Assembly: GCA_023253625.1 (NCBI GenBank)
Contig: JALRFY010000192.1
Coordinates: forward strand, 1-42,021
Direction of reading: 5' to 3'
Length of the DNA: 42,021 bases
DNA from: Akkermansiaceae bacterium
GTDB lineage: Bacteria > Verrucomicrobiota > Verrucomicrobiia > Verrucomicrobiales > Akkermansiaceae
The translations under genes and the position numbers were made by a program. How positions within the stretch are numbered: position 1 is the first letter of the stretch; each line of letters starts with the position of its first letter. This document shows, piece by piece, positions 1 to 42,021 of the stretch. Under the pieces are notes generated by a model that worked only from the letters and a program-made list of their open reading frames with translations, did no database searches and was not told where the DNA came from.

Positions 1-169
1 CGGGATCGATATCGAAGCCGATCGAGTTGAAGCCCTTGCGGGCATAGGCGAGGAGCAAGGGTAATCCGACGTAGCCTAGGCCGACGATGGCGATGGTGTT
101 CAGGGGAGGGGCCGCGGAGGGAGCGAATGTTGGATGTTGGATTGAGAGATTTGAACCGCCATCCGTCAT
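1..169 (-). CDS. Nucleotide-sugar dehydrogenase, N-terminal fragment (UDP-glucose / UDP-N-acetylmannosamine dehydrogenase family)
   Basis: Only the first 56 codons are inside the window; the rest runs off the left edge. The readable part contains the Rossmann NAD-binding strand and glycine loop IAIVGLGYVGLPL, followed by LAYARKGFNSIGFDID. This is the usual start of the UDP-glucose/GDP-mannose/UDP-ManNAc dehydrogenase family, which oxidises the C6 hydroxyl of a nucleotide sugar to make a uronic acid for polysaccharide synthesis. The ATG at 167-169 is the only in-frame ATG close upstream and gives a 25-residue leader before the Rossmann fold; a CTG just before the fold is an alternative. It lies at the downstream end of the minus-strand exopolysaccharide locus, which fits a precursor-supply role. 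The exact substrate cannot be told from this fragment. Confidence 0.8.
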   Translation of the reverse strand, partial: MTDGGSNLSIQHPTFAPSAAPPLNTIAIVGLGYVGLPLLLAYARKGFNSIGFDIDP

Positions 170-175
170 CGCGTG

Positions 176-484
176 CTGCGGCGGGACAAGATGGCGCGAA
201 AGGAAGAGAGGTTTTGAAAAAAAAACATAGCGCCGGCATGTGGCCATCGCTAGCTAATTCTGAGGGTGGGCATTCAATTGGAGAAGTGCAGGATGAGGCT
301 TTGGCATCGACGCTCATAGAGCGCCGCTACAGGGCTTTCCTTTGGCCTCGACGCTCATCCCCCTTCGCCCTGCGGGCTACGGCGGGACAAGCAGAGCGAG
401 GGCGCGAAGGAGAGAGGCGAGAAAAGCTGAAAGCTGAAAGCTGAGAAGTGAGCAGAGGATTGTTGGTCTGGCCGCAGAATGGCG
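176..484. repeat. Non-coding stretch built of short interspersed and tandem repeats
   Basis: No convincing gene was seen in this 300-bp gap. It holds two imperfect copies of a roughly 36-41 bp unit with core GGCGGGACAAG, then GGCGCGAA and AGAGAGG, at 176-211 and 377-417. Two copies of TTGGC(A/C)TCGACGCTCAT lie near 301-317 and 342-358. The segment 327-357 (CTACAGGGCTTTCCTTTGGC and on) recurs near 1060. A 7-bp tandem (AAGCTGA, three copies) sits at about 423-444. The copies look like family members of a genome-wide repeat, but only copies inside this window can be compared here. Confidence 0.6.
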
Positions 485-790
485 TCACAGTCCTAGCCAT
501 GCCCTTACCCGTTCTTCAATCCGCGTGAGGGTGGTCGCATCGACATCTGCAAGGCGACGGATGAGGCGGTTGAAATCCGTGGTGCCGATTCCCTGCGCAT
601 CGAATACGCCAGGCTTCATGCCTCTCGCCATGTGCGGCACCTCATATGCAGTTCCGCGAATGCTGGTGGTACGAATGACATAGGAAACAAGCGCGCGGTC
701 ATTGTCACCGGGAATGACGCTGAGGATTAGAACCGGGCGCACTTTTCCCAAGTAGCCGAGGTCGGCGAGCCAAATTTCGCCACGGTTCAT
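485..790 (-). CDS. PemK/MazF-family toxin of a type II toxin-antitoxin pair
   Basis: This 101-residue protein starts MNRGEIWLADLG and continues with KVRPVLIL and TTSIRGTAYEV. Those are the conserved strands of the PemK/MazF endoribonuclease fold, with the RPV arginine and the following Thr/Ser-rich strand near the RNA cleavage site. The family cuts mRNA when its antitoxin is degraded. The length is typical. Its ATG overlaps the stop of the upstream antitoxin gene in an ATGA arrangement, so the two are almost certainly translated together. It sits between repeat-rich DNA and the exopolysaccharide genes, which suggests insertion rather than a role in polysaccharide synthesis. The fold is well supported; cleavage specificity is unknown. 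Confidence 0.85.
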   Translation of the reverse strand: MNRGEIWLADLGYLGKVRPVLILSVIPGDNDRALVSYVIRTTSIRGTAYEVPHMARGMKPGVFDAQGIGTTDFNRLIRRLADVDATTLTRIEERVRAWLGL

Positions 791-957
791 TCGGTGGTCA
801 GTTGGTTGTCCCCGCCGTCCTCTTCATCGTAAATGGACGCGAGAGTTGCGGAACTGGCGGCGATGAGCCGATGGTCCTCGAACCACTCCGCGATTTTCCG
901 TTGGTCGGGCTCCGGGAGTTGTTCGATGGCTTTTTCAATTTCGAGCAAAGTAATCAT
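787..957 (-). CDS. Short antitoxin partner of the PemK/MazF toxin
   Basis: A 56-residue acidic protein is encoded directly upstream of the toxin, and its TGA overlaps the toxin ATG (ATGA, 787-790). It begins MITLLEIEKAIEQL and contains PEPDQRKIAEWFEDH, a pattern of amphipathic helix, proline turn and helix seen in short addiction-module antitoxins of the PF09720-like type. The acidic tail (YDEEDGGDNQ) is the kind of flexible segment that binds a toxin. No AbrB, ribbon-helix-helix or HTH DNA-binding domain is visible, so autoregulation by this protein alone is uncertain. Its role rests on position, size and overlap; the sequence pattern gives modest support. Confidence 0.75.
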   Translation of the reverse strand: MITLLEIEKAIEQLPEPDQRKIAEWFEDHRLIAASSATLASIYDEEDGGDNQLTTE

Positions 958-1050
958 GCGCGCAAACTACAGGCGGTTGAGGGCTTTGTCACGGCCACAT
1001 CGTGGTGGGCAGCATGGGGGAAGCGATTGATGAGGATTCGCGCGTTTGAT

Positions 1051-1114
1051 TGGCCTCGACTACAGGGCTTTCCTATGGCCTCGACAAGGCGTTCCTTTGG
1101 CAACGACGCTTAGA
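1051..1114. repeat. Interspersed repeat copy between epsI and the toxin-antitoxin pair
   Basis: The segment around 1060-1085 repeats the sequence at 327-352 with one mismatch (CTACAGGGCTTTCCTATGGC against CTACAGGGCTTTCCTTTGGC), and both continue into CTCGAC. A further half-copy (TTCCTTTGGCAACGACGCTTAG) follows and contains the stop codon of the epsI-like gene. The two copies flank the toxin-antitoxin genes. Confidence 0.6.
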
Positions 1115-2081
1115 GGCGTTCCAGGGTGAGGTGGCGGAGCATGTGTTGCTCGAAGGCCTGCCAGGCGTCGGCGGTGTTGAGTGCGCCACGGACGGTGCCT
1201 TGGATGACGCGGGCGTGGCCGGGACGGTAGCGATCGATGGCGGATTTGAGCCGGATGGCGCGGAGGCGGTCGAGTTCACGTCCGCCGATTCCGCGGCGGG
1301 CGTCGGTGTCGTGCAGGCCGGACACCCAAACGGCACGGAACGAGTGGATGGGCGTGCGGAGCGGGGAATGCGTGCCGTCCGGCTCCTCGAAAATGGTGTG
1401 ATCGAAGGTGAGGGAGATAGGAGATTGAGGATTGTGGATTGGGGATTGGGTATGTGAAGAGGAAGAAGGAACATCCACGATCTCTCCTCTCTGGCTTTCC
1501 TGAGCGTTAGCGGAATCACGGCCGGCCCGGCGGTCCGGCCCTACCTGGAAAGGGATGGGTTTTTCCTTGGAGACAAGTTTCATGCCGATGGAGCCCAAGC
1601 AGGCTTCGGGCATATGGCGGAAGGCCTCGAGAACGCTGCCGGTGTCGGTGTCGTTCCACTCGAACCAGGCGAGGTGCAGACTGAGGTTTTCCGGGGTATC
1701 GACGCGGAAAACCTCGCCGTCCGAGCAGCGCAACATCGGCGCGTCCTGGCGGTAGCTTTCCGGGAGAGGGGTGATGGTGGCTTGAGCCGCCACCGGGCCA
1801 ACTTCGCCAGCCGGCGCGGACGCAGAAAGCGCTGGCGATGAAGCACATGGGCCTTTTTCACCACTGGGCTCTGTGCCCGTTCCCGTGTCTTTTGATTCCA
1901 GGTTTTCCACGCCGTTGGCGGAATCAGGGTGGGCCCGGCGTTCGAGACCTACTGTTGGCCGATAGGCCAGGATGGGGTCGCCGGGGCCGACAGCAGAGTG
2001 GCTCATCCACCACCATGCAAGTCCCTCGACGGTGCCCAAGCTGGCGATGATGGCAAGGAAGGTGAAGATTGGGCGGCTCAT
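1110..2081 (-). CDS. epsI: EpsI-like exosortase-associated protein carrying in-frame repeat-derived segments
   Basis: This 323-residue protein has an N-terminal hydrophobic anchor (about residues 5-25) and a central motif, LHLAWFEWND then FRHMPEACLGSIGM (about 136-167), resembling the conserved HSPExCxxGxGW region of EpsI proteins. EpsI accompanies exosortases in polysaccharide and PEP-CTERM loci; its molecular role is not settled. Three stretches look foreign. Residues 42-60 (GLERRAHPDSAN) and 179-195 (GPDRRAGRDSAN) come from two copies of one nucleotide repeat, at 1911-1953 and 1504-1548. Residues 208-223 (TQSPIHNPQSPIS) come from a simple GGATTGNGGATT-type repeat. The gene stays open across all of them. 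The stop lies in another repeat copy. The EpsI assignment is moderately strong; whether the expanded protein works is unknown. Confidence 0.65.
   Translation of the reverse strand: MSRPIFTFLAIIASLGTVEGLAWWWMSHSAVGPGDPILAYRPTVGLERRAHPDSANGVENLESKDTGTGTEPSGEKGPCASSPALSASAPAGEVGPVAAQATITPLPESYRQDAPMLRCSDGEVFRVDTPENLSLHLAWFEWNDTDTGSVLEAFRHMPEACLGSIGMKLVSKEKPIPFQVGPDRRAGRDSANAQESQRGEIVDVPSSSSHTQSPIHNPQSPISLTFDHTIFEEPDGTHSPLRTPIHSFRAVWVSGLHDTDARRGIGGRELDRLRAIRLKSAIDRYRPGHARVIQGTVRGALNTADAWQAFEQHMLRHLTLERL
1504..1548. repeat. GC-rich interspersed repeat, copy 1 (inside epsI)
   Basis: The core TAGCGGAATCACGGCCGGCC followed by CGGCGG and CCTAC is shared with 1911-1953 (TGGCGGAATCAGGGTGGGCC, then CGGCG and CCTAC). 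It is read in frame as GPDRRAGRDSAN in the EpsI-like protein. Confidence 0.6.
1911..1953. repeat. GC-rich interspersed repeat, copy 2 (inside epsI)
   Basis: This is the second copy of the element at 1504-1548, in the same orientation and the same reading frame, read as GLERRAHPDSAN. Both copies keep the GCGGAATCA and GGCCCGGCG blocks. Confidence 0.6.
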
Positions 2082-2583
2082 GCGGTCGTGCTGGGATGCG
2101 CCTGTGGCGCGTGCTTCGTGCTTCGTGCGCTGCGGCTGGGGAATCTGCCGATCCGGTCAGGCTGCCGCCCTTGGTCGGATCTCCGGACTGGGAGAAAACC
2201 AATGGGCTGGCGGATGGCGATGGGATTTTTTCTGATGGGATCCAGAGGGCTTGTAACGGGTTGGAATGCGGGCCGCCCGGGGTGGGAACTACTCACTGCG
2301 TCATTCCGATATTCCTCGAATCGACTTCCTTGGCTGCGGTTGGCGGCGTCGTCTGCTTTATGGAGTCGATTGGATACCGGTTACCTTGCCGGTTGAGTGG
2401 AGCCCTTGGCAAGTGCGGGAAATGAAGGGCGCTGGATTAGCAAATGACCATGGCTGGACACTGTGCTTTGGCATGGAACCCGACATGTGGAAGTTGGGTG
2501 AAGGCGCCGCCTCATGTGTCGGACGATTGATGTGAAGCGATGGGAGCGGGCGAACTGAAGTCCGCGCTCCATCCATTGGAACG
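2082..2583. other. Gene-free stretch upstream of epsI
   Basis: About 500 bp separate the PEP-CTERM terminator from the epsI start. The open frames here are short, overlap on all strands and lack recognisable domains. The only structure noticed is a tandem GTGCTTC repeat (2111-2127). The epsI promoter presumably lies here, but no clear -35/-10 pair was found. Confidence 0.5.
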
Positions 2584-2612
2584 AAAAAAAACGCTCTCGC
2601 GGGCGAGAGCGT
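2584..2612 (-). terminator. Rho-independent terminator of the PEP-CTERM gene
   Basis: Read on the minus strand this is a perfect 10-bp stem (ACGCTCTCGC with GCGAGAGCGT, plus strand 2591-2600 and 2603-2612) with a very short loop, followed by a run of seven T. It starts 37 bases past the stop codon of the gene at 2650-3345. A smaller hairpin (GTGAG/CTCAC, 2621-2635) precedes it. Confidence 0.92.
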
Positions 2613-2649
2613 CTTTCGGGGTGAGAACCTCTCACGCCAAGGGATGCAA

Positions 2650-3345
2650 TCAGGCAGTAGCCGGGGCGGCGATAGCGCGGGGACGACTGCGGAGCATCAG
2701 GCCGGAGCCCAGCAAGCATGCGAGCGCAAGCAAGCCGGCCGGCTCGGGAATCGCCGTGATGGCGATGTTGTCGATTGCCCCGCTTCCGCCATTGAAAGCA
2801 AACTGAATTGTATTGCCACTGCCCAAGACTGGAACTGCGCCAATGAGAGACAAGGAAAAATCTGAGAAATCAAACTGACCCCCAGCAACGGGGTCAAAGC
2901 CAACAACAGGACTGAAATTAGCCAGAGATACCCAAGCTCCGCTTGTGCCCATCCTGTAAGACACGCCAAGTGAACCATTGTATCTAAGGGCAGCATCAAA
3001 AAACAGACTGTCGAGTGTAACCGCACTACCTGAATTGTTTAGCAACGTCAACCTAGTTGAATCATTCGCACCCGTGCGGAGAAAGCCGTCATTTCCAGAT
3101 CCACTGGCAATGCCGCTATCACCGTAAAACAACCCGCTTCCTCCGCCGTTGTCGCCACCCAAATCGCGGGACGTAACAGCCTTGGCAAACGAGCCTGAGA
3201 AGCCTGTGGCATTGACATCGGCCGATTCAATGGATCCACCCTCGACGAAATCATACCATCCCACAAGCAATGAGGCTTGTGCGGCGGGAGCGAGGGTGAG
3301 AACGGCCGAGGCGATGAGTGCGGCGGAGCGATACTTTGTTTTCAT
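2650..3345 (-). CDS. PEP-CTERM sorting-domain secreted protein
   Basis: This 231-residue protein has a signal peptide (MKTKYRSAALIASAVLTLAP then AAQA). Its C-terminal sorting signal starts at IPEPAGLLAL (about residue 199), with a hydrophobic helix and an arginine cluster, which is the substrate signature of exosortases. The body is rich in Gly, Ser, Asp and Asn, with alternating beta-strand patterns (GVSYRMGTSGAWVSLANF) like the beta-sandwich PEP-CTERM proteins of Verrucomicrobiota. The tail runs on after the arginines (AIAAPATA), which is slightly longer than usual. It lies downstream of the exosortase and TPR genes but has its own terminator and a long upstream gap, so it is probably transcribed alone. 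It is probably an envelope or matrix protein; its ligand is unknown. Confidence 0.88.
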   Translation of the reverse strand: MKTKYRSAALIASAVLTLAPAAQASLLVGWYDFVEGGSIESADVNATGFSGSFAKAVTSRDLGGDNGGGSGLFYGDSGIASGSGNDGFLRTGANDSTRLTLLNNSGSAVTLDSLFFDAALRYNGSLGVSYRMGTSGAWVSLANFSPVVGFDPVAGGQFDFSDFSLSLIGAVPVLGSGNTIQFAFNGGSGAIDNIAITAIPEPAGLLALACLLGSGLMLRSRPRAIAAPATA

Positions 3346-3383
3346 GTTGGAGAGATCAAGAGGTGAGGAGTCAGGAGTGGGCG

Positions 3384-3413
3384 GGATGGTTGGGAAACGG
3401 ATGGTTGGGAAAC
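3384..3413. repeat. 15-bp tandem duplication upstream of the PEP-CTERM gene
   Basis: GGATGGTTGGGAAAC occurs twice back to back (3384-3398 and 3399-3413), 40-70 bases upstream of the start codon at 3345. It could affect promoter or leader spacing; nothing more can be said from sequence. Confidence 0.8.
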
Positions 3414-3495
3414 GGTTTGGGGCACGGCGATGAGGCCGATGACGGGTGAAGAATGCATGTCTGGCCTTGAGGGCGCAAGAAATATTTTTACATTC

Positions 3496-3504
3496 TTTGG
3501 CATA
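3496..3504 (+). promoter_or_regulatory. Shared TTTGGYATA motif (copy a)
   Basis: TTTGGCATA lies in the gap between the TPR gene and the PEP-CTERM gene. The same 9-mer with C or T at the sixth base occurs at 9820-9828 and, on the minus strand, at 12692-12700, in each case in an intergenic region of the exosortase/exopolysaccharide locus. Function unknown. Confidence 0.3.
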
Positions 3505-3624
3505 GTAGGAATCATTGTGCGATAACGGAAATATTTGAGGGAGAGAACAGAATAGTATCCTTCAAAGCAGGATTCATGCCAATCATCCAGATATTGCCCC
3601 CTGTGGTGTGATGGTTTTTGAAAT

Positions 3625-5553
3625 TCATTCAGCCGTCACGGTGCCTGGAACCTGCGGGATGGGGAGTGCCGGAAGCATGTCCTTGGCGCGCTGTTTCTCG
3701 AGTCGCTCGACGGCGCGGCGCCAGGCGGGGGCATCTTCTGGCCCCGGTGTGGGTGTGAGCAGCTCCAAGGGCGGCAGCGGCAGGTCACGGATTTCGCGGC
3801 GGGTGAGGAGCTTGCGGAAGGCGTGGGACTCGGCGCGCATGAAGAGGCGCCAATTGACCTGATCGAGGAGCTGGCGGCCGGCATCAGGCTGACCGGCGAG
3901 CACACGGGCGGTGCCTTCCAAGGCTTGGATCATCATGGGTGAGACACGTTTCGATTGGCGGAGCGCGGGGATCCGGGCGAGGGCCTGCTCGGGTTGGTCG
4001 GCCATGAGGTGGGCGAAGGCAAGGGCGGAAAGGAATTCCGGTTTGTCGGGTGCGGAAGCCACCAGATTTTCCAGCGCGCTTACGGCGTCTGCCGGGGACT
4101 CGAGCTCATGGAGGAGGGCGAGGTAGTGGTAGTTGTTGATGAGATCCACATTCATCGGCTCGAAGCGCAAGAGGGTGCGGAAGATGGCGAGCAGGTCCTC
4201 GGAACGGCTTTTCGTAGAGAGCGAGGCGAAGACCGGGCGCAGATCGCGGTAGAGCGGGATGGGCCCCCAGCCGATGCGGATGCCGGCGACCCAGGAATCC
4301 TCGATCACGCTGGCGGCGCCGAGAGTGGTGGCATATTGGCCGATTTCGAGGAAGCGGTTGCGTGACTGGTCGAAGGCGGCGTTGTTGAGTGCGTTGACCC
4401 AGGCCTCGGACTCGGCGGGGCGGTCGTCGCGCATGCGGGCGGCGGCGGCCTTGGCGAGCCAGAGATCGACGAGATCGCAGGAGTCGGGCGGGTCATCGAG
4501 CAGGGCTGTGATTTCGTCGGTGCGTTTCGTGCGAAGCAGGGCGTGGAGGCGGGCGATGTAGGCGGACGGGCTGGACAGGGCGGCGGCGGCAAGCAGGTCG
4601 GCAGCACGGTCACTTTGGTTGTGGCGGACCAGCCAGGTGCCGAGGGTGCCGGGATCGAGGTCGAGAAAGCGGTCGATGGCGCGCTGGAAGATCGGGCCTG
4701 AGGCAGCGCCGGCTTCGTCGATTTCCGGGTGGAGAGCGTTGAGGTGGTGGAGGGTGGTGGCTTTTGGCTGGACCTGGACCCATTCCGGCAGTGGCGGCAG
4801 GGGCTCGCCTTTTGCGAGGCCGCCGGGGGTCTCGGCGAGGATGAGAAGTGCCTGGAGAGCCGGTTCGGAGGCATTTGCGGCGATGAGGCCGGCAAAAATC
4901 TGGCGGGCCTCCTTGACACGCTCTTCGCTGGGGGCGCTGCAGAGCGAGCGCAGGAGTTCGAGTTGGATGGCCGGATCGGACTGCGCGGCGGGCGATTCGC
5001 GGAGGGTTTTCTCGACCAATGCGGATTCGCCACGGCGGATCAGCAAGGGGGAGAGCGCGGCGAGCACCGAGGGTTCCTCGCGCATCGATTCGTCCATGCT
5101 GGCGAAGGCGCCGAGGGCGACGGCCTCCGGGCCTTGGCGGGCGAGCACGCCGAGGGCGAAAAGGCGGTCCTCGCGGGTGGCGCGCGGGTCCATGAACAAC
5201 TGGGCGGCGACCATATAGGTGCGCGGCTCGTTCATATTTGAGAGCGCCTTGTGCCAGATGCGGTAGGCATCGAAGTCGCCGGGACGGGCGAGCAGCACAC
5301 TGCGTGCCTTGTTGCGGGCGGTGCCCCAATCCTCGACACGGGCGGCGGCCTTTGCGGTTTCGAGGTTGCGGTTGATCTGGTATGTGCGGAACGCGCGGTA
5401 GGCAGGGGGCGCGCCGAGGCCGACGATGACGCAGATGGCCACGGAAATCGCGATGATGCGCCGGCGGCGGCGGCGGAGTTCCTGCTGGACGCGCGGATCG
5501 TCGCTAAAGGCCGCGAGATCGGACTGAATACTTTGAGGGTTCCATTTGGCCAT
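3625..5553 (-). CDS. TPR-repeat membrane protein of the exosortase locus
   Basis: This 642-residue protein has a short cytosolic N-terminus, a basic stretch (RRRRRR, about 27-32) and a single transmembrane segment (about 33-50). A long helical domain follows with tetratricopeptide-like periodicity, for example AAARVEDWGTARNKARSVLL and HLMADQPEQALARIPALRQS. TPR proteins scaffold complexes, and related PEP-CTERM-associated TPR proteins occur beside many exosortases. The gene starts 57 bases after the exosortase stop and is probably in the same operon. The ATG at 5551-5553 (MAKWNPQS) is clear. It is likely to organise the export or sorting machinery from the inner-membrane periplasmic face, but that role is inferred from context. 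Confidence 0.75.
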   Translation of the reverse strand: MAKWNPQSIQSDLAAFSDDPRVQQELRRRRRRIIAISVAICVIVGLGAPPAYRAFRTYQINRNLETAKAAARVEDWGTARNKARSVLLARPGDFDAYRIWHKALSNMNEPRTYMVAAQLFMDPRATREDRLFALGVLARQGPEAVALGAFASMDESMREEPSVLAALSPLLIRRGESALVEKTLRESPAAQSDPAIQLELLRSLCSAPSEERVKEARQIFAGLIAANASEPALQALLILAETPGGLAKGEPLPPLPEWVQVQPKATTLHHLNALHPEIDEAGAASGPIFQRAIDRFLDLDPGTLGTWLVRHNQSDRAADLLAAAALSSPSAYIARLHALLRTKRTDEITALLDDPPDSCDLVDLWLAKAAAARMRDDRPAESEAWVNALNNAAFDQSRNRFLEIGQYATTLGAASVIEDSWVAGIRIGWGPIPLYRDLRPVFASLSTKSRSEDLLAIFRTLLRFEPMNVDLINNYHYLALLHELESPADAVSALENLVASAPDKPEFLSALAFAHLMADQPEQALARIPALRQSKRVSPMMIQALEGTARVLAGQPDAGRQLLDQVNWRLFMRAESHAFRKLLTRREIRDLPLPPLELLTPTPGPEDAPAWRRAVERLEKQRAKDMLPALPIPQVPGTVTAE

Positions 5554-5578
5554 GGCAGTGAGTGGTCGGCGCTTTTAG

Positions 5579-5622
5579 AATCCAGATTTAAGAATCCAGA
5601 TTTCAGATATCAGATTTCAGAT
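5579..5622. repeat. Simple repeat at the end of the exosortase gene
   Basis: AATCCAGATTT occurs at 5579-5589 and 5593-5603, and CAGATTTCAGAT at 5597-5608 and 5611-5622. The exosortase stop codon (5610-5612) falls inside this array, so the last residues of that protein are repeat-derived. Confidence 0.8.
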
Positions 5623-6536
5623 CGTGCGCTGGGGATGGTTGCGCTTTGTTGGACGCGGCGGAGGACGCGGAGGTGTTTGGGGTGTGACTGGAGCAGCAGG
5701 TAGGCGGCCAGCCAGAGAAGGGCTGCGGAGAGAGCAAAGGTGAAATGGCCGATGGGGTCATGGGCGGCGGCTGCAGCCTCTGGGCCGCGGCCGAAATGGA
5801 CGGAGGCGAGCCACCACGCGCGCAAGGTGTTGAACGCGACGGCGCTGAGGGCGGCGGCGAGGATCAATACGATCCTTCGCGGAATGGAGAGGAGGAAGAA
5901 CTCGCCAAAGAACAGGGCCACCATGGCGAGACTCTGGAGCGAACGGATACCGCTGCAGCCGCCGGTGACGTCCACCACCTCGCCGGCCATGGTGAGGCGG
6001 GTGCCTTGAAGTTCGACCGGTTGACCGGCGAGCAGGAAACACTCGCGGGTGATGTGCATGACGCGGTCGGTGAGGGTGGACACCAGTTTCTGCTCGAACT
6101 GCCACGGATAGGGGACGCAGGACAGGGTGAAGATCGTGACCGGGAGCATGCCGAGCGAGGTCTTCCGGCCGAATTCACGGAACAGGAACCAGTGGGTGAA
6201 CGCACAGACGATCAGGACGTGGAGAAGGAGCGGGGGCCGCCATCCGGGGTCGGCCAGGCCGACGAGACGGAGCGGGATGACGAGTGCCGCGGCCACCAGA
6301 ATCAGAATCGCGGCGACTGGCCCGGCGGACGGGGAAGAGGGTGGATTGTTCCGTGCCGGGGTGAGGAGGTTCCAGCGCCGCCAGGCGAGACAGACGGCGA
6401 GCAGCGGGACAAACCAACCGTAGGCGTAATATTCGCCGTTTCGCCAAGTGGGAACGAGTGCCGCGAAGAGCTGGAGCCACAGGATGGAGATCAAGCCCGG
6501 AATTGCGCGCATGGTGGCAGTTGGCTGCGGGTTCAC
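5610..6536 (-). CDS. Exosortase (PEP-CTERM protein-sorting transpeptidase)
   Basis: This 308-residue multi-pass membrane protein carries the exosortase signature: the proposed catalytic Cys in GGCSGIRSLQ (Cys194), Arg in FNTLRAWW (Arg239) and His in AHDPIGHF (His259). About eight hydrophobic helices surround these sites. Exosortases cut PEP-CTERM proteins at the sorting signal and are thought to move them to another anchor. The GTG start overlaps the Wzc-like gene stop (GTGA, 6533-6536), so the two are translationally coupled; an ATG at codon 9 is an alternative. Substrates in this window are the PEP-CTERM proteins at 2650, 11608 and 35197. The C-terminal residues come from a simple repeat, beyond the conserved part. 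The exosortase subclass cannot be assigned by eye. Confidence 0.92.
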   Translation of the reverse strand: MNPQPTATMRAIPGLISILWLQLFAALVPTWRNGEYYAYGWFVPLLAVCLAWRRWNLLTPARNNPPSSPSAGPVAAILILVAAALVIPLRLVGLADPGWRPPLLLHVLIVCAFTHWFLFREFGRKTSLGMLPVTIFTLSCVPYPWQFEQKLVSTLTDRVMHITRECFLLAGQPVELQGTRLTMAGEVVDVTGGCSGIRSLQSLAMVALFFGEFFLLSIPRRIVLILAAALSAVAFNTLRAWWLASVHFGRGPEAAAAAHDPIGHFTFALSAALLWLAAYLLLQSHPKHLRVLRRVQQSATIPSARSEI

Positions 6537-8782
6537 TTTCCGGAGCGGGCCGCCCGGAACTTGCGAGACCGGCGTTTCCGCTTATCGATTTCCGACTCGT
6601 CCTTCTCTTCACCCGAGCCATAGGAGCCGTAGGAACCATAATTTCCGTAGCCATATTGGTAGGGCCGGCCGTAGCGGCTGAGGCGGTAGCTGCCGTAGCT
6701 GTAGTTTTCGCCGATCATCCGGCGGGTTTCCTTGAAGCCGTTGAAGACCAGGCCGGATGGGTGGGTGTCTGCGCTGGCGAGCAGTTCCAGAGTGCGATGC
6801 ACGGCACCGCGCGGGACGTAGTTGGCGCGAACCACAAGGCAGAGATTATCGACCAGCGGAGCGATGATCCGGGTATCCGGCACGGCGAGCAGCGGCGCGG
6901 TATCGACGACCACCAGGTCGTAGCGGGCGCAGGCCTCGGCGAAGAATTGCTTGAGGCGGGCGACGTTGAGAAGCTCACCGGGGTTGGGAGCGCGTTTGCC
7001 GCTGAAGATCACGTGGAGGTTTTCGGCCCCGGTATCGCGGGTGACGACCTCGTCGAAGGATGCCTGGCCGGCCAGCCATTCGACCATACCCATGCCCATT
7101 TCATTGCGCTTCACGCCAAAAGTCCGGTGCACGTTGGGCTTGCGCAAGTCGAGGTCAATCAGGAGGGTCTTACGGCCCTGGCCGGCACCGGCGAGGGCGA
7201 AATTGGTGGAAACCAGCGACTTGCCTTCGCCGGGGAGTGCGCTTGTGAACAAGGTGACCTTGCGCCGGGTTTCATCGCCAAGCAATGAGACCGAGGCGCG
7301 CAGGATGCGGAACATTTCCGCAAAGCTGGTGTGGTGGGTGGCGGTGCGGAAAACCATCCTCGGGTCCCAGACCTCCTGATGGGGATCGACTGTTTCATCA
7401 GGGTGTTTTTTCGCGTGAGCGCGCATGGCCTGCTCGATGTGGCGGATCTCGATATCAGAGACTGCGGCGAGCACGGGCATGCCGGTTTCCTCCTCGGTCT
7501 GGGCGACTGAGCGGAATTTATTGTCGAGGCGGATGAGTAGAAAGGCGATGGCGATTCCGAAAGCGAAGCCACCCCCGGCGCCGGTGGTGAAGACCTTGGC
7601 GGGTTGCGGCTCGGTGTGCATGCCGGGCACGCGTGCGAAGCTGCTGACCTCGGCGCTGGATTCCTCGCCCTCGCGGTTGACGTTGGACTCACCGAGGCGG
7701 GTGAGCATCGAATTGAAGACGCTCATCTGGCTGGCGATTTCGCCACGCAGCACGCCGGTGCGGGCGAGCAGCAGCTGGCGGGCAACGCGCAATTTGGTTT
7801 CCGGATCCTTGTTGCTGGCCTCGATTTCATCGCGTGCGGTTAGCCAGTAGCCGGCGTCCGCGGAAGATGACACCGCGATGGCGAATTCCTCGAGGAAGCG
7901 GTTTTTCGCGCCGGTGAGTTCACTGGATGCGGCGATCATCTTCGGGTGCTTTGGCAGGTAGCGGCGGGCAAGCTGGGAGACGTTGTTTTCGAGGTTTTCG
8001 AGGCTTTTGTGCAATTCCAGTGCGCGGTTGTAGGTGGCCAGCGCGCTTTCGGCCTGCTGGAGCTTGACGCGGACTTCCTCGGACTGCTTGGAGAGGGTGT
8101 CCGACTTGCTGCTGCGGCCTTCGGTGAGGGCGCCGGCGATTTCGGCGAGATATTCACGGGCCACGGCATCGGCCAGCGCCTTGGCCACCTCGGGGACCTC
8201 GTGGGTGAAGGTGATGTCGAGCAAGCGTGTGCCGCGGCGGATGGAAATCTGCATCCAGTCGCTCATCGCTCCCGCGAGTGCCGCTGGAGCGGGCGGGCCC
8301 TCGCTGGCCTTTTCTTCCGGTTGTTTGCCGGCACGGTCGTCCACCCAGTCGGCCAGCCAGGATGGCCGCCAATCGACGGGCGGCGGCATCAGACCGGGCA
8401 GCGAGCGGACGTCCATGCGGGATGCGACACGTTCGAGCAGGTCGAAACGCCTGATGCGTTCGGCCACGGTGTTGAGGCCCTCGATGGAACGCATGTCGAT
8501 TTCATCGACCTGGTCGCGGCTCATCACGGTGGATGTCTGCTGTTTGATGAGCAGTGAGGAAGTAGCGGCGTATTTCTTGGGGACCTTGGAGAGATAGTAG
8601 GCGGATGCAAGGCTACCGAGTGCCAGGCCGAGTGCAATCCAATACCAACGGCTCAGCAGGTCGAGCAGCAGACGCTTGGTCTTGCGGCTGCGCTCAGGGC
8701 CATTTGCAGGGGAATCGAGGAAGTCCTCGTCGTTTTCAAAATCGATGGCTTGCTTGGAATCAACGGGCGGTCGTGAACTCAT
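6533..8782 (-). CDS. Wzc-like polysaccharide chain-length regulator and tyrosine autokinase
   Basis: With the ATG at 8780-8782 (MSSRPPVDSKQ) the protein has 749 residues; a TTG 60 bases further upstream is possible but less likely. Its order is a cytosolic N-terminus, TM1 (about 46-65), a large periplasmic helical (Wzz-type) domain, TM2 around 400, and a cytosolic BY-kinase domain. The kinase has Walker A ALPGEGKS (515-522), Walker A' LLIDLDLRKP (540-549) and Walker B LVVVDTAP (623-630). The C-terminus carries a tyrosine cluster (about 694-722, YGYGNYGSYGSYGS), the usual autophosphorylation tail. It would control polymer length and couple polymerisation to the Wza-like exporter encoded just upstream. 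It is fully intact and coupled to the exosortase gene by a 4-base overlap. Confidence 0.93.
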   Translation of the reverse strand: MSSRPPVDSKQAIDFENDEDFLDSPANGPERSRKTKRLLLDLLSRWYWIALGLALGSLASAYYLSKVPKKYAATSSLLIKQQTSTVMSRDQVDEIDMRSIEGLNTVAERIRRFDLLERVASRMDVRSLPGLMPPPVDWRPSWLADWVDDRAGKQPEEKASEGPPAPAALAGAMSDWMQISIRRGTRLLDITFTHEVPEVAKALADAVAREYLAEIAGALTEGRSSKSDTLSKQSEEVRVKLQQAESALATYNRALELHKSLENLENNVSQLARRYLPKHPKMIAASSELTGAKNRFLEEFAIAVSSSADAGYWLTARDEIEASNKDPETKLRVARQLLLARTGVLRGEIASQMSVFNSMLTRLGESNVNREGEESSAEVSSFARVPGMHTEPQPAKVFTTGAGGGFAFGIAIAFLLIRLDNKFRSVAQTEEETGMPVLAAVSDIEIRHIEQAMRAHAKKHPDETVDPHQEVWDPRMVFRTATHHTSFAEMFRILRASVSLLGDETRRKVTLFTSALPGEGKSLVSTNFALAGAGQGRKTLLIDLDLRKPNVHRTFGVKRNEMGMGMVEWLAGQASFDEVVTRDTGAENLHVIFSGKRAPNPGELLNVARLKQFFAEACARYDLVVVDTAPLLAVPDTRIIAPLVDNLCLVVRANYVPRGAVHRTLELLASADTHPSGLVFNGFKETRRMIGENYSYGSYRLSRYGRPYQYGYGNYGSYGSYGSGEEKDESEIDKRKRRSRKFRAARSGK

Positions 8783-8847
8783 CGGGCGGAAGTGGGTGGC
8801 AATGGGAAGGCTACGGTGTGAGCGTGCGTAAACGTGTGTCAAACCGG

Positions 8848-9678
8848 TCAGAACAGGCGCTCAGGAACGGTGATGATGTCATCCGGCTGGAGCAACAGCG
8901 GAGTGTCGCCCCGCTGGGAGATTTCCTTGTAATCGACGGTGGATATCTTGCCTTTGCGGTTGATGGTGATTTTGCGCGGATTGGCGAGCTCGCTGAGGCC
9001 GCCTGCCATGGCGATGGCGGCGACGAGGTCGAGGCGGCCATTCACCGGGAATGGCAGAGGCCCCTGGCGGCCGACCTGGCCAAGGATGGTGAGCGATTTG
9101 CCGACGAAGGCGCTTTGATTGACGATGATACGGTCGCCGGCCTGGAGTTTCACCTGGCCGACGGTGCCATTGACGATCGCGTCCATGCGGTAGGTGGAGG
9201 TGGCCCCGGAGGTGCTGACGAGCAGGATGCTGTTGGCATCGGCGGTCTCGGCGAGGCCGCCGACGGTGGCCATGGCGGCGGCGAGGTCGAGATTTCCGGA
9301 GACCGGCATGGGGATCTGGCCGGGATTGCGGACAGCGCCGATCACGGAGATGAATTCGACGGCATATTCCTGGACGGTGAGTGTCACCTTGGGATCGACC
9401 AGGTAATCCTTGGCGTAAAGGTCGCGGATCCGGTTGGCTGCCACGGTCACGCTCAGGCCGCCGACCTCTACGGAGCCGATGAGTGGAAACGACGCGTGGC
9501 CGGTCTTGAGGACGCGGACGGAACCGGAGAGATCGGATTCCTCGTAAACGTCGAGGCGGATCACATCGTTGGGCCGCAGGATGTAGGAATTTTCAGTGAT
9601 CTCCTCAGCGCTTGCAAGCATCAGGGAGGCAAGGAAGAGGGTGGTGATGAGTCGAATTCGGCAGGTCATGGCGGTCAT
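8848..9678 (-). CDS. Wza-like polysaccharide export protein with two SLBB domains
   Basis: Starting at the ATG 9676-9678, or three codons later at 9669, gives about 276 residues with a clear signal peptide (MTCRIRLITTLFLASLMLASA). A longer open frame reaches 9921, but its extra 81 residues show no domain and overlap the neighbouring gene. The mature part has the Poly_export domain (YILRPNDVIRLDVYEESDL, about 32-105). Two SLBB segments follow: FISVIGAVRNPGQIPMPVSG (109-128) and SLTILGQVGRQGPLPFPVNG (195-214), each followed by a DL(A/V)AA helix and an (M/V)AGGL-type turn. No lipobox cysteine is present, unlike E. coli Wza. It should form the periplasmic and outer-membrane translocation channel, paired with the Wzc-like protein. 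Confidence 0.9.
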   Translation of the reverse strand: MTAMTCRIRLITTLFLASLMLASAEEITENSYILRPNDVIRLDVYEESDLSGSVRVLKTGHASFPLIGSVEVGGLSVTVAANRIRDLYAKDYLVDPKVTLTVQEYAVEFISVIGAVRNPGQIPMPVSGNLDLAAAMATVGGLAETADANSILLVSTSGATSTYRMDAIVNGTVGQVKLQAGDRIIVNQSAFVGKSLTILGQVGRQGPLPFPVNGRLDLVAAIAMAGGLSELANPRKITINRKGKISTVDYKEISQRGDTPLLLQPDDIITVPERLF

Positions 9679-9819
9679 GAGGGTGATCAGAAGATTGGAG
9701 GCCGGACGGGCAACCCGCGGGAGGAATGACGGATCATCAGGGTGCAATGGCGCGTGGGAAGATGCACTACGAAAGCCGGGCTGCAACCACCAATCCAAAA
9801 TCCGCGGCCATGTAAATTT

Positions 9820-9828
9820 TTTGGTATA
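9820..9828 (+). promoter_or_regulatory. Shared TTTGGYATA motif (copy b)
   Basis: TTTGGTATA lies within the gap between the export-protein gene and the beta-barrel gene, about 140 bases upstream of the export-protein start. It matches copies at 3496 and 12692. Function unknown. Confidence 0.3.
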
Positions 9829-9875
9829 TGAGGCGTGGAAATGATTTACCACCATTCGATTTGGAGTTGCCCGAT

Positions 9876-11453
9876 TCAAAAGCGATGGCTCAACCCGATA
9901 CCCGCCTGGAATGAATCCCACGTCTCGTTGGCCTGCCCGTCTTGTTTGCTGTATCGCATGAAGACGCTGGCTTGGACTGAATCGGAAAACACCGGCATGC
10001 CGAGCGAGGTGTCAAAAGAAACAAAGTTGCGATCGGCGATGTCCGCAAAGCGCGAAGGATCGGCATTTTCGGTGCTCCGGGATTCGAGGGAGGCACCGAG
10101 GTTCCATGACAGGCGGCGGATACGGCGTTGGTATCCGAGGCGCAGCGCGGTGATTTCCTCGAAGCGGCCGGCATCCGTGAAGGATGCCTGGGAGTCCCGC
10201 TGCAGCGAGAGGTTCATGCTCCACAAAACGGACGGCCGGTAATTGAGACCCGTCGAAAGGAAGAGCGAGGGATCCGCGGAGCCACCCTCTTCGTAAGAGA
10301 CGAAATCGGTGCCGATGCGCGAATTGAACGAAACCTTGCGGCTGAGTTGATAATTCACCGTGAATGTGGGGCCGACCGAGGTGCGGTCGCCAGCCGCCTC
10401 GCCGGAGCGCATGGTGTAGCGGATCCCGGGACCGAACTCGGTGAGCTTTGAATAACGCCATAACGCCGACAGATCGAAATTGGTGGACGATGTGTCCGCA
10501 TTGGAACCACCCGATGCGCTTTGGAAGTTCTGTGAAACTCCACCGCTGAGTGAGGTTTTAGAGCTCACACGATAGCGGGCGTTGAGTCCCCAGTTGTAGC
10601 TGATCTGGTCCACCACCGAGGCGTAATAACGGTTCGCCCCGCTGCCGAAATCAATACCCGCGCGCAGGGTGGCGTTGAGAGGGCCACTATCGTAATTCAG
10701 CTGCGTGCCGGCGTTCTGCTGATAGCCGCCCAGATCGCTGTTGTTGAAGTACCAGTTGTAGCTGCCGTTGTAATTGGCCGCGTAAGTCCAGGTGGAGGCC
10801 TTGCTTTGATATCCCAAGGATCCGCCGAGTGTGACGAAGAAATCGGATTGCCCGTCCGTTCCTCCTGCATTGTAGCCACGATAGGGATTGCTGTCGTAGG
10901 TGGCATTCAGGAAGCTGCCGAGGGACAAGCCATCGAGCAGCGATTCACCGGGCCAAGCGGCCATGAACGGCGTGTTCCAGCCGCTGTCGAAGCCGCTGCT
11001 TGCCATGGCGGACGACCCGATACCAGGTATGCCGGTGCTCCAGCGGGTCGAGTCCGGCAGTGGGACATTATTCCAAGCACCATCGGACTGCGCCGACGCA
11101 TCTTCAGCGAACTCTGCCGGGGATTCCAGCCCATGATCGATGGCGGAAGCCTCCGTAAGCCCGGTCGCGGCCATGGCTTCCTGCATTGACTGATCATCCA
11201 GCGGAACAACGGCTGAATCCGGCGGCACAGTGAGTGGAATGACCGCAGGCTGCAGCGGCGTGGCCAGCGGTTGCACTCCAGAAACCATCGGTGCACGCCC
11301 GAGACCAGGATCGGTGGGTCGGGGTTCGGAAAATCCCGTTACCGGAGGCTTGGATTCCTGCCCACAGACGAGTGATGCGGCGGTGAGGACGGCGATGCCC
11401 AGCGCAGGACTCAGACGGCCGATGGAGGCCGCCACTTGGGTTGGTATTCCCAT
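9876..11453 (-). CDS. Outer-membrane beta-barrel protein of the exopolysaccharide locus
   Basis: About 525 residues. A signal peptide (MGIPTQVAASIGRLSPALGI, then cleavage near VCGQES) leads to a proline-rich linker and then a long run of alternating amphipathic strands rich in Tyr, Trp, Asn, Ser and Gly (for example TWTYAANYNGSYNWYFNNSD). It ends in GIGLSHRF, a terminal aromatic residue typical of BAM-inserted barrels. It resembles outer-membrane proteins found beside wza/wzc homologues in exosortase loci, which probably help polymer exit. Two ATGs lie in tandem at 11456 and 11453; the purine-rich AGGGGTGG just upstream is better spaced from the second. The barrel fold is strongly supported; the transported molecule is inferred from context. 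Confidence 0.82.
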   Translation of the reverse strand: MGIPTQVAASIGRLSPALGIAVLTAASLVCGQESKPPVTGFSEPRPTDPGLGRAPMVSGVQPLATPLQPAVIPLTVPPDSAVVPLDDQSMQEAMAATGLTEASAIDHGLESPAEFAEDASAQSDGAWNNVPLPDSTRWSTGIPGIGSSAMASSGFDSGWNTPFMAAWPGESLLDGLSLGSFLNATYDSNPYRGYNAGGTDGQSDFFVTLGGSLGYQSKASTWTYAANYNGSYNWYFNNSDLGGYQQNAGTQLNYDSGPLNATLRAGIDFGSGANRYYASVVDQISYNWGLNARYRVSSKTSLSGGVSQNFQSASGGSNADTSSTNFDLSALWRYSKLTEFGPGIRYTMRSGEAAGDRTSVGPTFTVNYQLSRKVSFNSRIGTDFVSYEEGGSADPSLFLSTGLNYRPSVLWSMNLSLQRDSQASFTDAGRFEEITALRLGYQRRIRRLSWNLGASLESRSTENADPSRFADIADRNFVSFDTSLGMPVFSDSVQASVFMRYSKQDGQANETWDSFQAGIGLSHRF

Positions 11454-11460
11454 CATGCAG

Positions 11461-11468
11461 CCACCCCT
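11461..11468 (-). promoter_or_regulatory. Ribosome-binding site of the beta-barrel gene
   Basis: Minus-strand AGGGGTGG lies 4 bases before the first ATG and 7 before the second, so the second start (11453) has better spacing. It is one of the few clear purine-rich sites in the window. Confidence 0.45.
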
Positions 11469-11543
11469 GCAATTTTCACAGCGATTCGATCCTGTCATTC
11501 AGGGTTTCGTTCGGCTCGGTGGCTGGGTGGCTATCTGAGACAA

Positions 11544-11573
11544 AGCCGCCGCGGGACGGGCCCGCAAGCGGCT
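11544..11573 (-). terminator. Hairpin terminator of the second PEP-CTERM gene
   Basis: On the minus strand AGCCGC pairs with GCGGCT (outer 6 bp) and GCGGG with CCCGC (inner 5 bp) around a 5-base loop. TTTGTCT follows. It begins 34 bases past the stop codon of the gene at 11608. The T tract is imperfect, so termination may be partial. Confidence 0.7.
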
Positions 11574-11607
11574 GAATCTCCAGAAATATAATTAGTGGCA
11601 AGCAATC

Positions 11608-12435
11608 TCAGCGGCGGCGGCGGATCAGCAATCCCAAGCCCGCGACACAGGCGAGCAAGGCCGATGAGGGTTCCGGCACCAGAGACACGTCGTCAAGAAT
11701 CAGAATGTTGGAACCTTCGTTGTTCGGATCGAGAGGCTTCCAAACGAATCCATAGGTGCCCAGGTTCTGACTTCCTGCGCCGGCCAAAGTGCCCGAAGCG
11801 AACTCAACATTCTGGAACTTGGCCGAAAAAGCCACATCGTTGACTCCGGAAGGGGTGAACCGAATATTCAGAGTGCTCCACTGGCCCTCGTTCAGCGTTC
11901 CAATGTTGGCAGCGCCGGCTGCGAAGTCGCTTGACCATGAAAACTGATCCGTCCGGGGAGGATTCAGCTGTGGCGATGCGGACTGAGCTGTGGGCTGTAG
12001 TTGGATGGTCAGGATATTCTCGTCGGACGCACCGCGGAAAGTGAACTGGAATATGTCCCGGTTGGGGTAAGTAGGAACACTGTCCTGAACGATGAATGCG
12101 GTTTGAAACTCCGTGTAGCCGGCACCGTTTCCAACCAGACTGGAACCAGCGTTGCGGGAGAGATAGGCCGAAGCGGCATCGATTTCCTGGAAGCCGAAGT
12201 GAATGGCCTGACCACCGCTGACCGGAGATGGGAAAGGCGAAACGGCAATAGTCGCCACATCCGGAAGCGAAGCTCCAGTCAGACTCCAACCGTCGAGACC
12301 GTTGAGGTTGGAACCGAAATCGTATGGAGTGAGATCGAAGTCAGAGGAATAAACGGCAGCCTGTGTATGGGCTGCAAGACCGCCGACCACAAGAGTGAGG
12401 GCGAGATATTTCATGGTTGTTGATTTTTGTTTCAT
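11608..12435 (-). CDS. PEP-CTERM sorting-domain secreted protein
   Basis: From the ATG at 12433-12435 (MKQKSTTMKYLALTL) the protein has 275 residues; the second ATG at 12412-12414 is also possible, and either gives a signal peptide ending near AHTQA. The C-terminus (253-275) is VPEPSSALLACVAGLGLLIR plus arginines: Pro-Glu-Pro, a hydrophobic helix and a basic tail. The middle is a jelly-roll-like beta-sandwich, with strands such as YTEFQTAFIVQ, IFQFTFRG and TLNIRFTPSGVNDVAFSAKF and a final ILDDVSL strand, a layout common in carbohydrate-binding-like PEP-CTERM proteins. A terminator follows. It is a likely substrate of the exosortase at 5610 and a matrix or envelope component; its ligand is unknown. 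Confidence 0.88.
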   Translation of the reverse strand: MKQKSTTMKYLALTLVVGGLAAHTQAAVYSSDFDLTPYDFGSNLNGLDGWSLTGASLPDVATIAVSPFPSPVSGGQAIHFGFQEIDAASAYLSRNAGSSLVGNGAGYTEFQTAFIVQDSVPTYPNRDIFQFTFRGASDENILTIQLQPTAQSASPQLNPPRTDQFSWSSDFAAGAANIGTLNEGQWSTLNIRFTPSGVNDVAFSAKFQNVEFASGTLAGAGSQNLGTYGFVWKPLDPNNEGSNILILDDVSLVPEPSSALLACVAGLGLLIRRRR

Positions 12436-12485
12436 AGTTAGAGGGCGCTGGTGTTTTGGGGCGATAGTCGACAGAAGCAACTGAA

Positions 12486-12635
12486 TCACGGATTGCTAAG
12501 CAATGGTGAGCCGGAATCAATAATGATCACTGTAGCGGGCCTCCTGCCGCGGGCCGCTTCGGCAGGCAGAGTAAGCAAGGCAAACAAGGCGGTCACGAGA
12601 GTGATTGCGGCTGCGGTTTGGAAAATTTGATTCAT
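12486..12635 (-). CDS. Possible 49-residue secreted peptide
   Basis: The frame from the ATG at 12633-12635 encodes MNQIFQTAAAITLVTALFAL, then LTLPAEAARGRR, then a short tail ending LLSNP. The first 28 residues look like a good signal peptide with an A-E-A cleavage site, leaving only about 20 mature residues. A plausible promoter (TTGACC, 17 bases, TTTTAG) ends only about ten bases before the ATG. It lies 50 bases upstream of the PEP-CTERM start and could be a leader peptide, a small secreted peptide or simply untranslated leader. No family was recognised. Confidence 0.35.
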   Translation of the reverse strand: MNQIFQTAAAITLVTALFALLTLPAEAARGRRPATVIIIDSGSPLLSNP

Positions 12636-12645
12636 AACGAACGGA

Positions 12646-12674
12646 CTAAAACCCGGAAATGGGAAGGGGGTCAA
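12646..12674 (-). promoter_or_regulatory. Candidate sigma-70-type promoter for the PEP-CTERM unit
   Basis: On the minus strand TTGACC (12669-12674) is followed after exactly 17 bases by TTTTAG (12646-12651). The -35 match is 5 of 6 and the -10 is weak. An A/T-rich block lies just upstream (12678-12696), which could act as an UP element. Confidence 0.4.
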
Positions 12675-12691
12675 CCCAATTTTTTATTTTT

Positions 12692-12700
12692 TATACCAAA
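12692..12700 (-). promoter_or_regulatory. Shared TTTGGYATA motif (copy c)
   Basis: Minus-strand TTTGGTATA lies about 18 bases upstream of the candidate -35. On the plus strand it forms part of a small palindrome, CCAA-AGA-TTGG. It matches copies at 3496 and 9820. Function unknown. Confidence 0.3.
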
Positions 12701-12740
12701 GATTGGTTTTTGCCCCGAAATTCATCCCTTGAGCGGCGTT

Positions 12741-14726
12741 TTAGCGCCAATCATCCTCGGTCAGATATTTCTCGATATCCGGGTGCGTGCGCAGGATTTG
12801 GCCGATGCGTTCGCGGGTCCTGACGCTGTTGAAGCGGTTATCGGGATCCACGGCATCGACTGCGCGCGCCCGGGCCAAGGCCTGCCGGATCGACTCCGCG
12901 GCAAGCTGCGGGAATCCGGCTTCCAGGCTGCCGGCCTGGCGGAGTGGTCCAGCAACGGACGTGGGATCGAGCGCGAGGGCGACGGCGAGAGCGCGCTCGA
13001 TGCGGGCGGTTTTGTCGTCAAAGTGAAGGGCGAAGAAAGCCTCGTGGCGCGGGAGATCGCGGTTGAGCGGGGCGGCCGGGCGGGTTTGGTCGATGACGCG
13101 GAGGGCTTGTTCCAGTTTGTCGTCAGCGGGATCGGGCTCATGGGGGATGCCCTTTTCATCGGCGGCCTGCTGGAGGGCCAGGTCTTCTTGGTAGAGTTGG
13201 TGGAGCTGGCGGGTGGCCGCATGGACAACGGTGGTGGCGGGCTGGTTGCCGCCGAACCACTCGGCACGAATCAGGATGGTGGCGGCGGCGAGCAGCAACA
13301 GCGCGGCGACGCGGGCCGGCCAGCGTGCGGCGGGCTTGGCACTGGAGCCAGGCACATGCAGTGAGATGGCGAAAAGCAGCGCGGCGCTCCATGCGAGGGT
13401 GATGCGGTGCCCGGGCACGTCAAAAAGGCCGTGGATGGGAACGAGCAGGGCCGCGACCAGGCAGGCGGAGCGCAGCGCGCGATCGCGGCCGTTGCGGATC
13501 CCCTTGAGCGAATGCCACACGGCGCACAGGACGAGCGCCAAGAGCGCGGCCGCCGCCGGCAAGCCGGTTTCCGAGGCCAGCCACAGCCAATCGCTTTCCG
13601 GGTGAAAGGCATCGGCTTCCTGGGCAATGATCGTGCGCTGCCGGTATTGCGGGAAAACGTAATAATACTGTCCGGCGCCGATGCCGGTCCAGGGAAAATC
13701 GCGGATCAGCCCGAGGGTATCGAGGTGGATCGGGATGCGCAAATCGACATGTTGCAGCGATTCCAGCCCCGGATTCGCGGCGGCGAGTCCGGAAGAAGCT
13801 TCGGGTGTGGTCCCTGTTTCCGCCGGCCTGGCCGCACCCACGCGCTCCATGGTGGCAGTGATGCGCTCCTTCACGGAGGTATCCGCGATGAAGAACAGCC
13901 CGACGGCGGTCAACGCGATCAGACCGACCGCCCACAGTCCATGGCGGCCGAGGTAGCGGCGGCCGAGCAGAATGAGCCACAGCGTGCCGCCGGCGGCCAC
14001 CAGCACCACACCGCCGCGGCTGATCGACCAGGCGGCGACGGCCCACAGGCAGATGGCGGTGGCGGCCAGAGCGAGCGCCAGCGAGTAGAAACGTTTGTCG
14101 CGCATGGCCTGGAGCACACAGCCGAGGCCGCAGATCGCGCCCATGGCGAGGTAGGTGCCGGAGTGGTTCCGGTTCGGGAAAAACCCGAAATGGACAGCCT
14201 GCCCGTTGGCGTCCACGATTTGCAGCATGCGGGAAGCCACCGCGTAGCAGGCGACGCCGCAGGTGAAGGCCAGCGCGAGCCCGCGCAATGCGATGCCATC
14301 CGCCCGGTGGCCCGCCAGCCACATGCCGACCCACAGCATGATGCCGAAAACGGCCAGCATCTCCGCCGATTGGCGGGCTTGGATGGCCACCAGAGAGCCG
14401 GTATCCACGCCGATATCCTGCAGATTTTGCCGCCAGGCGGGCATGCCAAACCACCCGGCCGGCAGGAAACAAGCCAGCGCCGCGATTCCGAATGCCGTGG
14501 CCAGCAGCCACCAACCACGCGGCAGGCCGTGTCTCGGTGGACAACACGCCATGCACAAGCCGATCAGGGCGAAAAGCACGCCGTGAAAGCCGGCCCATGG
14601 CACCGCCACCAGGTAGGTGGCCAGGGTGACCACCGTCCAGAACACCCAGAAGACCGCACGCGATCCCTCCGGATCCGCAGTCAGCACCGGCGGCTTCGGG
14701 AGGCGTGATTCGGCTCGGAAAGGCAT
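12741..14726 (-). CDS. O-antigen-ligase / Wzy-type polymerase family membrane protein
   Basis: Starting at the ATG 14724-14726 (MPFRAESRLPKPP) gives 661 residues; the open frame extends further upstream but without sensible sequence. About a dozen hydrophobic segments fill the first 460 residues. The Wzy_C/O-antigen-ligase signature FFPNRNHSGTYLAMGAICGL is present, followed by a long loop with the typical GIGAGQYYYVFPQYR and HPESDWLWLASETGLPAA. The last 200 residues are soluble and helical, possibly TPR-like. The family polymerises or ligates lipid-linked sugar repeats at the periplasmic face. It is the first gene of the minus-strand locus and is separated from a plus-strand gene by a divergent gap at 14727-14902. 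Family membership is well supported; polymerase versus ligase cannot be decided. Confidence 0.88.
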   Translation of the reverse strand: MPFRAESRLPKPPVLTADPEGSRAVFWVFWTVVTLATYLVAVPWAGFHGVLFALIGLCMACCPPRHGLPRGWWLLATAFGIAALACFLPAGWFGMPAWRQNLQDIGVDTGSLVAIQARQSAEMLAVFGIMLWVGMWLAGHRADGIALRGLALAFTCGVACYAVASRMLQIVDANGQAVHFGFFPNRNHSGTYLAMGAICGLGCVLQAMRDKRFYSLALALAATAICLWAVAAWSISRGGVVLVAAGGTLWLILLGRRYLGRHGLWAVGLIALTAVGLFFIADTSVKERITATMERVGAARPAETGTTPEASSGLAAANPGLESLQHVDLRIPIHLDTLGLIRDFPWTGIGAGQYYYVFPQYRQRTIIAQEADAFHPESDWLWLASETGLPAAAALLALVLCAVWHSLKGIRNGRDRALRSACLVAALLVPIHGLFDVPGHRITLAWSAALLFAISLHVPGSSAKPAARWPARVAALLLLAAATILIRAEWFGGNQPATTVVHAATRQLHQLYQEDLALQQAADEKGIPHEPDPADDKLEQALRVIDQTRPAAPLNRDLPRHEAFFALHFDDKTARIERALAVALALDPTSVAGPLRQAGSLEAGFPQLAAESIRQALARARAVDAVDPDNRFNSVRTRERIGQILRTHPDIEKYLTEDDWR

Positions 14727-14902
14727 GACGCGTATGCAAGCGCGTGTCCCCGGGCTGTCAACCCAAACCCTGGCAGCGGGGATCACGGCCATGGCGTGGT
14801 GGACCGGGAACACAATCGTGCGGAGCGCCCGTGCAAAACGGCGGCATCGCCAGAATGAACCCGGGCTTGCCGAGCGGGGCATCACGCGGCATGATCCCCG
14901 TC

Positions 14903-15193
14903 ATGCAACCCGTGACCGAACGCCTGCGCAGCTTCCTGCAATACGTTGCCGTGAAACTCATCGACGACCCCGGCCAGGCGCAGCTCAAGGTGGCCGAGCT
15001 GGGGCCGAAGAAAGTGCGCTTGAAGCTGGTTCTGGGCAAGGCGGACGTGGCGATGTTGATCGGCCGCAACGGCTTCACCGCCTCCGCGCTGCGCAATGTG
15101 CTCAAGGCGGCGGCGGACAAGGAAGGGGTGCAGGTGACCTTGCAGATCCACTCGCACGAAGAGGAGGCTGAGCTGCTGGCCCGCGGCGAATGA
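14903..15193 (+). CDS. khpA: KH-domain RNA-binding protein (KhpA-like)
   Basis: From the ATG at 14903 the protein has 96 residues (MQPVTERLRSFLQYVAVKLI). ATGs at 14891 and further upstream add residues with no family match. A single KH domain has the GxxG loop in MLIGRNGFTASALRNVL (about 51-67), preceded by strands VRLKLVLGKADV. KhpA-type proteins bind RNA, often as a heterodimer with KhpB/Jag, and affect cell division and sRNA biology in other bacteria. Here the last 20 residues are acidic (HEEEAELL) and extend past the usual 75-80 residues. The next gene begins 4 bases after the stop, so the two form an operon. Confidence 0.85.
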   Translation: MQPVTERLRSFLQYVAVKLIDDPGQAQLKVAELGPKKVRLKLVLGKADVAMLIGRNGFTASALRNVLKAAADKEGVQVTLQIHSHEEEAELLARGE

Positions 15194-15197
15194 GACC

Positions 15198-15872
15198 GTG
15201 ACCTTGGAGCGCCTGATCCTGTGGATGGATGCCGCCGCCCGCCCGGGCCCGGAGGCGATGGCGGTGGACGAATGGCTGTGCGAAACCGCGCGCCAGCCGG
15301 TGCTCCGCGTTTACCATTGGAGCGGGGACTGGGGCAGCATCGGGTGCTTCGGGCGGCTGGCTGATGCGCGCGCCGCCTTGCCGGGGCTCGACTGGGTGCG
15401 GCGCTGGACCGGTGGCGGCAGCGTGGACCACCGCCGCGATTGGACCTACACGCTGGTGGTGCCCGCAGGCGTCCCGCTGGCCTCGATGCGCGGGGCGGAA
15501 AGTTACCGCGTGATCCACCAAGCGCTGGCCACGGCGCTGGCGGCAGAGGGGCACCCGACGCATCCCGCCGGGCTCACACCCACTGCGGCCGGCGGGCTGT
15601 GTTTTGTGAAACCGGTGGAGCATGACCTGCTTGCTGGCGATGGCCGCAAGCTCGCGGGTGCCGGCCAACGCCGCAACCGCGCGGGACTGCTGCATCAGGG
15701 ATCGGTGGCACTGCCGCTCGCGGTTTGGGACGATTCCGCCGCGCGTGCCCGCCGGCTGGCCGCAGCGATGGACGGGTGCTTCGTGGAAAACGAATTTCAG
15801 CCACCGGCGGAGGACCTCCGGGGGAGGATCGCGCGGCGCTACGGGAACCGGGAATGGACCGCACGGCGCTGA
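15198..15872 (+). CDS. Lipoate-protein ligase A-like (BPL/LPL catalytic domain) protein
   Basis: This 224-residue protein contains the hallmark RRWTGGGSVDH (68-78) of lipoate/biotin protein ligases and octanoyltransferases. A conserved lysine lies in GDGRKLAGAGQRRNRAG (Lys151), with the usual HQGSVAL strand after it. The family activates or transfers lipoate or octanoate to carrier-protein lysines. The GTG start at 15198 is 4 bases after the khpA stop. It lacks the C-terminal accessory domain of full LplA, so it may be a transferase or LipM-like octanoyltransferase rather than a complete ligase. The gene end lies 4 bases from the convergent purC stop. Confidence 0.82.
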   Translation: MTLERLILWMDAAARPGPEAMAVDEWLCETARQPVLRVYHWSGDWGSIGCFGRLADARAALPGLDWVRRWTGGGSVDHRRDWTYTLVVPAGVPLASMRGAESYRVIHQALATALAAEGHPTHPAGLTPTAAGGLCFVKPVEHDLLAGDGRKLAGAGQRRNRAGLLHQGSVALPLAVWDDSAARARRLAAAMDGCFVENEFQPPAEDLRGRIARRYGNREWTARR

Positions 15873-15876
15873 TTGC

Positions 15877-16590
15877 TCAGGCGAGCTGCTGTTTCACGCG
15901 TTTGAGCACTTCGCCGTAGGCCTCCATCACGTTTCCGAGGTCGCGGCGGAAGCGGTCCTTGTCCATTTTCTCACCGGTCTTGAGGTCCCACAGCCGGCAG
16001 CCGTCGGGGCTGATTTCATCCGCGAGCACGATCTGCGAGGGATCCTTGGCGAGGCGGCCGAATTCGAGCTTGAAGTCCACCAGCTTGAGTCCGCACCTGG
16101 CGAAGAACGCGCCGAGCAGGCCGTTCACCTTGAGCGCGGATTCGCGCAGATGCGCGAGTTCCGCCGGCGTGGCGAGCCCCATTTCGCGGATGTAATCCTC
16201 GTTGATGAGCGGGTCGCCGTGTTCGTCGCTCTTGTAGGAAAACTCGACCACCGGTTGCGTGAACGGCGTGCCTTCGGGGATACCGGTGCGGCGGGTGAAA
16301 TTGCCGGCCGCGAGATTGCGAACGATCACCTCCACCATCAGGATCTCGACTTTTTTCACCTCGACGTTCGTTTCGTCGATCTGCCGCACGAAATGGGTGG
16401 GCACGCCTTCCTTATCCAACAGTCCGTAAATCAATGTGCTGATGGCACAATTCAGACGGCCCTTGCTCTCGAAGACCGCCTTCTTCTTGCCGTCAAAGGC
16501 GGTGGCGTCGTCCTTGAACTCCATCCGCAGCGTGTCCGGATTCCCGGTGGTCCACATGCGCTTGGCCTTGCCCTCGTAGAGTGGTGTCAT
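15877..16590 (-). CDS. purC: Phosphoribosylaminoimidazole-succinocarboxamide synthase (SAICAR synthetase)
   Basis: This 237-residue protein is full length for PurC, which joins CAIR and aspartate with ATP in purine synthesis. It begins LYEGKAKRMW, the conserved lysine-containing ATP-binding start. It also has FKDDATAFDGKKK, ETNVEVKKVEILMVEVIVRN, the characteristic GxP-containing segment (TGIPEGTPF), LVDFKLEFG and ADEISPDGCRLWD. The ATG at 16588-16590 gives a normal N-terminus. The gene is monocistronic and convergent with the lipoate-ligase-like gene. Nothing is unusual about it. Confidence 0.97.
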   Translation of the reverse strand: MTPLYEGKAKRMWTTGNPDTLRMEFKDDATAFDGKKKAVFESKGRLNCAISTLIYGLLDKEGVPTHFVRQIDETNVEVKKVEILMVEVIVRNLAAGNFTRRTGIPEGTPFTQPVVEFSYKSDEHGDPLINEDYIREMGLATPAELAHLRESALKVNGLLGAFFARCGLKLVDFKLEFGRLAKDPSQIVLADEISPDGCRLWDLKTGEKMDKDRFRRDLGNVMEAYGEVLKRVKQQLA

Positions 16591-16630
16591 GCGTCTTGCG
16601 TAGGAGGCACCGCGCGTGCGGTCAAGAGTG

Positions 16631-16690
16631 CGTCACCGGGACCCGCAGGGAATCGACTCCCCTACCCTATCCTTTCAGCTAAATTGGAAT
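16631..16690. other. Dyad-containing intergenic segment, tRNA-like on the minus strand
   Basis: Around 16647-16662 AGGGA and TCCCCT flank ATCGAC, and the minus strand reads GGGGAGTCGATTCCCTGC, resembling a tRNA T-arm. No matching acceptor, D-arm or anticodon arm could be built around it. It may be a decayed tRNA fragment, a protein-binding dyad or an interspersed repeat. Confidence 0.2.
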
Positions 16691-16692
16691 TC

Positions 16693-17229
16693 ATGACTTG
16701 CATGAGCACGTCTCCAATCAACACTGCGGAGTCTCAACCGGATCTGCGGTCAGGCAGCGCCATGCCAGTTTACAGGAAGCGATCAACCACCAAAGCGCCG
16801 CGTGCCCGCGCGGTGCCGTATGCGCGGCCCATCAAAGTGGCGGTTTTTTTCTTCGTGCTGCATTTCCTGGGGCTTGTCGCCACGCTCACCGCGATGGTCA
16901 ACGCGTTGATCCGGCCAGACGCCCTGGCCCTGCGGATGGTGATTGCCGGCCTGGCATTCAGCGCCATCACGTGGCTCATGGCCTACACCAAGCGGCGCTC
17001 CGCCCAGTGCCCGCTGTGCAAGGGCACCCCATTGATCAACTCCGGTGCCCGGCCCCACATCCGCGCCAAACGCATCGTGCCATTCAACCACGGTGTGAGC
17101 ACCATCCTGAGCATCCTCGCCATGCAGCGCTTCCGCTGCATGTATTGCGGCTCGGACTTCGATCTCCTCAAACCGAGATCCTCGGCCTTGGAAGACCGCA
17201 ACCGCCCGGCTGACTGGGAAGATTACTGA
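16693..17229 (+). CDS. Inner-membrane protein with a zinc-ribbon-like CxxC pair
   Basis: From the ATG at 16693 (MTCMSTSPINTAE) the protein has 178 residues; the ATG at 16702 is an alternative. The longer open frame starting at 15622 is antisense to purC and is rejected. A basic N-terminal region is followed by two transmembrane helices (about 51-71 and 77-95). A cytosolic or periplasmic domain follows, with CPLCKG near residue 106 and CMYCGSDFDLL about 45 residues later. Two CxxC knuckles at this spacing suggest a split zinc ribbon. No named family was recognised; it is probably a lineage-specific membrane protein. Confidence 0.75.
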   Translation: MTCMSTSPINTAESQPDLRSGSAMPVYRKRSTTKAPRARAVPYARPIKVAVFFFVLHFLGLVATLTAMVNALIRPDALALRMVIAGLAFSAITWLMAYTKRRSAQCPLCKGTPLINSGARPHIRAKRIVPFNHGVSTILSILAMQRFRCMYCGSDFDLLKPRSSALEDRNRPADWEDY

Positions 17230-17261
17230 ATCGGGAAGGGAAAACGAACCGCGGATGGACG

Positions 17262-18104
17262 CTACAGCGATCGATGGGCGACGGCCTCGATCATTCGCAG
17301 CGCCTCACGGACGGCGCGCACATCGTGGACGCGGTGGAGCATCACGCCTTTTTCGCGGGCCAGCGCGGTGATGGCCACGGTTGGCCAATGGCGCAGGGCG
17401 AGGTCGCCCTTTTCCAGCAAACTGGCAATGAATGATTTGCGTGAAGCGCCCAAGAGCAGCGGCCGGCCCCGCGGCGCGAGGCAATCGAGGGCACGAAGCA
17501 GCGCGAGATTGTGATCGAGCTTCTTGCCGAAGCCGATGCCGGGGTCGAAGCACAGGGCATCCGGGTCGATCCCGGCTGCGATGAGGGTTTCCATGCGTTC
17601 ATGGAAAAACGCCCGCACGTCGGCGACGACATCGCCGTAATGCGGGGCGAGCTGCATGGTGCGCGGCTCACCGAGCATGTGCATGACAACCACGCCACAG
17701 CCAGCGGTGGCGCACAGCCCTGCCATGTGCGGATCGGCGCGCAGGCCGCTCACGTCGTTGACGATGTCCGCGCCGGCACCGAGCGCGGCGAGCGCCACGC
17801 CCGCTTTCATGGTATCGATGGAAATCAGGCCGTTCCACTCGTCGCGCAGCGCGCGGATCACGGGGAAAACGCGCGCGGTTTCCTCCTCCGCAGTGACCGG
17901 TTGCGCCCCGGGCCGGGTCGATTCACCGCCGATGTCGATGATGTCCGCGCCCTCGGCGATCATGCAGCGCGCGTGTTCGAGCGCGGATTCCAATCGGCTG
18001 TGCCGGCCGCCGTCGGAAAACGAATCCGGTGTCACGTTGAGAATGCCCATGACCCTCGCGTGCCGGGAGAGGTCGAGCGTGGCGCGGGGAGTTTTCCAGA
18101 TCAT
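17262..18104 (-). CDS. folP: Dihydropteroate synthase
   Basis: Starting at the ATG 18102-18104 (MIWKTPRATLDLS) gives 280 residues, normal for FolP. The open frame runs 94 codons further, but that part is antisense to the next gene. The enzyme condenses 6-hydroxymethyl-dihydropterin pyrophosphate with p-aminobenzoate in folate synthesis. All loops are visible: MGILNVTPDSFSDGG, DIIDIGGESTRPGA, IVNDVSGL, CFDPGIGFGKKL, LLLGASRKSFI and the final HRVHDV. These are the pterin-, Mg- and sulfonamide-binding elements. The gene stands alone, divergent from the secreted protein at 18157. Confidence 0.97.
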   Translation of the reverse strand: MIWKTPRATLDLSRHARVMGILNVTPDSFSDGGRHSRLESALEHARCMIAEGADIIDIGGESTRPGAQPVTAEEETARVFPVIRALRDEWNGLISIDTMKAGVALAALGAGADIVNDVSGLRADPHMAGLCATAGCGVVVMHMLGEPRTMQLAPHYGDVVADVRAFFHERMETLIAAGIDPDALCFDPGIGFGKKLDHNLALLRALDCLAPRGRPLLLGASRKSFIASLLEKGDLALRHWPTVAITALAREKGVMLHRVHDVRAVREALRMIEAVAHRSL

Positions 18105-18156
18105 CGCGGGAACTGACGGCTTGCGGGCACCGCCCGGGCGGCCTAATTTGCCCATC

Positions 18157-18750
18157 ATGCAACGTCTGGCAACTTGGAAATCCGCCACTCTCGCCATGTT
18201 TGTGGCCTGCGCCACCGCGCACGCTGCCGCCCGGCAAAATGAAAACGGCTTCGACGAAGTGGACGGCCCGAACGTGCGCGTCATGCGCCATGACGACGGA
18301 TCGCGGACCCACTTCACACGCACCCCGGACAACCGCACGCTCACCAAGCGGAAGTTTTCCGCCAACGGCGTGCTGACCATGCTCACCGTCTATCGCATGG
18401 ACGCCAACGGCAACCCGATCGGCTGCCGCATCTCGGATGGCCTGGGCACCCTGCTCTTCAAGGTGAGCTACGGCTACCGCAAATCCGACGGCCAGCTTGT
18501 CGAGGAGCGCATGTTCGACGCCCGCACCGTCCGCCGCGATCCGCACACCGGCAAGGAAATGCCGATCCAGCGGATCTGTTATGTCTATGACGCGCAGGGC
18601 AACCGCAGCGCGCCCATCGTTTTCAACCTGCTGCCCGGCAAGAAATTCGAGGAAATCTTCGGTGACAAGGCCTCCGCCCTCGACCGCAACCCGTTCCTGG
18701 AAAAAGATGGTCCGGTGAATCCGAACGCGCGCCCGTTGGGCGGCCGTTGA
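18157..18750 (+). CDS. Secreted protein with YD-like segments, unknown function
   Basis: From the ATG at 18157 (MQRLATWKSATLAMFVACAT) the protein has 197 residues with a signal peptide ending near AHAAA. The mature part has repeated beta-hairpin-like stretches: VYRMDANGNPIGCRI, VSYGYRKSDGQLVEERMFDA and CYVYDAQGNRSAPIV. These resemble the YxYDxxGN pattern of YD/RHS repeats, but in only about three copies. The C-terminus is proline-rich. It is the first gene of a plus-strand group and lies 18 bases before the metallopeptidase-like gene. It is probably a periplasmic or surface protein; I do not recognise a named family. Confidence 0.7.
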   Translation: MQRLATWKSATLAMFVACATAHAAARQNENGFDEVDGPNVRVMRHDDGSRTHFTRTPDNRTLTKRKFSANGVLTMLTVYRMDANGNPIGCRISDGLGTLLFKVSYGYRKSDGQLVEERMFDARTVRRDPHTGKEMPIQRICYVYDAQGNRSAPIVFNLLPGKKFEEIFGDKASALDRNPFLEKDGPVNPNARPLGGR

Positions 18751-18768
18751 AATCCGGGAAAAAACCAA

Positions 18769-20067
18769 GTGCTCCAGCCTAAAACATTGCTGCCATTGCT
18801 CGCAGGCGGTGCCGTCGGTCTCGGCGGCGTCATGCAGGGGCTGCACTGGCGCTCGCTGGCGCGGTCCTCCGGCATCGCCGATCTCGAAACCCAGCTCCGG
18901 CTCGCCACCGAGGAAAACGAATTGCTCAAACGCGAGAACGCCTCGCTGCGATCACTCGCCCAAGGCGGCGGCGAGGTGGCCGTCCCACGCGAGGCGATCG
19001 ACCGCGCCGAGAAGGAAATGGGCCTGCATTTCCTCTCCAGCCCGGTCGTCCACCAGATCGCCACCGAGGAGCTGCGCGACCGCATTGCCGCCGCCATCGA
19101 GAGCCGCTTCGGCCCGGCTGGCATCGACGACCGACAGGACGCCTACCGGCTCATCGGCTGGCTCGATAGCGGCGATAACCTGCTCGCGCAACTCACGCTC
19201 GTCCGCGCCGTCGGGGCCGTCGGCTGGTTCGACGACGTCACCGGCGAGGCCTGGGTGACCGAGCGCTTCAATCCGGGCGACATCCCCGACCAGGCCGCGC
19301 TGCTGCGGCTGCTGTGTCGCATCCTGCTGCACCAGCACTTCCCGCCGCCCCCCGGCTATCCGGGCGACGATGCGGCGCGCGCGCGCGAGGCGCTCCACCA
19401 AGGCGCGGCGTCCGGTGCCGAGGCGCGTTTCTACGCCGCGAGCGCCCGCGCGCTGGGATTCATGCCGATGCGTGAAAATGCGGACGTGGAACAGATTTTC
19501 AACAGCCTCCCGCCTTTCATCCAAGGGCTCACCACCTTCCCCGTGATCGAGGGCAAGGGCCTTGCAGACACCTTGCACGTGCAGGGCAACGAGGCGTTCC
19601 ACGCCGCCTTCCGCAATCCGCCGCAAACCACCCGCGCGATCTTCCTGCCTGCGGAAACGGCCATGCCGGAACCAATCGACAAGCCCGCCCCACCCGGGGA
19701 GCCGTTTCTCACGGAAAGCGCCGGCCAGCTCGGCCTGCGCCTCTGGCTCGAAGCACTCGGCGACGTCGGCGAGGCATCCGAAATCGCCTCGTCCTGGAAA
19801 AACGACCGCTATCTCCTGCTGCCCGATGGCGAGGAATCCACCGCCATCGTCTGGGACATCGAGCTCGACACCGCGGAAGCCGCCGACCGCCTGCTCGCCG
19901 CCGCCAACACCCGCCTCACCGCCATGGCCGGCCTCGATGAACCCGCGCCTGCGGGCAAAATTGCAACCACCCCCGCAAAGCGCCACCTCGCCCTGCGCCG
20001 CCTGTCCCCCACCCGGCTGCGCTTCATCCACAGCGCCACCCGCGGGCTGGCCGAAAATTGCCTCTAA
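18769..20067 (+). CDS. Metallopeptidase-like protein lacking the HExxH zinc site
   Basis: This 432-residue protein starts at a GTG, with an N-terminal hydrophobic segment (about 7-23) and a coiled coil (about 36-65, ETQLRLATEENELLKRENAS). The body follows the layout I know from a family of putative exported zinc peptidases. In those, ALxHExxHALQDQHF leads to an EGxA helix, then PPFLxxxxxFPYxxG, FRNPPQST and finally GLRLWL, DRYLL and VWDI. Here the corresponding strings are LLRLLCRILLHQHFP, ALHQGAASGAEARFYAA, LPPFIQGLTTFPVIEGKG, FRNPPQTTRAIF, LGLRLWLEALGD and AIVWDIELD. At the metal site HExxH has become RLLCR. The fold may be kept without catalysis. This comparison is from memory of the pattern and was not computed. 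Confidence 0.6.
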   Translation: MLQPKTLLPLLAGGAVGLGGVMQGLHWRSLARSSGIADLETQLRLATEENELLKRENASLRSLAQGGGEVAVPREAIDRAEKEMGLHFLSSPVVHQIATEELRDRIAAAIESRFGPAGIDDRQDAYRLIGWLDSGDNLLAQLTLVRAVGAVGWFDDVTGEAWVTERFNPGDIPDQAALLRLLCRILLHQHFPPPPGYPGDDAARAREALHQGAASGAEARFYAASARALGFMPMRENADVEQIFNSLPPFIQGLTTFPVIEGKGLADTLHVQGNEAFHAAFRNPPQTTRAIFLPAETAMPEPIDKPAPPGEPFLTESAGQLGLRLWLEALGDVGEASEIASSWKNDRYLLLPDGEESTAIVWDIELDTAEAADRLLAAANTRLTAMAGLDEPAPAGKIATTPAKRHLALRRLSPTRLRFIHSATRGLAENCL

Positions 20068-20076
20068 CCGAATGTC

Positions 20077-20352
20077 ATGATTTCCAGGCGTGTCATCTTC
20101 GAAGGCCGCGTGCAGGGCGTCGGCTTCCGCTACACCGTCAAGGACCTCGCCCGCGGCTTTGATGTCACCGGCTGGGTGAAGAACCTGCCCGACGGCACCG
20201 TGGAACTCCAGGTCGCGGGTGAAGCCGCCGAGGTCGCCGGTTTCATCCGCGAGATCACCGAGGAATCCCCGGTGAGCCATCACATCAAGAACCACCACGT
20301 CGAAACCATCCCGCCGCTGGAGGAAGCCAGCGGCTTCCGGATCGAGCGGTAA
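20077..20352 (+). CDS. acyP: Acylphosphatase
   Basis: This 91-residue protein has the normal length. It hydrolyses carboxyl-phosphate bonds such as acetyl phosphate. The catalytic arginine sits in the phosphate loop FEGRVQGVGFRYTV, and the catalytic asparagine in GWVKNLPDGTVELQVAG. The ATG at 20077 lies 9 bases after the previous stop, so it is probably co-transcribed with the two secreted proteins upstream. No unusual features. Confidence 0.95.
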   Translation: MISRRVIFEGRVQGVGFRYTVKDLARGFDVTGWVKNLPDGTVELQVAGEAAEVAGFIREITEESPVSHHIKNHHVETIPPLEEASGFRIER

Positions 20353-20469
20353 ATTGAATTCATCCTGAAAAACCGGGTGCCTTGCCCCTGAACATTGACT
20401 TGCAATTGCCTCATGCCATCCCAACTCCATTGGCACCATCCGAATTTCAATAAAGCCACTTGCCCAGCG

Positions 20470-21912
20470 ATGAAAACGCTTCTCCTGCTTCCCATTCTGT
20501 TCCTGCTGCCCTTCACGGCCATGCATGCGGCCGCAAAGCCGAATGTGCTGTTCATCATCTCCGACGACCTGACGGCCACCGCCCCGTCATGTTACCATCC
20601 CGACGCAGCCAGAACCCCGGCCATTGACCGCCTGGCGGGACAGGGAACCCGCTACACCCGCGCCTACTGCCAGTTTCCCGTCTGCGGACCGTCGCGGGCG
20701 TCGCTGATGTCCGGTTATTATCCGCACGGCTCCGGCACCATGGGATACGTCAGTGGCCGGAAACAGATCGGCCCGGACCGGATGACCTGGAGCCAGCATT
20801 TCGCCCGGCACGGTTATCACACCGCGCGGGTCAGCAAGATCTTCCACATGGGTGTGCCCGGCGACATCGAGCGTGGCACGGATGGTGCCGATGATCCGGC
20901 GTCATGGCACGAGCGCCACAACAGCCAGGGGCCCGAGTGGAAGACGGCCGGAGACAGCGAACTGCTGGAGAACAACCCCGGCGGCACTGTGAAGGTCAAG
21001 GGCGGCAACACCTTGGAATACGTCAAAGCCGACGGCGACGACCTCATTCACTCCGACGGCAAGACGGCGGAAAAAACCTGCGAACTCCTGCGGAAATTCA
21101 AGTCTGAACCCGACCGGCCGTTCTTTCTGGCGGTGGGTTTTGTGCGGCCGCACGTACCTTTCGTTGCACCTCGCAAGTATTTCGAGCCCTATCCGTGGCA
21201 GAAAGTCACGCTGCCACGGAAACTTGCAGGTGACTGGGACGACATCCCGGTGGCCGGCATCAACTACAAGACCAGCGTCAATCTCAACCTGAATGAGGAG
21301 CAGGAGAAAAAGGCCGTCGCCGCCTATTACGCATCAGTCGAGTTCATGGATGCGCAGGTCGGCAAGCTGCTCAAAACACTGGAAGACGAAGGACTCGACA
21401 AGAACACGATCGTGATTTTCACCAGCGATCACGGTTTCCACCTGGGCGAGCACGACTTCTGGATGAAGGTCAGCCTGATGGAGGAATCCGTGCGCGTTCC
21501 GCTGATCATCCGCGCGCCTGGCGGCCAACCGGGTGTCTGCGGCTCATTCGTCGAATTGGTCGATCTCTATCCGACCGTGTCGGAACTCTGCGGATTGCCG
21601 GTGCCCGGGCAGATCCAGGGCAAAAGCCTTGCGAAGACCCTTGCGGATCCCACGCATGCGGTGCGCGACGCCGTCTTCAGCGTGAACGGTGGCTCGATGC
21701 TGCTGCGCGATGCACAATGGGCCTATATCCGGCACGGCCCCGATGGCACCCAGGGCCGGCAACTCTACGACATGCTCAAGGATCCGGGCCAATACACCAA
21801 CCTCGCCGGGAATCCGGAATTCGCCGACACCGTGCGGGACATGGACCAGCGGCTGAACCGCCGCCTGGCGGAAGTCCGTGACAGCGACATCATGCGCGAG
21901 GCGGGCCGCTGA
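20470..21912 (+). CDS. Secreted sulfatase, iduronate-2-sulfatase-like
   Basis: The ATG at 20470 gives a 480-residue protein with a signal peptide (MKTLLLLPILFLLPFTAMHA) that an upstream start would bury. Metal ligands are in FIISDDLT (Asp32, Asp33). The catalytic cysteine is Cys72 in VCGPSRASLMSG, the CxPSR motif that a formylglycine-generating enzyme converts. Later motifs include VRPHVPFVAPRKYF and TSDHGFHLGEHDFWMKVSLM, typical of iduronate-2-sulfatase-like enzymes. It would remove sulfate esters from sulfated polysaccharides in the periplasm or outside. No formylglycine-generating enzyme or other sulfatase is in the window, so its substrate is open. Marine and host-associated Verrucomicrobiota carry many such genes. 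Confidence 0.93.
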   Translation: MKTLLLLPILFLLPFTAMHAAAKPNVLFIISDDLTATAPSCYHPDAARTPAIDRLAGQGTRYTRAYCQFPVCGPSRASLMSGYYPHGSGTMGYVSGRKQIGPDRMTWSQHFARHGYHTARVSKIFHMGVPGDIERGTDGADDPASWHERHNSQGPEWKTAGDSELLENNPGGTVKVKGGNTLEYVKADGDDLIHSDGKTAEKTCELLRKFKSEPDRPFFLAVGFVRPHVPFVAPRKYFEPYPWQKVTLPRKLAGDWDDIPVAGINYKTSVNLNLNEEQEKKAVAAYYASVEFMDAQVGKLLKTLEDEGLDKNTIVIFTSDHGFHLGEHDFWMKVSLMEESVRVPLIIRAPGGQPGVCGSFVELVDLYPTVSELCGLPVPGQIQGKSLAKTLADPTHAVRDAVFSVNGGSMLLRDAQWAYIRHGPDGTQGRQLYDMLKDPGQYTNLAGNPEFADTVRDMDQRLNRRLAEVRDSDIMREAGR

Positions 21913-22011
21913 ACCATTGGACGCCCCGGAGCGGAACAACCGCCCGGCAATTTTTGCGATCCGGACGCTTTGACAACTGAGATTCCGGTGCATGATTCCC
22001 GCGCCAAGCAC

Positions 22012-22860
22012 ATGCTGTTTCTCGAACAACTCCGCGGCGAACTCCGCAAGCTCTTCGCCCGGCCGCGCACCTGGATGGGCTATGGCGCCTTTCTCATCAT
22101 GGAGGCACTGATCCTGTTCGTTTACAAACTCGAACGCAGCCAGAGCCACATGCGCGGGTTGATCGAACGCAACGGGCTCGAGTTCGGCACTTACTACAGC
22201 TCGCTCACGATCACCTTCACCATCATGCTCTTGAGCATGTTCCTGCTCGGCTCGATTTACTTCGCGCTGGTGGCGGGCGACATCGTGGCGAAGGAAAACG
22301 AGGATGGAAACCTGCGGCTGGTCTTCGCGCGGCCGGTGAGCCGGCTGCGCCTGCTGCTGGTGAAATACACCGCCGTCTCGCTCTATACCTTCAGCTTCGT
22401 CTTCTTCGTCGGCATCTCCGGCTACGCGATGGCCGTGGCAGCGGTCGGCTGGGAAGGGGGATTGTTCGTGATGGAGCCGAAAATGAAGGTCTTCGCCGCC
22501 TACCCGGACTGGTGGGAAGGAGCGGGCCGGCTGGCACTCTCGGCGGCGGGGATCGGGCTGAGCATGATCACGCTCTCCTCCATCGCCTTCATGTTCTCGT
22601 GTTTCCGCATCAAGCCGGCGGCGGCCACCATCATCACGCTCACCATCCTGTTCGTGGACATGATTTTGCAGGGGTTTCCGTTCTTCAAACCCTACGAAAG
22701 CTGGTTCGTCACCTGGCGCATGAGCGCGTGGGTTTTCCTGATGGAGCCGCACCTCTCCTGGCCGAAGCTGGTGGAATCCTACAGCTTCCTCCTCGGCCTC
22801 AACATCAGCCTCTTCACGCTCGGCTGGCTCTCGTTCCAAACCCGGGATTTCAAAACCTGA
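22012..22860 (+). CDS. ABC-2-type transporter permease without an adjacent ATPase
   Basis: From the ATG at 22012 (MLFLEQLRGELRKLF) the protein has 282 residues. In-frame TTG (21970) and GTG (21988) starts are alternatives. The beginning, with a short amphipathic stretch and a helix after RPRTWMGYGAF, and six hydrophobic segments match the ABC-2 membrane domain, as does VAGDIVAKENEDGNLRLVFARPVSR between helices. The family exports or moves lipids, polysaccharides or antibiotics, or acts in gliding or NosY-type systems. The neighbours are a sulfatase and phosphofructokinase, and no ATP-binding subunit is encoded within the window, so the partner must lie elsewhere. The substrate is unknown. Confidence 0.8.
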   Translation: MLFLEQLRGELRKLFARPRTWMGYGAFLIMEALILFVYKLERSQSHMRGLIERNGLEFGTYYSSLTITFTIMLLSMFLLGSIYFALVAGDIVAKENEDGNLRLVFARPVSRLRLLLVKYTAVSLYTFSFVFFVGISGYAMAVAAVGWEGGLFVMEPKMKVFAAYPDWWEGAGRLALSAAGIGLSMITLSSIAFMFSCFRIKPAAATIITLTILFVDMILQGFPFFKPYESWFVTWRMSAWVFLMEPHLSWPKLVESYSFLLGLNISLFTLGWLSFQTRDFKT

Positions 22861-22895
22861 CTGCTCGAGCCAGCAAGCCATAATCCATATCCGAT

Positions 22896-24230
22896 TCACA
22901 CCCCCATCCGCACCGGCTGGCCGGTGGCCTCGATCACCGCGCGCCACAGGTCGCCGGTGGGATCCACCTTGCGGCGGCCGCGGGTGACGAGGTGCATCGG
23001 CAGGTGGACGTAGCGGTGGTGCCAGCGCGCCACCACCATGCCGGTCTTGCCCGCCATTCCGGCATGCACCGCGTGGCGGCCGAGGTTCAGGCAGAACACC
23101 CGGTCCTCCGGCGAGGCCGGCACGCTGCGGATGAGATAACTCGGATCGATGTATTTGATGTAAAGCTCGGTGTCCTGCTCCTTGAAATGCGCGGCGATGC
23201 GCTGCTTGAGAAACACGCCGATGTCGTCATGGAGCTTGTTTCCCGAGGCGTCGGTCCGCAGCTCGCTGTCCGGGATCAGGTCCTGCCCCGCGCCCTCGGC
23301 GGCGATGACCACACAATGGCCGCGGCTGGCGATGCGTTGCCCGATCAATTCGAACAGGCCGTTCTTGCCTTCGAGCTGGAACGGCACCTCCGGGATCAAC
23401 ACCGCGTTGGCCTCACCGGTGGCCAGCGCCGCCGAGCAGGCGATGAACCCGGAGTCGCGGCCCATCAGTTTCACCAATCCCAACCCGTTGCGCACGCCCT
23501 TTGCCTCGGTGTGCGCGGAACCCACCGCATGGAAGGCCATCGCGAAGGCCGTATGGTAGCCAAAGCTGCGGTCCATGAACATGATGTCATTGTCGATCGT
23601 CTTCGGCACGCCGACCACCGCGATGCGCGTGCCGCGCCGCCTTGCCTCCTCGTGGATCGCCTGCGCGCCGCGCTGCGATCCGTCCCCGCCGATCACATAT
23701 AATATGTCCACGCCCAGCGCCTCGAGGCGGTTCACCATCACCTTCACGTCGCGCTTGCCGCGCGAGCTGCCGAGAAAGGAACCGCCGAAGGTGGCGATGT
23801 TCATGACGGTGTCCGGGGTGAGTTCGACCGGCTTGTGTCCGAACGCCGGGTCAAGACCCTCGTAGCCGTATTGGATGCCGAGGATCCGCTTCACGCCATA
23901 GTTGTAATGCGCCTGCATCACGATGGCGCGGATCACATCGTTGATGCCGGGGCAGAGACCGCCGCAGGTGACAATGGCCATGCATGTTTCCTCCGGCTTG
24001 AAAAAAATCTCGCGCCGTGGCCCGGCCAGCTCGATCGACGGCGGGTCGATGTCGATCCGCATTGCCTCGCGGATCGAATCCATGTGGTCGTCGAGCGCGA
24101 TGCGGTCGCCATCGGAATGCCAGCAGGCGCCGTCCTGTGCGAAGTCCCGCAACAATCCCGGCGAGGGGATTTCGCGCGGCCCGAGGTTGGAAATCTCAAG
24201 ATCGTCCGGGGTGACGTGTGAATCGGCCAT
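22896..24230 (-). CDS. pfkA: 6-phosphofructokinase, plant-like group
   Basis: The ATG at 24228-24230 (MADSHVTPDD) gives 444 residues, the length of plant-like PFKs rather than the 320 of E. coli PfkA. It phosphorylates fructose-6-phosphate in glycolysis. Motifs are VTCGGLCPGIN (87-97), GGDGSQRGA (181-189), PKTIDND (209-215), FGYHTAFAMA and MGRDSGFIA. Gly in GGDGS usually goes with ATP use, whereas Lys in PKTIDND is shared by PPi-dependent enzymes and plant ATP-PFKs; this combination fits an ATP-dependent plant-like enzyme. The N-terminal 80-residue extension is normal for that group. It is convergent with the ABC permease gene. Confidence 0.92.
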   Translation of the reverse strand: MADSHVTPDDLEISNLGPREIPSPGLLRDFAQDGACWHSDGDRIALDDHMDSIREAMRIDIDPPSIELAGPRREIFFKPEETCMAIVTCGGLCPGINDVIRAIVMQAHYNYGVKRILGIQYGYEGLDPAFGHKPVELTPDTVMNIATFGGSFLGSSRGKRDVKVMVNRLEALGVDILYVIGGDGSQRGAQAIHEEARRRGTRIAVVGVPKTIDNDIMFMDRSFGYHTAFAMAFHAVGSAHTEAKGVRNGLGLVKLMGRDSGFIACSAALATGEANAVLIPEVPFQLEGKNGLFELIGQRIASRGHCVVIAAEGAGQDLIPDSELRTDASGNKLHDDIGVFLKQRIAAHFKEQDTELYIKYIDPSYLIRSVPASPEDRVFCLNLGRHAVHAGMAGKTGMVVARWHHRYVHLPMHLVTRGRRKVDPTGDLWRAVIEATGQPVRMGV

Positions 24231-24357
24231 AAAAGTGGAGGATGTCGATGAGGCGCAGTCACCATAGGTGCAAATCGCCATGGTGAAACTCCAATCTGTC
24301 CGCTGATCGAGCCATCGGGCTTGCATTTCCGTAGTGGTAGCCCTTTTCTCGCCGCCG

Positions 24358-25404
24358 ATGAAACACCAAGCCATCTGCCTGCTCGCCATGTCCTCCATCG
24401 CCGCCGCCCACCCCGATCATGGTTCGAAACCCGGACATGACATCACCGCCCCCGTTATCACCGGCAATGGGGCTTGGACCTATCAGGCCGTTCCCGGCTG
24501 GGGCGCCTTGCCCGATGGCAAAAACATCGGCCCCACCCATGGCAGTGTGTTGGTGGGTCCTGACAAGCGGGTTTACCTGAGCACCGATCACGAGATGTCC
24601 ATCATCGTCTGGGAAGAGGACGGCACCTTCGTGAAAACCATCGCGCCGGACTGCCAGGGATTCCATGCCATGGACATCCGCGAGGAAAACGGCAAGACCG
24701 TGATCTATGGTGCCCAGAACAACGGCTATGGCAACCAGGCCCGCAAGAAAAGCGGACAAGCCACCACCCCGTTCCGCATTTGCAAGATCGATACCGACGG
24801 CAACCTCCAGCTTGAAATCCCCAACGCGAACACCGGCGAAGTGCCCGGTGGCTGGAACGGCCTCACCGCCGTCACCGTCGCACCCGACGGCTCGATCTTC
24901 GCCGCCATGGGCTATGGGTCGCAGAAAATCCACAAGTTCGACGCCGAGGGCCGCCTGCTCAAAAGCTTCGGCGAAAAGGGCAAGGGCGACGGCCAATTCC
25001 AAACCTGCCACGGCCTCACCATCGACACCCGTTTCGGCGCACCGCGCCTGCTGGTGGCCGACCGCGAAAACCGCCGCCTGTGCCACCTCGACCTCGAAGG
25101 TGGATGGATCGGGGTCCACGCCACCCACCTGCGCCGTCCGTGCTCGATGTCATGGCACGGCGAGCACCTTGCGGTGGCTGAGCTTGAGGCCCGCGTCACC
25201 ATTCTCGACAAGGAGGGCGCACCCGTCGCCTTCCTCGGCGACAACCCGGACCGCAAACAATGGGCGAATTTCCAAGTGGCCCCGGCCGACCAGCATGCCG
25301 GCATCTTCACCGCACCCCACGGCCTGGGATTCGCTCCCAATGGCGACCTTTACGTCCAGGACTGGAACGCCTCCGGCCGCGTCACCAAGCTGCGCAAACA
25401 ATAA
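24358..25404 (+). CDS. Secreted NHL-type beta-propeller protein
   Basis: The ATG at 24358 (MKHQAICLLAMSSIAAAHP) gives 348 residues with a signal peptide; the upstream start would hide it. Repeated NHL-like blades follow: GSVLVGPDKRVYLSTD, LTAVTVAPDGSIFAAMGYGS with KIHKFDAEGRLLKSFGEKG, TIDTRFGAPRLLVADRENRR, and APHGLGFAPNGDLYVQDWN. This suggests a six-bladed propeller. The histidine-rich start of the mature protein (HPDHGSKPGHD) could bind metal. Similar proteins are frequent in Planctomycetota and Verrucomicrobiota, usually with no known ligand. It is divergent from pfkA. Confidence 0.8.
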   Translation: MKHQAICLLAMSSIAAAHPDHGSKPGHDITAPVITGNGAWTYQAVPGWGALPDGKNIGPTHGSVLVGPDKRVYLSTDHEMSIIVWEEDGTFVKTIAPDCQGFHAMDIREENGKTVIYGAQNNGYGNQARKKSGQATTPFRICKIDTDGNLQLEIPNANTGEVPGGWNGLTAVTVAPDGSIFAAMGYGSQKIHKFDAEGRLLKSFGEKGKGDGQFQTCHGLTIDTRFGAPRLLVADRENRRLCHLDLEGGWIGVHATHLRRPCSMSWHGEHLAVAELEARVTILDKEGAPVAFLGDNPDRKQWANFQVAPADQHAGIFTAPHGLGFAPNGDLYVQDWNASGRVTKLRKQ

Positions 25405-25480
25405 GCGTCAATCAGAACAGACCCTGGACAAACGCAGATAGACGATGGGATGGCCGCCTTCCCGCTTCCTGAACTCGCGT

Positions 25481-25906
25481 TCACATATCGGCCACGGCCG
25501 GCTCGGGCCGCGCTTCGCCCAGCAGCGCAGCGCAGTTGTTGGCATAATACGTGGGGATCAACTGATCGCGGATGATCGCGAACACCTCCTTTTTCAGGAC
25601 CGGCCCCAACTTGGCGGGATCGGCATTCATGAACAGTTCCTTGTGCGGCAGCGGCTGGTCGGGATAGCGTTTGGCAGCGAGTGCGAGCAGCAGGTCCAGT
25701 CCGCCGGGCTGGCCGGCCAAGGTGGCAGCGAGGTTTTCAACCAGCACTTGTTCCGCATTCGCCAGGTCGAGGCCGCCTTGGGCTGTCAATTTCGCCGGAA
25801 ACCCCTCATGGCTTTGCGCGAACGACTTCGCGGCCAAGGCCTGCACCGCCGGCGCGGGTTGCTCCTGCTCGGCCAATGACGCGAAGGATGAGAGCAGCAG
25901 GGCCAC
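25481..25906 (-). CDS. Small exported protein of unknown function, possibly with a shortened signal peptide
   Basis: This frame encodes 141 residues from a GTG at 25904-25906; an in-frame stop lies five codons upstream, so no longer start exists. It begins MALLLSSFASLAEQEQPAPA. This looks like the hydrophobic core and cleavage site of a signal peptide but lacks the usual positive N-terminus, so the 5' end may be eroded or the start non-canonical. The rest is helical (LANAEQVLVENLAATLAGQ, IIRDQLIPTYYANNCAALLG) with no recognised domain. It is divergent from the GntR/LacI regulator gene. Codon use fits its neighbours. Confidence 0.5.
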   Translation of the reverse strand: MALLLSSFASLAEQEQPAPAVQALAAKSFAQSHEGFPAKLTAQGGLDLANAEQVLVENLAATLAGQPGGLDLLLALAAKRYPDQPLPHKELFMNADPAKLGPVLKKEVFAIIRDQLIPTYYANNCAALLGEARPEPAVADM

Positions 25907-26119
25907 GGTGATCCATATTTACCGTTCGCATTCGCGATGCCCGCACTTGGACGTGCGTTTCAATTTTTGGTTTTTGCATGTTGGACGCGTGAGACGGAAT
26001 AGCGGTGGGCAGGCGGAAACTGCAATAACTTGCCCATACTCCGAACCATTGGATTGCAACAACGGGCTTCAATGGATTTTTTCTTCCGACTTGTCCTGGT
26101 TCCAGATAGTTAGCAGGGC

Positions 26120-27211
26120 ATGGGGGAGTTTCGCATTCTGACGGCCGCCGAGCAGGTGGCGGACCACCTGCGGACGGAGCTGTGCCATGGGGCTTGGGGC
26201 GGGCGGATGCCGGGGGGCTCGCGTTTGGCGGCCGAACTGGGGGTCGGTCGCAACACGGTGGAAGCGGCGCTGCAGTTGCTGGAACTGGAAGGTTTGCTGG
26301 TGGCGCAGGGAGCGGGTCACCGACGGCGGATCGTGCTGCCCGAAGGCATGGCGGCGCGCCGGCTACGGTTGGCGATCCTGGGCTTCGATCCTGTGGCGGT
26401 GGCAATGGCCGAGGGCTTCATGGTTGATCTGCTGCACCGGCTGGGTGAGGCGGGGCATGATGTGTTTTTCACCGACAAATGCCTGCTGGAATTGCGCATG
26501 GAGGTGGGACGGGTGGAACGGCTGGTGCAGCAGACCGGGGCGGACGCGTGGCTGGTGACTGCCGGCTCGCGCGAGGTGCTCGAGTGGTTCGCGGCACAGC
26601 CGGTGCCGGCATTGGCGTTGTTCGGGCGTCGGCGCGGGTTGCCGCTCGCCGCGGTGGGGCCGGATCACGTTTCAGCCTTTGTTGCGGTCGCGCGCCGCTT
26701 GATCGCACTCGGGCACCGGCGCATCGTGGTGCTGACCCGCCGCAACCGGGCGCTGTCGGTGCCGGGGGCGCCGGAGCGCGCCCTCCTCGCCGAAATGACG
26801 GCCCACGGTATTGCAACGGGCCCATTCAACCTGCCGGACTGGGAAGACACGTGCGCGGGGTTTCACGCCTGCCTGTCGAACTTGTTTCAGCACACCCCGC
26901 CGACCGCGCTGATCCTCGACGAGGTGTCGTTTTGTGTCGCGGCGCTGCAGTTTCTGGGCCGGCGGGGGCTGCGGGTGCCGGAGGACGTCTCGCTGGTTTG
27001 CACCGATGCGGCCCCGGCCTTCGCGATGTGCGAGCCGACGATCGCCCACATCCGCTGGGACAGCCGCCCGTTGGTAAGGCGGATCGTGCGCTGGGCGGCA
27101 AATGTCAGCCAGGGAAAGCAGGACTTGCACCAGACGCTTACCAAGGCGGAGTTTTTCGAGGGCGGGACCATTGGGCCGGCACCGGCGGGACGGTCAACGG
27201 GTTTGGCATGA
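26120..27211 (+). CDS. GntR-type DNA-binding domain fused to a LacI-type sugar-binding domain
   Basis: This 363-residue regulator has an N-terminal winged helix of the GntR kind (residues about 8-70). TAAEQVADHLRTEL is followed by MPGGSRLAAELGVGRNTVEA and a wing LLELEGLLVAQGAG. A two-lobed periplasmic-binding-protein-like domain of the LacI/GalR type fills the rest (LRLAILGFDPVAVAMAEGF, then HRRIVVLTRRNRAL and PEDVSLVCTDAAPAFAM). Such hybrids sense sugars and control carbohydrate genes. The ATG at 26120 is the first in-frame one. It sits at the edge of the glucan-utilisation locus and about 100 bases before a LacI regulator gene on the same strand. Likely targets are nearby, but no operator can be tied to it. 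Confidence 0.87.
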   Translation: MGEFRILTAAEQVADHLRTELCHGAWGGRMPGGSRLAAELGVGRNTVEAALQLLELEGLLVAQGAGHRRRIVLPEGMAARRLRLAILGFDPVAVAMAEGFMVDLLHRLGEAGHDVFFTDKCLLELRMEVGRVERLVQQTGADAWLVTAGSREVLEWFAAQPVPALALFGRRRGLPLAAVGPDHVSAFVAVARRLIALGHRRIVVLTRRNRALSVPGAPERALLAEMTAHGIATGPFNLPDWEDTCAGFHACLSNLFQHTPPTALILDEVSFCVAALQFLGRRGLRVPEDVSLVCTDAAPAFAMCEPTIAHIRWDSRPLVRRIVRWAANVSQGKQDLHQTLTKAEFFEGGTIGPAPAGRSTGLA

Positions 27212-27316
27212 AGGCCATGGGGAAGGAGCGTGCATTGAGGATGAGGCAGATGGCGAGTTTCCCGCTCTTGCACCGGCGCAGCTTTGTCGTCACGTTCGCG
27301 CCAGCACAAGACGGCG

Positions 27317-28378
27317 ATGTCCGAGGTCAACCAACAACTCATCGCGGATCGGCTAGGTTTGTCGCGGGCCACGGTCTCGCGTTGTTTCACCAACCACGCG
27401 GGAATCAGCCCGGTGACGCGGGCGAAGGTGTTCCAGGTGGCGGCGGAGATCGGCTACACGCACATGGAGAGCCGTAGTCCGCAGGCGGCGAAACCATCGC
27501 GCGGCCGGCGCTTGTGCGTGCTGATCTGCACTTATGCGGAGGAATACTTCCGCGGCGGGTACCAGAGTCCCGGCGAGCAGATCCTGGCGGGCGTTTCGGA
27601 ATACGCACAGGCGCATGATTTCAAGGTGGACGTGCATTTGATCCCGCCGGATGTCACCAGCCTGGACGATGCGCCGTTCCGCGAGATCGGTGGCATTTCC
27701 CGGCGGGCGTTCGGCGGCGTGTTGTTGATCTATCCGTTTCCCGAACCGGTGATTGAACAACTCGCGTTGCGGTTTCCGCTGGTGTCGCTGGTCGATCAGC
27801 TTGAGCACGGCTCGATCGATTGCGTGGACGTTGACCATTACAATGGCATCTCGATGGCGGTCGATCATCTGGTGAAGGAAGGGCACCGCCGGATCGGATT
27901 CTATACGAAGGCATATGCGGTCGAGGCGAGTTGGTCGCTGCGGCGCTACAGCGCGTTTGTGGAGAAAATGGCGCGGTTGAAGATGAAACTTTCGCCCCGG
28001 GATGTGATCGGAGTGTTTCCCCGCCCGGTGCTGCCGGTGCCGCAAAGCATCGAGGCGGCGGTCGCCCGGACGCGCGACGGTGTGACCGGCTGGGTTTGCG
28101 CGGCGGATCACCAAGCCTACGACATGATCCGCGGTTTCTCAGACCATGGATTGAAGGTTCCCAAGGATGTCTCGGTGACGGGTTTCGACGGCATCGAGCG
28201 CACCCGCTCCTCGCCGGATCTCACCACGGTGCGCATTCCTTACCGGGAAATCGGCATGACCGGCGCGGAGCGGTTGGCGGCGCGGCTCAGGAAACGGTTC
28301 CAGGGCAAGCAGCATGTCTATATCTCCGGCCAACTGCACGAAGGCCGCACCGTGGAACCGCCGGTTTCATCGGAATGA
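27317..28378 (+). CDS. LacI-family transcriptional regulator
   Basis: The ATG at 27317 (MSEVNQQLIADRLGLSRATV) gives 353 residues, starting right at the LacI helix-turn-helix (about 4-45), with SRATVSRCFTNHAGISPVTR as the recognition part and the hinge after EIGY. The ligand domain shows RGRRLCVLICTYAEEYFRG, the subdomain segment CVDVDHYNGISMAVDHLVKEGHRRIGF and VPKDVSVTGFDGIERTRSSPDLTTV. These are classic LacI/GalR features. The stop is only 3 bases from the convergent transporter gene stop at 28382. Its likely role is sugar-dependent repression of the glucan locus, possibly through the AATTGCA/TGCAATT motifs near 33.2-33.3 kb; this link is inferred from position only. Confidence 0.92.
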   Translation: MSEVNQQLIADRLGLSRATVSRCFTNHAGISPVTRAKVFQVAAEIGYTHMESRSPQAAKPSRGRRLCVLICTYAEEYFRGGYQSPGEQILAGVSEYAQAHDFKVDVHLIPPDVTSLDDAPFREIGGISRRAFGGVLLIYPFPEPVIEQLALRFPLVSLVDQLEHGSIDCVDVDHYNGISMAVDHLVKEGHRRIGFYTKAYAVEASWSLRRYSAFVEKMARLKMKLSPRDVIGVFPRPVLPVPQSIEAAVARTRDGVTGWVCAADHQAYDMIRGFSDHGLKVPKDVSVTGFDGIERTRSSPDLTTVRIPYREIGMTGAERLAARLRKRFQGKQHVYISGQLHEGRTVEPPVSSE

Positions 28379-28381
28379 AAT

Positions 28382-29755
28382 TCACTCCGCACGGCGCGCG
28401 GCGAGTTCGCGGGTGATTTCCGCGAGTTTTTCCTCCGTGAGATTGTAGGCGAGCAAAACGATGCCATTGGAAATGGCCAGAACGCCCGGGACGATGCTGG
28501 CGATGAAGCGGAAACTGGCGACCACTTCGTCGCCCGCAGGTTGGTCCGGCGTGAATCCGGCGCGCCCGAGCATCCAGCCGCAGAGGCTGCCGCCGATGCT
28601 GATGCCGAGTTTCTGCGCGAACATCGCCGCCGAGAAGGCGAGTCCGGTGACGCGGCGTCCGGATTTCCATTCGTTGTAGTCCGCCACATCGGTGTAGATG
28701 GCCCACACCAGCGCCGGAGTCGGGCCGGCGATCAGGTTGCCAATGATGTTGAGCACGACCAGGATGTGGTAGCCGTCGCGCGGAATCAGGAACAGGGCCA
28801 GCACCGTGATGCCGTTCATGAAGGTGAGCGCGATGAGGCTCCCGCGCTTGCCGTAGCGACGGCCCAGGAATCCTGTTAGAAAAACCCCCGCGATGAACGC
28901 CAGGCTGCCGGTGGTCTGGACGAAGCTGATTTTGTCGAGAAACAGGAAATACGGGCCCTCATCCACATTGAAATAATACTTCAGATACTGCGGCGTGATG
29001 GTCCAGCGGACGGCGGCGGCTGAGAGTGTGAGGATGGCGGCGGCCACCATGACGAGCCACGGACGATTGCGCAGCAGCGAGAGGAAATCGCCGCGGATGG
29101 TGGCGGATTTTTCCACCTGTGGCCGGACGCGCTCGCGGGTGGTGGCGAAGGCGGCGAGGAACATCACGGTGGCGAGCACGGCCATCACCGCCATCGCACG
29201 GGGGAAACCCACGCCTTTGTCGCCCCCGCCAAGGGCGAGCACCAGCGGCAGGAAGGTGATCGACATGATGAGCTGGCCGGAAAACGCGCCGATGAAGCGG
29301 AAGGTCGAGAGGCTCGTCCGCTCGGCCGGCGAGGGACTCATCACACCCATCAGCGCGGAGTATGGAACATTGATCGCCGTATATGCCGTCATCAGGAACA
29401 CATAGGTGATGTAGGCATAAAGCAGCTTGCCGTTTGCGCTGAAGCCGGGATTGGCGAAGGTGAGATAGCCGGCGATGCCGAAGGGCACCGCCATCCACAG
29501 CAGGTAGGGACGATAGCTGCCCAGGCGGGTGCGGGTTCGATCGGCGATGACGCCCATCAACGGATCGCTGATGGCATCCCACAGGCGTGGCAGCAGCAAC
29601 AGCGTGCCCGCAGTGGCCGGAGCGATGCGGCAGACCTCCGTGTAGTAGAAGAAGATCCACGCGTTGACGCCGAAGAAGAACAGGTTCGAGGCGGTGTCGC
29701 CCATGCCATAGCCGATTTTCTCGCGGAGTGGCAGCTTCGTGTCGGGAGCGGACAT
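28382..29755 (-). CDS. GPH-family (MFS) glycoside:cation symporter
   Basis: The ATG at 29753-29755 (MSAPDTKLPLREKIGYGMGD) gives 457 residues. The opening LPLREKIGYGMGDTASNLFF is the signature of the glycoside-pentoside-hexuronide:cation symporter family. Further matches are WDAISDPLMGVIADRTRTRLGSYRPYLLW and the loop with GVMSPSPAERTSLSTFR. About twelve transmembrane segments are visible. It imports a sugar or oligosaccharide with a cation. The gene starts 13 bases after the stop of the 1140-residue enzyme gene, so they share a transcript, and the imported sugar is likely that enzyme's substrate. The sugar itself is not readable from the sequence. Confidence 0.92.
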   Translation of the reverse strand: MSAPDTKLPLREKIGYGMGDTASNLFFFGVNAWIFFYYTEVCRIAPATAGTLLLLPRLWDAISDPLMGVIADRTRTRLGSYRPYLLWMAVPFGIAGYLTFANPGFSANGKLLYAYITYVFLMTAYTAINVPYSALMGVMSPSPAERTSLSTFRFIGAFSGQLIMSITFLPLVLALGGGDKGVGFPRAMAVMAVLATVMFLAAFATTRERVRPQVEKSATIRGDFLSLLRNRPWLVMVAAAILTLSAAAVRWTITPQYLKYYFNVDEGPYFLFLDKISFVQTTGSLAFIAGVFLTGFLGRRYGKRGSLIALTFMNGITVLALFLIPRDGYHILVVLNIIGNLIAGPTPALVWAIYTDVADYNEWKSGRRVTGLAFSAAMFAQKLGISIGGSLCGWMLGRAGFTPDQPAGDEVVASFRFIASIVPGVLAISNGIVLLAYNLTEEKLAEITRELAARRAE

Positions 29756-29768
29756 GCGGATACGTTTG

Positions 29769-32700
29769 TTAGACCACCGTCCATGCGGCGGGAAGCTCGA
29801 TCTCGACGGATTGCACGCGTCCACTGCGCCCGGTGATCTCGCGGGTCAGTTCCGCATCGAATTCCGCATCCGTGACCTCAAGCGCCGGACTCCCCGTGCA
29901 GTGAACACGGCAGACCGGACGTTCCAGATCCTCGCGCAAACGGTAACGAACCGGTGTGCCGGCCAGGGTGAAGCCGACGCTGCCGGCGGCATTGTCGCCG
30001 AATTCCGCACGCCGAAGCAGCCGCGGACGGAAGCGCAGGCGACCGTCGCGGAAATCGACGCCCAGTTCGCCCAACCGGCAGAGGATGCCCTCCTTGACCT
30101 GGCCGGTGAGTCCGGGTTGCCGCGCGCCGGCGTGCGCGGGGCTGTGTGAATAGGGTTCCGCAGGGAATGCGCCGTAGCCTTCCGGGGTCTTGCGGAAACC
30201 GAGTCCGCGCTGGATATCAAAGTAACAAGCGGCGAGGCGGCGAATGAGAACGTCATCGGCTTCATGCTCGCAGGCGCTCAGTGTGACTTCCTGTGCGGCG
30301 AGCATCAGTTTGGAAACCATGTGCCAATAGACGCAGCCGAGTCCCTCGTAGGCGAACATGCTGCCGCTCCTGCCGGTGAAGGAATGATGGCGGAAAGTCG
30401 CCTCATAGAGCGCTTCGACGGCGGAGCGGTCGTTTTCCGCCATATCTCCCAGCCCGCTTTCCTGTGCCAATCGGGCGATTCGTTCGCGCAAGGCATAGAC
30501 GTTCACCAGATCGGGGTGGAAACGGAATCCGGCATCCGGATCGCGCACCAGCAGTCGTTGGTCGCCACGCGCCGTCATCGCGGCCAACAACGGGATTTCG
30601 CCGGCCACTGCGGGATCCACGCGGTTGGTTTCCAGAAACGGAACCGTCTCGCGATCGGGATAGAGCAGGTAAGTCTCATGCCGCGACGAGCGCAGCGGGC
30701 TGTCTGGCAGCGCTTCAAGGAGATCGACGGCTTCGGCGGGATCAAGAATGCCGGAACTGAGGATGGAGACCTGGCCCTCGAGCATGGGAACGAGCCGTTC
30801 GATGCTCATGCGGCCGGCGGCCGCATGGATATGCAGCACGTTGTAGGAATGCCAGAGCGTGTCGTCGCGGCGGTTTTGGCGCAGGGTGGTCTCGAGCGAG
30901 GCGCGGGATTGCTCGATGAAATCGAGCACGCTGCGGCGCGCGAATGGCACGGATTCCCCCGGCCCAGCCTGATAGACGTGGCGCCGGTATCGCTCTACGG
31001 CAAGTCCCGCGGCACGCACAAGGTTGAAACGCTGGCCGGCATCGAGCGGCTCGCGGCGCGTCCAAAGCGGATCGCCGAACAGGTCGCCGAGGGTTTCCAG
31101 CAATTCGCAGATGGCCGGACTGAGCCGCAGCGTGTCATGCGGATGTGCGGCGATCATTTTTCCAATGCAGCCGAGATATCGATAGAGATATCCGGCGGTG
31201 ACCACCGAGAGCCCGCAGCCCGCGAGCGCATTGTTGGCGTCGTTCCACTCGGGACGCCGGGTGTTCAACCAAATGCCACCGCCGGGGATGAGATTGGCGA
31301 GTTTTGTCAGGGCCGGAAGCAGGAGTTTCTCGGCAAGCGTGGCACGCACCAATGAACCATCGGCGTTCCGAAGCAACAATCCGTCGGCGCCGATCCGGGC
31401 CTTGCGCTCCATCAGTTCCGCATGCAGCGCATGATCGAAAACCACCGTGTCGCGTGGGTCTTCGAGGGTTTTTTCCCACGAGACCAAACGATATGGCACA
31501 TCCGCATAGACATGCCCGGCGATGTCGAGACGCGCCGCCAGACGGTCGGGATGGACACGTGCCTCGAGCTCAAGAAGTTTGAGCAGATAGACGATCTGAT
31601 GATCGCCCCAGTAGCCGATGGATGCCCATGGATCGTCGGGCATTGGCGCCTCCCAGTCGATCCCTTCTGAAGTGATGCGGTAGGGGTTGAAGCCGTCGAT
31701 GGTGGAGGCGTTGAGAAACTTCGCGACGAAGGCATCGAGATATTCCGGATAACTCCAGGCGAGTGCTTCCCAATTTTGGAAGATATCGCGCCAGTTGCCC
31801 TCGAAGTGGTGGACGGGTCCGCTGTCATCATCGGCGACGCGGATGAAAAACCGGTTCCATGGACGGCTCGGATCGCCATGGCGGCGCGAGAGGATGAGTG
31901 GCAGATATTCGGTGGCGATGCGGTCGAGATCGGGATCGGCGATGGCGCGGACGGCTTCCAACAGCCCGTCGCGGCACGGATTTCCAGGCAATGCGGAAAG
32001 CGCTTCGGCATGGTGGGTGGCAAGCTCCGCATTGTGCCGGGAGAGATGCTGGAGGAAACGGCCGCGATCAAGCCGGCAACCATTCTCAGGTATCCCGCCG
32101 CGGAGGATGTTGGCGAGCGTGTTGTGATAATGATGAAGGACAATGTCCCTGTCCGCGGATTGTTGGAAACCATCCGCTGCCGCCACGATGGAGGCGAGCC
32201 GCCCGGAACCACTGCGGATATCGTTTTCCACTTCCGCCAGCAATGCGCCTGGATCGGCGAGCAAGCCGCGCAGACCCGCTATGTCCGATTGGCTCTGTTG
32301 GATTTCCGCCACCATGGTCCAATCCAAGGCATCGCCAGCCTCCAGAAAAAGATCGCGTGCGAGAAACATCGCGCCGCGCCTGCCACGCACCTGCCGGGCG
32401 GTTGTTGGCGCAGCGCCGCGCAGAAAAGCTTCCGCATCGCGCCGGTCCATGAAGGTCGGGCCCCCGCCCAGACCGGTGCACCATACCGTCGTCGCATGCA
32501 GCATTTCCAGCGGTGCGGGTTCGTCGGTGATCCCCGCGGCCAGGCGGTGGATGACAAGCGCCCCGCCAAGGTCCTGCTCGCTGATCTTGTAGGCGTCCGC
32601 CAGACAACTGAATTGAAGCTGGAAGCGGCTCTCGATGCCGGCGGGCATGAAGTTGTCGAGGCCATCGACAAGCCGCAGTCGGCGGCCGGCCGGACCCTCG

Positions 32701-33191
32701 TTGACGAGCCGGGCCGATCGGACGAATCCGAAGCGTTGCGAGAACCTCCAGCGATAGCTCATTCGCAAACCCATTTCGAGATGCTCCTCCTCAAACACAA
32801 TCTCGTCGCCCAACGTGCTTTTCATCAAACGCCTGCGGATCGGCCGTAGCCGAGCGATCGACGGACTGAAGGGATTCCAAAGATTTTCATTTGTGGCAAT
32901 CGCCGTCCACGGGCCGGTCGTGTTCCAGTTCCCGATGATTTTATCGACCGTGTAATATGGGAACAAAGCGCGCTCGGCGGACTGCCGTCCCGCGGTGAGC
33001 GATCCATGGCTGCTGCAAAACAGCCACTGGTCCCCAGCTCCGGAAATGCCGAGAAAAAAAGGCTCGAACTCTTCAAGCGGTTCGATCACCACATAATCGA
33101 CGCCGTGCGAGCACTTCCAGCGGTTCGCGGGTGGAAACGATGCGATGGCGGATGGCGCTGAGGCGACGGCCTGCTTTACGGTGGTTTGCAT
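29769..33191 (-). CDS. Large cytoplasmic GH94-clan-like protein, candidate beta-glucan phosphorylase
   Basis: This 1140-residue protein has no signal peptide. The N-terminal part is beta-rich (about 30-300) with LTAGRQSAERALFPYYTVDK. A helical, (alpha/alpha)-barrel-like centre follows, including EGNWRDIFQNWEALAW (464-479), ASIGYWGDHQIVYLL (523-537) and RRPEWNDANNALAG (645-658). Near the C-terminus come RSGSMFAYEGLGCVYWHM and PYSHSPAHAGARQPGLTGQV, and a final beta region. The layout and the WND(A/G) motif recall GH94-related phosphorylases, and the length suits GH149/GH161 beta-1,3-glucan phosphorylases rather than the 800-residue GH94 enzymes. Both comparisons are from memory. It is co-transcribed with a GPH symporter and lies near a GH81 glucanase. 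It may be a divergent member or a new family. Confidence 0.6.
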   Translation of the reverse strand: MQTTVKQAVASAPSAIASFPPANRWKCSHGVDYVVIEPLEEFEPFFLGISGAGDQWLFCSSHGSLTAGRQSAERALFPYYTVDKIIGNWNTTGPWTAIATNENLWNPFSPSIARLRPIRRRLMKSTLGDEIVFEEEHLEMGLRMSYRWRFSQRFGFVRSARLVNEGPAGRRLRLVDGLDNFMPAGIESRFQLQFSCLADAYKISEQDLGGALVIHRLAAGITDEPAPLEMLHATTVWCTGLGGGPTFMDRRDAEAFLRGAAPTTARQVRGRRGAMFLARDLFLEAGDALDWTMVAEIQQSQSDIAGLRGLLADPGALLAEVENDIRSGSGRLASIVAAADGFQQSADRDIVLHHYHNTLANILRGGIPENGCRLDRGRFLQHLSRHNAELATHHAEALSALPGNPCRDGLLEAVRAIADPDLDRIATEYLPLILSRRHGDPSRPWNRFFIRVADDDSGPVHHFEGNWRDIFQNWEALAWSYPEYLDAFVAKFLNASTIDGFNPYRITSEGIDWEAPMPDDPWASIGYWGDHQIVYLLKLLELEARVHPDRLAARLDIAGHVYADVPYRLVSWEKTLEDPRDTVVFDHALHAELMERKARIGADGLLLRNADGSLVRATLAEKLLLPALTKLANLIPGGGIWLNTRRPEWNDANNALAGCGLSVVTAGYLYRYLGCIGKMIAAHPHDTLRLSPAICELLETLGDLFGDPLWTRREPLDAGQRFNLVRAAGLAVERYRRHVYQAGPGESVPFARRSVLDFIEQSRASLETTLRQNRRDDTLWHSYNVLHIHAAAGRMSIERLVPMLEGQVSILSSGILDPAEAVDLLEALPDSPLRSSRHETYLLYPDRETVPFLETNRVDPAVAGEIPLLAAMTARGDQRLLVRDPDAGFRFHPDLVNVYALRERIARLAQESGLGDMAENDRSAVEALYEATFRHHSFTGRSGSMFAYEGLGCVYWHMVSKLMLAAQEVTLSACEHEADDVLIRRLAACYFDIQRGLGFRKTPEGYGAFPAEPYSHSPAHAGARQPGLTGQVKEGILCRLGELGVDFRDGRLRFRPRLLRRAEFGDNAAGSVGFTLAGTPVRYRLREDLERPVCRVHCTGSPALEVTDAEFDAELTREITGRSGRVQSVEIELPAAWTVV

Positions 33192-33212
33192 GATGCTGGC
33201 GCGGGCGCCCTC

Positions 33213-33230
33213 AAATTGCAGAAAATTGCA
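33213..33230. promoter_or_regulatory. Operator candidate O1: two AATTGCA copies one helical turn apart
   Basis: AATTGCA occurs at 33214-33220 and 33224-33230, exactly 10 bp apart. It lies between and over the predicted -35 (TTGACA) and -10 of the minus-strand promoter of the 1140-residue enzyme gene, where a bound repressor would block RNA polymerase. Confidence 0.5.
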
Positions 33231-33241
33231 TTCATTGTCAA
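33213..33241 (-). promoter_or_regulatory. Candidate promoter of the enzyme-transporter operon
   Basis: On the minus strand a perfect TTGACA (33236-33241) is followed after 17 bases by CAATTT (33213-33218), a weak -10, about 22 bases before the ATG. The operator candidate O1 overlaps the spacer and -10. Confidence 0.45.
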
Positions 33242-33318
33242 ACCGACTTTCCGAAGGGGGCGAGTCCGGGGCGCCATTTCATTCACACGATCCGGGCCAA
33301 TCCGGGGCGACTCCAAAA

Positions 33319-33340
33319 AAATTGCAACTTTATGCAATTT
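33319..33340. promoter_or_regulatory. Operator candidate O2: perfect 8-bp palindrome AAATTGCA-N6-TGCAATTT
   Basis: AAATTGCA (33319-33326) and TGCAATTT (33333-33340) form a perfect inverted repeat with a 6-base spacer, ending 4 bases before a TTGACG -35 element on the plus strand. Its centre is about 107 bp, close to ten helical turns, from O1. This is the kind of site a LacI- or GntR-type dimer could use. Confidence 0.6.
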
Positions 33341-33344
33341 CAGG

Positions 33345-33373
33345 TTGACGCCCCATGCCCGTTGTCCTAAAGA
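33345..33373 (+). promoter_or_regulatory. Candidate promoter of the secreted-protein gene group
   Basis: TTGACG (33345-33350) is followed after 17 bases by TAAAGA (33368-33373). This would start transcription about 60 bases upstream of the ATG at 33441. Confidence 0.5.
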
Positions 33374-33440
33374 CCTTTTTCATACCGCAGCGGAATGGCA
33401 ACATTATCCGGTGCGGTCACCAGCCACCTCCAAACCCATC

Positions 33441-34376
33441 ATGACCACTCTTTTCGGTTCAATTGCCCGCTGCGGCAAATTCCGGCGGATCGCCGCGCTG
33501 GCCACCATGCTCGCCTCCGGCACCGGTCTCGCCGGGCTCTCGCCCTATTCCGAGGATTTCGAATCATACGCGGAGGCGGCTCCGGAACAACTGCTGGGCG
33601 GTGGCTGGCTGGTCTATGGCAATGCGTTCGGCAGCGGCGGCGGATATCTTTACGGCTACGGCCCGTTCGCCGCGCCAAACTCCGGCGGTGGATTCTGCAA
33701 CGTCGCCACCGGCGAGGGCGGCCCGGATCAGGGGACCAAGGTGCTGACGGTATATTCGGACTACAACAACGCCGGCATGGCTTCCCCCACAAGCCAGTTG
33801 ATCGAGGCGAATGTGTTCCAGGAATACACCATCGCGGCTTCGGACGTCGGAGCGACCTGGACCTTCCAGTTCGATGTGAAAAAGGGCAATCTGGGACTCC
33901 GCTCCACCAACATCGCCTTCATCAAGGTGCTCAATCCGTTCAATGGCTACTCGACCACCACCTTCAAGACATTCGACGTGGCGACGCTCGCCGACGCCAA
34001 CTGGGCCACCCAATCGCTGCAAACAACCATCGGCGAGTGGCAGGGGCAGATCCTGCAGATCGGCTTCATGGCCACCGCCACCGAATACGAAGGCTCGGGC
34101 GCTTTTTACGACAATCTCTCGTTCACCTCCCCGGATTACGTGGCGCCGCCCGGCCCGCGCATCGTCTCGGCGGGCTTTGAAGGATCAAATTACCAAATCA
34201 CATTCGAAACCAAGTTCGGCTTCCAATACTCATTGTGGAAAGCGGAGACCCCCGCCGGGCCATATGAAGTGATCGACACCGGATTGTTTGGCGATGATTC
34301 GGAGGCGACCCTGTATGATTACGAAGCCACGGGCGACAAGGCCTTCTATCGCGTCGGTGAAACACCCAACCCCTGA
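33441..34376 (+). CDS. Secreted beta-sandwich protein with a C-terminal Ig-like domain
   Basis: The ATG at 33441 (MTTLFGSIARCGKFRRIAAL) gives 311 residues with a basic N-terminus and a signal peptide ending near GLAGL. The first domain (about 33-235) is a jelly-roll-like beta-sandwich, with YSEDFESYAEAAPEQ, ATWTFQFDVKKGNLG, AFIKVLNPFNGYSTTTF and AFYDNLSFTSPDY. Part of it resembles the PEP-CTERM protein at 35197 (AFIKVLDPNSGYATV). The last 75 residues form a domain ending KAFYRVGETP, of a type common at the end of Verrucomicrobiota exoproteins. There is no PEP-CTERM. It is probably a glycan-binding or surface protein of the glucan locus, placed first in the plus-strand group. Confidence 0.75.
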   Translation: MTTLFGSIARCGKFRRIAALATMLASGTGLAGLSPYSEDFESYAEAAPEQLLGGGWLVYGNAFGSGGGYLYGYGPFAAPNSGGGFCNVATGEGGPDQGTKVLTVYSDYNNAGMASPTSQLIEANVFQEYTIAASDVGATWTFQFDVKKGNLGLRSTNIAFIKVLNPFNGYSTTTFKTFDVATLADANWATQSLQTTIGEWQGQILQIGFMATATEYEGSGAFYDNLSFTSPDYVAPPGPRIVSAGFEGSNYQITFETKFGFQYSLWKAETPAGPYEVIDTGLFGDDSEATLYDYEATGDKAFYRVGETPNP

Positions 34377-34380
34377 ATCC

Positions 34381-35145
34381 ATGAAGATATTGTTTCCAAC
34401 CGGACGGCGTGGGCGCATGAAGCGCCGCTCCGGTTACACGTTGGTGGAACTGCTGGTGGCGATCGTGATCATAGCCGCGCTGGCGGCGGTCGTTTTCACC
34501 ATCGTCACCCGCGTGAGGATTTCCGCCAAAAACACCGTGACACTGGGCGCGCTGCGCCAGATCGGCACCGCTGCGGCCGCCTGGATGGGCGACAACCACA
34601 ACTTCTATCCACCGTGCTGGGACAATACCGAGGGCCGCAACCGTTCCTACGCCCAGACACTCGATCCCTACATCCACGGCGAGGAGGATTTCCGCCGCGA
34701 GGATAGCATATTCATCGGTGCGAACGCCCGTCTTCCGGTCAAGGTCAACGAGTTTTCCCACCCGATCACGTTCTCGATGAACCGCGCGGTTTGCCGCGAC
34801 ATCACCAGCAGCGGCAACAGGACCGAGAAACTGATACACGCCACCCAGGTGGAGCGGCCGGGAGAGGTGATTCTGATGGCCGACGGCTGCCAGAATTCAT
34901 CCAACATGAATCAAGCGAACGCCTCGGCACACCGCGTTTTCGCGGCGGTCGGCCAGATCGGAAACCGCTCACGCTTTGAGGAGGCCATCCCGGTAGGTCC
35001 GGACGAGGACACCCCGGCCGGCGACGGCTGGTTCCGCTATCACGGCGGCAAGTGCAACGCGCTGATGTGCGATGGTTCCGCGCGGCAGTTTTCCAAGGGA
35101 ACGATTCTCAAACGCCACATTTGGATCGACCGACTGAGCAATTGA
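34381..35145 (+). CDS. Pseudopilin-like protein with prepilin cleavage/methylation motif and H-x-G/DG tail
   Basis: From the ATG at 34381 the protein has 254 residues. The type IV prepilin signal RRSGYTLVELLVAIVIIAAL (15-34) shows a basic leader, Gly18 before the cleavage point and Glu at position +5, followed by the hydrophobic helix. The globular part ends with FRYHGGKCNALMCDGSARQF, the histidine-to-DG pattern of the large pseudopilin families (DUF1559-like) of Planctomycetota and Verrucomicrobiota. The ATG is 4 bases after the previous stop, so it belongs to the same transcript. It is probably a minor pilin or type II secretion-like surface subunit. What it does in a glucan locus is unknown. 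Confidence 0.85.
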   Translation: MKILFPTGRRGRMKRRSGYTLVELLVAIVIIAALAAVVFTIVTRVRISAKNTVTLGALRQIGTAAAAWMGDNHNFYPPCWDNTEGRNRSYAQTLDPYIHGEEDFRREDSIFIGANARLPVKVNEFSHPITFSMNRAVCRDITSSGNRTEKLIHATQVERPGEVILMADGCQNSSNMNQANASAHRVFAAVGQIGNRSRFEEAIPVGPDEDTPAGDGWFRYHGGKCNALMCDGSARQFSKGTILKRHIWIDRLSN

Positions 35146-35196
35146 CACATCCGTCCCGGACTTTCACAGACGACAGCCGAAAAACTCCCACAAATT

Positions 35197-35952
35197 ATGA
35201 CCATGAAACCAAACTGGAATACCAATCAGTCCCTTGCCTTGGGATCCTCACGAAACAATCCCGGAGCCACCCATTCCCGCCGAAGTAAATGGCTGGGGCT
35301 TGTCGCCGCTGCCGTGTCACTCACGGCAGCCCCGGCGATGGCAGCCACTTGGGTGGGTTACATGAATGTATTCAACACTGCAGCGGGCACGAAGGGCGGC
35401 TACGTCTTCGGCAGTGCGTGGGGCGTGGCGGATCTGAAGACGACCGTGTCCGTTCTCGGCTCCGGAATGGATCAACTGATCCTACAACCGAATTACAACA
35501 CTTATGCCGACAATGCCGGTGACGCCTTCTGGCGGAACAACGACGGAGCGGGACCCGATGGAAACAAATGGATGGAGGCCAACACCTACGTTGAAACCGC
35601 TTCGATCGCGGTTTCAACCTTCAGTTTTTCGGGCATTGTTGGCAGTTTCACGCTGAACTCCAACTACGTCGCCGAGGCCTTCATCAAAGTGCTCGATCCA
35701 AATTCCGGTTACGCCACGGTTCTCAATGACCGGGTGGCACTCCCGGCTTCGGGGGCGTTCGAGATCCATTCCGATCTTGCGAACTACCAAGGCATGATCC
35801 TCCAGACCGGATTCACGATCGAAGGTCTCAATGCCAATCCCGACGCCGAGGCGAGCCTTGGCAATGTCACGGTCACTGTTGTGCCGGAGCCCTCGGCTGC
35901 CTTGCTCGGAGTCCTCGGTCTGGCTGGCATCCTGAGGCGTCGGCGCAACTAA
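35197..35952 (+). CDS. PEP-CTERM sorting-domain secreted protein of the glucan locus
   Basis: This 251-residue protein starts at the ATG 35197; a second ATG at 35203 is nearly equivalent. The signal sequence is long, with its hydrophobic core after RRSKWLGL (LVAAAVSLTAAPAMAAT). The C-terminus (229-251) is VPEPSAALLGVLGLAGILRR plus arginines, a standard PEP-CTERM signal. The middle is a beta-sandwich with AFIKVLDPNSGYATVLND and YQGMILQTGFTIEGLN, matching the secreted protein at 33441 (AFIKVLNPFNGYSTTTF, WQGQILQIGFMATA). It is probably sorted by the exosortase encoded at 5610. It may bind glucan at the cell surface. Its end is 9 bases from the convergent epimerase-like gene. Confidence 0.9.
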   Translation: MTMKPNWNTNQSLALGSSRNNPGATHSRRSKWLGLVAAAVSLTAAPAMAATWVGYMNVFNTAAGTKGGYVFGSAWGVADLKTTVSVLGSGMDQLILQPNYNTYADNAGDAFWRNNDGAGPDGNKWMEANTYVETASIAVSTFSFSGIVGSFTLNSNYVAEAFIKVLDPNSGYATVLNDRVALPASGAFEIHSDLANYQGMILQTGFTIEGLNANPDAEASLGNVTVTVVPEPSAALLGVLGLAGILRRRRN

Positions 35953-35961
35953 CCTTCCAGT

Positions 35962-36858
35962 TCAGCATGATGGTGGCGGTTGCAGCGTAAGCCGGAGCTG
36001 CCATGCACGGGTTTCCAAAGGTCTCAGGGTGGTCAGGTCATCGCCTGGGCGGGCTTCGCTGAGTCGATCTCTCGCGAGGTTCGTCGGCTCGATGGCCCAG
36101 TGGTGAAGTCCGTTCCAAGCGCCGCGGTTGATCCACAGCCCGGCCCATGGGAGCAGCTCGCCAGGCCAATCGAGACGCAGGCTGCCGCCTGGCCCGCGGA
36201 TCTCGGCCCGTGCCGCTGCGGGAACCTCGACAAATACCTTGGCGCACGGCGGCTGCGCCACCCCCACATCCGCCCGGGTGAGATCCTGGCCCGGCTCCGC
36301 CCCGGGCCACAGGAGGCACCGTCCGTCGGTCGCGAGGCAATGTGACGGCGTTGGCTCGAAATGCAGGCGGTCTTGTGTTTCCAAGGTGAACAGGGGATGC
36401 CAGGCCCACTGGTAGGGAACCGGGCGAGCGGCGGTGTTTTGGAGGCGGTAGTTGAGGCGGAGCGTGTTTCCCTCGATGTCCAGACAACGTTCGAAATGAA
36501 GCGGCAGGCATTGCAGCCGCCACGCACAACGCAGCGTTTGGGGATCGAAGGCCGGAGCGGTGCGCCACAACTCGCCGTGATCCGGGAGCGGGTGCCCATC
36601 GACCTCGCAGGCAAGGACGGTGGGCAGACATTCGTCGATACCCGCACCCGGCCCGGTTTCGTAGCGTGACGGGTCCGCCGGGAGGTGGAGCCGGCGGCGG
36701 TTTTCCGGCGACCAACCGTCGAGCCACTCACGTTCGCCATGGAGATGGCGCAGAGAGACGATCCGTCCTCCGAGGGCGGGGACCAGAACCAAAGAGATGT
36801 TGCCGGCTTCAACGCGATACAGTTCGAAGCCATTGATGATCTCGGTGCGGACAGTCAT
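35962..36858 (-). CDS. Aldose-1-epimerase (galactose mutarotase)-like protein
   Basis: This 298-residue protein starts MTVRTEIINGFELYRVEAGN and continues with the supersandwich pattern of the mutarotase fold: ISLVLVPALGGRIVSLRH, GAGIDECLPTV (about 92-102), PYQWAWHPLFTL and AIEPTNLARDRL. The Glu in AIEPT and the His in WAWHPLF sit where catalytic residues lie in the family. It is the second gene of a two-gene unit, 9 bases after the GH81 stop. Family members interconvert sugar anomers, which would be useful with sugar phosphorylases or kinases. Other members of the fold act on hexose-6-phosphates or are non-catalytic, so the exact substrate is uncertain. Confidence 0.85.
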   Translation of the reverse strand: MTVRTEIINGFELYRVEAGNISLVLVPALGGRIVSLRHLHGEREWLDGWSPENRRRLHLPADPSRYETGPGAGIDECLPTVLACEVDGHPLPDHGELWRTAPAFDPQTLRCAWRLQCLPLHFERCLDIEGNTLRLNYRLQNTAARPVPYQWAWHPLFTLETQDRLHFEPTPSHCLATDGRCLLWPGAEPGQDLTRADVGVAQPPCAKVFVEVPAAARAEIRGPGGSLRLDWPGELLPWAGLWINRGAWNGLHHWAIEPTNLARDRLSEARPGDDLTTLRPLETRAWQLRLTLQPPPSC

Positions 36859-36867
36859 GGCATGGGC

Positions 36868-39144
36868 TCAGCGGCTGGTGGTCAATTGGCCCGGGCGCGC
36901 CATCAAAGTGTGTCCATCGGAGAAGGTCACCTCGACCGGTTCCTCGCCGAAGTGGTAGGCTGCGTAAAAGCGCCGCCCGTTCTTTTCATAGATGTTGACG
37001 AAGGGATGGTCGGCGGTGACTCCGGAGGTGTTCAGGCCCAGCGAGCCGAGGGTATGGATCCATTGATACATGAAGGCACGGCTGTTGCCTGCCTCCGTGC
37101 GGCACCCCGGATTTTTGTCCAAGTGCTCAATCGGCGCTCGCGGATCGTGCAGCGCGCCGAACATCGCCAGCAGATCGCCCCAGCCCGTGTTGTAGTCTCC
37201 TTTGGCTTCACGGTGGCGAACGATGTGGCCGTGGGTGTCGCCGACATATTCCGGATGCCGGCCGAGATATACCGATGCCGGAGTGAATGGCAGCCAGTTG
37301 ATGCCGTAAATGTGGTCGATTTCGCCGGAAAACCATGTTCCATATGCACCCTTGCCGCCCCAGATCATGCCTAGCGCCTTGTGCGGAAACTCCTTCGGAA
37401 AATTCGTGCGATTCACATCGAACCAATATTCCTCGATGGCGGTGCGCTCGGTGTTGAACAGATAGATGCCGGTTTCCAACAGGTCATCGCGTCCGGTCGC
37501 CGCGCCCCACAGCATGATGCCATTCCATGCGTTCATCGCCTCAGAGGCGGATTCCTGGTTGTTGCCATCGCCGTAATCCGCGTCGCCCGACGCCCACGAG
37601 TGGCCGGCATAGGGATCAAAGCAGCGGAATCGCGGAAACATCGGATCGTTCGGGTCCGATGAAGCGATGTCGCGGATCAACAGTTCGACCATGGGGCCCC
37701 ATTTCCCCGTCCATTCGAGATCGACACGCGCCACTTCCGCCGCGGCACGGATGAAGTAACCGTAGTGGAAATGATGGTCGTTCATGCGGGAATCGCTGTC
37801 ATACGAAGGCTTGCTGCCGATCAATGCGCCCCATCGTGCGTCGTGGTAAAAGAGGGTTTCATTTTCACCGGGTGTGGCCGTGAACCAGTTTTCGAGCCGC
37901 GCCTTGATCGCGTCATGGAAACGGTCGCGCAGCGCGGTCTCGCCGAGGCTTTCGGCAATGCCCGCAAGCGTCGCCAATTTGCCGAGCAGCTTGCCTTCCC
38001 AATACGTGTCCTTGAAATCGCGGACCGGCCCCGGGAGTTCTTCGCGCAAATACCCGATGAGTCGGTCGCGGTCGCGGATGCCATCGGCCGGAAGCATCGG
38101 CAGCACGCCCTGCACCGGCAAGCGCGTGCGGAAGCCGGAACCGCGCCCAAGCTTCATCGTGCCGCGCACCGAGGCATAGCTCCAGGTGGTCATCTTGTCT
38201 TCCGAATACTTCCATTGGTGGGGATAGAGCGCGAAAAGCGTGTCCGAACCGGAGCCTTCGAGTGCCTCGACGGTGAACCGGTAATCCGTGATGACAAATC
38301 CATCATGCACTTCCGGCACCACTCGTGTGTCGGTGACGTGATGGTGCGCCACTTCCGAGAAACCGCGGATTGTTCCATCTTCCGCAGCGGGCAGGAGCGC
38401 GATGGAGAAATAATCCTTTCCGCTTTCCAGCGACCATGTGGTGTCGTTTTCCGCGCTCCAGCGTGCTCCGGAAGGGCCGAACAAACCATAGTGATGGCCG
38501 CGGACCGTCAGGCCGACCACCGCGTCACCCTCCTTCCCGTGCCACAGCCGCGGTTTTTCGGCGAAGCGGAGTTCTGGCATCACTTCACCGTGACGCACAT
38601 AGACAAACGGGCTGCCATGGCCGAATCGCGCGTCGAGCCGCGCTTGGTCCTGCTCGAATCGCACGCCCACGAACCAATCGCTCGAATCGAGAAGCACGGC
38701 TTCGCAGAAGCCATCGATGCCGCCGAGGCCTAGGGTGAAATCGCCGGTTTCACCGATGCCTCCGCCGATGAAAGCGTCCTTGCCGGTGTGGATTGATGAT
38801 CCGGGGTATCCGACCGCCAGCCCCCGTGGTCCGCAACGGAGCGCGAGCGGATGGGCGAAGAGTGGTTGCGAGTGCGGCTGCCAAACGATCGAACTCCACC
38901 AATCGTTGGTCGGAACAGGCCCCGCGAGAGCGGCGGCACGGTGGATTTTTTCCGGCGGTGGCTTGCATCCCGCCGGAAGCCGGGTGGTGTAGCTTCCCGC
39001 GCCAACCGCGACGATTCCATCCCGTCCGGTGGAAATCTCGCGCGACCCGCAGGCGCACAAGGTGAGCATGAAACCCGCCGTCAGGAACCGGACCGCGCGC
39101 CGATGGAATTTACGCAAACATGATGTGGAGCGGAAACCGTTCAT
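36868..39144 (-). CDS. GH81 endo-beta-1,3-glucanase lipoprotein
   Basis: The ATG at 39142-39144 (MNGFRSTSCLRKFHRRAVRF) gives 758 residues. The lipobox-like LCAC places the lipidated Cys at 32, so it is anchored in a membrane. The GH81 catalytic region is intact: NDHHFHYGYFIRAAA (455-469), AGHSWASGDADYGDGNN (513-529) and QESASEAMNAW (530-540). The nucleophile and acid Glu/Asp positions of the family fall in these strings. GH81 enzymes cut internal beta-1,3 bonds of laminarin, curdlan and similar glucans. It is the first gene of a unit with the epimerase-like gene. The full domain order of GH81 (N-terminal beta-sandwich from about 50, catalytic helical barrel from about 370) is visible. Confidence 0.92.
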   Translation of the reverse strand: MNGFRSTSCLRKFHRRAVRFLTAGFMLTLCACGSREISTGRDGIVAVGAGSYTTRLPAGCKPPPEKIHRAAALAGPVPTNDWWSSIVWQPHSQPLFAHPLALRCGPRGLAVGYPGSSIHTGKDAFIGGGIGETGDFTLGLGGIDGFCEAVLLDSSDWFVGVRFEQDQARLDARFGHGSPFVYVRHGEVMPELRFAEKPRLWHGKEGDAVVGLTVRGHHYGLFGPSGARWSAENDTTWSLESGKDYFSIALLPAAEDGTIRGFSEVAHHHVTDTRVVPEVHDGFVITDYRFTVEALEGSGSDTLFALYPHQWKYSEDKMTTWSYASVRGTMKLGRGSGFRTRLPVQGVLPMLPADGIRDRDRLIGYLREELPGPVRDFKDTYWEGKLLGKLATLAGIAESLGETALRDRFHDAIKARLENWFTATPGENETLFYHDARWGALIGSKPSYDSDSRMNDHHFHYGYFIRAAAEVARVDLEWTGKWGPMVELLIRDIASSDPNDPMFPRFRCFDPYAGHSWASGDADYGDGNNQESASEAMNAWNGIMLWGAATGRDDLLETGIYLFNTERTAIEEYWFDVNRTNFPKEFPHKALGMIWGGKGAYGTWFSGEIDHIYGINWLPFTPASVYLGRHPEYVGDTHGHIVRHREAKGDYNTGWGDLLAMFGALHDPRAPIEHLDKNPGCRTEAGNSRAFMYQWIHTLGSLGLNTSGVTADHPFVNIYEKNGRRFYAAYHFGEEPVEVTFSDGHTLMARPGQLTTSR

Positions 39145-39214
39145 GGAGTGACCCGCAATCGGCGGGTCTCCAGACAATCGGTTTCCCTCCGGGATGCCGA
39201 TAGGAAAATCCAGC

Positions 39215-40810
39215 TTACAACGCGAAACTCAGCACGCGGATGATGCCGGGCGTCGCGCGGAGTTTTTCGAGCAAGCTGGCGGGTGGCTCGGTGTCTACTT
39301 CGATGACGGTGACCGCGCGGGTGTGCTCGGTGTTCCGGCTGAGCGCCATGTTGGCGATGTTCACAGACGCCTCGCCGAGCGAGGTGCCGACCAGGCCGAC
39401 CATGCCGGGGCGGTCGTCGTTTTCCACGAACAGGAAACGGCCGGTGGGCGCGGTTTCAACGTAGTGACCGGCGATGTGCACAATGCGCGGCGATTTGCCG
39501 TAGAAGGTGCCCGCCACGGTGCAGGTTTCATCGCCCTTGTCCGCGGAAACCTCGATCAACTCGGTGCAGTTGGTGGCCAGCGCAACGGTGGACTCGCTTA
39601 CTCGCAGGCCGAGGTTCTTGGCGACAGCGGGCGCGTTGACCAGGTTGACCTGCGCCTCGTCGTGGGCGGCGGCGAGGTATCCGGTGAGGACGCGGCGGGT
39701 GATGAGTTCGGTATCGAGCTCGGACACCGGGCCGAGGTAGGACACGCGGATGGAATCGCACTGCGCCGGGGCGATGCGCGAGAGCAGCTTGCCGAGGGAG
39801 TTGGCGAGGTCGAGGTAGGGGCCCACGCTTTCGAGCGTGCGGCTGTCGAGGTTCGGCATGTTCACCGCGTTGCGGATCTCGCCGGTGACGAGGAAATCGC
39901 GCACCTGCTGTGCCACCTCGATGCCGACGTTTTCCTGCGCCTCGGCAGTGGACGCGCCGAGGTGCGGGGTGAAGACGGTTTTTTTCGCCGAGAAAAGCGC
40001 GAAGTCAGCGGGCGGCGGCTCGTTTTCGAAGACATCGAGCGCGATGCCGGCGAGATGGCCCTCGTCGAGCAAAGCCTTGGCGGCGGCTTCATCGACGAGC
40101 CCGCCGCGGGCGCAGTTCACGATGAGCGCGCCGCGGTTCATCCGGCGGATGCGGGTGTCGTTGAGGATGTGTTGGGTTTCCGGCGTGAGCGGCACGTGGA
40201 GCGTGACGATGTCCGCGCCCGTAAGCGCTTCGTCGGGGGTTTCGGCGAGTTCCACCTTGAGCGACTGCGCGCGGGCGGCGGTGAGGAAGGGATCGAATGC
40301 GACGACGGTCATGCCGAAGGCCTGGGCGCGCTTGGCGAACTCGGTGCCGATGCGGCCCATGCCGAGAATGGCGAGGCGCTTGCCGTTGATTTCGACGCCC
40401 TCAAAGGACTTGCGGTCCCATTTTCCGGAAATCATCGAGGCGTGCGCCTGCGGGATGTTGCGTGCGAGCGCGAGCATCAGGGTGAAGGCGTGCTCGGCAG
40501 TGGAAACCGTGTTGCCGCTGGGTGTGTTCATCACCACCACGCCGTGGTCGGTGGCAGCGGAGCGGTCGATGTTGTCCACGCCCACGCCGGCGCGGCCGAT
40601 GACCCGGAGGTTTTTGGCGGCGGCGAAGACCTCGGGCGTCACCTTGGTCTGGGAACGCACCACCAGGCCGTGATACTCGCCGATGATTTCGAGCAACTCC
40701 GCCGGCTTGAGGCCGGTGTTCACATCCACGGAAATACCGGGGGCATTTCGCAGGGCATCCACGCCCTTGTCGGAGATCGGATCGGAAACGAGCACGCGAA
40801 GATCAGCCAT
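39215..40810 (-). CDS. serA: D-3-phosphoglycerate dehydrogenase
   Basis: The ATG at 40808-40810 (MADLRVLVSD) gives 531 residues, the long form with catalytic, ASB and ACT domains; the open frame upstream of it has no matching sequence. It oxidises 3-phosphoglycerate, the first step of serine synthesis. Visible motifs are LRVIGRAGVGVDNID, the NAD-binding GKRLAILGMGRIGTEFAKRA, NCARGGLVDEAA with its arginine, and TPHLGASTAEAQENVG with the catalytic His. The C-terminal ACT domain ends with NDDRPGMVGLVGTSLGEASV, the likely serine-feedback site. It lies downstream of the aldehyde dehydrogenase gene, with a hairpin-rich gap between. Confidence 0.97.
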   Translation of the reverse strand: MADLRVLVSDPISDKGVDALRNAPGISVDVNTGLKPAELLEIIGEYHGLVVRSQTKVTPEVFAAAKNLRVIGRAGVGVDNIDRSAATDHGVVVMNTPSGNTVSTAEHAFTLMLALARNIPQAHASMISGKWDRKSFEGVEINGKRLAILGMGRIGTEFAKRAQAFGMTVVAFDPFLTAARAQSLKVELAETPDEALTGADIVTLHVPLTPETQHILNDTRIRRMNRGALIVNCARGGLVDEAAAKALLDEGHLAGIALDVFENEPPPADFALFSAKKTVFTPHLGASTAEAQENVGIEVAQQVRDFLVTGEIRNAVNMPNLDSRTLESVGPYLDLANSLGKLLSRIAPAQCDSIRVSYLGPVSELDTELITRRVLTGYLAAAHDEAQVNLVNAPAVAKNLGLRVSESTVALATNCTELIEVSADKGDETCTVAGTFYGKSPRIVHIAGHYVETAPTGRFLFVENDDRPGMVGLVGTSLGEASVNIANMALSRNTEHTRAVTVIEVDTEPPASLLEKLRATPGIIRVLSFAL

Positions 40811-40812
40811 AG

Positions 40813-40877
40813 GCGGCGGGCTTAAACGACCGGCCCGCCTGTGGCAAGACCGGGGGCGGGGAAAATTCCCCACGCCC
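40813..40877 (-). promoter_or_regulatory. Two GC-rich hairpins in the serA leader
   Basis: The inverted repeat GGCGGGC (40815-40821) / GCCCGCC (40833-40839) lies next to the serA ATG. A second stem of eight base pairs with a 2-base bulge pairs 40854-40861 with 40868-40877 around AAAATT. Neither has a T run. They could shape the serA leader or be a weak terminator for the upstream aldehyde dehydrogenase gene. Confidence 0.35.
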
Positions 40878-41028
40878 GAGACCGCATGCATCTCAGGTGA
40901 GGGTCCATGGAGCGGCGAAACAGCTTCGCCGGTGTCCATGAACCAGCCATGAGGTGGGCGGATGCGCCGGAGATTGGCTTCCCATGGGCGTCGGCGGACA
41001 TGCTCCGCCGCTCCTTGAGCCGGCAGCA

Positions 41029-42021
41029 TCAGCCGAACCACCGCATCATTCTTTTCAGCACCGCCAGCGACGCCTTGGGCGGCGGGTAACGGAAGGCGGG
41101 GTCCGGCGAGAACCCGCGGCACAGGATGCTGCGCGCATGCGTGAAACACTCGAATCCGGCCCGGCCGTGGTAAGATCCCATGCCGCTCTCCCCCACCCCA
41201 CCGAATGGCAGGTCGCGGCCGATGATATGGGTCACGGTGTCATTCACACAAACGCCGCCCGAGCGGGTGCCCGCGAGGACTTTCCCGCGCAACGCGGCAT
41301 CGTGGGTGAAGAGATAGAGCGCGAGCGGCGGCGGCACCCCGCGAAGTCTTCCAAGCACCTCATCCATGTCATCATATTCGATCACCGGCAGGATCGGCCC
41401 GAAGATTTCATCGCGCATGGCCGGCGAGTCCCACGACACGTTTCCCAGAATGGTGGGCGGAATGAACAGATCGCCCGCATCGCACCCGGGGATGTCCGCC
41501 AGCGAGGCGAGACGATCGAAATGCCGCCGGTTGATGATGCGTCCGTAATCGGCGCTGTGCTGTGGATCCTTGCCGTAGAAATCGCGCAATGTGGCTTTCA
41601 TGGCATCCACCAGGGATGAGGCGATGTCGCGGTGCGCCAGCACGAAGTCGGGTGCCACGCAGGTCTGCCCGGCGTTCATGAATTTCCCCCAGACGATGCG
41701 GCGGGCGGTGACGGCGGCGGGTGCGTCCGCGGCGACGATGCACGGCGACTTGCCGCCGAGTTCGAGCGTGACGGGGGTGAGGTGCCGTGCGGCGGCGGCC
41801 ATCACCTCGCGGCCGATGGCGGTGCCGCCGGTGAAGAAGATCTTGTCGAATTTTTCGCGCAGCAGGGATTCGGAGGTCTCACGGCCGCCCTCGACCACCG
41901 CGACGTGTTCCCCGGTGAAGGTTTCACGGATCAACTCCGCAACCGCGGCCGAGGTCTGTGGCGCAAGCTCGGACGGCTTGAGCACGGCAGTGTTTCCGGC
42001 AGCGATGGCGGAGACGAGTGG
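41029..42021 (-). CDS. Aldehyde dehydrogenase, class 3-like, C-terminal part
   Basis: The frame enters from the right edge as PLVSAIAAGNTAVLKPSELA and continues for 330 residues to a stop at 41029, so the N-terminal NAD-binding part is outside the window. Present are the NAD loop FTGGTAIGREVM, the catalytic Glu in TLELGGKSPCIV, the catalytic Cys in NAGQTCVAPDFVL, GPILPVIEYDD, and the ending LPFGGVGESGMGSYHGRAGF, which is typical of class 3 or fatty-aldehyde ALDHs. The C-terminus is hydrophobic and basic (LKRMMRWFG), which could favour membrane association as in some class 3 enzymes. It oxidises aldehydes to acids with NAD(P). The substrate is unknown. Confidence 0.93.
   Translation of the reverse strand, partial: PLVSAIAAGNTAVLKPSELAPQTSAAVAELIRETFTGEHVAVVEGGRETSESLLREKFDKIFFTGGTAIGREVMAAAARHLTPVTLELGGKSPCIVAADAPAAVTARRIVWGKFMNAGQTCVAPDFVLAHRDIASSLVDAMKATLRDFYGKDPQHSADYGRIINRRHFDRLASLADIPGCDAGDLFIPPTILGNVSWDSPAMRDEIFGPILPVIEYDDMDEVLGRLRGVPPPLALYLFTHDAALRGKVLAGTRSGGVCVNDTVTHIIGRDLPFGGVGESGMGSYHGRAGFECFTHARSILCRGFSPDPAFRYPPPKASLAVLKRMMRWFG

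Follow-up and report, generated by a model that had tools for sequence, protein, structure and literature searches.

The stretch of DNA analysed here (42,021 nt, the window throughout) carries a gene for a 432-aa protein between a gene of 197 aa, referred to as the upstream gene, and a gene for acylphosphatase (acyP), with a divergent folP beyond the upstream gene (Table 1). The 5' end of the mechanically called folP ORF overlaps the upstream gene and probably extends too far. The source genome contains one match to the 432-aa protein.

Table 1. Genes at the locus and features of the 432-aa protein, in window coordinates.
Feature	Position (nt)	Strand	Basis or remarks
folP (dihydropteroate synthase), divergent	17262..18386	-	PF00809, E 1.8e-83
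Upstream gene, 197 aa	18157..18750	+	signal-like N terminus by eye; no Pfam family
Pseudopeptidase gene, 432 aa	18769..20067	+	GTG start, one open frame; homologous to NF038145-type HExxH peptidases
Possible N-terminal membrane anchor, residues 7-25	18787..18843	+	highest 19-residue hydropathy 1.54; helix 4-30 in low-confidence model
Probable coiled-coil stalk, residues 36-63	18874..18957	+	helix 36-63 in low-confidence model
Degenerate zinc-peptidase domain, residues 74-432	18988..20064	+	profile comparison, probability 98.7, E 4.3e-16
Former active-site segment, residues 172-221	19282..19431	+	highest conservation of any 50-aa stretch of the domain, window family (44 rows)
RLLCR in the HExxH column, residues 180-184	19306..19320	+	alignment; Arg180 in 40 and Arg184 in 42 of 44 window-family rows
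Gln211 in the third-zinc-ligand column	19399..19401	+	column is Glu in 20/20 HExxH rows
FRNPPQTT, residues 281-288	19609..19632	+	common to HExxH members (PPxST)
Acylphosphatase (acyP)	20077..20352	+	PF00708, E 1.1e-22

Gene order was compared at 46 loci of the order Verrucomicrobiales, some of which stop at contig ends. The upstream gene lies 5' on the same strand in 33 of these (window included), acyP follows on the same strand in 32, and folP lies upstream on the opposite strand in 31. At L183 (the gene also listed as L163, with HELTH), a locus from a different order of the class, the upstream gene adjoins (phmmer E 1.6e-6) and acyP lies about 1 kb downstream.

All 54 genomes tested from the order have the upstream gene, including 31 with no match to the pseudopeptidase, and an obligate partnership of the two was rejected on these grounds. 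Its link to the pseudopeptidase is positional, since it is present with or without the latter; in the three genomes of family f4 that were tested it is on another contig. The upstream gene is a conserved unknown that merits separate study. An EnvC-like pairing with an amidase was also discarded, as Amidase_3 genes occur near 11 of the 46 loci but also near 11 of 20 loci from genomes that lack the pseudopeptidase, and a search of the window revealed none. Elsewhere in the window, the region 6536-14885 (-) encodes an O-antigen ligase domain (Wzy_C) and an AAA_31-type ATPase and is perhaps a polysaccharide cluster, and the open frames at 29772-33191 (-; 1140 aa) and 39194-40822 (+; 543 aa) have no Pfam match at E <= 0.001.

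Relationship to HExxH peptidases

A Pfam search with the 432-aa protein returned no family up to E 10. Its only NCBIfam match is NF038145, 'Hvo_1808 family surface protein' (19.1 bits, E 6.2e-4, residues 78-298), far below the 200-bit cut-off, which five HExxH homologues from the phylum also do not reach (69-147 bits). When 387 genomes of the phylum were searched with NF038145, 15 matched; HExxH is present at six loci, L077-L082, all in other classes. One of these six proteins, used to search plasmids, gave four records, and the two that were read are a haloarchaeal Hvo_1808 family protein (L139; HELTH, with LVEGDAS, PDSTEQ and WDADR) and a Chloroflexota protein (L140; HELTH). For the family of HExxH relatives, no Pfam family over cut-off and no PDB sequence relative was found, and scans of viral contigs revealed no relative. 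From their motif, the HExxH relatives would be active peptidases.

Comparison by hhalign with a profile built from the six HExxH proteins of the phylum aligned residues 74-386 of the 432-aa protein (probability 98.2, E 4.9e-14), and the profile of the family to which it belongs (the window family) aligned with the HExxH relatives over residues 74-432 (Table 1). As judged by these comparisons, the domain is homologous to that of NF038145 over its length. A repeat of the comparison with the six homologues scored 106.5, against a maximum of 24.0 in 137 controls: shuffled versions of the domain (100) scored <=20.8, and further stop-to-stop frames of >=300 aa from the window (37) scored <=24.0. The domain read in reverse scored 18.7. 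The match of the 432-aa protein to the peptidase site is more than chance.

AlphaFold models of the protein, with the window protein and fetched loci as input, had pLDDT values of 49.8 and 54.3, and Foldseek searches of the PDB with them gave no match at E <= 0.001. The second model draws residues 175-190 and 202-228 as two helices after two short strands, at pLDDT values of about 33-46 that do not make it evidence. Two helices after two short strands are expected of a zincin. Because the predicted models are poor, the fold and function discussed below are inferred.

Loss of the zinc site

The alignments place RLLCR on HExxH and LHQG on LVEG, as the initial annotation had proposed for the first of these, and the profile score given above agrees with this placement. 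In the HExxH rows the first His, the Glu, the second His and the downstream Glu are each conserved in 20/20. In the 44 rows of the window family Arg prevails at both His positions (Table 1), Leu replaces the catalytic Glu in 31/44, and the third-ligand column holds Gln in 22 rows, Ala in nine, His in seven, Thr in three and Glu in two. Neither HExxH nor HxxEH occurs in any of the 44 rows, the 432-aa protein included, and the alternative HExxH-like site that could have spoken against the annotation was thus not found in the family. As judged from the alignment, the 432-aa protein has none of the three zinc ligands and lacks the catalytic Glu; in it, RLLCR and Gln211 stand where a zincin has HExxH and the third-ligand Glu. 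The loss of both His and the Glu in an intact frame, noted at the outset, therefore extends to the third ligand. Catalysis would have been lost, since no residue that should hold zinc remains. The landmark strings said to follow the metal site are indeed present in the translated frame: RLLCRILLHQHF (residues 180-191), LPPF..FP...G (247-262), FRNPPQTT, GLRLWL (322-327) and VWDI (361-364).

The site was read in 108 distinct homologues (84, and 24 added later), a sample of those that exist. HExxH is absent from 86, kept in 21 and not reached in one partial sequence (L024). All 86 homologues without HExxH belong to Verrucomicrobiales, the order of the window, as assigned by genome kinship or, for rows from named records, by title and tree position, with the order identified from titles and NCBI taxonomy, and the 21 with HExxH come from outside it: 13 loci from other orders of the class, six from other classes and two from other phyla. 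Among the homologues fetched, the loss is hence consistent across the clade, as it should be if the initial annotation was right.

A tree of 85 rows was built without the site columns after removal of 23 of the 108 rows (six partial and 17 near-identical); six partial rows had been left out of the first tree also. All 65 inactive rows fall on one side of a branch with bootstrap/SH-aLRT support of 89/65, and one change of state is needed. A single loss is the most economical history on this tree, and loss is simpler than gain because HExxH occurs in archaea, Chloroflexota and several classes of Verrucomicrobiota. The chosen outgroup is not set apart from the other rows by any single branch, and it is the long-branched haloarchaeal L139 (91/70), not the enzymes of the class, that stands closest to the inactive clade among active rows. 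With this nearest row and the moderate support of 89/65, neither the identity of the direct enzyme ancestor nor its anchor is certain. By alignment and tree, the 432-aa protein is a homologue of a peptidase family without the catalytic residues, i.e. a pseudopeptidase.

Living members of the order display graded states of the site, namely HELAR, xExxR and RLLxR. In family f2, L124 has HELAR followed by ALADQHFDL, on a long branch of unsure place, and xExxR is found in L049, L118, L130, L132, L135, L136, L137, L152 and L158. The site columns run without gaps from HELTHALQDQHF (L139) through HELARALADQHF (L124) and LEIARSLQDQHF (L049) to RLLARILLHQHF (window family), and all four share the D-ALxxG and PPxxT landmarks downstream. 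The alternative that the alignment misplaces the site, with the true metal site in another part of the protein, draws on the low-confidence models, which give no direct check; it is very improbable given this gapless series, the shared landmarks and the lack of any other HExxH.

L124 (about 3986-5422, minus strand) itself keeps the first His and the Glu, with Arg for the second His and Ala for the third ligand, and its half-lost zinc site would make it a good biochemical intermediate. A search of 288 genomes of the order with a profile of the HExxH proteins matched 138; the best 20 of these loci included 15 repeats and five new homologues, none with HExxH, and other matches or unsampled genomes could hold one. 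The sites of the class matches G657, G665, G675 and G680 and of several weak ones are not in the counts. Locus L084 (G387, from another order or family of the class) has HELGHRLQDQ, which resembles the active site of the family; it is absent from the profile matches and stands outside the counts.

Selection on the presumably inactive protein and its possible role

Nonsynonymous to synonymous ratios (omega) were calculated by the method of Nei and Gojobori with our own script, on frames running from stop to stop, with a few codons upstream included. They were 0.056-0.267 in 15 inactive pairs, some of which share a sequence, and 0.115-0.263 in three active pairs. These values indicate purifying selection on the protein in the genomes that carry it.

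At E <= 1e-4 the family profile finds a match in 195 of 288 genomes of the order, in most of them only one, though the weakest matches may be to the coiled coil only. Among 36 relatives from the same genus, 23 match the 432-aa protein and 13 do not, and a profile search of ten of these 13 gave nothing better than E 0.009. In 15 fetched same-genus genomes without the gene, some of them close relatives of each other, acyP begins <=90 bases after the upstream gene in 13 and another ORF lies between them in two (L225 and L227). The latter, of about 200 aa and at the place of the pseudopeptidase, is presumably MarC-like. The pseudopeptidase gene is thus dispensable, being missing from 13 of 36 relatives, with the flanking genes directly adjacent in 13 of the 15 absentees; as omega indicates, it is nevertheless retained by selection.

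Within the window family (44 rows), mean entropy over 50-residue stretches of the domain is lowest for residues 172-221, the former active-site segment (rank 1 of 309 and of 310). This segment also ranks first in a thinned set of 18 rows from the genus, seventh in ten rows from outside the genus, and second in the HExxH rows, compared with ranks of 63, 170 and 111 of 310 in f2, f3 and f4, respectively, all ranks being uncorrected for descent. Residues present in >=90% of window-family rows and in <=10% of HExxH rows include Pro173, Gln175, Arg180, Arg184, Arg206, His210 and Glu218. As these alignments indicate, the segment is strongly constrained again in the window family only, with Arg180, Arg184, His210 and Glu218 as new residues. 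A repurposed pocket is argued for this family only, because the segment is not specially conserved in f2, f3 and f4.

It could be argued that the enzyme became useless in the order, that the gene is being lost and that the conservation reflects common descent only. The absence of the gene from 13 of 36 relatives, the closed or differently occupied gap in the 15 absentees, the low conservation of the segment in f3 and f4, and the single stop codon in each of three matches among those listed for the order are in keeping with such decay. However, omega in the inactive pairs spans a range like that of the active ones, 195 of 288 genomes still match although rows outside the window family are only 18-26% identical to the 432-aa protein, and the new residues at the old site occur in 40-43 of 44 rows. 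Decay is therefore considered improbable. The earlier statement that this is not a decaying gene is supported by the open frames, the omega values and the renewed conservation in the window family.

The new residues admit another interpretation, in which the protein has kept an enzymatic function, with a different chemistry or a different metal site. Arg180, Arg184, His210 (43/44) and Glu218 (41/44), which all lie within the old segment and each occur in no more than 10% of active rows, would then form a new catalytic or metal centre. This is distinctly improbable: HExxH and HxxEH are lacking in the 44 rows, His188 and His190 are found in only 26/44 and 32/44, and neither His210 nor Glu218 is kept in the rest of the order.

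Hydropathy of the 432-aa protein peaks over the 19 residues from residue 7, at a value that is weak for a membrane helix, and the best value beyond residue 60 is 1.0. Over the stalk, the family profile is similar to coiled coils from the PDB (E 0.0067 and weaker). The weakly hydrophobic residues 7-25, the coiled-coil-like segment and the signal-like N termini of relatives (by eye) suggest that the protein would be exported, and it is probably membrane-anchored. A hydrophobic N terminus is present at all 13 HExxH loci that belong to the class but not to the order, and most have a coiled-coil-like stretch (by eye; hydropathy was computed for three). The anchor and stalk may thus predate the loss of the zinc site; the idea that the loss accompanied a change from a secreted to a membrane-anchored protein was dropped, as these HExxH relatives already have the hydrophobic N terminus.

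The explanation that we favour, and regard as likely, is a genuine pseudopeptidase: a probably exported, membrane-anchored zincin-type domain on a coiled-coil stalk, whose zinc site disappeared in a single event when Verrucomicrobiales arose or close to that time, and which has been kept by selection and would bind without cutting. The protein is probably repurposed, and would bind instead of cutting because it is kept under selection after loss of the residues that hold the metal. The domain would face the periplasm and keep the peptidase fold, and its old substrate cleft may bind a peptide or an anionic group and leave it intact. Conservation together with precedent suggests a scaffolding or regulatory role in the envelope, like that of degenerate LytM factors or FtsHi; a review of inactive metallopeptidase homologues (PMC11266112) offers further precedent. 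A more specific version, offered tentatively and rather unlikely to be correct, is an exchange of arginine for zinc, with Arg at both His positions so that guanidinium groups replace the metal dication. The cleft would then hold a carboxylate or phosphate (the C terminus of a peptide or an anionic polymer of the envelope, for example) uncut, and HELAR, xExxR and RLLxR would be its graded states.

Comparison with known systems

Searches of titles and abstract openings for pseudoproteases or pseudopeptidases of Verrucomicrobia, inactive HExxH pseudoenzymes and the string HELVHALQDQ did not find the family, and 'Verrucomicrobi' was not found in the available text of a review of inactive metallopeptidase homologues (PMC11266112). 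One order holds graded states from a half-lost to a rebuilt zinc site, beside intact relatives in the same class, and the system allows a direct test of the change from enzyme to binding protein. Annotation of such genes of Verrucomicrobiales as peptidases would probably be wrong.

Among the closest known systems are the HExxH homologues encoded at 13 loci (L163-L182) outside the order but within the class, which have the same domain, a hydrophobic N terminus and mostly a coiled-coil-like stretch. They differ from the 432-aa protein in that the zinc site is intact and that a divergent RNase R gene adjoins ten of the 13 and folP none; L183 shares the upstream gene with the window locus. The Hvo_1808 family (NF038145) has a homologous domain, whereas the 432-aa protein lacks the zinc ligands and catalytic Glu and has a coiled-coil stalk. 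Hvo_1808 appears in a paper on lipobox processing, in the available part of which it is not treated as a peptidase (PMC2945643).

In the degenerate LytM factors EnvC and NlpD, a catalytically inactive metallopeptidase domain regulates other envelope enzymes (PMC8416486). The likeness lies in the inactive domain; the LytM domain belongs to another peptidase family, and no specific link to an amidase was found for the 432-aa protein. FtsHi pseudo-proteases of plant chloroplasts have also retained a membrane-bound peptidase domain in which HExxH is substituted (xExxx) or missing (PMC8197885). They differ in combining an M41 domain with an AAA+ ATPase, and several of their null mutants are embryo-lethal (PMC8197885), whereas the gene in the window is dispensable.

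Follow-up and report, generated by a model that had tools for sequence, protein, structure and literature searches.

Glycoside hydrolase family GH149 was founded in 2018 on beta-1,3-glucan phosphorylase activity, with EgP1 of Euglena gracilis as its founding member (PMC5827456); the specificity for beta-1,3 linkages is documented (PMC5827456, PMC6484121), GH149 enzymes being active from DP 2 and GH161 enzymes from DP 3 (PMC6484121). Bacterial GH149 genes were found in clusters with sugar transporters, including MFS proteins of PF13347, and with other glycoside hydrolases (PMC5827456), and laminarin loci are already recognised by GH149 as a marker (PMC10108472, PMC11573768). As activity, clusters and use as a marker have all been published, the 1140-residue protein considered here adds a member to a known family; what we add is the recurrent pairing of GH149 with a GPH symporter and a convergent LacI-type regulator in the nearest relatives, together with an operator-like motif. 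EgP1 belongs to the same family; unlike the present protein it is eukaryotic, and the two were compared by family only.

A solved GH149 structure is that of Pro_7066, a beta-1,3-oligoglucan phosphorylase (6HQ6, 6HQ8). Its active site comprises W651-N652-D653, with D653 as predicted catalytic residue, R470-D471, H959 and E951 (PMC6771811). It also has a surface oligosaccharide site, kept mainly in bacterial sequences more than 60% identical to Pro_7066 and less conserved in distant GH149 members (PMC6771811). Enzymes of GH161 (9GY9, 9QQK) and the GH94 laminaribiose phosphorylase (6GGY) belong to the same clan, GH-Q, with related fold and catalytic motifs.

The window, i.e. the whole stretch of DNA analysed, is 42,021 nucleotides long and comes from an Akkermansiaceae bacterium. 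The following genes are relevant to beta-1,3-glucan use.

29769..33191, minus strand: GH149 beta-1,3-glucan (laminaridextrin) phosphorylase, 1140 aa (NF058639, PDB 6hq6, Foldseek)
28382..29755, minus strand: cation:sugar symporter of GPH type (MFS_2), encoded immediately after GH149 (TIGR00792; PF13347, E 1e-87; recurs in relatives)
27284..28378, plus strand: LacI-family regulator, convergent with the symporter (PF00356, PF13377; 65–67% identical to LacI of relatives L002 and L003)
36868..39177, minus strand: GH81 endo-beta-1,3-glucanase, with a lipoprotein-like N-terminus as judged by eye (PF17652, E 1e-60; no other GH81 was found in the genome)
35962..36858, minus strand: weakly aldose-1-epimerase/DUF4432-like protein directly after GH81 (PF14486, E 1e-4; PF01263, E 4e-4; neither reaches the curated cut-off)

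The GH149 reading frame has 1140 codons, begins with ATG and contains no internal stops; in the 3.44-Mb assembly containing the window its only match is to itself. Both the open frame and the WND motif reported in the first-pass annotation were thus recovered. By eye, the N-terminus (MQTTVKQAVASAPSAIASFPPANRW) shows no hydrophobic signal segment, in line with its claim that a signal peptide is lacking. The NCBIfam model NF058639 (GH149 beta-1,3-glucan phosphorylase equivalog), applied in place of the dbCAN models proposed earlier, matched residues 31–1133 with a score of 1212.6 bits, slightly over the curated cut-off of 1150. In a phmmer search of PDB the top match was Pro_7066 (6hq6) with E 7e-246 over residues 39–1068, a similarity far beyond what chance would be expected to give in a sequence comparison; identity is 37% over 891 aligned residues. 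An AlphaFold2 model built from a 36-sequence alignment (pLDDT 86.9, pTM 0.89) retrieved 6hq6/6hq8 first in a Foldseek search of PDB, with a TM score of 0.93 over the whole length. The end-to-end superposition on 6hq6 gives the GH149 domain order: beta-sandwich, helical linker, (alpha/alpha)6 barrel with two inserted domains, and jelly roll. The model has a beta-rich part at about residues 24–299, then a helical body, as had been anticipated, and then a C-terminal beta part. Local pLDDT is low at residues 647–652, the catalytic loop, a limitation of the model that does not count against the assignment. The model search, structure prediction and Foldseek comparison, which the first-pass annotation had called for, all come out in favour of GH149. 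That the product belongs to GH149 is almost certain.

The alignment of the protein with 6hq6 and 94 homologues located three conserved sites, the roles of the second and third being taken from PMC6771811.

31218..31259, minus strand: RRPEWNDANNALAG, residues 645–658, with predicted catalytic Asp651 (D653 of Pro_7066); WND invariant
31785..31790, minus strand: RD motif R468-D469 (R470-D471 of Pro_7066), sugar-1-phosphate recognition; invariant in 95 sequences
30321..30347, minus strand: E949 to H957 (E951 and H959 of Pro_7066), donor/phosphate site; invariant in 95 sequences

Within RRPEWNDANNALAG the string PEWNDANN begins at residue 647. All named active-site residues of Pro_7066 are thus present, as R468, D469, W649, N650, D651, E949 and H957, each invariant in the 95 sequences, and the WND aspartate lies at the active-site position that the first-pass annotation had foreseen for it. 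The protein resembles Pro_7066 in full-length homology, domain order, active-site residues and fold; it differs in its modest identity and in the surface oligosaccharide site, which is mostly lost (K831P, E838S, Y841E, E990A), the conservative changes being Y993F and E994D (here F991 and D992). This loss agrees with PMC6771811; the surface site of Pro_7066 is not a family-wide defining feature of GH149.

The symporter scored 348.8 bits with TIGR00792 (cut-off 231). Its likely ATG, at 29755, lies 13 bp past the GH149 stop, while a GTG-start form in the list of reading frames overlaps GH149. Of the earlier claim of co-transcription, the same-strand adjacency stands; co-transcription itself is plausible, judging from strand and spacing. 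The symporter gene is directly 3′ of GH149 in all six nearest relatives, and a lacI gene convergent with it recurs in L002, L004, L005 and L008; in L003 lacI is further away, and in L014 the contig ends before its position. GH81 is indeed encoded nearby, as had been noted, on the same strand 3.7 kb upstream of GH149; as opposite-strand reading frames lie in between, it is not part of the GH149 operon. In L002 and L005 GH81 adjoins lacI divergently. Of the intervening frames, 33186–34376 (plus strand) encodes a protein that matches no Pfam family, and 34288–35145 (plus strand) one with an N-terminal methylation motif and a weak DUF1559 match. The product of 35197–35952 has a sub-threshold PEP-CTERM match.

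The locus resembles the GH149 type II clusters of Alteromonadales and Bacteroidetes laminarin PULs in having a sugar transporter (a PF13347 MFS protein in type II), regulators and beta-1,3-glucanases (PMC5827456). In contrast to those clusters, here it is a GPH symporter that comes directly after GH149, with a regulator of LacI type and a GH81 enzyme as endo-glucanase; furthermore, no susCD pair or TonB receptor adjoining GH149 was recognised, nor was any outer-membrane uptake protein near the locus. No GH16 laminarinase was found in the genome; elsewhere it carries two phosphoglucomutase/phosphomannomutase-family genes and two genes whose products have a GH3 N-terminal domain.

A 14-base near-palindrome, TGCANWWWDTTRCA, recurs ahead of GH149, both in the window and in relatives. 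A motif search placed two sites in the window.

33217..33230, plus strand: operator-like site 1 (TGCAGAAAATTGCA), 25 bp ahead of the GH149 start codon
33323..33336, minus strand: operator-like site 2 (TGCATAAAGTTGCA), 131 bp ahead of the GH149 start codon

These two exact matches compare with 0.01 expected in the window from shuffles, and they are the only matches in the whole 3.44-Mb assembly, both less than 150 bp away from where GH149 starts. Since the pattern was drawn up after inspection of the GH149 upstream regions, hits in those regions are not independent. The independent part of the motif evidence consists of matches not used for writing the pattern: those in the lacI–GH81 intergenic region of L002 and L005, and one upstream of lacI in L003. 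Three sites lie in L003 (Haloferula sp. BvORR071): one at a PA14/GSDH-domain protein (5149), one preceding a 205-codon frame that is itself ahead of GH149 (9226) and the one upstream of lacI (20570). In the window no exact match was found upstream of GH81 or lacI, matches with two mismatches elsewhere were at chance level, and a scan for sigma-70-type promoters before GH149 found nothing. The simplest reading of the motif positions is that a LacI-type repressor controls the GH149–GPH pair, and that in relatives it also acts on GH81 and on its own gene. This would suggest a single LacI-controlled beta-1,3-glucan regulon. Just before the LacI gene, 26120–27211 (plus strand) encodes a regulator with GntR-HTH and Peripla_BP_3 domains; a weak relative of the motif, TGCAATAACTTGCC, is at 26021–26034, about 90 bp upstream of it.

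A scan of species genomes found at least 590 stretches encoding GH149 matches; the family is therefore large and widespread. Within the phylum, 24 of the 288 sampled genomes had a match above cut-off. The nearest relatives among the matches listed are Verrucomicrobia: Haloferula sp. BvORR071, an Akkermansiaceae MAG and uncultured Verrucomicrobiales. A tree of 83 sequences places the protein in a fully supported group of seven, the other six being 52–57% identical to it and verrucomicrobial wherever the record names the group; the rest are 36–45% identical. Two genus-mates have a GH149 of another lineage, 44% identical to the protein, which makes the distribution of the gene within the genus patchy. 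These genus-mates (L082, L083) and the Akkermansiaceae MAG L063 carry a different GH149 lineage (about 42–44% identical), and there too GH149 has a GPH symporter and a gene of LacI type as neighbours. One genome of the same class has a GH149 gene that was matched in two separate pieces, frames of 257 and 711 codons (G145:C5:12933-16333); this is either a broken gene or an assembly error.

Very probably, then, the protein is a cytoplasmic, inverting GH149 phosphorylase that works with GH81, GPH import and LacI control. The GH81 endo-glucanase would cut beta-1,3-glucan outside the cytoplasm, and the adjacent GPH symporter most likely imports the short laminari-oligosaccharides. With phosphate, GH149 would remove the non-reducing-end glucose, Asp651 presumably acting as general acid, and release alpha-glucose 1-phosphate while shortening the chain, ultimately to glucose. 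Phosphorolysis keeps the bond energy as glucose 1-phosphate. The LacI-family repressor next door probably controls the GH149–symporter pair via the two TGCA-N6-TRCA sites. Cleavage of imported laminari-oligosaccharides, which we infer from sequence, fits the gene neighbourhood; the function would be carried over from a characterised enzyme 37% identical and outside the protein's own clade.

One could speculate that a GH149-fold phosphorylase of this verrucomicrobial clade has drifted in substrate, towards another beta-glucan linkage or a branched or mixed-linkage oligosaccharide. The long stem of the clade in the tree, the NF058639 score barely above cut-off and the missing surface site would be in line with that; however, all named donor-site residues are invariant, and a member of an endo-beta-1,3-glucanase family lies in the same neighbourhood, relatives keeping both genes close, which makes such drift improbable. 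We also see only a small chance that the clade has a shifted chain-length or linkage preference, tied to GH81 products and surface-site loss, under a dedicated LacI operator.

The first-pass annotation had left a choice between a divergent beta-1,3-glucan phosphorylase, which the results bear out, and a new GH94-clan family. A family distinct from GH149, GH161 and GH94 might be suspected as no Pfam family reaches cut-off here (the sole hit, to TraC, was due to chance), but this reflects missing Pfam coverage rather than novelty. With the curated GH149 cut-off passed, a full-length 6hq6 match at E 7e-246 against 6e-11 for GH161, the TM score of 0.93, and 36–57% identity to 94 homologues from many phyla, a new GH-Q family is ruled out, and we leave it hardly any probability. 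A GH161 beta-1,3-glucan phosphorylase, acting on DP 3 and above only, would account for the detectable similarity to 9qqk, which with other GH161-like chains came second in the phmmer search; sequence similarity, score and fold (TM 0.68) are all far nearer to GH149, and GH161 membership is excluded with negligible residual doubt. GH94 membership is likewise ruled out, TM scores of 0.61 (the laminaribiose phosphorylase) or less indicating likeness at fold level only; known GH94 structures such as 6ggy were absent from the phmmer matches up to E 10. The alignment of chain 9h8v, deposited as a cellobiose phosphorylase, resembles that of the GH161 chain 9qqk.

The GH149 reading adds a well-supported instance of beta-1,3-glucan being used by phosphorolysis among Verrucomicrobia, with a testable operator and, in relatives, a compact GH149–GPH–LacI–GH81 arrangement; otherwise it confirms existing knowledge of GH149 and is a sound but ordinary annotation.

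The same window also contains a sulfatase gene (20395–21912, plus strand; PF00884, E 8e-47). On the minus strand, 3625–14885 encodes an exosortase EpsH (5610–6536), an AAA_31/ParA-type protein, an SLBB-domain polysaccharide export protein and a Wzy_C-type protein; this is an exosortase-linked exopolysaccharide cluster.
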